From: Nymphaea colorata
Lineage: Eukaryota > Streptophyta > Magnoliopsida > Nymphaeales > Nymphaeaceae
Reading direction: 5' to 3'
Length of the DNA stretch: 64,000 nt
NCBI RefSeq assembly: GCF_008831285.2
Contig: NC_045147.1
Span: 23,770,981-23,834,980, forward strand
Below, piece by piece: positions 1 through 64,000 of the stretch. Under the pieces are notes generated by a model. It had not been told where the DNA came from, searched no databases, and saw only the letters and a list, made by a program, of their open reading frames with translations. Each line of letters begins with the position of its first letter. Within the stretch, counting starts at the first letter, position 1. Position numbers and translations under genes: made by a program.

Positions 1-62
1 CACAAACTGTTCCCGTTTCTTCTCTTCTCTGCCTTTACTGAACTTCGAGTGGCGGCTTTTAG

Positions 63-1597
63 GTGGGTGACCCTAACAAGGACCATGCCTGCTGGGAGAG
101 ACCCGAAGACATGGACACGCCCAGAACAGTTTACAAGATCGACAGTCAACACCCTGGTTCGGATGTGGCTGCAGAAACCGCTGCAGCTCTTGCGGCTGCT
201 TCGTTGGTGTTCAGGAAATGTGACCCTTCTTACGCTTCCCTCCTTCGAAGGACTGCCATTAGGGTGTTTGCTTTTGCTGATAGGCACAGGGGCTCTTACA
301 GCAATGTTCTCCAGCAGGCCGTTTGCCCATTCTATTGCTCATATTCTGGATATCAGGTTTCACATTGCCGTTCTTTTTCCTTCCTGTGTTCTGTTGCTTC
401 ATACTTTGCTCTTCTCGATTTCATTTATTTCTTAATCCATTTTTTTTCTTTCCCTTGGTTAAGGATGAACTATTGTGGGGAGCAGCCTGGCTGCATAAAG
501 CAACCAGAAACCCTGCATACCTGAAATACATACAAGTGAATGGGCAGACCCTTGGTGCTGACGAAACCGACAACACATTCGGCTGGGACAACAAACACGT
601 TGGAGCCAGGATACTCCTCTCCAAAGTACATCATCATTTCCCCTTCTCCCTTCTCTTTGATGCTCTCTACAGAAGCATTTTTTTTTTGGGGGGGTTTAAT
701 CTCGCCCTGTATCTGGTTCTGCTTAATCCCCTGCTTCTATTCTAACATCCTGGTTCTCTCCTTCCATGGTGATTGGCTTCTCTAAAAGTCGTTTTTGGTG
801 CAAAAACTGGCATCTCTCCACGATTACAAAGGCCATGCTGATAATTACATTTGCTCTCTTCTCCCTGGCACATCTTTCTCCCAGACCCAATACACGCCAG
901 GTACCTTCTGCCCCCCTCTCTCGCTCTGTCTGTCTCTCTCTCTCTCTCGGCCGCATTGGGGGTTTAACGGCTAGTTTTCTTGGCTGCTGCCGCGTTCCGA
1001 GTACAGGAGGGCTGCTGTACAAAATGAGTGACAGCAACATGCAGTATGTAACGTCCACTTCATTTTTGCTGCTCACCTACGCCAAATACCTTACTGTCGC
1101 CGGCACCTCAGTCGACTGCGGTGGGATGAGAGTTACCCCTCAAAAGCTCCGGGCCCTCGCAAGGAAGCAGGTGAAGGAGAAGCCCACGCTGCCCACAGCT
1201 TTTGTTTGTTTTTGCTTAAACTGCGTGCTGTAATCTTGAACCCTGAGGATGATGACTTTTGCAGGTCGACTATTTGTTAGGCTCGAACCCACTAAGAATG
1301 TCGTACATGGTGGGCTACGGGCCGAGGTTCCCGGAGAGGATTCACCACCGTGGCTCGTCCCTGCCTTCTGTCGCTGCTCACCCTCAGTTCATCCCCTGCG
1401 GTGCAGGGTTCAAGGCCATGGACTCGAGCGCATCCAACCCCAACCTCCTCATAGGTGCAGTCGTTGGCGGGCCTGACCTCCATGACCGATTCCCAGATGA
1501 GCGGAGAGACTACGAGCAATCGGAGCCGGCTACGTACATAAATGCGCCCTTGGTTGGAGCCTTGGCCTACTTCGCTCATTCGGCTGGCCAGATTTGA
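63..1597 (+). CDS. GH9 endo-beta-1,4-glucanase, 3' five exons (5' end outside window)
   Basis: The product should cut beta-1,4-glucan links in the wall. Exons read as 63-356, 464-625, 789-900, 1007-1170 and 1265-1597, each with AG/GT borders and matching phases (0, 0, 0, 1, 0). Together they give a continuous GH9 C-terminal two thirds, from [20 protein letters not shown] through [27 protein letters not shown] and [13 protein letters not shown] to the stop. The last exon carries both GH9 signatures: the region [19 protein letters not shown] ending in HHR, and [19 protein letters not shown] with the catalytic Asp and Glu. It stops shortly after [12 protein letters not shown], so there is no C-terminal cellulose-binding module. 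Whether the N-terminus has a signal peptide (secreted) or a membrane anchor (KORRIGAN-like) cannot be seen; the short C-terminus favours a secreted form. No break is seen in the visible exons. Confidence 0.93.
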
Positions 1598-4500
1598 GTT
1601 GACCCTAGTGCCTTCTTTGTGTGTGTGTGTTGTTGTCCGTGTTTCTGCTTTAGGTTTATTAGATCTGAAACTGGGTCCGCAAATATTGGATCCCAGTACT
1701 AGGGTATATTTGATATACTTCATGGATTGCTCTGCTCTGTGTTTGACCAAGTGTGCTTTTTAGTCCTCTAGTTGAAGGTGAAAACAACAAAATAGTGATT
1801 CTAGAGAGGGTGTGAGAGAATTGTAAGTTGTAACTAGTCCTTTATTAATACGAATATTTTTCTTCTGCAACTATTCATGGTGAAGTTGTGAGCCCTATCC
1901 TATTTGGGAGTATAGGGCCGGTGTAGAATAAGAAATTATCCGTGTTGTGAATGATGAACATATTCCATCTCCTCCACGATGTTGTAAATGTGGGCGACAT
2001 GGTTTACTTACTTCTTCTTGGGCAAGGCAAGGCAAGATGGCTGGTGAGTAGTTATTATCGGGCGAAACCCTAGATTCAATACTAATAAGGTGAAAGAAAC
2101 GAAAACTTGAAATCCGGACGAGTGTGAAACGCACCAACAAAAAAGTTCCCGTCACCTCCGCTAAGAGATGAGCGGCGCCTTCCGAATTTCACAGGAAAGC
2201 GATCCAAAAAAAAAAAAAAAAGCTCCATAGCATACCATACCATACCAGGAGTCTGTTAATTCCCGTAGGTGGCCTGCTTGAACCCATCCCTCTTCGTTAG
2301 AAAAACATAAAAATATCTTTTATCATAAAAAACAAGTAAAAAGCATGTTGGGTTAAGATGATGAAGCCACAACAAAAAGAAATGGCGCCTACCCACAACT
2401 ATTTTTGGCATACCGAAAACATGGCACGTTTCCTGAGCAAGGCAGATTCCACATGGCCAGTGGGTCCGGTGAGGGTGGCCCCAATGCCTTTGTTCTTTAT
2501 TTACAACTAATTTGCAAGGGGCTCCGGCAGATGGCCGGTTTCGCTACTCTCTCTAGTGCATGAATCCCAAGTAGGGGAAGTTCGAAGACCATTCAATAAT
2601 CGATTCATCATGACTCCTTCCCTTCTTCTGTTACGTAGGGCATGGCATGGTAGTCGGGCCTCACTTGCCGTTTCTCTCCCAGCTGGTGGAGCCATTAGTT
2701 TGACGTCCTTTTCTAGCTTCGCCGTAATTTGATCTCTAGGAATACAAATCTTCTTTAAATCCATCTCTTTCTTAATTGAGGTACCTTCTTTAAGATGTGT
2801 AAGGCAGGCGTCCAATTTGACAATATAATATATAGAAAACCATGATCGTTTGAAGTAGCCCTCGAATGTTGACTACAAATTTCTTGGGTTGTGATAGTCC
2901 GTTTACTTTTGACATTATAAATTGGGTGAAGAAAGAAAGATCAAAACCTCAAAATCTTATCCCCAATATATTAGAACATGTTCGTATATGACAGTTTGGG
3001 TTATTCATTTCAAAAGTTGCGGCCAGCACTGGCTCCTCCCGTTAAGGGCCTGACATGCCTAAAAGAGGCGGCAGTAGCACAGTCGCATATTCATAGTTGC
3101 CCACATCATCTCCAAAATTTGTTTTTACTTTTATATATTTGTTATGTAATTAGATATTTCTTTGTATATGCTGTGCCCTACCTTTGGGTTATTCAACTTT
3201 TATTGTGTCGAGCCAAGCAACTGAGCTGGGTGCATTTTATTTTGGCACTTAGGCTTGAGTCAAACCCCGCTTGGGCTTATCATTATGTAATGACCCCATG
3301 AATAGATAGATGCAGGTAAATGTCAACATACCTCTAAACTTTCAAATTAGGAGACGAAATCTCTACGCTCTGATTTCCGATCTTCTATTATTAATCCTTA
3401 GAGTATTCGGTTTGCATTCATTATGCAACGGAACGCAATCTAAGCTTTTCTTTCCCTCCATAAATTTTCTCGAAAACTTCACCTGCAAAAAGAGTAGGGT
3501 ACGCAGTTTCTTTCTCTGTTGTCAAAAAGAAGAAACAACAAAGGAGTTATAAAGCAAGCTTAAAAGAAACAAAGCTAATGAAGTTGAATAAGGAGAGTGA
3601 AATCGGCCTTCAAAAAAGGCAGCCTGTCTCTCATACACACCGGAGATATGCCTGGGATGCAGCCGGAATCCATTATGATTCACTTTTTTGGGTATGGGGA
3701 AGAATGCATTTTCACATGAAATACAGGAAATAATTGCGTCTGGATTGTCGACTCTCGGCGTTGGACGGCATGGATCAGAAAGCTGCACAGTATAGAAATC
3801 ATTTCACATGCGCTTTCTGACCACTTTGGTGGATTAAAGCGAGGAAACTGCCTTATCTTTTCAGGACATTCTCCCTTTAAATACAGTCATGAGGCCGCAT
3901 GGCTCCTTCTTTGTCCACCAAAAGGCTGGTCTTACGCTCGCCCCCTCTTCCCTCATGATCAGCCTCACCGAGATTTCAGACCATTGTTTGGAAAAAAGTT
4001 CTGTAAATATCAGAACTTTTGTTAAAAGAAATCGTGCCAATATTCAATTATTCTTCCTTCTTCATTCAACCAGTGACTGAAAACGTCCCGTTCAATTTAA
4101 TTCGTCTCCGTTTCATGGAGATGCATTTATAACAAGAAACGACTATCAGCCGTTGAGATCACGCAAGAAATCAAGGAGAGTACCCGCTTGACACGGTTCC
4201 ACAAACACTGGTTCTTATCCAATGAAATCAGATTGGTAAGGTAGTTCATCGTCAAGGCTACGGCTTCTGACTTCTGTTGTCTTTTTTCTTTGAAAATCCA
4301 ACCATTTAATAACTAAAGATGCAGCACCCACGTTATGAAAGCATCAATTAAGGCATATTTCTCCAAAACAATGAAACGGCGCGGATGGATGATGGATAGT
4401 GAGCCGAGTCATGTGGGCGAACGACAATACAGACAGACTGCAACATGCAAAGTTGTGCCTGTGAGAAAAACATTGTACCGGGGAGTCAGAAACATTCAGT

Positions 4501-7500
4501 TCTTCAGCATCGGTTCAGAGAAAGAAATAATTATACTGTGGCCTTTTTTCCTTCCGACCCGGTTTTGTTCCCTCGCTGGAGTCCAATGATGGAACTGAGA
4601 GCTTCCCCGCTTGTAGATTGAATAGTTGTCATCTCTCTTTCCAGCAAAGCCGGTGTCAGAGCTTGGCAAATACTATTATCTTGAGTTGCTGAAGAAAGCA
4701 ACGATTGTTCTGCTATAAAAGAAAAAAAAATTTCAACATCTCAGAAAACAGATTGATATGGGGGTAGGAATTTGTCGAATCTGTTGTCAGTTTTTTCATA
4801 CGTGACAAATCCATCGATAAAGGGGGATGGAAAAAGCTTGAGCGGCTTTCCTATGATTCCACTTCTAGATTTCCCCTTCACTCCTTCCAAAGGGAAAGGG
4901 ATGAAAATGCTTGACTCCTACTTGTACAGTGGGGAAGCAAATCGATCAACAGAAGAGCCGGAACAGGGGAGCACTCTTATTTATGAGTTCCCAGAATATA
5001 AAGAGGACTACTATTTGTGTTCTTTCAAATGACATACTGCCCACAAAATCAATCCCACCTCATTTAAATTCAACCCTGAAATTTCATACCAATGATTAGT
5101 TAAGTTAAAAATGAAGATCATAGATTGAAAGCTTACATGAAGCAAGGTAATTAACTAAGACCAATTCATGGAGGGTTGGAAACATATTGAGCTAATCAGA
5201 AAATCAATATAACATTGCAATAATGGAGTACTTCTATGTGGAACATTTAAAGTGATAAAAGTGATAAAGAAGTGAAAATCTGTTGATGATGAGATTAAGC
5301 TAAAAATGCTACTCACTGCGACTTTTCCGATTCCTCTTCGCTTCGCTGCACGCAACTGCAGCCTTTAGGTCATGTGACTCATGTCAGTTTTATTAATTTA
5401 AACAGAGGAAAGGACAAGGATCCCCTCATCCCTCGTCCTCACGAGTCACGATATCCTAACTTCACGAGATCACATTCAAAAATTCATATTCTTATATTCA
5501 ACTTGAACTGATTTGGGATCCCATCTAGACATAAATATTTACCGTATCTATAAGTGACAAGAAAAAGAAATATGCCTCCTGTTTCGAAGGAGTAATTTAG
5601 AGTTGAAGGCTATAGGAAACCGATATTGGGGAGCCCGTCCATTTCATTAGATTCGCTTGAAAAAACCGCATGGCTGTGAGGTTTGAACATCAACTTGGGT
5701 TAAGAGAACAGAGGCCTGGGGGGATTTCATCTCCAAGTTTTCCCACATAAAAGACCAAACGAAGAGGACAAAAGAAACCATTAGCCTTCTAGCTCCATAT
5801 CAGCTAGGCACATGAAAATTCTTAATAGGAAATTGCGTCCGTTGAAAACAGCTCATTCCGCTAGAGATGCCAAAACCATTTGCAAAAAAATCAGGTGTAA
5901 AAGACAGAAGGCTATGGCAATTATTAAAGAGAGACGAGCGAGAGGGCGAAACTATTAAACAGGAAAAAGTTCTCTGAAATTATAAGCATAGCTTTTCGAT
6001 TGATCAATGTTCCAAAGCTTGAAAGTTCATTATCCAGCACAGGACGTCGGATATAAGTTCTAGGGCTTCTACATGTCCGCCATTAATTCACTGGATCTAG
6101 AACGAACAGAGACAGACGGTAGTCCGGTATAAGGCGGAACTCAGAAAACGAAATAGGCACTGCATTCATTGCGGCTACATTAAAAGCCTTGCAGTACTGC
6201 CATGGTGATGAGTGAGTAACGGAAACAAGGAAGTCAAACTACAGAATAGGTATTAACTGAAATCAGTAATCCTTCATACAGTTTGGCGGGCATGTGCATG
6301 GATAGAAGAAATAATGAATACGATTTCTTTAGAATTCAGAAGTTCTATTTACTGCCCAAGTTGAAACGATGCGGTTCGTCATTAAAATATTCTCAACCTG
6401 TAGCCAAGCTGCAGATTAACTGTAATAGATGCAAGTTTCGTCTCTTCTAACGCATACCACTAGTTCCAAGAACTGCAACTGCTAAAGCAGACCAGTAACC
6501 ACTCCATCGTCTCTCATGTTGCAATTAATTCTTCATTTGCACTCACAAAGGTTTCTATACCGCATAGACGGGTTCCTGGAAAAGGAACCAGTTGATTTCC
6601 CCATTCAATGATGGGTGAGCACTTTAAATGCTAAAACATGGGAGCTGGACCAACTTTTCCAGTAACGTTGCGACTTCACAGTTGACGTGAACTACGAAAA
6701 GGGATATGGACAAAGCAGACATATCATCAAAATTCTTGCTCCTTGAAGACTTCAAGTCAACTGCTGAGAGGGAAAGGGGCATGCTGCTGGAACTGTGTAT
6801 GCAAACAACTCATAAGTAGAATTAAAGTTCAGCAGCAAAGATTTGCAACTCAGATTCCGATACACTTTGTTCATAAATAAAAAATCATCTAAAAACATTC
6901 TTTTTGCAGAATAGGAATAGGATCCTATCAATAAATTATAAATCAGTTACTTGACAGCATTGCTTCTGGCCCTGAAATCTGGTTTTAAAAGAACGCTACA
7001 GTTTAGACAAAATACCATTGTTAGGATTACAGACAGAAAAAAGGAGTGGTTAAGAAGAAAATTTTCCAATTTCATTATGTGACTTTTAATGTGGATATCA
7101 TTTCAATGTCATAATTACGGACCCGTTCATCTTTTGATGTATTAAAAAAAGAAAAAAGATAGATAAAATCTTACATTGTAGAACTACCAACATGACTCTT
7201 GCTCTTAATCTTGCATTTGGGTTTCTCTGTTCTACGCATGAGCCCTTTTGGGAAGCTGCGATTGGCCGACGTTTTGAGATATTCCCTGCTCAATTAGCTG
7301 ATAAGCAACTAAACGATGATATTCAGACTAAGCGCCAGACGACAGAATTCCGCATTCCAGATTGCTAGATTTGTACTCCGGAGTTTTTTTTTTCTCCAAA
7401 ATCGAGTCCGATTGTCAACCTCGCTAGAGAATATGTAACCAATTAGTTTGGGCGTAGGCAGTAATGATACGCTTTATGAAGTAGACTTGTTCGTATGTCC

Positions 7501-7763
7501 GCTCGAGAGTGCTAAGAACAAGAAAGAGAAGAAGGTAAACTCCGATCGAGTAAGACAGAGCAAAATAAAACCAACGCTTACATGGTCTAAAACCAATGCT
7601 TACACGGCTCTTTCTTGGCCTGTCCGGACATGTAGATAACGTTTAGCTGCATAAGAACAAAAAGTTCTTGTCCATGTGACAAGTTATAATTATGTGCGGC
7701 AATAAATACTCTCTCTCTCTCTCTCTCTATGTGTGTGTGTGTGTGTGTGCATACAAGTTAAAA
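1598..7763. other. 3' flank of the glucanase gene and gene-free AT-rich DNA
   Basis: The first 250 bases or so are probably 3' UTR. Beyond that I recognise no gene, RNA gene or complete mobile element on either strand. Open frames are short (under about 105 codons), show no known motif and lack convincing splice partners. A poly-A run lies at about 2207-2221 and a CT/GT microsatellite at 7712-7749. Confidence 0.6.
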
Positions 7764-7907
7764 TCTACATATAATGGAACGAAATTCATGGTAAAATATA
7801 TAAAAATATATGAAACGAATAAAAATACTCCTTTTCTCCCTTTAAACATATGAATGACCTAAAATTCACACGTAACGAAAAAAAAAATTTGATAAAACAT
7901 GTTACGA

Positions 7908-7914
<7 letters not shown>

Positions 7915-7961
<47 letters not shown>
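7915..7961. repeat. (TC)n microsatellite
   Basis: Uninterrupted TC dinucleotides over about 47 bases. The homologous position in the duplicate block (near 55075) has only a short CT/GT tract, so the tract expanded here or shrank there. Confidence 0.9.
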
Positions 7962-7964
<3 letters not shown>

Positions 7965-9157
7965 TGCATATATGAAAGACCTAAAATCAATATACAATGA
8001 AAAAAATTCCTAATAAAATATGTAAAAAACATACAACCAACAAAAATACTCTCTTGCTCTTTCGTTCCACGTATGCAAGTGAATTACCTAAAAATCAAGA
8101 TACTAAAGAAAAGCATACCTAATAAAACATGTGAAAAAGTATGAGCCAGCAACAAATATATAGACATGCCATGGATTCTGCATTCTTGCTTTCAGCAAGT
8201 ATTTTTTGTTTTCTATCAGAATTGAGAAGGGAACAAAAAAACATAAGAAAAAACCCATTGAATCACTGGCTTCCTACAAGGATATTTCTTTTAAGAAACA
8301 ATGAATTGGTCAGAACAATCAAACATTAAATTCAACTGAAAAGGTCGAGCAACTCAAATTCCATTAAATCTTAATTGGTTGGCAGAAACTCATTCAAAAA
8401 TATCAAATCCTTGCAATAAAACATAATGCGGAAGCAAAAAATGGAAGCAAGTGCTAGTGGGCATGCCTGCAAGACTTTTAAGACCTTGAAGATGAGATGA
8501 TCTATTCCACAAGCATGGTCAATGGTCCATTGTTCCACAAGCTAAGACAACAGGGAATATATGGCTCCAAGCTATTGGTGTTAGGTATTTTAACAAACAC
8601 TTGGAGTGCATCAACATGATAAAGAAGAAACCCCAAACTTCTTTTCAACAATCCCTCGTGTGCACCAACACGATGAAAGAGGCCTACCTCTACTACGACA
8701 CGAGCCTCCACAAGAGCGGTAGATCGAGAACAACCATTATTGAGAGAGTGCTTCCACAGAGGCAGTAGATCAAGCTGTCATTGTTGAGCTACCTACGTCA
8801 ACAACGCCAACACCTGAGCTAGACTGCAAGGACAGAGTACCCCTCGAGTGTTCGATCGAGGATTTTGAACGGGGTTTCGAACGAGAATTTAGAAAAAATG
8901 TTCCAAGGAACCAAGGGTGGGGCCATTACAAGTAAGAATATATTTTTGTGTTCATCAAGGACACGAACACTTTTATCGTCCACGGTTTTTGTCAACCGTT
9001 TGATGAGTATCTCCTCCTTCCAAGGACAGGTGTGTTGGGAACAACTAAGAGTAGTAGCAGCGGAAATTGAGGTAGTGTCCCACTAGCGACGTCTCTGCAC
9101 CAGCGTTGACAGCACCTGTGGACAAACATAGAGAAGAAAGGGAAGAAGAGAAAAGAT

Positions 9158-9217
9158 ATTTGTTTTAGGGTTTGCTTCTAAGAGGAGATTTGTTTTAGGG
9201 TTTGCTTTTAAGAGGCG
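9158..9217. repeat. 30 bp tandem duplication
   Basis: Two copies of a 30 base unit containing TTGTTTTAGGGTTTGCTT lie head to tail with very few differences. They lie within the part of block A that is absent from the duplicate copy. Confidence 0.8.
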
Positions 9218-9980
9218 CAGGTTGATTTCTCAACAAGAAAACATTAAGTGTATAGAAGCTGGGTTTTATAGATCGCCTTTCAGGATTTCTCCAATCCCAA
9301 CTACGGTTATAGGATGGAGATTTATGGTAAAAATTAAAACGAAAACATTAAGATTGGGATTTATTTCCTGTTTTGATTTCATAACTGCAGAATCTCTCTT
9401 GCAGTTACAGAGAAAAGGATAAAACTCAAGGCCCACTACCTAACAAGGCCACTACCCAACAAGGTGTACGTTCTTGGAACAACATCTTACATATACCAAA
9501 CGCTCCTGTAAGGAATGCAATTATGCAAGGAACAAACTCCATTTCGATATGGCAGCCGCTTATAGCTTTAAATTCGTAAATGCATTCCTGAGTTGAGCTG
9601 ATTAGATAGGCATTATGTGAACAGGAATTGTCTATAAATTTCTCCTCTTTTCTTCTCTTTTCTTCTCGTGATTGAGTTTGAAGGGAAACCCGGACCTTGT
9701 CTAAAGGAATATGGTATGTATTGATTTCACTTAAACTCCTACTCTCTTGAAACTAAAGAACATTCTCGTTAAATAGAACTAAGCTAGTTGTTAGACAAGT
9801 TTGGATTCTACTACTACAACTCTTGAGCAGTAAGAACCTTAGCCTGGGGAAGAAGCAGGGAGAAGCATGCCTGTAAATACAAGCGGTAGTACTTCCTCTT
9901 TGATTTTCTACTGGCCTTCTTCTTCTTCTTCTTCAACTGCATATTTTTCTGTAACTTTTTTTCTCGGCTTGTTCAAAAAA

Positions 9981-12288
9981 TTACAACCCTAATGAGAAGG
10001 GCACCTTTGTAGCAGGCAACCACGTACCTCCATCGATAAAACGACCAACAGTAAATTTTCTTGCATCAGCTACGCTCATCAAATGGTAGCCAGGCCACTT
10101 CACCCTGTGCCTGGTACTTGCGCCTGCACCCCTGTTCCTGTATTCCCCGTAGTATAAGGTCCTCAGTGCAAAATCACCAGCCCAAGGTGACCAACCAGCA
10201 GGGTTTATGAAGCCACCAATGTTAGAGAGCATGACCACTGTCCTCGAATATTCTTTCCACGGCCTACCAAGATAGGACTGCACCTCGCCGCGAGCTGCCG
10301 CCACCTCCAGCTCTGGAGTTGCCAAGATGTTGCTATGTATAATGGCAATGCCGGTCTTGTTATGTGGATCTGTTCTGGCCTGAGCCGTAACCATGTTTGC
10401 CTGGCCCGGCAATGGCTTCCGAACATAGATGTTACAGCGTTGGAAGACCGCAGCTGCGTCGCCGAATATGAAGTCAACGGTGCCGTAGATGTTGCATTCC
10501 CGGTAGAACTGGCTCCGGGAGTGAACGCAGAGAGTGTCTTGGTATCCCTCAAAGCCGCATCGGTAGAAAACGGACTTGTCGCCGCCGTTCAAGACGGCAA
10601 GTGCCTGCCCCATGGCAGGTCCGGCTGTATTCCGGATAGTGATGCCTATGGCCATGAAGTTGTCTCCCCATACAGCTGCATGCACAGCGTAAAAGCTACA
10701 TATTAGGAACAAGAAAGCATGGATAGGATGGCCTTGCAAGGTGAGACGACATTGGAAGTTTCGATAGCAATATATGTGCGTAACCAGCTAGTGAAATCGC
10801 GTCACCTTGACAGGCATGAATTGAACAATACAAATGGTCGCATAAAAATAGTTGGTTTACTGTATTAAGCAGATGAGTGGTTGTGGTGGCCTTCAACCGC
10901 CATCAATCCAGAAATTTTGGTGGGAGAGCACTAATATGTTAACTTTTAATTAGGAAAAACATTTGTATATAAATATATGTTTGTAAAAATTTACGTGGCT
11001 CACATGACAAACGTCTGCCCACCGAAACGCACCCTATACACTTGGACATGCTAATAAAAACGTCTTAAAATTTATTCACTTGCTGGATGTAAATTTTAAA
11101 ATTCACTTAGATTAGGGGGAAAAATGAAAAAGGATTAAATACGGGATCGATATTGCTTGGCGAGACAGAGAGGGAGAGAGAGAGCACAATTAAAGATGAC
11201 AAATGGATCCGTTATAAATGGAGAACACTCCGCATTAAGTTGCTGGGATGTGAAACAAATAGATCGAAGAAAAGAAGATGGAAGTGCAAAGTCAGAAGTG
11301 AAAAAGAAAGGTCACCAAGTGTGGCAGAGTTGAAGATGTCGAAGCCGCCTGCCGCGCTACGACTCCCCGTGATGATGGTCCTCCGCATTCCATCTCCAAC
11401 CAACATAATATTTCTATAGCTCTGCCTTATCCGTACATATTCTTCGTAAACACCTGCCTTGATCCTAATCACATGGTAGCCGTTTCTCGGATGCATATCC
11501 TCAGGAGCAGCAGCTATGGCCTCGTTGATGGACCGGAAATGTCCGCTCCCATCCTGGGCAACCACCACTTTCCCATGCTTCCGCAACCGGCCGCGAGCAG
11601 AAAGCTCCTCCTCCGACCTTCCACTCGAACCAAAACGGAACAACTTATTGTCATTAAGCCAATGGGGCATGCCATCTCGCCTCACCCTCAACTCGTGTAG
11701 TAGATCCCCACCCCCTTCACGCTTTCTGGGGCCTTTCAGGTCCCGAGAGCGGGCAAACATGGTGAGGGAGGTTCGATAGAGCTCGGACCCATTGGCGACC
11801 AAGTGTTGGAGATCGTCCCCGTGTTGCGACCTGCGTGCTTTCTTAAGCCCATCGTGGCACGTCTCTTGGTTGGTAACGACGGCGCTCAAAAGGGTGTGGA
11901 CATCGTCGGCCTTGTTGATAGCTAGCCCTGCAGCACCATTAATGGCTTTGAGGGTGGTGAACGTGGAATTCAGGTATTTGGTATTGAGTTGGGAAAGAAG
12001 GAGACAGTCCTGGAGGGCCCCTAGCCATGCGCCGGATCCCTGCATGGCTTTTCCAATGAGGCTTCTCTGGATGAGGTCAGAGACCCTTGCCGCGTGGCTG
12101 AGGGATTGGCTGAGCAGGTATTGGCTGTAGCCGCCGAGGTCAGACCTTTCTTGAGGTTGGAGAACCCATTTGCAGAAGCTTGGGTTGGTGGTCAACTCGC
12201 AGGCCTCATGGGCAGTGAGGTTTAGTGAGAAAGAGGGCACCGTGAGCATCCAGAAGAGAATGGCTGTCCATATGACACAGCGTATCAT
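9981..12288 (-). CDS. Pectin methylesterase with PMEI pro-domain (PME-A), 555 aa
   Basis: Removes methyl esters from homogalacturonan in the wall. Two exons on the minus strand, 12288-11316 and 10675-9981, join in phase 1 across a 640 bp GT/AG intron and give 555 codons plus stop. The order is signal peptide (MIRCVIWTAILFWMLTVPSFS), PMEI domain (four Cys, in CELTTNPSFCKW, ALQDC and ETC), linker, then PME domain. Catalytic residues by family alignment are Q348, Q370 and D371 (GYQDTL), D392 (GTVDFIFG) and R462 (LGRPW). It is the most divergent copy: AVRNGAD has become AVLNGGD and AQGRTDP has become AQARTDP. Its linker reads GGGDLLHEL where its relatives have G-R-x-L-L, the usual subtilase cleavage motif, so release of the pro-domain may be altered. 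The closest named relatives I recognise are Arabidopsis PME7/20/41-type proteins. Confidence 0.92.
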
Positions 12289-12361
12289 CTCCCTTCTCCT
12301 TCTCCTTCTCCCCCTCCCTCTCTCCTTTTTCGCCTATGCTTCGTCTTTCTCGCTCCAGCTT

Positions 12362-12369
12362 TTAATATA
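12362..12369 (-). promoter_or_regulatory. Likely TATA box of PME-A
   Basis: Reads TATATTAA on the minus strand, about 75 bases upstream of the ATG at 12288. The leader between them is strongly GA-rich on the coding strand. Confidence 0.55.
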
Positions 12370-12376
12370 GAGGGTG

Positions 12377-12540
12377 AACTCCATTGGACTGAAGAAGAGA
12401 GTCCGCCCTTTCATTAGTTCTTACCGTTTCGAAAGTTCGGTCTTTGAGTAATTAAGGGAACTCCATTGGATTGAAGAAGAGAGTCCGCCCTTTCATTAGT
12501 TCTTACCGTTTCGAAAGTTCGGTCTTTGAGTAATTAAGGG
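12377..12540. repeat. 82 bp tandem duplication next to the PME-A TATA box
   Basis: Two head-to-tail copies (12377-12458 and 12459-12540) differ at about one base. Each starts AACTCCATTGGA and ends AGTAATTAAGGG. The first copy begins only 8 bases beyond the presumed TATA box, so it doubles the proximal promoter. Near identity means the duplication is young. Confidence 0.92.
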
Positions 12541-12990
12541 AACTTACTAGCACTCTCCTATGTAAATGAATGTGGTGAGTTACGGGTGAATAAGTTTAAT
12601 TAAAATTTTCATTCAAGATGGATGTGATAAGCATAACTTATTGGTATTTTGTAACCTACAGTTTGAGAGGAACCAGAGTTTGGAAAAAAGGTTGGTGCGG
12701 GAGGAGAAGCGTGAGAGCCATGGTTTTAGGTCGCATAATAACCAGCTGAGTTGGAAATTTCTATATGCGACGTAAGAAATGATTCTGAACATCTGTTAAG
12801 AACACTATTTTGGCCATGATTTTGCTCTTAATTTGCATGGAATGTGCTTCACCATTGTAATTCACATGCATGGTACGCTTTCCCGAAAGGAAAAGTAAAT
12901 CAATTCGGAATAGCTTTACATAAATAGACAAGCTGTTGAAGAATTATAGAAAGCCAGAGAAGTACACTCACACACACACACAGGCACACC

Positions 12991-13042
<52 letters not shown>
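12541..13042. other. Distal upstream DNA of PME-A ending in CA/GA microsatellites
   Basis: No gene seen. It ends in a (CA)n tract (about 12965-12998) followed directly by (GA)n (about 12999-13041), next to a dispersed repeat. Confidence 0.6.
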
Positions 13043-13046
<4 letters not shown>

Positions 13047-13890
13047 TAATTGGGCCTGTCAAGCTTTTCTCTACTTGTTAGGGGAGAAATGAGAATAGCA
13101 TTCGCGTATTTCAGTATAGCCCTTTCAAATGTTTTTGATAATAAAATTAATGTATTTAGAAAAAAATTATTCCCAAAGCACATGTCAAAATTATAATGCG
13201 GTGTGCTGGAAAAAAAAAACTGTAATTGTAAACGTTGCCTCTAATCATGACAAGTGTATATATATATATATATCAACGCTGTTTTTATCAGACACTTTTT
13301 TTTTTATGAATTCAAAGGTAACTGCTGCCCGCTACTCAGAGTCTTGAGATATTTCGAGCTTACCTAAAACTCCCGAAACATTTTTCATCTTTTAAGATGC
13401 TGATCTCTATAAGGATCAAGTGAGCCTTGCATATATATTCGGACTCTTTTTCAAATGATGTTTTGTTTTTTGCACATGGCAACAACCAAATGGAAATATC
13501 AAAATTGTTTATTGCAATACTCCTCTAGAAAAGGTGAAATTTTATACTTTCCTATATTGACCTCTTGAATCAGAAAACACAATGCTCTGGAGAACAAATT
13601 AAAAAAAAAAAAAAACAGTTTTTTCCTAATTAATTTCACGAAAAGAAAATCTGGGGGCATGATCTAGAGGTCTTCTCCAACAATGAGAACTTGTCTTGAA
13701 GTTTATGTCCTACCTCTCGCTAAAAGGAAAAAAGAAAATTAAGAAGAAAAAATGACGTGAAATATAGTGATAACCTTACACTCTATCGAGCCGCCGTATG
13801 CGTGGCAAGTAAAACATGTTATTTGTTATATTATTCCACAATCGTATGTGAAATGCGCGTAAAACAAAACGAATAGCATACCGGAAGCTT
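13043..13890. repeat. Dispersed repeat, copy 1 of 3
   Basis: Starts with GCCTAATTGGGCCTGTCAAG directly after a (GA)n tract and matches 23528-24440 over nearly its whole length, with a third, more diverged partial copy near 29776. It contains a TA microsatellite and an A-rich stretch. No coding capacity or clear terminal repeats are visible, so the class is unknown. Confidence 0.75.
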
Positions 13891-15144
13891 TGCCACCTGC
13901 AGCTCTATCGGCCCCCATAATGAACACTGATCCAGCTCCTCCAGACAAAACCTTTTCCCCTAAAAGTTCACGTTTCCCTGCCCAATGTTGCGCCCAAACA
14001 TCCACCAAAAACTTGTCCCCGCCCTTAACTTAGAGGTTAATGTGTTTCGGCCCATTGTTGGGCCCAAATATTCACCAGAAAGGGAAAGGGGCAAACTGCG
14101 AAGCCGCAAGGCGTGCAGGGGCAATCTGTGCATCTTGGCATGGCGCGTTGGGATTTCACAAGGTCATTGTTTCTTTTTCTCTCTCTTTGACTCCATCCCC
14201 CTTTTCTTGTTTTGATTTTGGACTTCTGATGAGCTTGCATTTGATTTGGGGGTTTTTCACATTTGATATCACATTTGTGCGTCTTTTATTCGTGCTGTAT
14301 TAGGTCATATAGGTTCTTCTCCCAATCTGTGCATCTTGGCATGGTGCTTTGCCCGTTGGGATTTCTTTCACTAGGTCAGCGTTTCTACTCTCTCTCTCTC
14401 TGCCTCTCCCCGTTTTCTTGTTTTGATTTTGGACGTTTGATGAGCTTGCATTTGATTGTGGGTTTTCACATTTGTGATTTATGTGTTCTTGCTTCTAGTC
14501 AAGCAGCGAGTTATTTATGAGAATTTTTGTTAGATTTTGATGCCATTTCTAAAAAAATGGGCTTATTTTTAGTCGACTCTAGTGGTTGTCCTTCTCAGAG
14601 TTGCTAATTACATGCTGAATCTAGTTGAATAGAATGTGGCGGTACAACTCTTGAGCATTTGAAACTTTCCGCAGGTAATAACTTTAGCCTGAATTCTACG
14701 TTTTTTTTTTGCAGTTTGCCTATGTATTCAGTGAAAAGAAGAAACTGTACAGGTCCAAGTAAATGCAGAATTAATGAATATTAATTTCATAGATTATTAG
14801 GATTAAAAAAAAAACAAGAGAGACATGAATCTTACTAGAATTTGACAGTAATCTTGGAGGGGACAACTTGCTCGGACCCAATCTTGGGATGAACTGGTTT
14901 CAGTCCCAACGCACCGCGAGTCCATGGCTGTGACCCTAGACGTCTTTTTTTTTGCAAAATGCTTTCTTTGTTGATCAGGTTTTGGAAATAAGAGAGAAAA
15001 GGTAAGGCCGATAAAAGGAAAACCCGAATGGAAAAAACTCAAGGAAGCGATGAGAAACAGGCAGTTGGCGTATGTGCAACCGCTATTAAATCACTTAACA
15101 ACAACATCACTCCACACGCTTCTTCATTTCGTAGCTTCATCTCA
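13891..15144. other. Upstream DNA of the TBL relic, with a 201 bp-spaced direct repeat
   Basis: No gene is recognised. Two direct repeats start with CAATCTGTGCATCTTGGCAT at 14122 and 14323 and run about 165 bases each. They share the string TTTTCTTGTTTTGATTTTGG and a CT-rich middle. Farther right the sequence looks like the promoter and leader of the TBL-like reading frame that starts at 15145, but no clear TATA box is seen. Confidence 0.55.
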
Positions 15145-18100
15145 ATGGATGGAGCGAAGAAGAAGGACCTGCTGCCCGCCGTCCTCACCCTCCGCCTCAA
15201 GCGCCTTCTTAGTCTGCGCGCGTGGAGGAACGCCCTTTCCGTTGCTTATGGTTTCATAACGGCTTTTATGTTCTTCACACTCTTCCTAGCACTGTGCAAT
15301 CCTGCGAGGGTCCTTTTTCGTTCTCTTTCTCCTCCTCCAGAACGACAGCCCCTCTCTCTTCTACTTCTTCTTCGTTGTTGGCCTCCTCCTCTTGCGCACT
15401 CCCTGATCCCAACTTCTGTGCTTCTGAAAAACTTAATTGCAACGGAATCTCCAAGGAAAAAGAACTAAATTCTGACGACGTGGAGCAGAGGCAGGTGGAT
15501 CGGCCTCTCTCGTTCAAGGTCCACGATGATGGGAATGATTCTGTTCCTTCCGGCAGCAACCAGCGAGAACCAAATACCGCTTCTCCAATTGCGTCCCCGT
15601 CGTCCACTGGGAATCCGACTCAAACCGTTAATGGAGTTTCCAGCGACGACCCCCTTGCCACGTCCCTTCTCTGGAAGTTGAAGACGAGCTTGAAAAGCTG
15701 CTTGTTGCGGCTAATGAAAGGTACAATATCTCGGCGGGAGAACGAGAGATTTTGCGGCAATATCGATACGGTGGCAACGCTTTCGTGGTCGGTGATTTGG
15801 AGGTGGAGAGAAGTCTAGATACCGAGGACAATATGACTAGCACTCCCGCTGTGGCCGGAGAAAACGTGGAGACGGGGAGAACTCTAGACAGCGTTACCAA
15901 TATGACTAGCACTCTCACAGTGACTCCCCCGAAGAAAATGGCACGGAAAGCCACCAATGTTGTGAAGCGTGACTGTGACTTGGAGGCGGAGATAAGTCTA
16001 AACAGCGTCAGCAATATGACTAGCAGTCCAACAGTGACTCCCCCCGAGAAAACGGCACGATCACCCGCAACGTCACCACTGTCGTGAAGAAGAACGACGG
16101 TGACGTCCCTGTAAAGATTCAGCAAGTTCATGGCACGCGCAGACAAGGGAGGAAAGAAGGAAGTAGAGAGGGTAGGCAGGGTGGCAGATTAAGACTGGTG
16201 TGAGCAGCGAACTTGGAGGATGAAGACTTGTGTGAGGACAGAAGACACCGGAAGAGAGAGGCCGAAGATCACCAAAACGGTGGGTATGGGATGACTCTTA
16301 GGGCCTGTTTGGTTGGAGGGAAAGGAAAGGAAAGGAGGGATTGCTCAATCCCTCCTTTGTTTGGTTGGCTAACTAAAAAGGAGGGAAAGGAAGGGAAAGG
16401 GGCAAAGTGTGTTTGGTTGGGAGGGAAGAGAAAGGGAAGGGAGGAAAAGGAAAGGATTGTGTAGTATAAATGCAATCCCTCCCAAATCGGACGGATTGGG
16501 AAGGAAAGGAAAGGAAGAGAGGAACAAAGTGTTGACTGCCCACAATACCCCTTCTTTCACGTTCTTAATTTTTTAAACATTTTGACTGTTAAGGGTATTA
16601 TTGTAAAGTATTAACATTTCCTTTCCTTTCCTTTCTTTTGTATCCAAACAAGCTTTTTAATGACTTCTTTCCTTTCCTTTCCATTCCATTCCTTTCCCTT
16701 CCCTTCCCTTTCCTTTCCCTCCCTTTCCATCCCTTCATTTCCCTCCCTTTCCCTTCTACCAAACAGGCCCTTATCCTCACTACCTGCAGGGTCATGCCCA
16801 TATGTAGAAACCGCCACCAATTGCTATCAAAATTGGCCGACTGAGAGAAATTATGAGAAAAGGCAACAGCAGCCGAATGACTGCAATATCCCAAGGTAAA
16901 ACAAGAAACAATATCATTCACTTACTTCTTTCATATTTTCTTAAGAAATTTTCATCCCATAGTGCCACTTTTTTGAGTAGTGCCCCCTCCCGTCAGCTAG
17001 AAAACGAACCACGTTTTTCAGTGTTATATTTTAAAAGATTAAAAGTTGTATTTAAAAAAAAAAAGTGAATACATTTCTTAATCTCGTAGGGGAAAAATGT
17101 GTAATTGTATAGAACTTGTAAAAGCAAGCACTTATTTGAGAGTAAAGTAACAAAAAAAAAAAAGTGGTCCACATCAACAAATTCAGAATTTTATTATATT
17201 TGTGACCGGATGTGAGTCTCCGAACATCTGAGTCAAAAGAGAGCTCCTCGTGTTCTTTGTGTTCTTCTTTTTGCCAAAAATCTTATTTATTATACAACTT
17301 TTTTGGCTACGAATTATTCAAGGTTGGATCCAAAGGATATGTTGAAGAGACTAAGAGGGAAGCGCCTGACTTTCATAGGTGATTCTCTCAACAGGAACAT
17401 GTGGAGGCCTCTCATTTGTCTTCTTTGGAGCTCTCTCGAAGACAAGACGAGGATGGTTTTAGTGTCCAGCCTTCATGAAATTGGAACATCCAAGGCAACT
17501 GTATTCAGATTTTTGGTCAGTTTTGAAACCTACCTCTCTAGATTTATTAAACTTTTGTCCCTAAATATTTTTCTTTTCCGTCTGAATTAAGCATTGAGAT
17601 GCTTATATTCTCTGTTTCTTGATCCTGGTGGTACAGGATTACCAATGCACCTTGGAGTTCTTTTGGCCGGCATTTTTAGTCGATGAACAGTAGATTTCTC
17701 ACCCCAATTGGACTATCAGAAAAAAAATCTTAGGCTCGACAATATTGTGACTTTTGCCCCTAGCCACAAGGATGCTGATATTTTGATCTTCAACTATGGC
17801 CATTGGTGGGTTCCTGCCAAGACCAATAACGGGTAAAATTTTGCCTCTCCAGATACCAAAATTAAAATATGCCAACAAAAAAAAAATTTCTTTTCTGCTG
17901 GTGTCCAATGATAAACAAGCAACATTGGATGCACCATTTTTCCAACCAAAAGAGAAAAAAACAAAATAAAGTGCAATTTTGTTTCCTCAATGACACTTTG
18001 GATGCAACATTTTTCTAAAGATTATTGGTGTAATTAACATGCAGAATTATGACAGGACAGACTTCTACAAACTGGAGAACAATAAGTATGGTTATCTTGA

Positions 18101-18496
18101 AGTTGAAAGAGCTTGCTTGAGGGCACTCATGACATGGGCTAAATGGGTCGATGCAAATGTGAACCCCAACAAGACCACAGTTTTTTTAGAGCTTTTTCAA
18201 ATGAACATTACAGTTAAACTGCTGCCACTTCCTTTTAGTTGGTTCAATTGATTCTCTCACCCTTTGGTGCTGACTTCTACTTCATTTCTGCAACCCGATG
18301 GTTATTGATTTTTTTTATTCAAGTGGTGGGCAATGGAATTCCGGCGGACATTGCCACAATGAAGCAGAACCAATAATGAACGATGCTTACCTCTCCCCAC
18401 AACCACGAGAAATGAAGTCGGTGATACGCAAAATGAGAACTCCCCTGCTGGGTCTTGCCCATACGTAGAAACTGCCAACAATTGCTATCAAAATGT
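15145..18496 (+). pseudogene. Broken TBL-type polysaccharide O-acetyltransferase gene
   Basis: TBL proteins are Golgi enzymes that add acetyl groups to wall polysaccharides. Visible parts in order: an N-terminus from 15145 (MDGAKKKDLL) with one membrane segment (SVAYGFITAFMFFTLFLALC); a low-complexity stem in three different frames; the TBL domain start RWVWDDSYP cut by a MITE at 16301; AGSCPYVETATNCYQNW up to a donor at 16896; 17323-17515 with the GDS motif (LTFIGDSLNRNMW); 17637-17833 with a TAG stop and a frame change at an A-run near 17720; 18045 to about 18200; and 18319-18448 (SGGQWNSGGHCHNEAEP). The catalytic DxxH region is absent. The 3' end instead repeats the GSCPYVETA segment. Frameshifts, a stop, a mobile element insertion and loss of the DxxH motif make it a pseudogene. 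Confidence 0.87.
16301..16770. mobile_element. Tourist/PIF-Harbinger-like MITE, copy 1 (470 bp)
   Basis: Ends are GGGCCTGTTTGG and the inverse CCAAACAGGCCC, flanked on both sides by the 3-bp target duplication TTA (16298-16300 and 16771-16773). The left half is rich in GGAAAGG and the right half in CCTTTCC, so the arms are long imperfect inverted repeats. There is no transposase. It sits inside the TBL exon. Confidence 0.88.
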
Positions 18497-19219
18497 TGAT
18501 GCAACTTTAAGAGTGTGTTTAATAGCCTCAGATTTCAAATCCAAGGCTGATCACACCTACAGTATAAACAATACTGGAATTTAAAGAAGATTTGAAATCT
18601 TAAAATCTTTATTTTATGACCAAAACCTCAGATTTCAGATTGGATGAGAAAGGGTTTGACAGAAAATCCAGAGATTTGAGATTCCCAATGACCTCCGATT
18701 ACCTCGGACATCATTTACGAGACTATTAAATTTCCCTTAAACACTGGAGGCGTGGAAAAAGTAGGTGAACCTCTTCATACTATTGACACCAATGTTTTCT
18801 ACAATAGTACTCAATTGCATAAAGAACCATTCCCGTATAGGCAGCATCGAATTGGGTGATTTTTGCAGCTCTGCTTTTCAATTTAAAACAAGAGACCTTT
18901 TAACCAATGGATATCAGTTACAAGGCTATTCACGAATCACGATTCGTGAAGCATTAGGTATGGGAACTGAAAGATCATTCATGATTCATAAAGCATTAGG
19001 TGAGCCAATGAAAGATATGAGAAAAGTCGGATGCATGTTACAAGGTCTACTACTGAATGCCTCATCCTTGTTTGGTCCAATTTCGCGCTGTCTTTGCATT
19101 ACTAATGATCAAGAATCTTTAACCTGAACATTTGGCCACGAACAATTCTAGCCACCTACCTACGCCTTTCAGAAGGAACTAATTTTATTCACCAATCCCA
19201 CAACTAAGGGTCGGGATCA
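18497..19219. other. Gene-free DNA with a possible degenerate TIR element
   Basis: Near 18511-18745 the ends AGTGTGTTTAATAGCCTC and the inverse of ACTATTAAATTTCCCTTAAACACT are roughly complementary and could mark an old MITE, but no clean target duplication is visible. The open frame at 18765-19127 shows no recognisable domain. Confidence 0.35.
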
Positions 19220-19413
19220 GGGGCGGAGTCAGGATTTCGTTTAAAGACGGGCCAAATAATCCAACCTCAAATTTGGGTAGGGCCAAACTGAACCTAAGTA
19301 AAAAAAATACATTCAACAACTAAAAGTTTTTTATTTTTCTAATGTAATTTTTTTTTTCCAAGTAGTTCGGGGTGGGCCAAGGCCTAGGTGGGTCCCCCCT
19401 CCCTCCGCCCCTG
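19220..19413. mobile_element. hAT-like MITE (194 bp)
   Basis: Ends CAGGGGCGGAG and CTCCGCCCCTG are exact inverted repeats. The 8-bp flanks GTCGGGAT and GTTGGGAG match at 6 of 8 positions, as expected of an aged 8-bp hAT target duplication. Non-coding interior with runs of GGGCCAA. Confidence 0.72.
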
Positions 19414-22400
19414 GTTGGGAGCAATTTGCTTTGATCCTTATTCTAGTTTGTTACCATCGTTATGTTTAGGCAATCAATATTAAGAGTATCAAGTTCTTAA
19501 TTTTGACGCTAAATCAGTGATTTATATTAATGACCCCGGAACAGATGGTCAGAGTTCAAACTCTCACAATGCTTCTTCTGTCACCATTTTTTGTTCCCCT
19601 AGAAAGAACTAGTTTGCTTGTGAAAAATAACATCAAGCATCAGATTCTCATCTTGTTTAATTCAAACTGGCTTTCATTTCAATCTTGGCCTGGTAGCCAT
19701 GAAATTCACCCGCGCTCAAACGCCTCTAATATTCTTCTTAGACTTATTTAATTACGAGCATCTTGTTGTACTTCACTCCAAAACCGAGGTGGAGAGAAAG
19801 ATTTCCTTATCAAACTTATACCCAGAGGCTTTATGTATTCCTATAAAAAAACTGAAACAGGAAGGATGAGCTTGCTCCTTCTAGGCCAGTGTGTCACTCA
19901 GCTTGTCACGGGTGTCTTTGGGACCCAACATGCATGTAACCTAGAGATCAAAACTATGAAATTACAATATATATACTCCTTTTTTAGAATAAGAAGAAAA
20001 TGTGCGATACAAAGATATGTGGGAGTTGTTAGAATTGATTTACTTTCAATATGTTGAATTTGTTAGATTCTCCCTCTCCCTGTTTTTAGGTTTGGCACCT
20101 TCTATTTGGAGCTGTCATTTTTCTAGTGCTTTCTCACTAAAGTAAGCATTAAATATGATTTTCATGTCTAAAACCCTAAACATCGACAGAAAACACACCT
20201 TTTACTATAGGGTTTAACCATTAATAATATGAATCATCTCAAAAATGACATCAGTTTTATGTATATCGAGTCCTAGATTTTCCAAACTAACGATCACAGT
20301 TTCTTAATTACTTTTATGAGAAGAGAGCTTTTTGAGAGGTTTATTCGATTGTATTTTTCTTACAATGGCTATTTTCCAACAGTTTTCACCTTGGCATTTG
20401 ATGATTTATTATGAAATGAAGCACGGCAATTTAGAATTCAACTGGAAGTTCAAAAGTTAATGGATCATATTCAGATGAAATATGCAACTGATCAAATTGG
20501 ATCAAAAAGTCAAATACAAAAAAAAAAAAAATCCAAATTTAAGAAGTCAAATCATATTCAGATTAAAGAAAAGTTATCCGATCAGATTCCGGTTTCAGTT
20601 TTAAATAACAATGCGGCTATATTCAGCTTTAAATATTATTTTGTACCCAATATCCAATACATTCAGAAAGTTTGTTCTTTGCATCTCATAGTACGGTCGG
20701 GATCCATTTGTGTACTTAAAATTTGGATTCATATTGGTTGTGAATTTATAAGTCGGATTTAGATCAAATTTGAATCGTTAACTTAAAAGCCGGATTTGAA
20801 TATAGTACAAACTTTTTATTTGAATCCATATCCAATTTGCCGTATGGTAAAGGGTACGTCCCATTCACAATTTGATATTTTGGCGTCCTTAATTGTAGCA
20901 AGCTCTGCCTTTTTCAGAAGCATATCAAAGCAGTCTCTCATGTCAGCAATGCCACATATGTAGGGTTTGCCTAACCCTTTCTTGGTTATCTTACAAAAGA
21001 AATGCATATTAGTTTGGCTGAGGCTTTTTTTTTTTTTTCCTTGCAAGGATGCTTTCTATGATCAAAATTGAGCCACTCTATCTTCTGCTTTCTTTACTCG
21101 TTATGTATCTATACAATGAAGTGCAAGATTAAAATATCGTCATTTCTTTACCATAAATAATAATTAGTTAAAGATCCAATGACAGAAATTGCCCTTATTT
21201 TTTAAGGGCAGTAAATTAAACTGAAACCCATATTGGGGAAATCAGAAACATGAAACCCAGAGTTAGGATTATATATATATATATATATATAAGTGATCTC
21301 CCAAATGAAAGTTCTCCGTCAATTAATTAATTTAGCGAAAGAACTTATCTTGGTCATAAGGAAGCAACTAGATCATCAAAAGGTCCATAGGTTTTCCGCT
21401 ATTAATCTACCATTTCGTATTCTAGCTTTCATGGTTATTCTGTCTTCCTCGAGTTTTTCATGCATTGATAACTTGTTTCCTTATGCTAAAAATTTCATCC
21501 CTCGAAATTTTCCTGATATTGCTGCAGTAACAAGAAATCTTTTGAAGAATAGCAGAAGATTTTTCCATTGCCCCAAGAAAATCACAGCAAAGATGTATAT
21601 AGGTTTAAATCGTTACTTGGTAGCTAACGTGTCCTTATTCTTATTTTTTTTTTTTAACTTAATCTCCACCATTTATATGAGGGTTTATATATATATATAT
21701 ATAATATGGATTTCTGCATTTGGGTCTAGACGGAAAAATCCTTCAACCTTTCACTGCTTGATACAATACATCAAACAGTCATAATTGAACGAAACTCAAT
21801 AAGAACAGGGTGTTTTCTCTTTGCTCGAAAGAAACATTAGGTCAGAATTTTCTTCCAACACTTCTGAATTGTTCAGTCGTATTTCATCGACCAGTCACTA
21901 ACTACTGTTGTCAACGTTGGCGCGTGTTGGCCTGTCTCAATCCATATGGATTGTCAGCCCTTATCAAAACGAGTAGAAAACTGCCAGGTTCGCCATGACA
22001 CACATAACAACAAGTTTCGAACTGAGGAGAGCAAAGATCCGGGTCCATTACTAGATAAGTTCGGAATTGATATGTAGTTTCAAGTGGACCCACATCCAAC
22101 CATCCAAGTCTCATCACCGACTAGGAGCTGGAAAAGGTCCAGCACGAATTACTACATACATCATATCTAATTTTAGTTGGACCCAAACTTGGCTTTAAAA
22201 ACAGGTTCTGAATTTGATTCCGACTCAAAATCTGGTTACATTGGGTTCCATTAAGCTGAATTCCATAAATTAAGCGAGACTATGCCTGAATACAAACTGT
22301 TTATGCCCCTGAGCAGTGCACCCCACCCATGTTTTCAAGATCATGGTACAATTCGGAAGTTCCAAACACTGAAATGTGTCTTCATTAACACTTCATTGAA

Positions 22401-23089
22401 AGTTTAGTTTTGTATCTAAGATTGTCAAGAATCTTGGTTAAGTGTCTAGCTATATGGTTAAGTGTCCTGGTTCTCAACTTGCTTGTTATGATACCAAAAC
22501 CAAGCAAATTTGAAGACGCTTGTATGCTAAAACCAAACTTGTGACATGCTTTTAGCATTTCCCGAATAGGCTTTAAGTTGCTTGACGATTTTTCTTCTCC
22601 CTAGAACGAATAAAAATCGGGAGCCTCTCATTGAAGATGATATAAGGGTTGCGTATATTTGCCCTGTCCTAGCATGGTTGCCTTCTCTTTTTACTAAATT
22701 TCCAGAGTGAGGCCGAATGAAACTCGTAGAAAAGCTTCTATATTATATCTCATTGGCCCAGCAAGTATTCCTTGCTTAGGCTTTTTCATTAAGAAACGAT
22801 TAATATAAATTAGGTGCTTAGTGCCAGTGGTTGATGCATATGTTGTCACATGACATTGTGGTTGACGCATATGTTGTCATATGATATCATAGGCGAATTT
22901 ACCATATTATAGCGTGGTGCCCAATTGCCCCACCGTCATATACAAAAGGCTCACCATCCAAGCTTTATAATGCTGGCCGGTATATGTCCATCATGAACTG
23001 AATCACCTGCGACATCAAACATTAATCCTTCTTGTAAATATTATATTAAATATACATCGCGACCTTATTTAAGGAACTATATCTTAGAT
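19414..23089. other. Gene-free AT-rich DNA
   Basis: No gene, RNA gene or complete mobile element recognised. TA microsatellites lie at about 21270-21291 and 21688-21703. At about 22828-22890 an imperfect 31 bp direct repeat contains GCATATGTTGTCA. Short open frames here have no known motif. Confidence 0.55.
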
Positions 23090-23263
23090 CGGCGGGGAAG
23101 CTAGAAATTTGTGGCAAAGAAGTGTTGATATAAGAAATGTCCGCTTTGAGGGGCACCACCATGTGATAAACTAAAATATGTTAAAGAATCAATATGGTAA
23201 AAAAAAAAAGAATAAACTATATGGTTTTGTGTGGGCAATTGCCCACACCTAGCTCCGGTATTG
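23090..23263. mobile_element. Degenerate hAT-like MITE, related to the one at 19220
   Basis: Starts CGGCGGGGAAGCTAGAAATTT and ends near CCACACCTAGCTCCGG, resembling the GGGGCGGAGCTAG ends of the element at 19220. The interior has the GGGCAATTGCCC motif near the right end. Ends are mutated and no target duplication is clear. Confidence 0.42.
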
Positions 23264-23527
23264 CAACGTAGATGAGTCGTGCTGATCATAGTTTGGATGA
23301 CTAGCTGTGTCACTGAGAAAAGGAAAACACACATGTGCCTAAACAATAAGTTTGAGGAAGTGCAATTTTAAGGCCCATGAATCGATTCTGATCAGTTCCA
23401 ATGCATTTTGCCGCCTAAGCATTTCTATGTTGTCATCCTTATAAAGTTACAAAAACACACCCTTGAACTATTTCTCCTGAAGAAGGGAAACGTTTCAAAG
23501 AAGTCTGACCCCTTGAGAGAGAGAGAG

Positions 23528-23752
23528 TTGCCTAATTGAGGCTGCAAGCTTTTCTCTACTTGTTAGCGACTGAGGGACCAGGGAGAAATGAGAATAGCAT
23601 TCGCGTATTTCAGTATAGCCCTTTCAAATGGTTTTGATAATAAAATTAATGTATTTGGAAAAAAATATTCCCAAAGCACATGTCTAAATTATTATGCGGT
23701 ATGCTGGGAAAAAAAAACTGTAATTATAAACGTTGCCTCTAATCTCGAGAAG

Positions 23753-23801
<49 letters not shown>

Positions 23802-24545
23802 ATGCTGTTTTTAGCAGACACATTTTTTTTTTTATGAGTTCAAGGTAACTGCTACCCACTACTCAGAGTCTTGAGATATTTCGCACTTACCTAAAACTCC
23901 GGAAACATTTTTCATCTTTTAAGATGCTGATCTCAATAAGGATCAAGTGAGCCTTGCATATATATTCGAACTCTTTTTCAAATGATGTTTTGTTTTTCGC
24001 ACATGGCAACAACCAAATGGAAATACCAAATTTGTTTATTGCAATACTCCTCTAGAAAAGATGAAATTTTATACTTTCCCATATTGACCTCTTGAATCAG
24101 AAAGCACACTGCTCTGGAGAACAAATTAAAAAAAAATAGCAGTTTTTTCCAAATTAATTTCACGAAAAGAAAATATGGGGGCATGATCTAGAGGTCTTCT
24201 CCAACAAATTCCTTTAAAAATGAGAACTTGTCTTGAAGTTTATGTCCCACCTCTCGCTAAAAGGGAAAAAGAAAATTAAGAAGAAAAAGTGATGTGAAAT
24301 ATAGTGATAACCTTACACTCTAATACCCTATCGAGCTGTACGTGTGGCGAATAAAACATGTTATTTGTTATATTATTCCACCACCATCGAATGTGAAATG
24401 CATAAAACAAATAGCATATGGCAAGCTTTGCCACCTGTTATTTGTTTTGCTCATTCCACCTGCTACAGAATGGAATGACTTAAACCCCGAAAACACTCCC
24501 AGATTGCCAGTATACGTTGAGAGCTACATAGGAAAATAGAAAAAA
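23528..24545. repeat. Dispersed repeat, copy 2 of 3
   Basis: Matches 13043-13890 closely, from GCCTAATTGAGGCTGCAAGC through a longer (TA)n tract at about 23756-23799 to the GCAAGCTTTGCCACCTG region at 24420. It then continues into sequence shared only with copy 3 (around 30000-30105). A short (GA)n run precedes it, as with copy 1. Confidence 0.75.
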
Positions 24546-25079
24546 AGGTGGATTTCAATACAAGAGTGTTATGTTACACCTCATGAACTATTAATGATAA
24601 CAACTTCCTTGTCAAAGAAAACATTATTTAACAACATACTACCATAATTGGATCCCACAAGTAAACAAACATCAAGATTGGATCCAATATAAACCGGACA
24701 TATATTTGGAACCGAGGAACCAAAGCAAGTCAACCCAGATGTTAACCGATCATGAACCAAGCTCAAAATAGTATGGCAATACTACAAACATGTATAAACA
24801 AGAAAAAATCCAATCTTTATAATCGAAATCTGGATGAAGAATTCGTTTATGAAACGCACTTCCGGCATTATTTGTTAGGCAAGTTCACGATCAGACGCTT
24901 TCTTGCAGACTGCAACACAAGCACAGACTGCAACAGCAAAGGAACCATGAACCAAAGGAACCAAGATGCTTTCTAGATGAAGAACTCTTTCTATGTGCGT
25001 TCCATTTAAATTAAGTTCTCAATCCCCCCCCCCAACTAGTCTTAAGCAAATTGAAAAGAAAAGCAGGTATTGGCAGAAG
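24546..25079. other. Gap between dispersed repeat and copia relic
   Basis: No gene recognised. It may hold badly decayed 3' sequence of the copia relic to the right, but no integrase or reverse transcriptase motif can be read. Confidence 0.4.
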
Positions 25080-26084
25080 TCTGACAGATGTAAAATTGGA
25101 TATTTAACTGCCTATGGGCGCCGAAGTGTCACTGTTGTCCATGTGAACTACTCCAAAATCATGCTCTGTAGGATAAGAATAACTCTCTACATGGTGTGGC
25201 ATGATATGATGCCCCTGTATCTAAAATCCATGTAGAATCACCATTTTGAACTGTAGGACAATCATTTTTTCAGATAAAAATAAAGTCTTCTTTTTCTGCT
25301 CTTTTTTTTCTTTCAATTTCCTGCAATCAATCTTCTTGTGTCCTGGAATACCACAGTGAAAACATTTACCTGTCATCTTGGGTCTTGATTCGGACCTAGA
25401 GTTTGACCTGTCATGCCATTTGTTACGGTTCTTCTGTCTGCCCCTGTCTCCCATCACTAGCACTTGCGAGCTACCAGTACCAAGAGACTTTCTCATTGTT
25501 TCTTCATTTAGAATGCTGCTGGTTACATGCTTCATCATAAGCACACCATCTGGAGAGGAGTTGCTCAAAGAAACAACTAAAGTCTCCCAACTGTCGGGAA
25601 AAGAATTAAGCAACAAGAGTGCCTGTAACTCATCATCTAATATTATTTTCATGGCCGACATGCTCTGTACTTCATTCAAATGCTCTGACACTGGTTTTTC
25701 CTCTCTAAGTTTCAGATTAACCAATTGCCTAATCAAGAAAGCCTTGTTCCCAGCTGTTTTCCTCTCGTAAAGATCATGCAACTTCTGCCATAACAACTTT
25801 GCGCTCGTCTCTGCGGATACCAAATGAAAAACATAGTCATCTAACCATTGTCTGATTGTGCCAATGGTTTTCCTATCCAATAACTTCTATTTTTCATCTG
25901 TCATATTCGCTGGCTTCTGGTTCTCAATGGATGCATATAAGTCTTTACAATATAGCAAATCTTCCATTTTAGCTTTCCATATGGTTCAATTGTTCCCATT
26001 TGAAGAGACCATCCTAGTGGGGGTCGACTCCATCCTTCAATAAGAATGCACACAACCACCTGACGCTAACCTGGCGTTAACCTG

Positions 26085-26096
26085 GCTCTGATACCA
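26085..26096 (-). other. Primer binding site for initiator tRNA-Met
   Basis: Reads TGGTATCAGAGC on the minus strand, the standard copia primer site, 3 bases inside the LTR end. Confidence 0.85.
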
Positions 26097-26099
26097 CTT

Positions 26100-26685
26100 T
26101 GTTATAGTCGTGTCCCTCAAAAGAAAGCTCAACAACAATAAAATAGGCAAACCACCACAAAACTGCTAAAAACGGAATCACATGGCAGCGAGCATAAGAA
26201 CGAGTTTCCAACACCACTATTGCAGCAATATACGTCAAAATATATGCTAAATAATGCAGAAAAATAAGAGACCAATTTACGTGAAAAAACCCCCAATAAT
26301 GGGGTAAAAAACCACGGGCAAGAGAGACTTTCTATATATCAAGAAAGAGAGGCAAATACACGAGCAACAATATCCCTACTGTTTTAAGAAAAACAGTGAA
26401 CTCAAGAGAACAATAACACTCTCTTATGCGAATGAAAGAAAGAGTCCCAAAGATTCAAGAAAGAAATCACCCAATGAAGACTCCCTTCATTTTTCCTTCT
26501 TTGTCTTTCCTCTTTTTTTTTGGCGTGCCAATCGACCCACGCGCCTTGCTTCTCCTCTTCTCTTCTTTGCCTTCCTCTTCTTCTTCTCCTTATCTTGAGG
26601 CTGGACGCAACCCAACAGATACACCAGACATTAATCAAACCACGTACCCATCAATCAGACCAGATTACTAATCAGGGGACTAACA
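26100..26685 (-). repeat. LTR of the copia relic (about 586 bp)
   Basis: On the minus strand it begins TGTTAGTCCCC and ends TATAACA, giving the usual TG...CA ends with a 5-base inverted repeat. It contains TATATAG near 26333-26339, lies directly before the primer site, and has no partner LTR in the window. Confidence 0.65.
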
Positions 26686-27979
26686 TCCCAATCGCTAGTG
26701 ATCGCTCATAGCTAATGCAGAGCAGGTTCTTGTCCAAAAGCATACGAGAAAAACAACCTCAAATACAGCAGAAAACTGAAAAGGAATGCCTGCTTTTATT
26801 GATATTCACTGAAAAATTGGTAATCAGAAGTATAGCCCAAATACAACAAATAAATTAGCTTTGTATATCGAAACCTAAAACTAAAACATAACTATACTCG
26901 GTTTGAAAAGGTATCGTATAGCCAAAAAACAAAAGAAAAGAACAAAAGCAACTGCAACTTTCACCTTTTATGTCTGCTTACCAAAAAAGAATGATGATCT
27001 ACCTATTCTATAATATGTAAGAATCATCCTCTCCGCGTGTTGTTCCCATTGTATTACCATATAATCGCCAAAAACGAAAGGCAAAACAATACAAGTGAGA
27101 AAAGGGATCACTAGAGAAGTTTCAAACCTAATTTCATACTTGACTCGTGCGCCTCAAGCCTGCCTCACACGATAGAGTGAGCGCAGGTCAAACCCTCCTC
27201 TTTCTACTGCTCTTTTCCACTGCTCTAAAGTGTTTTGCTAGGGCCGAGCCGCCATCGAGTGGGTACCCGGTACAGCTGTATCCGGCCCCGGCCAAGAAAA
27301 CTGGGTCTCGGGTCAGGCTCGATGGTGCGGCCCGGGTTGGTTAGGTTCGGCTGGATTTTGCCCGTTACATATTTTAAAATATTTTTTTAATTTTTTTTAA
27401 ATTTAATAATATGTATCTTATTATTAAAAATTTATATTATAAAAATTTATTTTATAATTTAAAATTATTTTTTTATTATTAACCGGTCCCGGGCTTGAAG
27501 CCCAACGGGCCGACCCAGCCAGACCCCGGTGCTCACAACAACAAAAGTAATGTCAATTATATTTTTACTGACATTTTCACACTACGTTTGTAAAAAAAAT
27601 AACATTTACTAACAGCATGACTGAACGCCATTGAACGTCGGTTTTACTCTGTTATGTTCACATTTTTGTTGGTGTTATGGTTTACTAAAATGATAGATTT
27701 ATACCGGTGAAGAAGTTCACCGCCAGAAGTTTCTTGACTTACTAAAAAGGAAAAGGAAATCACATAGCCATTCGTCTCTGATTCTGAGTCTTCAGCGCTA
27801 TATTTAGCTTGCAGCTTAGACAAAAAAATATGCTAAACAAAATTAACAAAAATGAGATATAAAAATAAGAACAAAAATATAAAATAAACTCACCACAAAG
27901 TTAAGCATGCATAGATAGAGCAACATTTAATGCGTCCTTTTGGAAACATAACAAAATTAGGCATACAAAATTTTATGGG

Positions 27980-28017
<38 letters not shown>
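26686..28017. other. Gap with a GC-rich/AT-rich/GC-rich segment
   Basis: No gene seen. At about 27240-27535 two GC-rich flanks containing CCCGGG surround an AT-only core (27365-27478). This may be a mobile element remnant, but no terminal repeat is convincing. A (GA)n tract lies at about 27979-28017. Confidence 0.4.
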
Positions 28018-28019
<2 letters not shown>

Positions 28020-29567
28020 GATAAAATGAGAATATATAACAAAATTTGGGGACAAGAGGTCCCCTAAATATAAAAACAATCCGCAAAGAACAAAATTACG
28101 CAAGCAGGAGGAACAAATAAACAATATAATGCACAGAAAAATAAGAGAGAAGAAGAAAGACGAAACGGCACAGTCACCCACCCGCAGTCAGGCGGCGGCG
28201 CTTTATCCGAATGGCGAACTGGATATCCCCTTGCACAAGACGAGCCACAGAATCTGGTGAAGAGAAGGTGCCCCTGAAGACCCTGTTGTTGCGCTCCACC
28301 CAAATGCGTCACCAAGCTGAAATGAGCCACGGCCTCCAGACATGACCCCAAGAAGCAGTCAGGTGGGGGAAGGACAAAAGAGGAAGAAAAGACGAATGGA
28401 TGGTGGGTTTGAAAGATTACTAACAAGGGAAGACCAAGTAGAAGCAAGGACACTAAAGAAAAAAGGGCAAGAAGTAAAAAGGTGGACCCTAGACTCAGTC
28501 GCAACAAGACATAAGGGACACTGGTTAGCCAAACTGATGCCAAGGCGCTGTAGGTGATCAAAAGTGTTGATATGGTCAGTCAGAAAAAAGCCAGACAAAA
28601 GCAATGGCTCGAGGAGATGGGCCAGGAGACCAAAGAGGCCAGGTAGCAAGAAGAAAAAGTGAACTCACGGGTAGGTGAAAGGGGCCAGGATGTGGACGTG
28701 AACGATGAGAGGTCAGCAAGGCGGAGGAAAAGAGGAAGGACAGAAAGCATGTCGGACCAAAAGTGGGAAGGGGAGATGTGAGATATAGAACTATGCCAGA
28801 CGCTAGGGGAAGGCAGGTCGAATTTTGAACTAATGAATTGGGTGATGGGAGAATGTTCAGTAGCTAACCGCCACCACCAAGAACACAGGGAAGACTCACA
28901 AGCCCGACTAAGGTTGGTAACCCCAGCACCCCCAAGAAGACGCGGAAAGGCAACCACATCCCAATGCGCAAGACGATCTGAAGGTCGATCACCATCCCAA
29001 ACAAACTTACGAATAAGCTTATCAAACCTACGCAAGACAGCCACAGGAGGCCGAAAGACAGACAAAGCATGGAGAGGAACCGACGCGAGGCAGTGCTTAG
29101 CCAAAGTAATCCGACCTGGAAGAGAAAGCAGCTTTCCCTGCCAACACTGAAGGCGATCCGTAAGCTTCTGCTCCACCCCATCCCAAAAAGAAGGAGCAGG
29201 AGGCGACAACGTAATCTGAAGCCCCAGATAGTCCATGGGCAGACTAGTAGCCTTACACCCAAAGCAAGCTTCCGCGAGAAGTACCGTGGCCGGATCCGCG
29301 TGAATGAAGGAGAGGTGACATTTGGCGGAATTGATAGAAAGACCTGAGATGAGCTCAAAGACCCGAAGGATGAGCCAAGTTCTCACAACCTGCTGGCGAG
29401 AAGCACTGCCGAACAGAAGAAAATCATCAGCATACTGAAGGGTGGAGAAGGACGGTAAGTGGGGGAGCGAATGGGGTGTGAGGAAGCCAACGACCGTTGC
29501 GTGATGGAAAAGCGCAGAAAAGCTCTCAGCAACCAAGTTGAAAAGCAAGGGAGACAACGGGCAACTG

Positions 29568-29598
<31 letters not shown>

Positions 29599-29600
29599 GA
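28018..29600 (-). mobile_element. 5'-truncated L1-type LINE (RT C-terminal half and zf-RVT)
   Basis: The minus strand codes for the C-terminal part of a plant LINE ORF2: CPLSPLLFNLVAESFSALFH, the RT box LQYADDFLLFGSA, the connection region (LSGLSINSAKCHL, LPMDYLGLQI, RITLAKHCLASVPLHALSVF, KFVWDG) and then, after frame changes near 28600, a zf-RVT module (CPLCLVATESRVHLFTSCPF) and the tail RIWVERNNRVFRGTF near 28280. At the 5' break the usual RxGDPLSP becomes SLSLSCPLSP because coding begins inside a CT microsatellite. No first ORF or endonuclease domain is present. Confidence 0.87.
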
Positions 29601-29775
29601 ATCATAAATTTGAACAAGTAAAAAGGAGGAAATGTGGTAGAAAAAATATAGAAATGATAAGAGTATATTTATTTTCATAAGGCAGATAGAGATTTTCTCA
29701 TGAGAATATTTTCACATCACTAAAAGATTAAATATGGGCAAGAAAAGAAGGATCGAAAAGGATAAATTGAAAAAT

Positions 29776-30105
29776 AGCAATTTTTTCCTAATAATTAATT
29801 GTACGAAAAGAAAGTCTGGCGGCGTGATCTTGTGGTAGTCTCCAGCAAATTCTCCTAAAATGAGATATTATCTTAAAATTTTTGTCTCACCTCTGGCTTT
29901 AAAATAGAAAAAAGAAAAAATGACGTGATGATAACCTTGTTATGTCATTCCGAAATGTACAAGTGAAATGCACAAAACAAATAGCGACTGGTCGCAAGCT
30001 TTGCTACCTATCATCTGTTTTGTGCTGGAAAGATTTAACACCGAAAGTGCTCACCGGTGTCAGTACGTGTGAGACCGACAGCAGAAAAACAGGAAAAAAG
30101 GGGTG
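29776..30105. repeat. Dispersed repeat, copy 3 of 3 (partial, diverged)
   Basis: Matches the right half of copies 1 and 2, for example AGCAATTTTTTCCTAATAAT, the GTGATCTTGTGGTAGTCTCC region and GCAAGCTTTGCTACCTATCA. It follows a LINE whose far end is also a (GA)n tract. Confidence 0.6.
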
Positions 30106-32533
30106 GCGGATTTTACAAATTTGGAAAAAACATGCCGCTAAATGAAGAGCATCCCCAAAAGTATTGTCCGGAGCAGGCAGTACTTAGAGAAGGTAGATCT
30201 GAGGCAGCTATTTGATTCTTATCCCCATCAGAAAACACAGACGACCCACACACTGACTGGCACATAAGAGGGAGAGAAAGAGAGAGAGGAATGGTTGCTG
30301 CAACTTTACTTACAAGACTCCAACAGATTGTTGTTGGAGACGACAGAGCGAACAAAAGCGGAGCTATTAATCCAAAAAGAAGTAACAATATGATAAACCA
30401 GATAACAAGAATATGTTTAAGAGGAAATATTTTGAGATACCTTATTCATCCTCATTTCAACTCTTCATCTACCAGTTTGCGAACCCTGGACGTGGCACCA
30501 TCACATAGTTTGGTACCATCACAGAGCTAGGCCAGAGGACAACTGCAAATCTAAAAACAAATGTTCGGCCAATTAAAAGGATTAATTGACCGCTCATGTT
30601 AGGGAGATTCCTTGTCATTAATGGATCGTTCAATATATATTAAAGAATATATATGTATTCAACTACGTTCTTTTGGCTATTGAACATCGAGAACAGGTCC
30701 TGATCATCTTGCAGTGGCGGCCGTGAACGGCGGATCTAGTGTTCACTGTCGAAACACAGCAACAAATGAAATTTGAAAAAGGAAGCAAATGAACTTGACA
30801 AAAGGGCGCAGTGAATCCGGAGTGATCACAACCACGCAAGGGCATTCGTAGTGTAGTTGTCCGACTGAACCAGAAATCCGTTAGTTATGTCAGATTTGCT
30901 TCATGTTTATCTGGATATGATTTTAAGTCCACCTATGGGTACAAGTTTTTGATAATCACTATTTTTTTGTTTTAACTACTCCAGAATTTAATTTACACTT
31001 TTCTTGAAAGATTTTGACTACAGTTGCAGATGTAATCAAGGGTAGTTGTCCAACACAGCCTAAGGAAGCATAAAGTCCAAGAGCAATTGCATTTTGGTGA
31101 CTAGCATTTTGTGTGGTTCTATTGACATTACAATGTGTGTCTGTACATACAATGTTAAGTACAGATATTGCCGATCTCGCAATTATTCCAAGGTTAGCGA
31201 TCCTTGGCATTCATATCACAAAATTTGCAGCTGTTACAAGATCTTCATGCAGGCTTTCATGTTCTACTAAATTTTGCTTTTGCAGGAGGAAGTGAAATTG
31301 TTCATATGAATTAAACCGATTCTGATGTTCCTGAAGATCAATTCAATGGAATTGCGACGTTTTGCTAAAGAAATTAATGAGGAAATTAAAAATGTAATCT
31401 AACTAACATGCCTTCCGTTTCTTACCAACTCCATAGATACCACCGGTTGTGGTAAAAGGTGTACATCGGCCTAGGTTGTAGTACATAGGCGATCCATTGA
31501 CTTGATGCATTCGGAAGTAGTTCCCAGCTTTAACATTTCACTGGCAATTAACTCGCTCACACTTTGTCATGAATAGTGTCAGAACGGCGGAAGGGTTTCC
31601 TTGTGGGTAGGGAATGGGCGCCACAAACTCCACAGGTATTAAAAAACCAAAAACCTGACTCAGCAGATCTGAGATGCCTATAATTTTAAAAGGAAAGCAT
31701 GGGATCAACATATTCTCTCGTCAACGAGAAAGGTCAGCACCGCTTGTGTCGGTGGAGTCGATATCTTCATGGCGAGTACAATTGGTGGGCTAGCCGTTTA
31801 ATGGGCAAGCGGAACTCTTATCACTAATTGATTAAGCCCAAAGTACGTATCATTAATTTTTTGGCAGATAGAGAAAAGAGAAATCTAGACTCTTCCACTT
31901 GATCATTAATTTCTTGGCGATGAGGCATAAGAAACATATATAATAGCAGCTCTGACCTTTCCTCCATGAAAAACCGCTAGCAGCTGGTTCATATTTGCAC
32001 TCATGGTTTCAGCTGACGCCTTGCACGATTACCTGTCCATAGAATATGGTGGCCGTCAGCGGACTAGGGGCGAGTCGAACTCGTTCACAAGACCGCCTCA
32101 AGGATCTGGCCTTCGGCTTTCGTCCGTTCTTCACACAAGCTGATTTTACAAAGTCTCTTCTTTCCTATGCGGCCGTAGACCTCAACTGCCTTTTATTACA
32201 CCATTTATTTGCCAGCATTTTATGCGCCCATATATACTTGGTGAAATTAATACCAAGTTGCAGATTGCGTATGGGCTTTCCCTTGAGACCAAAATCAATA
32301 GCAAGATTCGTATGAGAATATCTCACCCGGTGACTTTCTTTTCCCATGAAGGTCCATTTTTTTATTCGTTACCAGTTTCTACTTATTAAGTCCATCGATT
32401 TCTTATTTGTTATGTATGAGGAAATTCAAAACACGTTACCTGGCAAAGAGCTATATGTATTTGTATATACCTGCACTCGTCCCCAGTGACTAAGAAAACA
32501 AGGGCGAGCGAGAAGAGAGAGCGAGAGAGTAAT
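30106..32533. other. Gene-free DNA and upstream region of PME-B
   Basis: No gene recognised. The last 100 bases should be promoter and leader of PME-B: a weak TATA-like stretch (TATATGTATTTGTATATACC, 32452-32471) lies about 65-80 bases before the ATG, followed by a GA-rich leader. Confidence 0.45.
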
Positions 32534-34121
32534 ATGACAAGCACCAATATGCACTTGCCCGTATTCATCGCCATCTTTACAACCATTTTCATTGTCCTCA
32601 TCCCTTCCTCACTCTCACAGAACCTCACAACGCCTGTACCGCCGAACGAAGCCTGCAGCATCACCACCAACCCGGCCTTCTGCAGGTCCATACTCCCCCG
32701 CCAAGGCCGGTGGGACCTCTACCATTATGGCCGCTTCCTCCTCTTTCGGTCCGTTCTTCAGTCCCGGACGTTCACTTTCTTGATTGACCAAGCACTCAAG
32801 TTTAGTGCCACCACCCTCTCTGGCCAGGCAGTGGGCGCTCTCGAGGACTGCCTCCTCCTCTCCCAGCTCAATTCCAACTTCCTCGACTTCTCCTATACCA
32901 GTCTCAACGACACAGGCAACACCAACCTCCCCGACGACGAGACCGACGAACTCCACACCCTGCTCAGCGCCATCGTCACCAACCAGCAGACCTGCTACGA
33001 TGGGCTCGACCAGGCTTCCCTCTTACCTTTCCTGAGAAGCAGACGCGAGGTCTACGACCCGCTGGTTAATGGATCCGAGCTGTACCGGTCCTCCCTCGAC
33101 CTGTTCGCTCACTCCTGGCCCGGAGGGGCCACAGGCAGTGGGGCCATTGGGGTCGCCATCTGCTGGACGAAATGAGGGTGGGGCCGGACGGCGTGCCCCG
33201 TTGGGTTAACAAGTACATTTTCCGGTTGCGTTCTAATCGGAGATCGGCCGCTCAGACAGTACCGTTGGTGAAAAGCACGGTGGTTGTGGCGAAAACGGGG
33301 AAGGCGGATTTCAGGACGATCAACGACGCCATTGCAGCTGCGCCCGACAAGGTGAATGTCCAAAATGGCTACTACTTGATCAACATAAAGGCCGGGGTTT
33401 ACGAGGAGTACGTGTCGGTAAACTCGAGCAAGACGAACATAATGATGGTGGGTGCTGGGATCAACAACACTATCATCACCGGCAATCGCAGCGTCGGAGA
33501 CGGATGGACCACCTTCAATTCTGCTACATTCAGTAGGCCTCCATTTCCTTTTCTTCTATTATTTTCGTTGTCCAAGGCTGTGGTTTTATTTCTTTTGCAT
33601 CTTCCAACTTATCTGCCAGAGAGTTGAAGGAGAGATACCAACTTAACCGGTGTCCGATGCCCTCGAATTTAGTTAACAAATAGAGAATCAGAAAAGACGG
33701 TCGGATTCTGTCCTGAGAAATGCGAATCAAATAGACCCTTTGGTTCATTTTCGCCATGGAAAGATCGAATACACCATAAACCTCTTTCACATGGCTGAGA
33801 CTGAGAACAGTCATCCTTGCTCAACAGCCTTGCTAATCTTCTCTCTGTCGTTCCAATTTTATTGGATGTTTTGGAAGAGAAAACCAAGATGAGACCACCT
33901 CCTCTCTTGTAGCATGGTTGACTTCTTTCTGAATTTCTTTGACGGATCTCAGTTCAACAAACACCTGATCGTGCACCATTTCAAATTTGGACCTTTGCTG
34001 TCGAACCCAGGCACAGTTCATAAGATTCACACGAGGGTCTGATCCCAAACACCAAATCCGTGTAAGATGGATCCTGTACTTCCTAGGTCCGATCCAGCTA
34101 GCACGACCCGCTTGCCCTCAG

Positions 34122-34153
<32 letters not shown>

Positions 34154-35634
34154 CTCATCTACTCAGTATTCATCTCAACACCACAGGAATTGAACCAGAG
34201 ATGAGACTCATCTTATGCCTTCTGCCAAACCAACTGCACGGTTGAGTTTTAATAATTTAGTGCAGTTAATTTGCAACCCAATGTAAAATGATAGGTGCTG
34301 GGTAAATGCGATCGGCCGGGTTTAGGCTTGTGCAATTTTGCATGAGGTCAATAAATGAAACCCATTCAACGGCCTTCTTGAGGCTGGAGTCCTTAAAAGC
34401 GACCCACATGGGTTCGTCTTGAGACTTCAGTACCTAAAACGATTTTTTAATGGACCCAAAGGTTTGACCCAATTATATTCCTCCATGCATATGATGGGTT
34501 GGTCTTAGGTCCAATGTGGATAGTGGTAGGAAGAAGATATTTGGGAAATTATTTAAAAAAAGTTTTTTTCTTTTTAGTCTTTTAACTTTTTTCAGTTTTC
34601 TTTTTTGTCCTTAAAAAAGTTCTTAAAAAAAATAATAATAATAATCAGGGGCTTCATCACTAACCATAATTTCGTGCACGACATAAATAATCCGCTCCTT
34701 TTTTCTTGTCTATCACATAAGCCCATATATATCCTTGATCCAAGTTTTCATTGGATATCGGCATCATATTCAAGCCTTTTCCGTGTGACGTAGACTGTGA
34801 CTCGGTTGAAGATTGAATAAAGCCCAAACTAAATTTAGACGTCCTTCGTGACAAATAAACTTCTCTATTCTCTTAATCGTTCATATAGATAGTGTATTGA
34901 TTGGATGTAGTTTAAGTAGGAAGTTTTCCATGATGGCTGCAGTTGTAGTTGGAAAGAACTTTGTGGGAATGAACTTCACGGTCCGGAACACGGCTGGGCC
35001 AGACAAGCATCAGGCAGTGGCGGTGAGGAACGGCGCCGATCTCTCCACTTTCTACAAATGCAGTTTTGAAGGATACCAAGACACACTCTATACGCACTCC
35101 ATGCGCCAGTTCTACCGCGAGTGCAACGTCTATGGCACCGTGGACTTCATCTTTGGCAATGCGGCCGTCGTCTTCCAGAAGTGCAAGCTTTACGCTAGGC
35201 TGCCAGCAAGTGGCCAGAACAACATGTTCACAGCTCAAGGGAGAACGGATCCGAATCAGAACACTGGCACATCTATAATAGGGAGCGACATCTTGGCCAC
35301 CCCGGAGCTAGCAGCGGCAAGTTATAAGGTCAAGTCATTTCTTGGGAGGCCCTGGAAAGAGTACTCACGGACGGTGTATATGCTGTCCAGCATCGGCAGT
35401 CTGATCGACCCTACCGGTTGGGCGCCGTGGTCCGGTGACTTTGCGTTGAGTACTTTGTACTATGGGGAGTATAATAACAGTGGTCCGGGCTCGAAGACGG
35501 ACAAGAGGGTCACATGGCCGGGATTCCATGTGATGAATGCCGTCGACGCAAGCAATTTCACAGTGGCCAACTTTGTGCAGGGAGATGTTTGGCTGCCTCC
35601 TACGAGTGTGCCCTTCACAGCAGGGCTGGCCTGA
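32534..35634 (+). pseudogene. Pectin methylesterase with PMEI pro-domain (PME-B), one frameshift
   Basis: Exon 1 is 32534-33532 and exon 2 is 34943-35634, joined in phase 1 over a 1410 bp intron. The chosen ATG gives MTSTNMHLPVFIAIFTTIFI, a good signal peptide. The PMEI domain has all four Cys (CSITTNPAFC, ALEDC, QQTC). The PME domain keeps GVYEEYV, HQAVAVRNGAD, GYQDTLYTHS, GTVDFIFGNAAVV and LGRPWKEYSRTV. Between about 33120 and 33150 the frame changes: the upstream frame runs to a TGA at 33173-33175, while the frame holding GRHLLDEMRVGPDGVPRWV continues. Total exon length is one base short of 564 codons, fitting a single missing base. All catalytic residues survive, so this is either a very young pseudogene or an assembly error in a G-rich stretch. 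Confidence 0.85.
34110..34245 (-). mobile_element. Possible tRNA-derived SINE in the PME-B intron
   Basis: On the minus strand a box-A-like GTGCAGTTGGTTTGGC is followed about 35 bases later by the box-B-like GGTTCAATTCC, the spacing of an RNA polymerase III internal promoter. A (CT)n tract follows (34122-34148). No target duplication or poly-A/T tail is clear, so this is tentative. Confidence 0.33.
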
Positions 35635-37058
35635 CCGGGACCAGGATTAATCCTTAGAACGAAGATGGATAAAACGCTCTTACTCAAAGCGTGAAATGAA
35701 TTTTTTTATTACCTCATGTATGTTTTTTTCCCTCTTTCAGTTGTTGACAAGCTCTTCGTTTCATTTCTTCGTAGCCCTATGTAAGGCCATTATATATTCT
35801 GAGATGCTGGATTTTTTGGGCCTTGGTAGGCAATAATATATATCTGATCTTGAGTGATCGCTTTGGAATGCCCATTCTTCTAATTAGTTTGGTCCGTGCC
35901 CGTATATAACACGAGTTCATTAATTAGAGTATGTAATCGAATTGTGGTTGCAGTCCACAACTTCGCTTCACCATGGCCGACTGCAGCATGTGCATGGACA
36001 TGTGTCGTTGACAACTAGAAGTGAAGTCTACCCTTCATAGTCGAGCATGGCTTGATTTGGACGAAAAATGAAGTTAATTGTCGCCAAAGTCTCATCAGCA
36101 TGGGCAACCTGTGGACGGCACTGCGGGGAATTTAATATCGTTAAAAGGGATTAATGGTCGAGCCGATGCCTTTTCTTTTTATCGCTTTGCGTTTTCCTAG
36201 AGTATGGATTTCTATATATGTTGTATTACTATTATTTTACTAAGTAATGCACAAGGAATACCTTATCCATGAGGTGGTTCAATGGGAAAGAAGTAATGCA
36301 GGCTGTGAGGATGCAATACTATACAAGTGCCTGAAAGCAGCTATTACAGTCGAACAAAGAGGTCTCCTAGAGAAGTAGGGCTTGACTTACTAGTCTCCAT
36401 ATGCAGCTGTATAGCAAATGAGCTCCGATTAAAATGAGTGCACAACATTGGGCAGAACTGACAAGGTTGCCGAAAGCTTCTTTGATTATTTTATAAAGGA
36501 GGTGTAACAGAAGCATTGGTAATGCTAAAATATGAAATAAACGTCGTGGATTGACGTGAACCAAGTGCCGCACCTCTCCATCACTCACCACAAACTGGTG
36601 ATGTTGTCTGAGGCTTGAGAAATATACATATATAGCTGGCGAGCTAGCTCCACGGCACATGCTTGATCTTAAGTTTCCATTACGTTTCTTCGTAGCACCG
36701 ACAATATTATATATGAGTCTCGAGATTAACAAATCACTCTAATGAGATGAAGTGACGACATGTGCATGGCGAGATGATGGGTGCAATTTAAAAGATATCG
36801 AAGTCTTTGGGTCTTTTCATTACAATAAGGGTGCTCGATCAACACGTTGCTCATGATTTGGCTCTAGTCATTACTTTTCTGTTCCAATGCAAGTGTAAGT
36901 TATTTATGTTCGTAAAAACGAGTTCCGATTTTAAAAACAAAAAGAAAGTCTTAGACCAGTTCATACATATACAAATCCAAATAAGACCGGGCTAATAGTT
37001 GACTACGAAGTTTTAAACAGCGGGTCCCTTTTGTCCTCAGCTTCCCTATTCCGAATAA
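35635..37058. other. 3' flank of PME-B; no gene seen
   Basis: The first 150 bases are probably 3' UTR. The rest shows no recognisable coding or mobile sequence. Confidence 0.5.
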
Positions 37059-37520
37059 GGGCCTGTTTGGTTGGAGGGAATGGGAAAGAAAGGGAGGGAT
37101 TGAGCAATCCCTCCTTTGTTTGGTTGGCTAATTAAAAAGGAGGGAAAGGGAGGGAAAGAGACAAAGTATGTTTGGCTGCGAGGGGAGGGAAAGGAAAGGA
37201 AGGGAAAGGAAAGGATAGATTAGTGTAAATCCAATCCCTCCCAAATCGGACGGATTGGGAGGGAAAGGAAAGGAAATGAAGATGAAAAGTTTTTTTTGCC
37301 CATAATACCCATGAGGACCCACGTCTAAAAAGAAAAACGGAAGAAGATTTTAGTCTTTTCTTTCCTTTCCTTTCCTTTCCTTTCCTTTCTATCCAAACAA
37401 GTTTTTTAATCACCTCTTTCCTTTCCTTTCCATTCCATTCTTTTCCCTTCCTTTCCTCTCCCCTTCCCTTTCCTTTCCCTTCCTTTCCGTCCCTCCCTTT
37501 CCCTCCAACCAAACAGGGCG
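37059..37520. mobile_element. Tourist/PIF-Harbinger-like MITE, copy 2 (462 bp)
   Basis: Same family as the element at 16301: begins GGGCCTGTTTGGTTGGAGGG and ends CCAACCAAACAGGGCG, flanked by TAA on both sides (37056-37058 and 37521-37523). The left arm is purine-rich (GGAAAGG) and the right arm pyrimidine-rich. The 3' terminal bases are mutated relative to copy 1. Confidence 0.85.
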
Positions 37521-39318
37521 TAAGTCTTTGCACATATTAAAGAAACCCTTTTTTTTTGCTAGCTAGAGAATATACAAATGCAAGTGGCTGTTGAACTAGC
37601 TGTCTTTCCAAAAATCAAGTATCGCTACACAAAAAAGTATGTTCATGAACCCCAGAGCAGCATGTGTATTAATGCCCTCAAGAGCTGTCGTCTAATTGGC
37701 AACTTTCTCCTTTTAGAAAGGAAAATTTTCCCTTTTGGCCTTGTATTTTGCTTATAGTTTTACAAACAGATCTTAGATTTTACTCATTCTGTATTCTAAT
37801 GAAGACTATACTTCCATGAAAACTGTCAAATATGAATATAAAATGCACTTTAGCTTGCTTAAGAAATAAAAAACACTAACTACAATGAGAAAAATGTAGG
37901 CTTAAAAAATGGAAGATAGGTTAACAGAATTTCACTTCCTTTTCTTATTTGATGGGTTTCGTGAAGAGTAGGGCTTTTATTTAAAAAAAGCACATATGGT
38001 AGTCACTCATCATGGTCAAGGTGGTGGCAGCCACTTGACGTTGGATTTTCTTTGGCACATGCAATGCCCGTCTTTTTTTTTTCTTATGCACCGTAAACAT
38101 TTGATGGATTTCAGTTGGAATTCTAAATGGAGATGATTGCAGATTATCATGTTTCACACCCAGGAACGTCAATTTTCACCAGATTATTAGCTTTTTGAGC
38201 TATGGAGCCAAAGTGATTGATCTTGTAGGACGTGCAAGAAGAAACTAATCTATTAGATTTAAACAGATCTCCATGGTCCCCAAACACTAGAGTCCCGGGA
38301 CAGGTAAGTCGACCATAGTTTGAAATATTCTTCTGTAAAAACCATGTTGTTTACAGCAATAAAAAACAAGTAGCATTCATACTCGTGAAAGAAGATGGTT
38401 CTCAAATACATGAGGTGCTAAGTATATATGCCAAGGCGCAAGAATGGCATTCTTGAGTATTCCACACCCCACGGAATACAGCTAATTGGAGCAAAATTAA
38501 ATCTCTCGACAATTTTGCACCTCTTTCTCAACAATTTGAAAAGAAAAGCAGGTATTGAAAGAAGAAAGCTGCGTTATTTAAGTGCAGATGCATATATAGA
38601 TGATATAATCGAGGTTTAAATTAGTTACTGAAATTAAGGGCAAACTATTAATATTTTTCATCTATAGCATGAGGTAGCCTAAAATTTGACCTTGGTAAAA
38701 TCTAATGCCTTGGCAGAGAATTGTTGAGTCATTCCTGATAGAGATTCTGTTTTTTGATTTATATGAGTACGAACGGTACTTGTTCTGCACTATATATGCC
38801 ACATGGATCGGACAAATTGTCACAAAATTGATTGATGTCAAATTGGGTACAGTCAGGATCCGGAACCAAATGCAAGCTTGATCTCAACGGTCTGCTTAAT
38901 TTAGAGTTTGATCTTCATTTGTTCCACCCATATTCCACAATAATATTGTTCAATAAGTTTTTATATGCAGATACTCTCGTATACTATTAAAACGACTAAA
39001 GCCCGGATATTATTGAATTAGATAACTACTCCCTTTGAACTTACTTCCCTGACCATCTTTTATTTGGAACCAAATGGGGATCCTGATTCAGAATGATAAA
39101 CAGTCTAAAGTCAGTCCTATGACTTGCTTCGCCTTCCACCTTATGAATGTGGAGACAGAAAGAGTCGGAAACAAAAGTTCATATTATGTGCCTCAACTGT
39201 ACAGCTCATGAAAAAAATACACATGGAGGAAGAGATGGCCATCCCCGTCTGAAGCGGGGGAGAGCATATGGAACCCACCCACCCACCAATTCGTCTCTCT
39301 CTCTCTTCCTGGACAAGC
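37521..39318. other. Upstream region of PME-C; no gene seen
   Basis: AT-rich, without recognisable coding or mobile sequence. A CT-rich stretch (39294-39308) lies just before the TATA box. Confidence 0.5.
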
Positions 39319-39325
39319 TATATAA
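39319..39325 (+). promoter_or_regulatory. Likely TATA box of PME-C
   Basis: TATATAA about 48 bases before the ATG at 39373, followed by a leader with GAGAGAGAGAG, like PME-D. Confidence 0.7.
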
Positions 39326-39372
39326 CACCGCCAGGGTTTATACTATCTATAGCTTGAGAGAGAGAGAAAAAG

Positions 39373-42300
39373 ATGACGATCTCCAAGATGCAGTTGCCCG
39401 GCCTGATCACCATTTTGGTTCTCATCTTCTCCATCATTCCTTTCTCACTCTCAGACAACCTCACCTCACCCGTCCCTCCCGACCAGGCCTGCAGCGTCAC
39501 CACCAACCCCACCTTCTGTAGGTCCATCCTTCCCAGTGGAGGTAGGTTGAACCTCTTCGAATACGGCCGCCTTCTAGTCAGCCGGTCCCTGCAGCAGTCG
39601 GCGAGCTTCTCCGGCCTCATCGACCGAGCCCTCAAGGACAACCCCAACACCCTCCCCGGCCAAGCCCACGGCGCCCTCCAGGACTGCCAACTCCTCTCCC
39701 AAATCACCTCCAACCACCTCGGCTCCTCCCTCTCTACACTCAACGGCGCCGGCTCCCCGTTCCTTCCCCTCAGGCTTGGCGACGACGTCCACACTCTTCT
39801 CAGCGGCATCGTCGCCAACCAGCAGACCTGCCACGACGGGCTCGGCCAGTCCTCCGCCTTGCACAGCATGGGCGACCTCTACGACCAGCTCGTCCATGGG
39901 TCCGAGCTCTACCGGACATCCCTCGCTGTGTTCGCCCATTCTTGGGTGCCCGAAGGCAACAATACCAAGAAAGTCGTTCAAGGTCGCCATCTGCTGGAAC
40001 AGTCCAGGGTGAGGCCGGACGGCGTTCCGCGGTGGGTCAACGAAGACCTCCTTCGGTTCGGTCCCACCAGGAGGTCGGCTCATCTGTTCATCCCTTGGGT
40101 GAAGACCACGGTGGTGGTGTCGAAGAGTGGAGAGGCGGATTTCCGAACGATCAACGACGCCATTGCTGCTGCGGCGGACAATGTGGACGCCCGGATTGGG
40201 TACTATATGATACAGATCGATCCCGGCGTTTACGAGGAGTACGTGACCGTGGGATCGAGCAAGACGAATATCATGATGGTGGGGGCTGGGATCAACGAGA
40301 CCATCATCACTGGCAGCCATAGCGTCGGAGACGGCTTCACCACCTTCAACTCCGCTACTCTAGGTGACCATGTGCTTCTTTTCATTAGACTCAGTACCGT
40401 TTCCTCTCTTTCCGTGCTAAACGAGACTCATTTAATAGCACAAAAAAGTGTGTCACATTTCCAATTTCCAACTTACACAGATGCCATGGATCAAAACATC
40501 TCCTGAATCGGAATTCCTTTTTTCCAAAGATGAAGATGAGATTTTACAACATAATGAAACTTTTAAAACCTTAGATCGTCGATGTCAATGCTTTTAGAAA
40601 CCAATTTATAGATATAGTGAAATATATAGTTTCAACATCAAAGAGAGGATTACTATTAGGAACCAATTTATAGATATAGTCAACTATATAGTTTCAACGT
40701 CAAAGTGAGGATTACTAAGTTTTTAACTTCATACTTTGTACAGCAAATGACGTCCCAACTATCCACGAAGACAGGATTTATGAAGTGTATATCATACAGA
40801 AGTTGCGCAAAGCATATCGACCCGTTCGACCGACTGGACTACTTGCATTAATTGGACGCATAAATATTACCTAATTTTCATGAACATATATATATATATA
40901 TATATTTGCATTAATTGGACGCATAAATATTATCTAATTTCATGCATATATATATATATATATATACACACAACAGGATTAGTGGTGTAGCTACGATTTA
41001 GAAACTATTTATGACTTAAAACTTTTTGAATTGCTATACAGAAGTTTGGAAAGTTTCACGGCACATGCAAAGAACTAGTTTAAATGACGTGGAGTTTTAG
41101 GATTTAAATTACATAAATCAAGTTGATACAATTAGAATTTCGATAAAAGAAAAACAAAGAGCATTGATTTCTGAAGTATAACTGGATGCAAGTTGTTTAC
41201 TTACATTGGTTTGCACATGGTTTCTGCTCTTTGTCTAGTGCTCGGATGGCGTGTCTGTAGGATCTTACCTCCAGCTTGGATCTCAAGGGACGAAGCCCAT
41301 TAACTGGTCCCGCCGTTAATGGATTCCTTCTTATAAAATAAAATCATGAGATGGGTCCACATGCTTCATCGGTAGAAACTTCGGGAGCTTCGGTCTTAGT
41401 TTCTTTGTGAAATTGGATTTGACGTTCTAGCCAACAGCCATTCTAATTTCTTCTACGATGTTTTCTATGTGTAGATATTTATTCAACATGTTAAAACAGA
41501 ACCTAGAACCTAAGCTTATGATTTGAGTATTAGATCCAAGCAAGATAAGGATGTTGACTAGATGTTGCCGTTCTAGTACTAGATCCATCAAAAAATGGAC
41601 AAACACGCGATCTGAGTTTTGATTCACGAACCCATTTAAGACCAAGTTCTTCACTAATATCTTCTTGGACTAGGATTTCATATCTAGTCTTAATTGATGG
41701 ATCCACTTACCGACTCCGTTGAACAAGAGTTGGGCACACACTCTTTTCTATGTAGAAATTTGTGCAATAAGAGACATGTCGTTTAAAAAGAATGACTTTC
41801 ATGTAATGCAGTCGTAGTTGGACAGAACTTCGTCGGCAAGGACTTCACAGTCCGGAACACGGCTGGTCCGGCCAAGGGCCAGGCAGTGGCGGTCAGGAAC
41901 GGCGCCGATCTCTCCTCCTTCTACAGATGTAGCTTTGAGGGATACCAGGACACTCTCTACACTCACTCCATGCGCCAGTTCTACCGCGAATGCGACATCT
42001 ACGGCACCGTTGATTTCATTTTCGGCGACGCGGCTGCTGTCTTCCAGATGTGCAACATGTACGCTCGGCTGCCATTGAAGGGGCAGTCCATCACGTTCAC
42101 GGCTCAGGGAAGATCGGATCCTAACGAGAATACAGGCATATCCATAATGAAGAGCAACATCATGGCGACGCCGGAGCTTCAAGAAGCCGGCTTCCCTGTC
42201 CAGTCATACCTCGGAAGGCCATGGAGGGAGTACTCCAGGACAGTGTACATGAGGTCAAACCTTGACAGCCTGATCGATCCCAAGGGTTGGTTGCCATGGT

Positions 42301-42503
42301 CCGGCGACTTCGCGTTGAGTACTCTATACTATGGGGAGTATATGAACAGTGGTGAGGGGGCTGATACCAGTCAGAGGGTGGACTGGCCCGGCTACCATGT
42401 CATGAATTTTTTTGATGCTAACAGCTTCACTGTTTCTAGAATGATACAGGGAGAGTTCTGGTTGCTTCCAACATGCGTGCCCTTTGAAGCGTGGATACTT
42501 TGA
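39373..42503 (+). CDS. Pectin methylesterase with PMEI pro-domain (PME-C), 560 aa
   Basis: Exon 1 (39373-40363) and exon 2 (41812-42503) join in phase 1 over a 1448 bp GT/AG intron and give 560 residues with no break. Signal peptide MTISKMQLPGLITILVLIFS; PMEI domain with four Cys (CSVTTNPTFC, ALQDC, QQTC); cleavage motif GRHLL; PME domain with GVYEEYV. Catalytic residues by family alignment are Q354, Q376, D377 (GYQDTLYTHS), D398 (GTVDFIFG) and R466 (LGRPWREYSRTV). The C-terminus, FWLLPTCVPFEAWIL, departs from the usual WLPxTxVPFxxGL ending and has an extra Cys. An AATAAA lies at 42571. It is GC-rich in third codon positions compared with its AT-rich surroundings, like its paralogues. Secreted wall enzyme. 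Confidence 0.95.
40597..40720. repeat. 62 bp tandem duplication in the PME-C intron
   Basis: Two head-to-tail copies (40597-40658, 40659-40720) share CCAATTTATAGATATAGT and GAGGATTACTA with a few differences. Confidence 0.88.
40843..40968. repeat. 63 bp tandem duplication with TA microsatellites in the PME-C intron
   Basis: Both copies start TTGCATTAATTGGACGCATA and end in a (TA)n tract. The second starts at 40906. Confidence 0.85.
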
Positions 42504-43393
42504 GTCGGAGCGAGTAAGATGATCATGAGAGGAAGGAGATATCGATGATGTTTATGAACAGGAAGAAGAAAATAAAAGTTTGTATTTGGTGACAAATAAG
42601 AAGTATGTATTTTTAATTCTTTCAATATAATGTTCTTTTCCTTTATTCGAGTTCGTGCTCATTCTTAGAAGTCATGACTTTTAAAAAATGCTGCAGCGTT
42701 GGCAAATTCTTTATGAACCAACGTATGATTGTCTAACGTCCCGACGTTCTAAACTTATAATGGAGCCTATAAGATCTGATGTAAAAACGGGCACGCACAC
42801 AGACACACTAAATGGAGGATTTTTTTTTTTTTTTTTTGTATTTGGATCATTCTGGGCGTCTTATAAGACAAGTTATACTGGGTCTGCTCTGAAAATATTT
42901 TGTGATCGAAAATAAGAAGGAACTGGGCCAGACCCGGGTTCAATCTAAATTTTTGCAATGGTGGCTATAATTCGATATCGACTTCGTGCTACATATATTA
43001 AATTTTTGCAATGGTGTCCAACCTGCATCAGATTCAAATTAAAGCCACCACCAATCGGCACGTCATCCTTTGAGCTGTCCAGACGGAAGATTGTTTCAGG
43101 ATCAGGTCGGGTAAGTTATGAGGGAGATGCACACATATGTCATATCAATGGAGAGAAATGGAGACCGCAAAACCAGGTCGTATCTCATAAAAAATTCCGC
43201 AAAAATGATGCTCACTTTTGCTGAATTTGAAACATGTATGAAACTATTATCATAATCGGTGTTAATTGGACAATGGTTTCGGTGGCCGACCGATTTGACT
43301 TAGTGGCCCATTCAAATTGAATGGGCGATAAACGGATTGTGTTAAGTTGCCAATTCAAGAGTGTCATATCTATATATATATATATATATATAT
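42504..43393. other. 3' flank of PME-C, ending in a TA microsatellite
   Basis: 3' UTR with AATAAA at 42571, then gene-free DNA with a T-run near 42821-42838. A (TA)n tract at about 43371-43393 marks the edge of the PME relic to the right. Confidence 0.5.
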
Positions 43394-43752
43394 GGTGCGG
43401 TAATTTCTGCTGCCATCCTGGGCGACCACAACGCTTCCCACAGCCTGGAGATCCATCCTCCTACCGGAACTGTGCCGGAAATTTTCCTTGTTGACTCAAC
43501 GGGGTACACCATCTGGTGCCACCTTTAGCTCGTCCAGCAACTGTCGACCGGTCTCGAGCTTAGGTACCCGGTAGTGGGTGAACAAGGCTAAGGATGCACT
43601 ATAGAGTCTGGGCCCATTAACGAGAGGAGCGTAGAGGTTGTGGCCTCGGTGGGAGAAGGAGGCTTGAGTAAGTCCGTCACAGCAGGTCTGCTGGTTGGTG
43701 ATGATGGCGCTCAGTAGGGTACGCACCATGTCCACTTGGTCATTCGGCAATG
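43394..43752 (-). pseudogene. PME relic: end of PMEI domain, linker and start of PME domain
   Basis: The minus strand reads LPNDQVDMVRTLLSAIITNQ, QTCCDGLTQASFSHRGH, LYAPLVNGPRLYSASLALFT, GRQLLDELKVAPDGVPR, a TGA where relatives have Trp, then VNKENFRHSSGRRMDLQAV and GSVVVAQDGSRNYRT. It is cut at both ends: on the right inside the PMEI domain and on the left at a (TA)n tract just after the PME domain begins. It is closest to the relic at 44597, which runs the opposite way. Confidence 0.9.
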
Positions 43753-44596
43753 AATTTGACCGTCTCGGGCGATCAGACTGTTAATCAATTCATTCAGCTA
43801 CATCGCCAACATGCCGGTAAATCATGGCCTTAGTGTTACTGATCCATATTGTAAAACACCGGTGAGTTACCTTCCACGATCAAAATATATGAATAATGGT
43901 GATAAGGAAAAGACAAAAAAAACACAGTACAGGAATGTACTGAAGAATTTATGAGGACACTTTGCTGCAGTTAGCGTCCAAATTTTCAGAGCAGACAGAT
44001 TTCCTATACTCTGTTCGTATTCCCTGTACTGTTTTCTATTTATTCAACGTCTGAAATTAAGCAGCTTGGTCCAAATTGTGCAGCTTATTCATTACCGATC
44101 ACAGGTGGAAGACAAGAAAAACTGAGATGCGCAACAGCGCATCAATGAGCTAGGTGGAAATTAATGAACAAACCATATCTGTGGATGACTTCAGCAAATA
44201 ATGTTAAAAATTATAGTTACCAGGACACCACTTCTGCTTTCAGTTCGTGCTTTCTTCGTGGCATTTCTTCCTTGAATCTCACTGCCCTCGCCAATGTAAA
44301 TTATAATATTTTTTACAAAATTTTTGCTTCTCTGATTTGCTTTACATATCGCTTCACTTATTTTTTCAGTTATGGTTAAAGCCATCCTTTTGTTCAGCAT
44401 CGATAGTTGGTGATTTATTATAAAGGTAAACGAGATCACATATTAAAGCCTGGAAATTCATAAAAACTAGCAGAAAATTTGTACTACATAATCAAAAGGA
44501 CGCAGATTTAGCCGCAATCATCCCCAACTAAAACTGACAACCCCATATATATACTTCATTTCCAAGAGTGTAAGAGGCATTCCTTCCACAAGAATG
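43753..44596. other. Spacer between two inverted PME relics
   Basis: No gene recognised. Together with the flanking relics it would be the loop of a large imperfect hairpin. Confidence 0.5.
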
Positions 44597-45574
44597 TTCC
44601 ATTCTAGGAACCTCACCTGCACCTCCTTTTCTTATTCGTTTTCCTCATCCTCTTGCCCACCTTCCTCTCTCTGAGATTGCCCATTGTCTCCCCAGAGCAC
44701 GCATGCAACTTTACTGCCAACCCTTCCATCTGCAAGTCCGTCATACCTGCGGTCATCTGCTTCAACCTCTACGGCTACGGCCAATACCTCGTCAAGAGGT
44801 CTCTGTCTCAGTCGGCTGACCGGATCATCAAGAACAACGTCACCTTGCCTCCTCAGGCAGAAGGCGGTCTCAGAGACTGCCTTCTTCTCTCCGAGCTCAC
44901 CACCGACTATCTTCTCTCCTCATTAACAACCCTAAGCACCAACGGCACCACCTATCTCCCAGACGACCAGGGCGACAAGGTGCATACCCTCCTTAGCGCC
45001 ATCGTCACCAACCAGCAGACTTGCTACGAAGGGCTCACCCAAGCCTCTTTCTGGCAACGAGGCCACCAACTCCACGCCCCACTGGCGAACGAAACCAGCT
45101 CTACAAACTCTCCTTGTCGATGTTTACCTGTTCATGGGCGCCCACGTAACCCAAAGAAGACTAAGGCCGGGAGGAAGTTGTTGGACGACCTAGAGTGGGC
45201 TCGGATGCTGTGCCCCACTGGGTAAGAGGGACATCTTTAGGGCGTGCCCCGGTCCTAGGAGGATGGCCTTGCAGACGGTGGGAACTGTGGTGGTGGCTCA
45301 GGATGGCACCGGTGATTACCGTGGCAAAAAGGTTACTTTGTGATATGAGTGAAAGAGGCGTGTACAAGGAGAACTTATCGATCGATAAGAAGAAGAACTA
45401 CATAATGATGGTCGGAGACAGGCTTAGGTGGACCATCATCACCGGTAGCCGAAACGTCACGGGTGGTCGGAGACAGGCTTAGGTGGACCATCATCACCGG
45501 TAGCTGAAACGTTGCCGGTGGTCGGAGACGGGCGTAGGTGGACCATCATCACCGGTAGCCGAAACGTTTCCGGT
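44597..45574 (+). pseudogene. PME relic: degenerate first exon
   Basis: A hydrophobic leader without an in-frame Met (LHLLFLFVFLILLPTFLSL) precedes a PMEI domain (HACNFTANPSICKSVIP, GLRDC, LLSAIVTNQQTCYEGL) that lacks about eight residues in its middle. Frame changes follow near 45095 (QLYKLSLSMFTCSW lies in another frame) and near 45190 (GRKLLDDL then DAVPHWVRG). The PME domain starts with VGTVVVAQDGTGDYR, loses a segment, and resumes at GVYKENLSIDKKKNYIMMVG. It ends in a triple 55 bp repeat. There is no second exon. Confidence 0.9.
45410..45574. repeat. 3 x 55 bp tandem repeat inside a PME relic
   Basis: Copies at 45410-45464, 45465-45519 and 45520-45574 each start GGTCGGAGAC and contain GGTGGACCATCATCACCGGT. 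The unit codes for the conserved VGDxxxxTIITGSRNV stretch. As 55 is not a multiple of three, each added copy shifts the frame. Differences between copies are few. Confidence 0.95.
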
Positions 45575-45619
45575 GGAGCCTGTCCACTTCATCACTCCGC
45601 CCAAAAATCCTCGCCTTAA

Positions 45620-47345
45620 TCTGAGATTTGGTGCAACTGTGCTGTTAGAGGTAACCTCCCTTCTCCTCTTCAGCTTTCTGCCTTTTTGCCGTGTTAGCAT
45701 CCGACTTTATAACTTCTACGCCTGGTGCCGACTTGCTATGCGTTCCCTTTTCTTCTTTCTGTCAAGGGAGAAGAGAAGTCGTTCTCTTTAATGTTGATTT
45801 TCTAAAGGCAATTTCACGTTGGACCGGGTGAGTATGTGCTGGAAAAAGAAAATTCTGGTGTTCAGGCAATGGGTATTTTAATCTGAATACTAAAGCGGAG
45901 TGGTTCAATGCTTCTGGTTGTTGGTCTTAGTTGCAATTCAACGATCATTTCGGGGGTCGATCATGCGTTTTTTTTTTTCGTTTCTGGGAGATCCAAATTT
46001 CTGCAGGAAATGCACTGGCGATCATGGCTGCTGCTTAGATAAATTTATTCACAAAGTCAAGACTTCTTTCTTAGCGTAATGCATATCAAGCACATTTAGA
46101 TAGCCGAAGCTTTGTGAGGTTGCCTTCCCGTTCTTGCTTGGAAAAGCAAAATTGTAATAGACACTTTCTTCCCCTTTTAGCGTGGTTTTTAGTTCTTGAA
46201 AAAGTGGGTCGTCCTATATCACTAGTTAGATTCTCATTCTCTTCTAATAGTAGACTGCACACTGCTTCCACAAGTTGGTCATCTAGCTGAAATGTTCCTC
46301 AAAGTTTGTCCTTAATTAAAGCAAGATTTTAACCGTTGTAAAGAAGTCTCTTTTTCTATGTATTGCTTTCTTGTTTAGAAAACACGCATATGCTCTTCCG
46401 TGCTTAGGATTCTTTTCCATTTTTGCTCTCTTCGCTTTATTGATGTTCTTGCGCTTTTCTAGAGTCCGTCATGAAACCTGAAGTTGCCCGCACCACAGAA
46501 CCGCGACTACTTCATGCTGTGCGCGGTGGGAAAGTTGAAAGACCCCCTGTTTGGTTAATGAGGCAAGCAGGGAGGTACATGAAGGCAGGTTTAAGGTTGC
46601 TTTGGTTTTTCTTAATTGCTTATACGTGTACGGTGATGTATTTGCTCATCTGATTTTTTTTTCTTATCCACATTGATAGTTCCAAAATGAGGGCTACAGC
46701 ACATTTAGCTTACTTATGCTAAAGGAAGCACTTCACGTATCTATTGTAGCTCCATTAGCAAACACGATACTGTTTCACATTTTTATTTGAATACATCCAG
46801 TTCTTGGAATCTGGATGTAACTTATTTAGACTTTTTAAATATTTGACACATCTCTTTTGCTGTTTCCAAAGCTTGATCTTGGCTAAAAAGAAAACAAAAA
46901 ACTGTGGATTGCCACTGCGAAGAGCAAAGTGCGGCAGTTTATGGCACAAAAAATTAGCCATATTTGGTTTAGTACCTTGGTGTCTTGTTGGGCTTATCCT
47001 TCAAGTACAGTGATATAAATAAATATGCTAAACAGATCCAAGGTTTATTTTTAGTTTCTGGTTACAAGAATCATGAGTTTGTCCTGATAAATATCTTGGA
47101 CTGTTGACATAAAGTACCGTAAGGCACAATATTCACATGGAAAAAGGGCTGAGATTTGTGAAAATCTCTTCTATTTAATAAATGTTTATCTTTTGAAAAT
47201 TGACCAGTTTCAATTGATATTTCTGCTTCTTCAGTGTTATCAGAAGATATGTGAAAAGTATCCTTCATTTCGAGAAAGGTCAGAAAATGTAGATCTTGTT
47301 GTTGAGATCTCTTTACAGCCATGGAACGTCTTTAAACCAGATGGG
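45620..47345 (+). pseudogene. Uroporphyrinogen decarboxylase, 5' exons only
   Basis: UROD makes coproporphyrinogen III in plastid tetrapyrrole synthesis. Exon at 46463-46584 codes [20 protein letters not shown] and the UROD signature [15 protein letters not shown]; exon at 47235-47345 codes [20 protein letters not shown], then [17 protein letters not shown] up to a GTAAG donor. A short upstream piece (45620-45650, SEIWCNCAVR, phase 1) could be the end of a transit-peptide exon, but a stop lies just before it. The intron between the two main exons needs a GC donor (AAG|GCAGGT at 46585) to keep phase and the expected length. The following exons (about three quarters of the protein, starting VILFSDILTPL in relatives) are not found before 49486, so this is a truncated copy. 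Confidence 0.85.
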
Positions 47346-49304
47346 GTAAGATATTATTTTAACTGTATTCTTTATGCATTGCTTGTACTGTTTTAACCTG
47401 ATACCCGATACATGAGAAAATTGGTTGGAGAACCAAATATTCGCTTACAAACTAATGCCATGATACTGATGTATGACTATTAGGGTTTTTTTTCTTTTTT
47501 AAAAATTTAAATTCTGTTTTTTTGTGCAAGACATTCGGGAAAGCTGAAGCAAATGTTTGTAATGCAAATTGTAATGTCTAGCCTTAATAATCCTGACATA
47601 CAATTCTTGGGTTTACCAACTGGATTTTCCAGATATCCTACACCAGAGACCTTAAGACAATAGTTTCTAAGGCTGTTAGATTTTGCAGTGCCACACCTTC
47701 ATGGTATAGTTGTTGGAGCACAAGCACTTTAAATGTTAGATATTCAACTTGGATGAGAGTTGGTAACTGGATTATCCCGCGATATCACTTGCGGCCATGA
47801 AGTATATCCTCTAACAAAGTAAAGTATGGTGAATCTTTTCTGGTGAAATAAATAACTACTGTGGATGAAAACTATTCAAAAGTTTTTAAGTTTGAACTAT
47901 GCAGTTTATTTTTAAATTTGGTAGTCTAGGGATGTTTAGCAGATGTTATTAAGATTGATAGGCAATGTGGAACACTTTTGGCAATTTTCTATGTGAAGTT
48001 GTTAATCCATATTTCCTTTCAGCTGCATTCTAACGTTCAATAATCCTTTTCCCCTTAGAAGTCACGAAATGCAACAGAAGATGCAGTCAATACCAAGGAA
48101 CCGAAATTAGTTTTTTCTCCTCTACCTGTTGAGTCACTGGTTAAATATTTGGCCGCCAGCTAGTTGTGACCTAGTCCATGTAGCCCAAAGACATTGCGCA
48201 ACCAGCTATGGAGAACATCTGGGAAAACCTCGCCCTTGGGCTGCTGTATGTTTTTTCTGTATGTCTCTATATACTTCTATGCTTTTGGTTGTACAAATCT
48301 TTTCTTTGACAAAATTTTCTTGGAGTTTTCTTTTTCTAATTTTCTTCCCGACTTCGGTGGTCGTCTTCGCATGTCTCAACTGTTTGGACAAATTCTTTCT
48401 TTTCTTGCTTCATTTCATTATAATAGGCCTACAACATAATGTGATTCAGAAGTACTCAGCATATATGCGATTTTTCTATTCCATTCCTTGTTTCTTTGCC
48501 CATGTACAGGTGTTAATTGGTAAAAGGAAAAAATATATATATATATATTCAGAAACTAAGAACTTGGAAAAACATACACACTTAACTTTTGGATCTTGCC
48601 AAAAGTTTACTCAAGTTTTACACCATTAATAAAAAATCATTAACTTTAGGTTATTACTAACTTAGGGTAGCGTCATGTGAAAAGAAAAACTAAAATGCCA
48701 TTAACAAAGATAATTTTCAAGTGTATTAGTCTGCATTGGCCTGCTTTATCTAAGTCTCAACTAATATCTTGTTAATATATAAAATGGACATAGGGAACAA
48801 AACATGCTATAGTTTACATGTCATGTTTTAGGTGGAGGACCAAATGGTAAGGATCCAACAAGTAACAATCAATTGGTACAATTAATACAAAAGCTCTCTT
48901 TGATTTATCAATGTTGCAAAGGTTGTACTAAATCATATCACTTGGCAAACCCCCTTCCATTTAGTGGACAATGCAGGAGCACACGCCATCTTTTATTAGT
49001 TTTAAATATTTAAAGAGTTTTTTTGTTTATATAAATTATTATACATTCTCCATTTTTTAAAAACAAAGAATGTTCTAATATTTCCCCAATTCACAAGCGA
49101 TTCAACTGATTAATGCTAATATGTACAAAAAGAAATTTTTAGACTTTTAGACCGTCAAAACTTTATATCAATTGAATTCTTGATCCTCAAAAAAAAAAAA
49201 AAAAAAAAATCCTTCCAACACATCTAGACAAATAATTCTTTCCAAAGCCGGCTACCACACCCTAAAAGGTAGAAGTCACAAAAGAAATGCTTGATACCGT
49301 CCAT

Positions 49305-49366
<62 letters not shown>

Positions 49367-49485
49367 TACCACCAAAGCTGCCTGATAAACTTGTGGCCGT
49401 TAATCTTGCATGCCTCAATGCACTGTTGAAAGCAAACACGGCTGAAGATGTATTGACTGTCTCTCTCTCTCTTCAAATTTCCCTC
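47346..49485. other. Gene-free AT-rich DNA with a CA/TA microsatellite
   Basis: No further UROD exon is found. A possible terminal exon at about 48060-48163 (acceptor CCCCTTAG, frame ending LPVESLVKYLAAS) cannot be assigned. A poly-A run lies at 49190-49209 and (CA)n(TA)n at about 49304-49364. Confidence 0.45.
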
Positions 49486-49494
49486 TATATATAC
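49486..49494 (+). promoter_or_regulatory. Likely TATA box of the SLAC1-like relic
   Basis: TATATATAC about 45 bases before the ATG at 49538, after a CT-rich tract. Confidence 0.55.
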
Positions 49495-49537
49495 ATTCAA
49501 AGGCTCCTCATCACTTACTAGCACGAACAAAAAAGCC

Positions 49538-49971
49538 ATGGCGAGGATGCAGCAGGAGACTGGTCACCCTCCTTCTCCCTTCTTGGCAAGGTTCCATGCA
49601 GATCTCTTCCGCGTCTCCATGGCCCTCGCTGGCCGAGCCCTCCTTTGGAGGACCCTCAGCTCCGGCTCCTTTTCCGATCCATGGCCTCCCCTCTTCAACT
49701 CCATCGTCGAGAAATGCTTTTGGCTGCTTGCCGCCCTCGTCCTCTCTTCCTCCTCCCTCGCCTACCTCTTCAAATCCATTTTCCATTTCCACGTTGTCAA
49801 GGCCGAGTTCCTCAACCGGTGGAGACCTCTTCGCCCCATGGATCGCCGCCATCTTGCTCCTCTAGTGCCTGCTTCCTTTTAGATACGACCATGAGAGAGG
49901 AGCAGCGGCAGCCGCAGCGGCTTGGGAGGGAGCAAATTCCTCAACTGGGGTCACCTGGCGCCGCCCATTTC
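49538..49971 (+). pseudogene. SLAC1/SLAH-type anion channel, truncated N-terminal part
   Basis: These plasma-membrane channels pass chloride or nitrate. From the ATG the frame reads MARMQQETGHPPSPFLARFH and then DLFRVSMALAGRALLWRTLS, matching the family's FHAGYFRISLxLxxQALLWKTL start. A hydrophobic helix (CFWLLAALVLSSSSLAYLFK) and FHFHVVKAEFLN follow. Near 49815 the frame changes: the expected NYLFAPWI segment reads GGDLFAPWIAAILLL in another frame and meets TAG at 49863, where relatives have Gln. The remaining helices are missing, and a copia LTR begins at 49972. The family call rests on remembered motifs. Confidence 0.75.
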
Positions 49972-50321
49972 TGTTATGGAAAGAGGATAAACACGCTGAA
50001 ATCAGTTGAAAGAAGATAGGAGAGATTAATGCCATCACGAATTTTTCTCAATGGGATAAGTCGCCACCTCATGTTCTAGATGATTCTCTCGATAAGAAAA
50101 GAAGCCATCTTCAGAATCTCTCAATGGCTCAACATTTATCCTTATCCCCTGTTTCTTCCCTTTCTTGCCTGTCTTTATAAATACGTAGATGTAACACAGT
50201 AAGCGAGTAACCAAGCAGTATAATAAAGTCTTTCCCTCTTTCCTCGTGAATGTAGGCTGTAATGGTTCGTGTGCCTCTTTATCTCTCTAATGCTTTATTA
50301 CTCTGTTTCTATCCCACTCCA
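49972..50321 (+). repeat. 5' LTR of the copia element (about 350 bp)
   Basis: Begins TGTTATGGAAAG and ends CACTCCA. It contains a TATA box (TTATAAATAC, near 50176) and an AATAAA signal at about 50222, in the right order. With no second LTR to compare, the ends are inferred from TG/CA and the adjoining primer site. Confidence 0.65.
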
Positions 50322-50333
50322 TATCAGAGCAGT
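50322..50333 (+). other. Primer binding site of the copia element
   Basis: TATCAGAGCAGT matches the core of the tRNA-iMet site TGGTATCAGAGC; the first three bases are degenerate. Confidence 0.6.
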
Positions 50334-51013
50334 TGTTCTTGAGAGGGAGTGCTTCATGCTGGCTGCTGTAAGGTATTATCTACTGATTCTAAAGAAATCT
50401 GGTCACCAAAGGTGACATCGGCAAGGGAGAATCATTCAAGCAGCATTGTTTTTTGTTCAAGAGGATTGTTCGTGAGTTTTTTGAGCCTGATTTAAAAGCA
50501 AATTGCAGAAGATCTAGTAGTAACCAGAGTATCGCCGGAGAACAATTTTCTTCCAGCCAAACTTCACTTTTACGGCAACGTTCTTTCTTTCCAATTTCTT
50601 TTTGGAATTGGGGATCTCTTTGCTCCGGTAACGAATTCTCTCTTCATCTTCTGGTTTTATTACACTTGTTTCGACTATTTGGTTCTTGTTATTGCTGGAG
50701 GACGGGAATCTCTGTCAAAGAAGAAATAGGGACCACGAAGGGGATATCGCTGATCGATTTCTTTCAGCGACGAATTTTTTTGGAAGTACGCTAAATGTAA
50801 ACCTTCCAAGCTTTCACCGGTCACTTGCAGCCAACCGGTGGATGAAACGTGATTCCATTGAGGTTAGGCGTCATTCTGCTGTGGGCGACGCTGTGAAGCT
50901 GACAAGACCTGAGACGAGGCCAAGCCTCATTGCGTCCTCAAATTCCTGGTGGTGAAGAAGCGAGGCTGATTTGGAAGAAGCTGGTCGTCTGTTAGCATTC
51001 TATCTTATTTTAT

Positions 51014-54000
51014 ATGGCAGCAACGCACCAAGAAGGAAGAGTCTGCAATTCAAAGAATGGGCCCTCCGATCAAGGTAATAACACTCTGAAAATTACCTCA
51101 CAACCTCTCACTGGCCCAAACTATTTAAGCTGGGCTAAGGCAGCCAGACTGTTTCTAAGCAGTCGTTCAAAGGTCGGATATATCAATGGCGACATAAAGC
51201 CACTAGCGAAGAACGATCCAAAATATCGTGAGTGGGAGTGTGAAAATGACATGGTTATGTCATGGCTTATTAATTCCATGGATTCCTCTGTTGCAAATCT
51301 TCTTCTTTATGTGGAGACAGCAAAGGATATTTGGGACAACTTGAAAGAATTATTTGGTGAGCAGAATAATCTTGCTCGTGTGTACGAAATTCAAAATGAG
51401 ATCGCTCAACTTACTATGGGAGATAAAGATATTACTCTCTACCTCGGCCATATGCGCAGCTTATATGATGAATTACTTCAGTATCGTCCAGCCACTTCAG
51501 ATCCAGAAGTATATAAAAAAAGATTTGATGAAGACAAGATTTTTAAGGTCCTTGCCGGACTTGGCAGAGAATATGAGACACTTCGCAGCCATGTACTTAA
51601 TTCCAGTCCTCTGCCTTCTTTTAATAATGTGTGTCAAATGATACAACGTGAAGTGACTCGAAGGAAAGCTATGAATGTTCCTTCAAAACTCGATGCCATC
51701 GAAGAAAAAAGTGATAAGATGGTATGTTATACAAAAGGCAACAACAAACAAAGCAACTTCAAACCAGGTGCCGACAGCTCTAATCACCAAAGGAATCAAT
51801 CTCGTTGGAAATGCACCCGCTGCAAGAAAACAGGGCACACTCGGGAACGTTGTTGGGAGTTGATTGGACGACCTAATAGAGAAAAAACTTCAAGGCCACC
51901 AGATTTTGCGAACTTTGTGACTAAAGATGATCTTGAGAAATTTTTCCAGAAGTTCGCGAAGACTACCAACCTCATTACGTCTCAACCTGTGGGGAACTCG
52001 AATGAAGGTACGAACTTTGCTTTAATGACACTTTCCAAAAGTTTATCCTGGGTAATTGATTCTGGAGCAACTGATCATGTAACTGGTGACCCAACAAGCT
52101 TAGGTGAGATAGACAAAGAACAAAAACAACTCATCTTTACTGCTGATGGGGGTCCGATTAGTGTTGATGGCATTGACAAAACTAGTTTTTTTGACAAAGG
52201 AATTAAGTCTACTGTCTTATATGTTCCAAAAATAAGTACCAGTTTGATATCTGTTAGCAAATTAACCAAATCTCATTATTGTTTGGTTATTTTCTCGTCA
52301 AAGGAGGTGATTTTTCAAGAACAGGGCACGAAGAAAGTGATTGGTAGAGGTCGAGAACATGGTGGTCTCTATGTCATGGATTCATGCGACGTTAGTCTTC
52401 TTAATAGCAATAAAAATATGAATGAGTCACACTACAAAAAATGGCACGCTCGTCTTGGACACATCTCTGATAGCAGTTTGCAGCGACTTGTTCCCAACCT
52501 TGTCACAGAATATTGGGCTTGTGATGCTTGTGAATTTGCAAAATTTACAAGGTTAACGTTTCACACTTCTAGTGAAAGGTCTTCCAATTTTTTTGATCTT
52601 GTTTTCTCTCATGTTTGGGGTCCTGCTCTTGAGGCTTCTTATTTAGGATTCAAGTACTATGTTTCCTTTATTGATGATAAATCTAGAATGACATGGATAT
52701 ATTTTCTTCAGAATAAAAGTGAGGTGCCTAAGGTATTTGAAGAATATGATCGCATGATTTTAACTCAGTACGGCATTCAAATTAAAAAACTCCGGTCTGA
52801 CAATGGTGGGGAGTATGTCAATGACACTTTGAAGTCATTCATGACAAAGAAAGGCATTGAACCTCAGTACACCTGCTTAGGGACGCCTCAGCAAAATGGC
52901 GTCGCTGAAAGGAAAAACTGTCAATTGCTTAATATTGCTCGTGCTCTTATGATGCATATGAATGTCCCTACTCAATTCTGGACGGATGCTATTGCCACTG
53001 CATGTTACTTGTCTAATAGAATTCCAAATTCTAGTATAAATTATGAAATCCCTATTCAGCTTCTTCTTGGTAGAAAGTGCTTTATTCAACATTTGAAAGT
53101 GTTTGGCTGCAAATGTTATGCTCATATTCAAGACCATCTCAGAAACAAATTTGAAAAATGTGTTGTTAAGTGTGTTTTTTTGGGATATTCTAGCAAAAAA
53201 AAGGGCTATAAATGCTATGATGTTATGTCTGGAAAACTCTTTGTCTCTCGTGATGTTAAATTTTTTGAGCAGGAACCTTTTTTTGAGGCACCAAATCAGG
53301 GGGAGAAAACCAATAATAGCTCCATGAACTCGAACTCCTCAAATTTTACCACTGAACCTGCTCGCCCCATCATCGACCCTTTTCTCGAACCAAAAGCACC
53401 TACCAATCACGATAATACATCCAGCTCACCTATTGAAGCTCCTCAACCTAGTATTAACCCCGTTGTCCCCTTCGAAGACCCTATCTCTTTACCTCAAGAC
53501 ATACCTCCTGACGACGACCAACATGTGCGTCGATCATCCCGCTTTACCAGACCACCTACAAAACTCAGTGATTATTACACCTACCTCTCTACAGACCGAA
53601 TCCATTCTATTGACCAATATTTAACCCTTAAACATCTCTCACAAACCTATAGGAACTATGTCCTCAATACTTATCTCCACATTGAACCCAAAAACTTTGA
53701 AGAAGCTACCAAACATGTTCAGTGGAAGGAAGCTATGAATGAAGAATCAAAAGCTGTAGAGAAAAATCAGACTTGGGATTTGGTGCCTCTTCCCAAGGGA
53801 AAGAAATTAGTTGGCTGCAAGTGGATATACAAGATCAAATACAAAAGTGATGGAACTATTGAACGGTTCAAAGCGAGACTCGTTGCAAAGGGGTTCACCC
53901 AAACTGAAGGAATTGACTACTCAGAAACTTTTGCTCCAGTTGCTAAAATGAATACAGTCAGAATTTTGTTATCAGTTGCTGCAAAAAAAAATTGGAACTT

Positions 54001-54835
54001 GATGCAACTAGATGTAAAAAATGTATTCCTCAATGAAGAACTCACTGAGGAAGTATACATGGAAATTCCTTCCGGTATAAGCAGTAAGAGTGGCTATGCA
54101 TGCAAACTGAAAAAAGCTCTTTATGGTCTCAAGCAATCTCCTCGAGCATGGTTTGCCCGCTTGAGTGAGGCTCTTGTTCAATATGGTTTTAAACGAATTT
54201 CGGCAGATTACACCATGTTTACTCATATTCATGAATCTAAAATTACTATCCTACTGGTTTATGTCGATGACATTATATTAACATGTGATGATGATATATT
54301 TATGTTGCGTGTGAAGACATTTCTTAACAAACAGTTTGAGATCAAGGATCTAGGAGTCTTGCGGTACTTCTTGGGGATTGAAGTTGCACATTCAGATAAA
54401 GGTATTTTCATATGTCAGAGAAAATATACTTTGGATCTACTTAAGGAAACAGGTAACATTGGAGCAAAAGCTGCCGACACACCTCTTGAAATAAATTGTA
54501 AATTGAAAACTAATGAGGGTGACATTGTCGAAAATGTCCAAAGCTTTCAAAAGCTTGTTGGAAAACTCATTTATCTTACTGTCACCAGACCAAATATCAT
54601 GTATGTTGTCAGTCTTATAAGCCAATTCATGCACAAGCCCAGGTCTTCACATGTCGAAGCAGCTCATAGAATCCTTCGATATTTTAAAGGAACTCCTGGG
54701 AAAGGAGTTTTAATGAAGCGGGGGCAGACATTGGATGTTGTTGGATATTGTGATGCTGATTGGGCAGGCGACCCAAATGATAGGAGATCAACTTCTGGAT
54801 ACTGCACCATTGTTGGGGGTAATCTCGTCACATGA
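51014..54835 (+). CDS. Copia gag-pol polyprotein, 1273 codons, stop in RNase H
   Basis: Codes for the proteins of retrotransposon copying and integration in one frame. Gag/UBN2 region at residues 30-220 (LTGPNYLSWAKAARLFL); CCHC knuckle at about 267 (CTRCKKTGHTRERC); protease with WVIDSGATDHVTG at about 349; pre-integrase HHCC (KWHARLGHIS, CDACEFAKFTR); integrase core with D near 554 (FIDDKSRMTW), RSDNGGEYVN and PQQNGVAERKN; RT starting WKEAMNEESKAVEKNQTWDL, with the active site YVDDIIL near 1083; RNase H with CDADWAGDPNDRRSTSGYC. The frame ends at GNLVT plus TGA, where relatives have Trp. Beyond the stop KSKKQSVVARSSAEAEYRAM is still readable to 54912. The frame is otherwise uninterrupted, so the element is young. 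Confidence 0.95.
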   Translation: MAATHQEGRVCNSKNGPSDQGNNTLKITSQPLTGPNYLSWAKAARLFLSSRSKVGYINGDIKPLAKNDPKYREWECENDMVMSWLINSMDSSVANLLLYVETAKDIWDNLKELFGEQNNLARVYEIQNEIAQLTMGDKDITLYLGHMRSLYDELLQYRPATSDPEVYKKRFDEDKIFKVLAGLGREYETLRSHVLNSSPLPSFNNVCQMIQREVTRRKAMNVPSKLDAIEEKSDKMVCYTKGNNKQSNFKPGADSSNHQRNQSRWKCTRCKKTGHTRERCWELIGRPNREKTSRPPDFANFVTKDDLEKFFQKFAKTTNLITSQPVGNSNEGTNFALMTLSKSLSWVIDSGATDHVTGDPTSLGEIDKEQKQLIFTADGGPISVDGIDKTSFFDKGIKSTVLYVPKISTSLISVSKLTKSHYCLVIFSSKEVIFQEQGTKKVIGRGREHGGLYVMDSCDVSLLNSNKNMNESHYKKWHARLGHISDSSLQRLVPNLVTEYWACDACEFAKFTRLTFHTSSERSSNFFDLVFSHVWGPALEASYLGFKYYVSFIDDKSRMTWIYFLQNKSEVPKVFEEYDRMILTQYGIQIKKLRSDNGGEYVNDTLKSFMTKKGIEPQYTCLGTPQQNGVAERKNCQLLNIARALMMHMNVPTQFWTDAIATACYLSNRIPNSSINYEIPIQLLLGRKCFIQHLKVFGCKCYAHIQDHLRNKFEKCVVKCVFLGYSSKKKGYKCYDVMSGKLFVSRDVKFFEQEPFFEAPNQGEKTNNSSMNSNSSNFTTEPARPIIDPFLEPKAPTNHDNTSSSPIEAPQPSINPVVPFEDPISLPQDIPPDDDQHVRRSSRFTRPPTKLSDYYTYLSTDRIHSIDQYLTLKHLSQTYRNYVLNTYLHIEPKNFEEATKHVQWKEAMNEESKAVEKNQTWDLVPLPKGKKLVGCKWIYKIKYKSDGTIERFKARLVAKGFTQTEGIDYSETFAPVAKMNTVRILLSVAAKKNWNLMQLDVKNVFLNEELTEEVYMEIPSGISSKSGYACKLKKALYGLKQSPRAWFARLSEALVQYGFKRISADYTMFTHIHESKITILLVYVDDIILTCDDDIFMLRVKTFLNKQFEIKDLGVLRYFLGIEVAHSDKGIFICQRKYTLDLLKETGNIGAKAADTPLEINCKLKTNEGDIVENVQSFQKLVGKLIYLTVTRPNIMYVVSLISQFMHKPRSSHVEAAHRILRYFKGTPGKGVLMKRGQTLDVVGYCDADWAGDPNDRRSTSGYCTIVGGNLVT

Positions 54836-54912
54836 AAGAGTAAAAAACAGTCTGTAGTTGCCAGATCAAGCGCCGAAGCAGAATACAGAGCCATGGTAGC
54901 ACGCACATGTGA

Positions 54913-57900
54913 ACTGATATAATGGAATGAAATTCACGATAAAATATAGAAAAATATATGAAACGAATAAAAAAACTCTCATTCTCTCTCTAAACATATG
55001 AGTGACCTAAAATTCACATGTAATGAAAAACAAAATTGATAAAACATGCTAAGAAATATTTGCCAACCAAAATACTCTATATCTGTGTGTGTGTGCATAT
55101 ATGAAAGACCTAAAATCAATATACAGTGAAAAAAAAACCTAATAAAATATGCAAAAAAAAACATACAACCAACAAAAATACTTTCTCTTGCTCTTTCATT
55201 CCCTGTATACAAGTGAATTACCTAAAAATCAAGATACGAAGAAAAGAATACCTACTAAAAAATGTAAAAAAGTATGAGCCAGCTACAAATACAGACTTGC
55301 CACGGATTCTGCATTCTTGCTTTCAGCAAGTATCTTTTCTTTTTCTAACAGAATTGAGATGGGAACAAAAAAACATAAGAAAAGACCCATTGAATGACTG
55401 GCTTCCTACAAGGATATCTCTTTTAATAAACAAAGAATTGGTCAGAACAATCATACATTAAATTCAACTGAAAAGGTCGAGCAACCCAAATTCCATTAAA
55501 TCTTAATTGGTTGGCAGAAACTCATTCAAAAATATCAAATCCTTGCAATAAAACACAATGCAAAAGCAAAAAATGGAAGCAAGTGCTAGTGGGCATGCCT
55601 GCAAGACTTTAAGACCTTGAAGATGAGATGATCTATTCCACAAGCATGGTCAATGGTCCATTGTTCCACTAGCTCAGACAACAGGGCATATATGGCTCCA
55701 AGCTATTGATGTTAGGTATTTTAACAAACACTTGGATTGCATCAACATGACAAAGAAGAAACCCCAAACTTCCTTTCAACAATCCCTCGTGTGCACCAAC
55801 ACGATCAAAGAGGCCTACCTCTACTACGACCCGAGCCTCCACAAAAGCAGTAGATCGAGAACAACCATTATTGAGAGAGTGCTTCCACAAAGGCAGTAGA
55901 TCAAGCTGTCATTGTTGAAATACCTACGTCAACTAAACCAACACCTGAGATAGACTGCGAGGAGAGAGTACACCTCGAGTGAGGGATCGAGGATTTTGAG
56001 CGGGGTTTCGAACGAGCATTTAGAAAAAATGTTCCAAGGGTGGGGCCATTACAAGTAAGAAAGTGTTTTTGTGTTCTTCATGGACACAAGAACACTTTAT
56101 CCTCCACTGTTTTTGACAACCGTTTGGTGAGTATCACCTCCTTCCAAGGACAGGTGTTCTTGGAACAACACTTACATATACCAAACGCTCCTGTAAGGAA
56201 TGCAAGGAACAAACTCCATTTCGATATGGCAGCCGCTTATAGCTTAAAATTCATAAATGCATCCCTGAGTTGAGCTGATTAGACAGGCATTATGCGCACA
56301 TTGTCTAGAAATTTATCCTCTTTCCTTCTTGTAATTGAGTTCGAAGGGAAACCTGGACCTTGGGAAATAGCAGGAAAACCCCTTCTCAGAGGGAGATGCA
56401 GCCCTCTTTTCTGAAGAGTCACCAACAAGGAAAGGAACACAATCCTCTTATATCGAGTTTTGTTAACTTGGTGACGGCTTACCAACAATTTCATGCTAAT
56501 GAATTTCCACTTGGTCGACTCTTTTCAAGTACTTAGTGGATAGATCAAATCAAAAACAGTAAAACAAAAAGCTGACTGCTTTCACTTGCTTTGTTGACCT
56601 TAGTTTTACAAAAGGATTACAAAGCTAGAGCCCACAATAGAGTCACATATATTGTTATACAATTGCTGGGGAAACCGCACAAAGCCCTAGTATCCTCCAA
56701 CCGTACACTGGAAATAATGTTCTGAAACAATTAGAAATAACCGCCCAATAGGCAAGCGAATAACATATCGCTAGCCGCACATCTTTCCAAACTTATAAAA
56801 TAGACCCTCAAATAATCATTTATGTGATAAGATAAAATTGCCACTGAACTCAAAGTTAATCTTTTTAAGCATAAAGTTTGCTCGGCAAGTTAACTGCACG
56901 CCGTTTGTCCACCATGGCCTCATTCTTTGTCACGAGCAACTTCCCTCTTTCATCACTACCCATCAAGTTCGACACCTCTTCTCGGGATCAAATCCGTCCA
57001 CCTCGAAACTTGCCAGTCACCTGGCTGTTGAAACTAAAAATGATTTAGGAATGGAATATGATATATATTGATTTCATTTAAACTTCTTTCTCTTGATACG
57101 AAAGAACATTCTCGTTAAATAGAACTAGCTAGTTGTTAAACAAGTTTGGATTCAGGAAGGGCACCTTTGTAGCCGGCAACCACGCACCTCCATCGATTAA
57201 ACGACCAACAGTAAATTTTCTGGCATCAGCTGCGCTCATCAAATGGTAGCCAGGCCAATCCACCCTGTGCCTGGTACTTGCGCCTGCACCCCTGTTCCTG
57301 TTTTCCCCGTAGTATAAGGTCCTCAGTGCAAAATCACCAGCCCAAGGTCACCAACCAGCAGGGTTTATGAAGCCACCAATGTTAGAGAGCATGATCACTG
57401 TCCTCGAATATTCCTTCCACGTCCTACCAAGATAGGACTGCACCACGCCGCGAGCTGCCGCCACCTTCAGCCATGGACCGGCCAAGATGTTGCTATGTGT
57501 AATGGCAATGCCGGTCTTCCGATATGGACATGCTGTGCCCTGAGCCGTCACCATGTTCGCCTGGCCCAACAATGGCATCCGAGCGTAGATGTTACAGAGT
57601 TGATCATATAAAAATGGTTGGTTTACTGTATTAAGCAGATGAGTGGTTGTGGTGGCCTTCAACCGCGATCAATCCAGAAATTTTGGTGAGAGAGCACCAA
57701 TATGTCAACTTTTAATTAAGAAAAACAATAGTATATAAATATATGTGTGTTAAAAAAGCAAGTGAATTTAGGGGGCGCTTCAATTTACGTGTCTCACTCT
57801 AAACTCACATGACAAACGTCTGCACACTGAAACGCACCTTATGCACTTAGACATACTAATAAAAACGTTTTAAAATTGATTCACTTGCTGGATGTAAATT

Positions 57901-58405
57901 TTAAAATTCACTTAGATTACGGGAAAAAATGAAGAAGGTTTAGATACGGGATCACATGCTTCTTGGGTAGAAACTTAGGCTGCTTTGGTATTAGTTCCTT
58001 TGTGAAATTGGATTTGACGTTCTAAGTTCTAACGAACAGCCATTCTAATTTCTTCTACGATGTTTTCTATGTGTAGATATTTACTCAACATGTTTAAACA
58101 GAACGCAGAACCTGACGTTGTGCATATGATTTGAGTATTAGATCCAAGCAAGATAAGCATGTTGACTAGATGTTGCCGTTCTAGTACTAGATCCATAAAA
58201 AAATGGACAAACACGCGATCCAAGTTTTGATCATTTTAAGACCAAGTTCTTCATTAGTATCTTCTTGGGCTTGGATTTCGTATATAGTCTTAAATTGATG
58301 GATCCGCTTACCGACTCCGTTGAACAAGAGTTGGGCACGCACTCTTTTCTATGTAGAAATTTGTGCAATAAGCGACATGCCACTTAAAAAGAATGACTTT
58401 CATGT
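54913..58405. repeat. Mosaic duplicated block (block B): PME-A flank/exon joined to PME-C intron
   Basis: 54913 to about 57950 matches 7764-11150 and about 57950-58405 matches 41353-41804, both in direct orientation. The inner junction lies in a short shared stretch (GGGATC / GGGTCC before ACATGCTTC). The block ends at TTTCATGT, seven bases before the PME-C acceptor. It differs from its parents by deletions of about 430 bp and 395 bp, a 680 bp insertion (about 56370-57045, no gene seen in it) and point changes. A small segment at 57761-57800 (GGGGGCGCTTCAATTTACG) has no counterpart in block A. Confidence 0.85.
57154..57601 (-). pseudogene. PME relic: partial copy of PME-A exon 2
   Basis: The minus strand reads CNIYARMPLLGQANMVTAQG, KTGIAITHSNILAG, VVQSYLGRTWKEYSRTVIML, NIGGFINPAGW, a TGA, and then DFALRTLYYGE through GGAWLPATKVPF. 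Compared with PME-A, a 395 bp deletion removes the part with GYQDTL and GTVDFIFG, GRPW has become GRTW, a Ser codon has become a stop, and the last codons are deleted. It cannot be an enzyme. Confidence 0.92.
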
Positions 58406-59214
58406 GAAACACTTCATTTATTTTCTAAAAAAGCAAGAAATCCATGCTAAAATTATTCCACCGAATCCCAACTGGGGTCCATAAAAACCCTTCTTGCTTG
58501 CTGTCAATGAGAAGCAGTGTTCAAAAGGTGATGAAAGGGACAAGCAACTTTGGAGGCAGCCGCGCCGCCCTTGACTGACAGTCTTACATAGCGAGCCTAG
58601 CAAGCCAGCCAGCTCATTCACCGCAAATTTATAGGCGCGTCAATGGATTGGAATATGCGAAGCAATTCCAATCCATATCAGGTTGGTTGATTCCAATTTA
58701 ATCGACCGTAAACCATTTCAACTTACTGGCCAATTCCTGAGTATCACGCGTTAGCTTTCTACTTACTTTTAAATATTTTTAGACTTTACGTTTTTCTGTT
58801 CTTAAGTAATATTTTAAAAGTGATTTTATAATATTTTCAGTCGATTCATAACTTACTAACTGAGTCGGTGAATCAGCTTCACACCCATTTAGTTCACAAA
58901 CCGACTTTTGCAACAAGAATATGAGCTAGTTGTCAACGTGTAAATGAAAATACTTTTAAAGTGAACGAGACATCCTCCCCGAGTCACAAATGACGTCAAA
59001 TTCGCCATATCACAGAAGGGTTGCCGTCAAAATGAGAAGCTGTACTGCACATCATATAGACTTTCCCACTTAAACCTCAAAAACTGTGATTGTTTCTCCA
59101 AATGTATACAATAGACGAATTTTAACATAAATTGCTTACAACTGGAAGATGGATTTCAGAAAAAGAACGTTTCATAAATTCATTCCGCGGTTTTCCATGG
59201 GAAAGCGAGGACTG
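58406..59214. other. Upstream region of PME-D; no gene seen
   Basis: AT-rich, without recognisable coding or mobile sequence. The final 75 bases hold the TATA box and leader. Confidence 0.5.
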
Positions 59215-59222
59215 CTATATAA
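59215..59222 (+). promoter_or_regulatory. Likely TATA box of PME-D
   Basis: TATATAAG about 65 bases before the ATG at 59287. The leader ends in a (GA)n tract (59268-59286) that touches the start codon. Confidence 0.7.
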
Positions 59223-59286
59223 GCCCCCATCTATCGGACAAGTAAAGCACACTCGGCTAGCAAGCTAGAGAGAGAGAGAGAGAGAG

Positions 59287-61074
59287 ATGACGCGCTTCGT
59301 TATGATCTTCCGCGTCTTCACTGTCGTCACTTTCATATTCTTTCTCGTCCCTCATTCTTTCTCTCAGAACGTCACTGCACCCGTCACCCCTGATAAAGCC
59401 TGCAACATCACTACCAACCCAGACTTCTGCAGGTCCGTCCTCCCACCCTATGGCAGGTCCGACCTCTACGACTATGGTCGCTTCCTGGTCCGCCAATCGC
59501 TGCACCAATCGAAGAGGTTCTCTCACCTCATCGATCGATCCCTCAGGGACAACTCTACCTCTCTCTCCGGCGCAGGGATCGGAGCCCTCAGAGACTGCAT
59601 TGTTCTTTCCCAACTCACCACCAACTACTTGAGCTCCTCCATCGCCACCCTGAACGACACCACCACCACCACCCTCCCCGTCGACCAGGCCGACGACGTC
59701 CACACACTCCTCAGCGCCATCGTCACCAATCAGCAGACGTGCTTTGATGGGCTTGCTCAGGCCTCCGTCTTGAAACGCAAAGGCGACCTCTACCAGCCGC
59801 TCGTCAATGGGTCCAAGCTCTACAGCACCTCCCTTGCCATGTTCACCCATTCCTGGGCTCAGAAGGGCCACAAGAAGCACAAACAGGGCCGGCAGCTTCT
59901 AGATGAATTAAGGGTGAGGAGAGATGGCCTACCCTCATGGGTGAACGGTGGTTTCTTCCGCTCTGGACCAAGTAGAAGGTCGGTTCAGCAATCTGTTCGC
60001 GGTGGGGCACCAGTTTTGACCACTGTGGTGGTGGCCAAGAGAGGGAAGGCGAATTTTAGCAGCATCAACGACGCCATTGCAGCCGCCCCTGATAATGTGA
60101 ACGCCAGCTATGGTTACTACGTCATCAAGATAAAGGAGGGAGTTTATGAGGAGTACGTGTCTGTCAACTCGAGCAAGTCGAATATAATGATGGTAGGGGC
60201 TGGCATCAACAAGACTATAATCACCGGCAACCGTAGCGTCGGTGATGGCTTCACCACCTTCAATTCCGCCACCTTTGGTGCGACCTTCTCCTCCCCTTAT
60301 TGATCTCAAGGTTTCAAGTTATTTGTGTTCGGGTATTGGATTTTAGTTTTTAAATGTGAATATTCTTTTTGGTGTGGTGCAGTTGTAGTCGGGAGGAACT
60401 TCGTGGGAATGCGACTAACAATCAGGAACACGGCCGGACCAGCCAAGCATCAGGCGGTGGCGGTCAGGAACGGCGCAGATCTTTCCACATTCTACAAATG
60501 CAGCTTCGAGGGATACCAAGACACTCTTTACGCTCACTCCTTGCGGCAATTCTACAGAGAATGTGACGTCTACGGCACCGTCGATTTCATCTTCGGCAAC
60601 GCTGCCGTCGTCTTTCAAAAGTGCAAACTCTACGCCAGACTGCCATCGCAGGGCCAGTCCAACATGTTCACGGCTCAGGGCAGAACCGATCCGAATCAGA
60701 ACACCGGGATCTCCATAATAAACTCCGCTCTCTTGACCACACCAGAGCTGGCGGCGGCCAACGGCTCGATCCAGTCGTATCTTGGGAGGCCATGGAAGGA
60801 GTACTCGAGGACGGTGTATATGCTGTCAAACATTGGTAGTTTGATCGACCCTGCTGGTTGGGCACCCTGGTCTGGTGACTTTGCATTGAGCACTTTGTAC
60901 TATGGGGAGTATAAGAACCGAGGTGCGGGTTCGAAGACGGACAAGAGGGTTACATGGCCTGGATTCCATGTGTTGGCTGCTGTGGATGCGAGCAATTTCA
61001 CTGTAGCCAACTTTGTTCAAGGTGATACGTGGTTGGATTCCACGAGTGTGCCCTTCTCAACAGGGTTAATTTGA
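59287..61074 (+). CDS. Pectin methylesterase with PMEI pro-domain (PME-D), 560 aa
   Basis: Exon 1 (59287-60277) and exon 2 (60383-61074) join in phase 1 over a compact 105 bp intron and give 560 residues without a break. Signal peptide region MTRFVMIFRVFTVVTFIFFL; PMEI domain with four Cys (CNITTNPDFC, ALRDC, QQTC); basic linker KKHKQGRQLLDEL with a G-R-x-L-L cleavage motif; PME domain with GVYEEYVSVNSS. Catalytic residues by family alignment are Q354, Q376, D377, D398 and R466. The end WLDSTSVPFSTGLI is typical. With no mobile DNA in its intron and every motif intact, it is the best preserved copy here and a good reference for the others. Likely exported through the Golgi to the wall, where the freed PME domain demethylates pectin. 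Confidence 0.96.
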
Positions 61075-62769
61075 TTTAGAATTTGGGACTTTCAGCAGAA
61101 AATGAGAGCGAAAAATGAGTAACAGTAAGCTGTTTTAAATATTTTTCTTTTTGGTTTCTAGAAAAGTATCTCGCCTTTGTTTTTTTTTTGTATTTTCATT
61201 GTTCTTTCATAACTCGTGTCTCTCTTTAGAGATAGCAACATATTCCAGTTGTAGTTGTTTGCGCTGTTATATGATGAACACGTCCATTTACTCACAATTA
61301 AAATGATTCTTTTAAGGATCTACGGTCTGAAGTTTCCTGAAGCAGATCGGAAGTCTGAAGTGGTCACCAGATAGCCGTGTACTGGAAGCAAAATCGGGGA
61401 CGGGATTAATTACTAAAATCTGAAGTGACCTAAATACTCAACCCTTCGTTTACGTCGATCTGACGATGATGAATGAACGTAGGCAGACGGAAGTTTTCTG
61501 ATAGGAGCCAAATGTCCGAAGCCTTTCACATTCTCCAAAGTCGTGGGTAGCCGCCAACTATATGAGATCCTTCTGCATGCCCTGCCCCGCCGCGGGTTTA
61601 TTTAACTGGGACCCGGGAAAGAGATTCTGTAAGGAACCTAATGCAGCAAATACCAATTAATAGTGTACAACTGTAAACAGTAAAACAAGGTTTTACGAAT
61701 TATATATATATGCCCTATAATTGGAGTTTGCTTCGGACAAATTAATGGCCATTTTTTTGGCGACGCGTTTCTAAAACAACTATGGTTTTAGAAGAAAGTT
61801 ACAGGACAAATGTTATCATGGGAGAATGGGGATCGGAATTTGTCAAAGGGAAGGACAATAACGACGAGAAGGAAGGACTTTTACCAAAAAAGGATGATCT
61901 CCGCCTTACATATAAGACATTCCGTGAGCATCATGAAATCCGGACCATATTTTATTGGTCGCTCTATTGCCTAGTACTTTTATCACGTTAACTTAAGACT
62001 GCCTTCCTCTCAATTTACAACTAGGTGACTACTGTGTTTAAACCAGGTAACGAATAGGGGAGTCAAAATTGCCAACGTTTCATTCATCTTCTCCCTTTTA
62101 ACTGGTTATGCCACCTTTTTGCTGTCCATTAATATTCATCTTGGAAATGATCCTGTGGTGGGTTGCAGACTGGCATGATAACGAAAGTCAACGACAGACT
62201 ATTTCAAGATTGACTTCAAGTAGGAAGTGAAAAGTAAAAGAAGAACAGTTCTGAATTCAGATCCACAAGGCAAGCAAGAATAAAATTAGAGTAAAGTCAA
62301 CCACAGCATGTCAACAGAATCGCACAAGCGCGGAGAGAACAAGAAGAAAAAAGTTAATGTTAATTGTGACCAGTGATCCCATTCGAATCGCAACAAATTC
62401 TCCGTCAGTTTTTGGTCCTCTCAAACTTGGATGGGCCGAAATATTTGACTCCGTCACAGCATCCCATTAGCTATTCCTCTTTTCCCCCCTTCTACTCTGT
62501 CCTCTCACGTCATTCATTTGTTTTTCTTCTACCACTACTTCTATTTTCACCTTCGCGACATGCCAGCTTGACTTGCAAGCTCAGCCTTCCAGAAACAAAT
62601 TTGTTTGTTGCAAAAAGAGCAGTCAAAAGGTTTATTTATATGTTGAACCATAAATCAGAACGCTTGCATATTCAAACTTCTAAAGAGAAAAAACAAGCAG
62701 ATTCACTCAATTCAATCTCATAAAACAGCGACTCTCCCACAATGGGCACGTTTTTCTTCTTCATCATCT
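61075..62769. other. Region between the 3' ends of PME-D and PME-E
   Basis: The two genes converge here. Apart from presumed 3' UTRs I see no gene. Short open frames at 61782-61991 and 62373-62723 have no known motif. Confidence 0.5.
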
Positions 62770-63455
62770 TCAAGCCAACCCACCTGTGAAGGGCACAGTT
62801 GTCTTAGGCAGCCACACATCTCCATGGACAAAATTAGACACCGTGAAGCCTCCAGCATCGTTGGCCATCATCAAGTGGAATCCCGGCCATTTAACCCTCC
62901 TACTAGTGTCTGCACCTGGCCCACGGTTGCCATACTCACCGTAGTATAATGTTCCCAGAGCGGAACTACTGCTCCAAGCCAGCCAACCGGCAGGGTCGAT
63001 CAAGCTGCCAAGGTTGGACTGCATGACCACCGTTCTAGAGTATGGCCGCCACGGCCGGCCGAGAAAGGTCCTCACGTTGGTTGCCTTGGATAATTCAGGA
63101 CCAGCCAAGATATTGCAGTTTACAATGGAGGTGCCAGTGTTCTGATTCGGATCCGACCTGCCTTGTGCTGTCACGGTGTTTAGCTTCCCAGGCGGCAGCC
63201 GAGCATAGATGTTGCAGTTCTGGAAGACGGCAGCCGCATTCCCAAAGATGAAGTCCACGGTGCCGTAAATGTCGCACTCCCGATAGAACTGACGGAGGGA
63301 GTAGGCATAGAGAGTGTCTTGATATCCCTCAAAGCTGCATTGATAGAACGCTGAAAGGTCCGCACCGTTTCTCACTGCCACTGCTTGGCCTTTAGCTGGC
63401 CCTGCTGTGTTGCGTACTGTGATGCCAATTGCTACAAAGCCTTCCCCTTGTACAG
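62770..63455 (-). CDS. Pectin methylesterase (PME-E), second exon only; rest beyond window
   Basis: On the minus strand an acceptor (GGCATGCAG) at 63456 opens AVQGEGFVAIGITVRNTAGP in phase 1, matching exon 2 of the other PMEs. GQAVAVRNGAD, GYQDTLYAYSLRQFYREC, GTVDFIFGNAAAVFQ and GRPWRPYSRTVVMQS keep the catalytic Gln, Gln-Asp, Asp and Arg. It ends VWLPKTTVPFTGGLA with a stop at 62770. LAWSSSSALGTLYYGEY replaces the usual PWSGDFALSTLYYGEY. The first exon must lie right of 64000, so the intron exceeds 545 bp and whether the gene is intact cannot be judged. Confidence 0.92.
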
Positions 63456-64000
63456 CTGCATGCCATTACCAGTCAGTTTAAGATCATATATGTCACCGGC
63501 CGTTTCTTGAAATGTAACACAACATTGCATTCTTGAACGACCAAGCAAATTGAATTACCAAGCAAATTGTATCAGACAAAGTCAGTGGGCAATGCGCTAG
63601 CCTCTATCGGAATTGTGTCGATAATATAAATATACATAAAAAAAACAGTAAATAAACAATCATGCATAAATAAAGATAAAAACATGTAAATGAATAATCA
63701 TGCATATTTATGTCTGTATATGTGTAACGCGTATCTGTGGGGAGACTACTGTATGGCAGCAAAGAACCACTGTATCTCGGGGTGGGGCAGGTCCAGTTGG
63801 GCATAAACCAAAATGGGGACCACTTAGATTCAATATCAGCTGCTCTCCCGAAGTGTCACCATATGATTAAATATGACCTGATTATATGTCATATGAGCGG
63901 CTGGTTCACCATAAAAAAGCCGACCTGCTCTTGTGAAACTGGAGGGGACCATGATATGGGCCAGCACACATATGATAGTAGTCGTTGAAGAAGCGAGAAC
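63456..64000 (-). other. Intron of PME-E, running off the window
   Basis: No PMEI-domain sequence is seen up to the right edge. There is an AT-rich stretch with repeated CATGCATAAATAAA-like words at about 63660-63705. Confidence 0.5.

Follow-up and report, generated by a model that had tools for sequence, protein, structure and literature searches.

A mosaic relic of two genes for pectin methylesterase (PME), a cell-wall enzyme, occupies positions 54917-58405 of the 64,000-nucleotide stretch of Nymphaea colorata DNA analyzed here (the window; C10:23770981-23834980). Self-BLAST and global alignment identify it as a copy of PME-A 7769-11148 joined to a copy of the terminal 447 bp of the PME-C intron (41358-41804). 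The reading we favor, at a probability of about 0.55, is that a local tandem duplication in the PME array, followed by deletions, left this block as a dead remnant. The case offers an unusually readable example of loss and fusion among members of a tandem gene family, with steps that can be partly ordered in time. It owes this readability to three similarly diverged relics, a retrotransposon whose dating marks one edge as secondary, and an indel that can be polarized.

Composition and decay of the mosaic block

The region is an array of PME genes and gene fragments in both orientations, reaching at least from -44 kb to +110 kb in window numbering (tblastn) and carrying Pectinesterase and PMEI domains (Pfam). 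PME-A (8-12 kb) and PME-C (39-42 kb) are paralogues within this one array; PME-D lies between them, and PME-E (59-61 kb) and PME-F (63-65 kb) follow. PME-A has open frames at 12333-11212 and 10787-9981, and a splice-model search returned no model for it; just 5′ of its exon 1, an 82-bp tandem duplication with a 98% match lies at 12376-12544. Exon 1 of PME-D (32534-33471) switches frame between 33118 and 33151 (tblastn), indicating either a pseudogene or an assembly indel, and the PME-D intron includes a minus-strand match to U6 snRNA at 33778-33884 (57.9 bits; gathering threshold, 44). Within the PME-C intron, both strands of 40880-40988 match many places in the genome, marking this stretch as palindromic and repeated.

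The sources of the block are the 3′ flank, exon 2, and part of the intron of PME-A (7769-11148, minus strand) and the final part of the PME-C intron (41358-41804, plus strand). Self-BLAST resolves six pieces, all six aligned on the plus strand and in source order (E-values of ~1e-32 to 0). Three relics of the PME-A 3′ flank come first, at 54917-56169 (plus strand; A 7769-9045, 88.9% by self-BLAST), 56156-56362 (plus strand; A 9470-9699), and 57050-57153 (plus strand; A 9703-9808), with 687 bp present in the block and not in A (56363-57049) between the second and third. A truncated PME-A exon 2 pseudogene follows at 57156-57602 (minus strand; A 9996-10442, 91.7%, gap-free), then a relic of the PME-A intron at 57608-57953 (minus strand; A 10842-11148) and a relic of the 3′ end of the PME-C intron at 57953-58405 (plus strand; C 41358-41804, 87.9%). 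Missing from the block are A 9046-9469, 9809-9995, and 10443-10841. A preliminary description of this DNA had proposed a mosaic of two PME loci with all parts in direct orientation, which both alignments bear out; its edges are corrected here to 54917, 7769, 11148, and 41358, a few bases inward.

Substitution divergence of the block from its sources is ~7.6%, with changes at 176 of 2,288 sites in the A parts and 31 of 438 in the C part (207 of 2,726 jointly). By segment, the fractions are 0.077, 0.062, 0.087, 0.083 (exon), 0.075 (intron), and 0.071 (C part), a uniform divergence across all six (chi-square p = 0.95). Because the A and C parts are equally diverged, the data support about the same age for both; the block is no chimera of the present-day sources.

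Decay is evident in the exon 2 relic, which has 1 in-frame stop in 149 codons. When exon changes were polarized with PME-C, D, E, and F, only 2 of 20 on the block lineage were synonymous, vs 5 of 11 along the A lineage; 6 changes were assigned to neither. The block also lacks roughly the first third of exon 2 together with the splice acceptor (within 10443-10841). This exon piece is a pseudogene. Loss of conserved A coding sequence marks the absence of 10443-10841 as a deletion in the block.

Two other length differences probably have their cause in A. A relative on contig C7 crosses the site of A's extra 424 bp (9046-9469) uninterrupted, as the block does, so this difference is probably an insertion in A and not a deletion in the block; the likeness of the C7 relative stops 20-30 bases beyond the site. 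The 687 bp at 56363-57049 have a single genome match, namely themselves; given that no further match exists, loss of older sequence from A is probably the likelier explanation than entry of a transposon into the block. The first 365 bp of the block are a dispersed repeat, and the next ~900 bp are a second sequence; both have relatives elsewhere at 68-85% identity, those of the second on other contigs. Both stretches sit at the equivalent place in A and in the block and are therefore older than the duplication.

Junction and edges

Homology to A runs to 57953 (A 11148) and homology to C begins at 57953 (C 41358), leaving 1 base in common and no filler bases. The preliminary description had placed the join in a few shared bases. 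Strict overlap is a single base, whereas random joins of the two introns share at least 1 base with P = 0.46, and we reject the shared bases as evidence because the overlap matches chance. In the 10 bases left of the join, A and C agree at 6 (P = 0.03), which hints weakly at microhomology at best. The same description had the block end just before the PME-C splice acceptor, and this is confirmed: it stops after C 41804, 7 bases short of exon 2, taking 41812 as the first exon 2 base in a splice model (the models for PME-C and PME-D are rough). PME-A and PME-C exon 2 share 71% identity in inverted orientation (self-BLAST). One could suppose that the second copies of these exons formed an inverted repeat, of which one arm was lost, and that the block therefore ends at the C exon; this idea arose after the fact and is weak enough to be dropped. 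The right flank of the block (58406-59266, plus strand), upstream of PME-E, has only itself as a genome match.

On the left, the block abuts a Ty1/copia element (49972-54920, plus strand) that extends from its 5′ LTR to RNase H, with gag to RT assigned by Pfam and a by-eye motif that we take to be RNase H. The element ends within RNase H and lacks ~664 bp, including the 3′ LTR, relative to the copy L036. Its family match continues to 54920 and A homology starts at 54917, so that 4 bases (54917-54920) are common to both. The window element differs from its nearest copy at 47 of 2,104 sites. In a tree built with five of nine fetched relatives (four partial matches were left out), it carries 25 private changes in 2,062 gap-free columns on a terminal branch of 0.016, vs 0.038 for half of the block-source divergence. 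At 0.038 and assuming equal neutral rates, 25 or fewer changes in 2,062 columns have P ~1e-12, and 34 or fewer in 2,107, the count matching the branch length, have P ~3e-9. Coding decay points the same way: the element has 1 stop and 0 frameshifts in 1,308 codons, whereas a simulation of 4% decay gives ~7 stops and 27 indels, and at most 1 stop at P ~0.01.

Assuming similar neutral rates, these comparisons show the copia insertion to be younger than the block. The left edge of the mosaic is thus the edge of a later deletion, and the original block presumably extended further left. Position 7769 of A, which corresponds to this edge, falls within internal repeats (7709-8158), and a microsatellite in A lies close by; a left edge at that microsatellite as the original breakpoint is rejected, the edge being that of the later copia deletion.

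Origin of the mosaic

A second relic came to light through self-comparison of 164 kb that include the window. It is a copy of PME-F exon 1 at 43391-43749 (minus strand; 93.9%, gap-free, direct) whose source, 64233-64591, lies just past the window. PME-F is its best match in the genome (94%), and the next match of like length reaches 71%. With 22 changes in 359 sites, it does not differ in divergence from the block (207 of 2,726; Fisher p = 0.39), and the seven segments obtained by adding it remain uniform (chi-square p = 0.90). Its left end adjoins an AT run, and its flanks showed no match to the surroundings of PME-F. Beside it, 44686-45458 hold an older inverted F-like exon 1 relic at ~69-79%.

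Among the relics, F1 comes first (43 kb), followed by A2 and C2 (55-58 kb), with E directly after. Given sources in the order A-C-F, these are the positions that a tandem duplication from A to F predicts, and the mosaic can be explained without template switching. Under this favored reading, a unit of PME-A, D, C, E, and F would have been duplicated in tandem to give A D C E1 F1 / A2 D2 C2 E F. The first copy would have retained A, D, C, and the scrap of F at 43391-43749, and the second copy E, F, and the scraps of A and C that make up the block; E1 and D2 would have disappeared, and F1, A2, and C2 would have lost most of their length. One deletion, sealed by end joining without notable homology, would have run from the A intron to the end of the C intron and created the join at 57953. 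The copia element would then have inserted to the left of the block, and a further deletion would have taken its 3′ end along with whatever lay left of the block. The copies, their equal divergence, order, and orientation, and the pseudogene decay are observed, whereas we infer that there was one duplication, how much was deleted, and that end joining made the repair. The colinearity argument uses three pairs and was spotted post hoc, and the F relic could instead be an independent patch (359 bp, beside the AT run).

Besides one duplication, the favored reading calls for several deletions; one of these would span ~30 kb as the loci now lie, or less had the interval expanded afterward. Within 42.5-59.3 kb, no partners from D, E, 11149-41357, the left of A, or the right of F were found beyond the A, C, and F pieces, in a 164-kb self-comparison that used pairs of at least 150 bp and at least 76% and in finer searches of parts of it. 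Since no trace of the remaining unit appears, the losses would include the ~30 kb that separate A from C and a further several kb or more. Another scheme, with A-to-D and block-to-E as the duplication halves, was rejected because the D-E pair is too old (exon 2 identity of 80.5% between D and E, vs 91.7% between A and the block exon). The preliminary description had argued that simple unequal crossing over does not explain a mosaic of sources ~30 kb apart. That argument fails, because A and C keep their order and orientation and a tandem A-to-C duplication with an interior deletion yields the same join; where order and orientation persist, the distance between sources today is no evidence for template switching.

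The preliminary description had instead offered template switching as a plausible cause. In this account, ~3 kb of PME-A and 0.45 kb of the PME-C intron were copied in one event into a break or stalled fork, as patch repair with SDSA filler or through a replicative switch; it is a possible account, if a less probable one, and it is not needed, since colinear duplication plus deletions suffices. It requires fewer large losses, and the equal divergence of the A and C parts speaks for it, as do the AT run at which the F relic begins and a CT/GT microsatellite in A, 20 bp outside the left edge (P = 0.027 for such closeness). Passages in PMC4423477 and PMC3445842 also document filler copying at plant breaks. 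However, the left edge is not original, so its microsatellite may not matter, and the one-base overlap at the join is at chance level. Microsatellites of six or more units are distant from the other ends (1,821 bp from 11148, 393 from 41358, 839 from 41804, and 357 from the right end of the F relic), with a shorter GA run beyond A 11148. By our reckoning, source order and orientation would both be kept in only ~1/8 of random placements, and the published fillers, 1-123 bp in rice in those passages and 1-131 bp in maize (PMC2686159), are well under 3 kb. More doubtful still is one burst that combined the 3-kb and 0.45-kb patches, from PME loci ~30 kb apart, with the 359-bp patch of PME-F exon 1 at about the same time; if true, a single burst of template switching reshuffled a plant array with copies far exceeding ordinary filler length. 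The data lean toward duplication with deletion over template switching.

We searched the assembly (407.8 Mb, 783 contigs) with a procedure that skips very common words and scores the best candidates only. The whole block gave 55 matches (best 40 of 67 candidates scored), none of which, the block itself aside, combines A and C parts; the refuting case named in the preliminary description, a continuous third locus arranged in this order, does not occur among the matches listed. The PME-C intron gave 92 matches (best 40 of 48 candidates scored), two of which cover its last 447 bp, at the source and in the block. These results bear on a transposable element, or its cargo (Pack-MULE, Helitron, or solo LTR), as the origin of the C part or the whole block, which we consider very improbable. 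The dispersed relatives of the A part's first 365 bp and of the ~900 bp after them would fit such an origin, as would the 5 inverted bases, seen by eye, that the two ends of the C part share. The dispersed parts, however, are co-located in A and the block and so predate the duplication, and inspection by eye of both ends, at the source and in the block, revealed neither a target-site duplication nor a longer terminal repeat. Found only at the source and in the block among the matches listed, the C part looks single-copy and unlike a transposon, and we reject a transposon origin for this intron piece. An assembly artifact is the least probable account of all, given that the block is 7-8% off its sources with many indels, not near 100% identical; the surrounding 164 kb contain no N, and the genome matches the right flank at one place only.

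Relation to known systems

Tandem plant gene families evolve by birth and death. The present array resembles such families in its two orientations and its mixture of intact genes, truncated copies, and fragments, with no difference in kind. The PME block is ordinary birth-and-death in a tandem array, part of the ordinary turnover of plant genomes, and its value is that of a worked example and not of a new mechanism.

The closest published case that we found, going by the portions of the report consulted, is the chimeric p2/p1 gene beside the maize P1-wr cluster, where neighboring paralogues were fused in an intron with a ~10 kb deletion (Goettel and Messing 2009, PMC2686159). End joining was proposed there, and the join holds a 50-bp filler (PMC2686159). 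As in maize, two tandem paralogues of one array are joined in their introns without long homology. Unlike the maize join, the PME join has one base in common and no filler, and what it yielded is a truncated pseudogene; another relic lies elsewhere. The PME mosaic may accordingly be filed with chimeric paralogues that arise through non-homologous joining in a tandem array. Break repair in grasses provides a further comparison: filler DNA is inserted, and non-collinear gene fragments and pseudogenes can result, as described in parts of PMC3445842 and PMC4423477. Copies of other DNA at a break are the shared feature, whereas the rice fillers are short. For the PME block, whose left edge is the younger copia deletion and whose right flank has no second copy in the genome, no empty site with rejoined flanks could be recognized. 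In the literature searched, no title or abstract concerns the present PME array, and the word "pectin" is absent from the main text of the water lily genome paper as available in PMC7015852.

Other repeats and PME sequences were observed in and around the array. A direct repeat of ~0.87 kb (13029-13899 and 23515-24437; K2P, 0.059) has a GA run before each copy, and clear LTR or transposon ends were not found for it. A pyrimidine-rich direct repeat pairs 16300-16767 with 37058-37517 at ~10% substitution divergence. Past the window, 74384-74720 and 79031-79369 form a direct repeat of very recent origin (98.8% across 339 bp). Contig C5 (25985155-26111475) carries a second large PME array, with runs of exon 1 and exon 2 matches.
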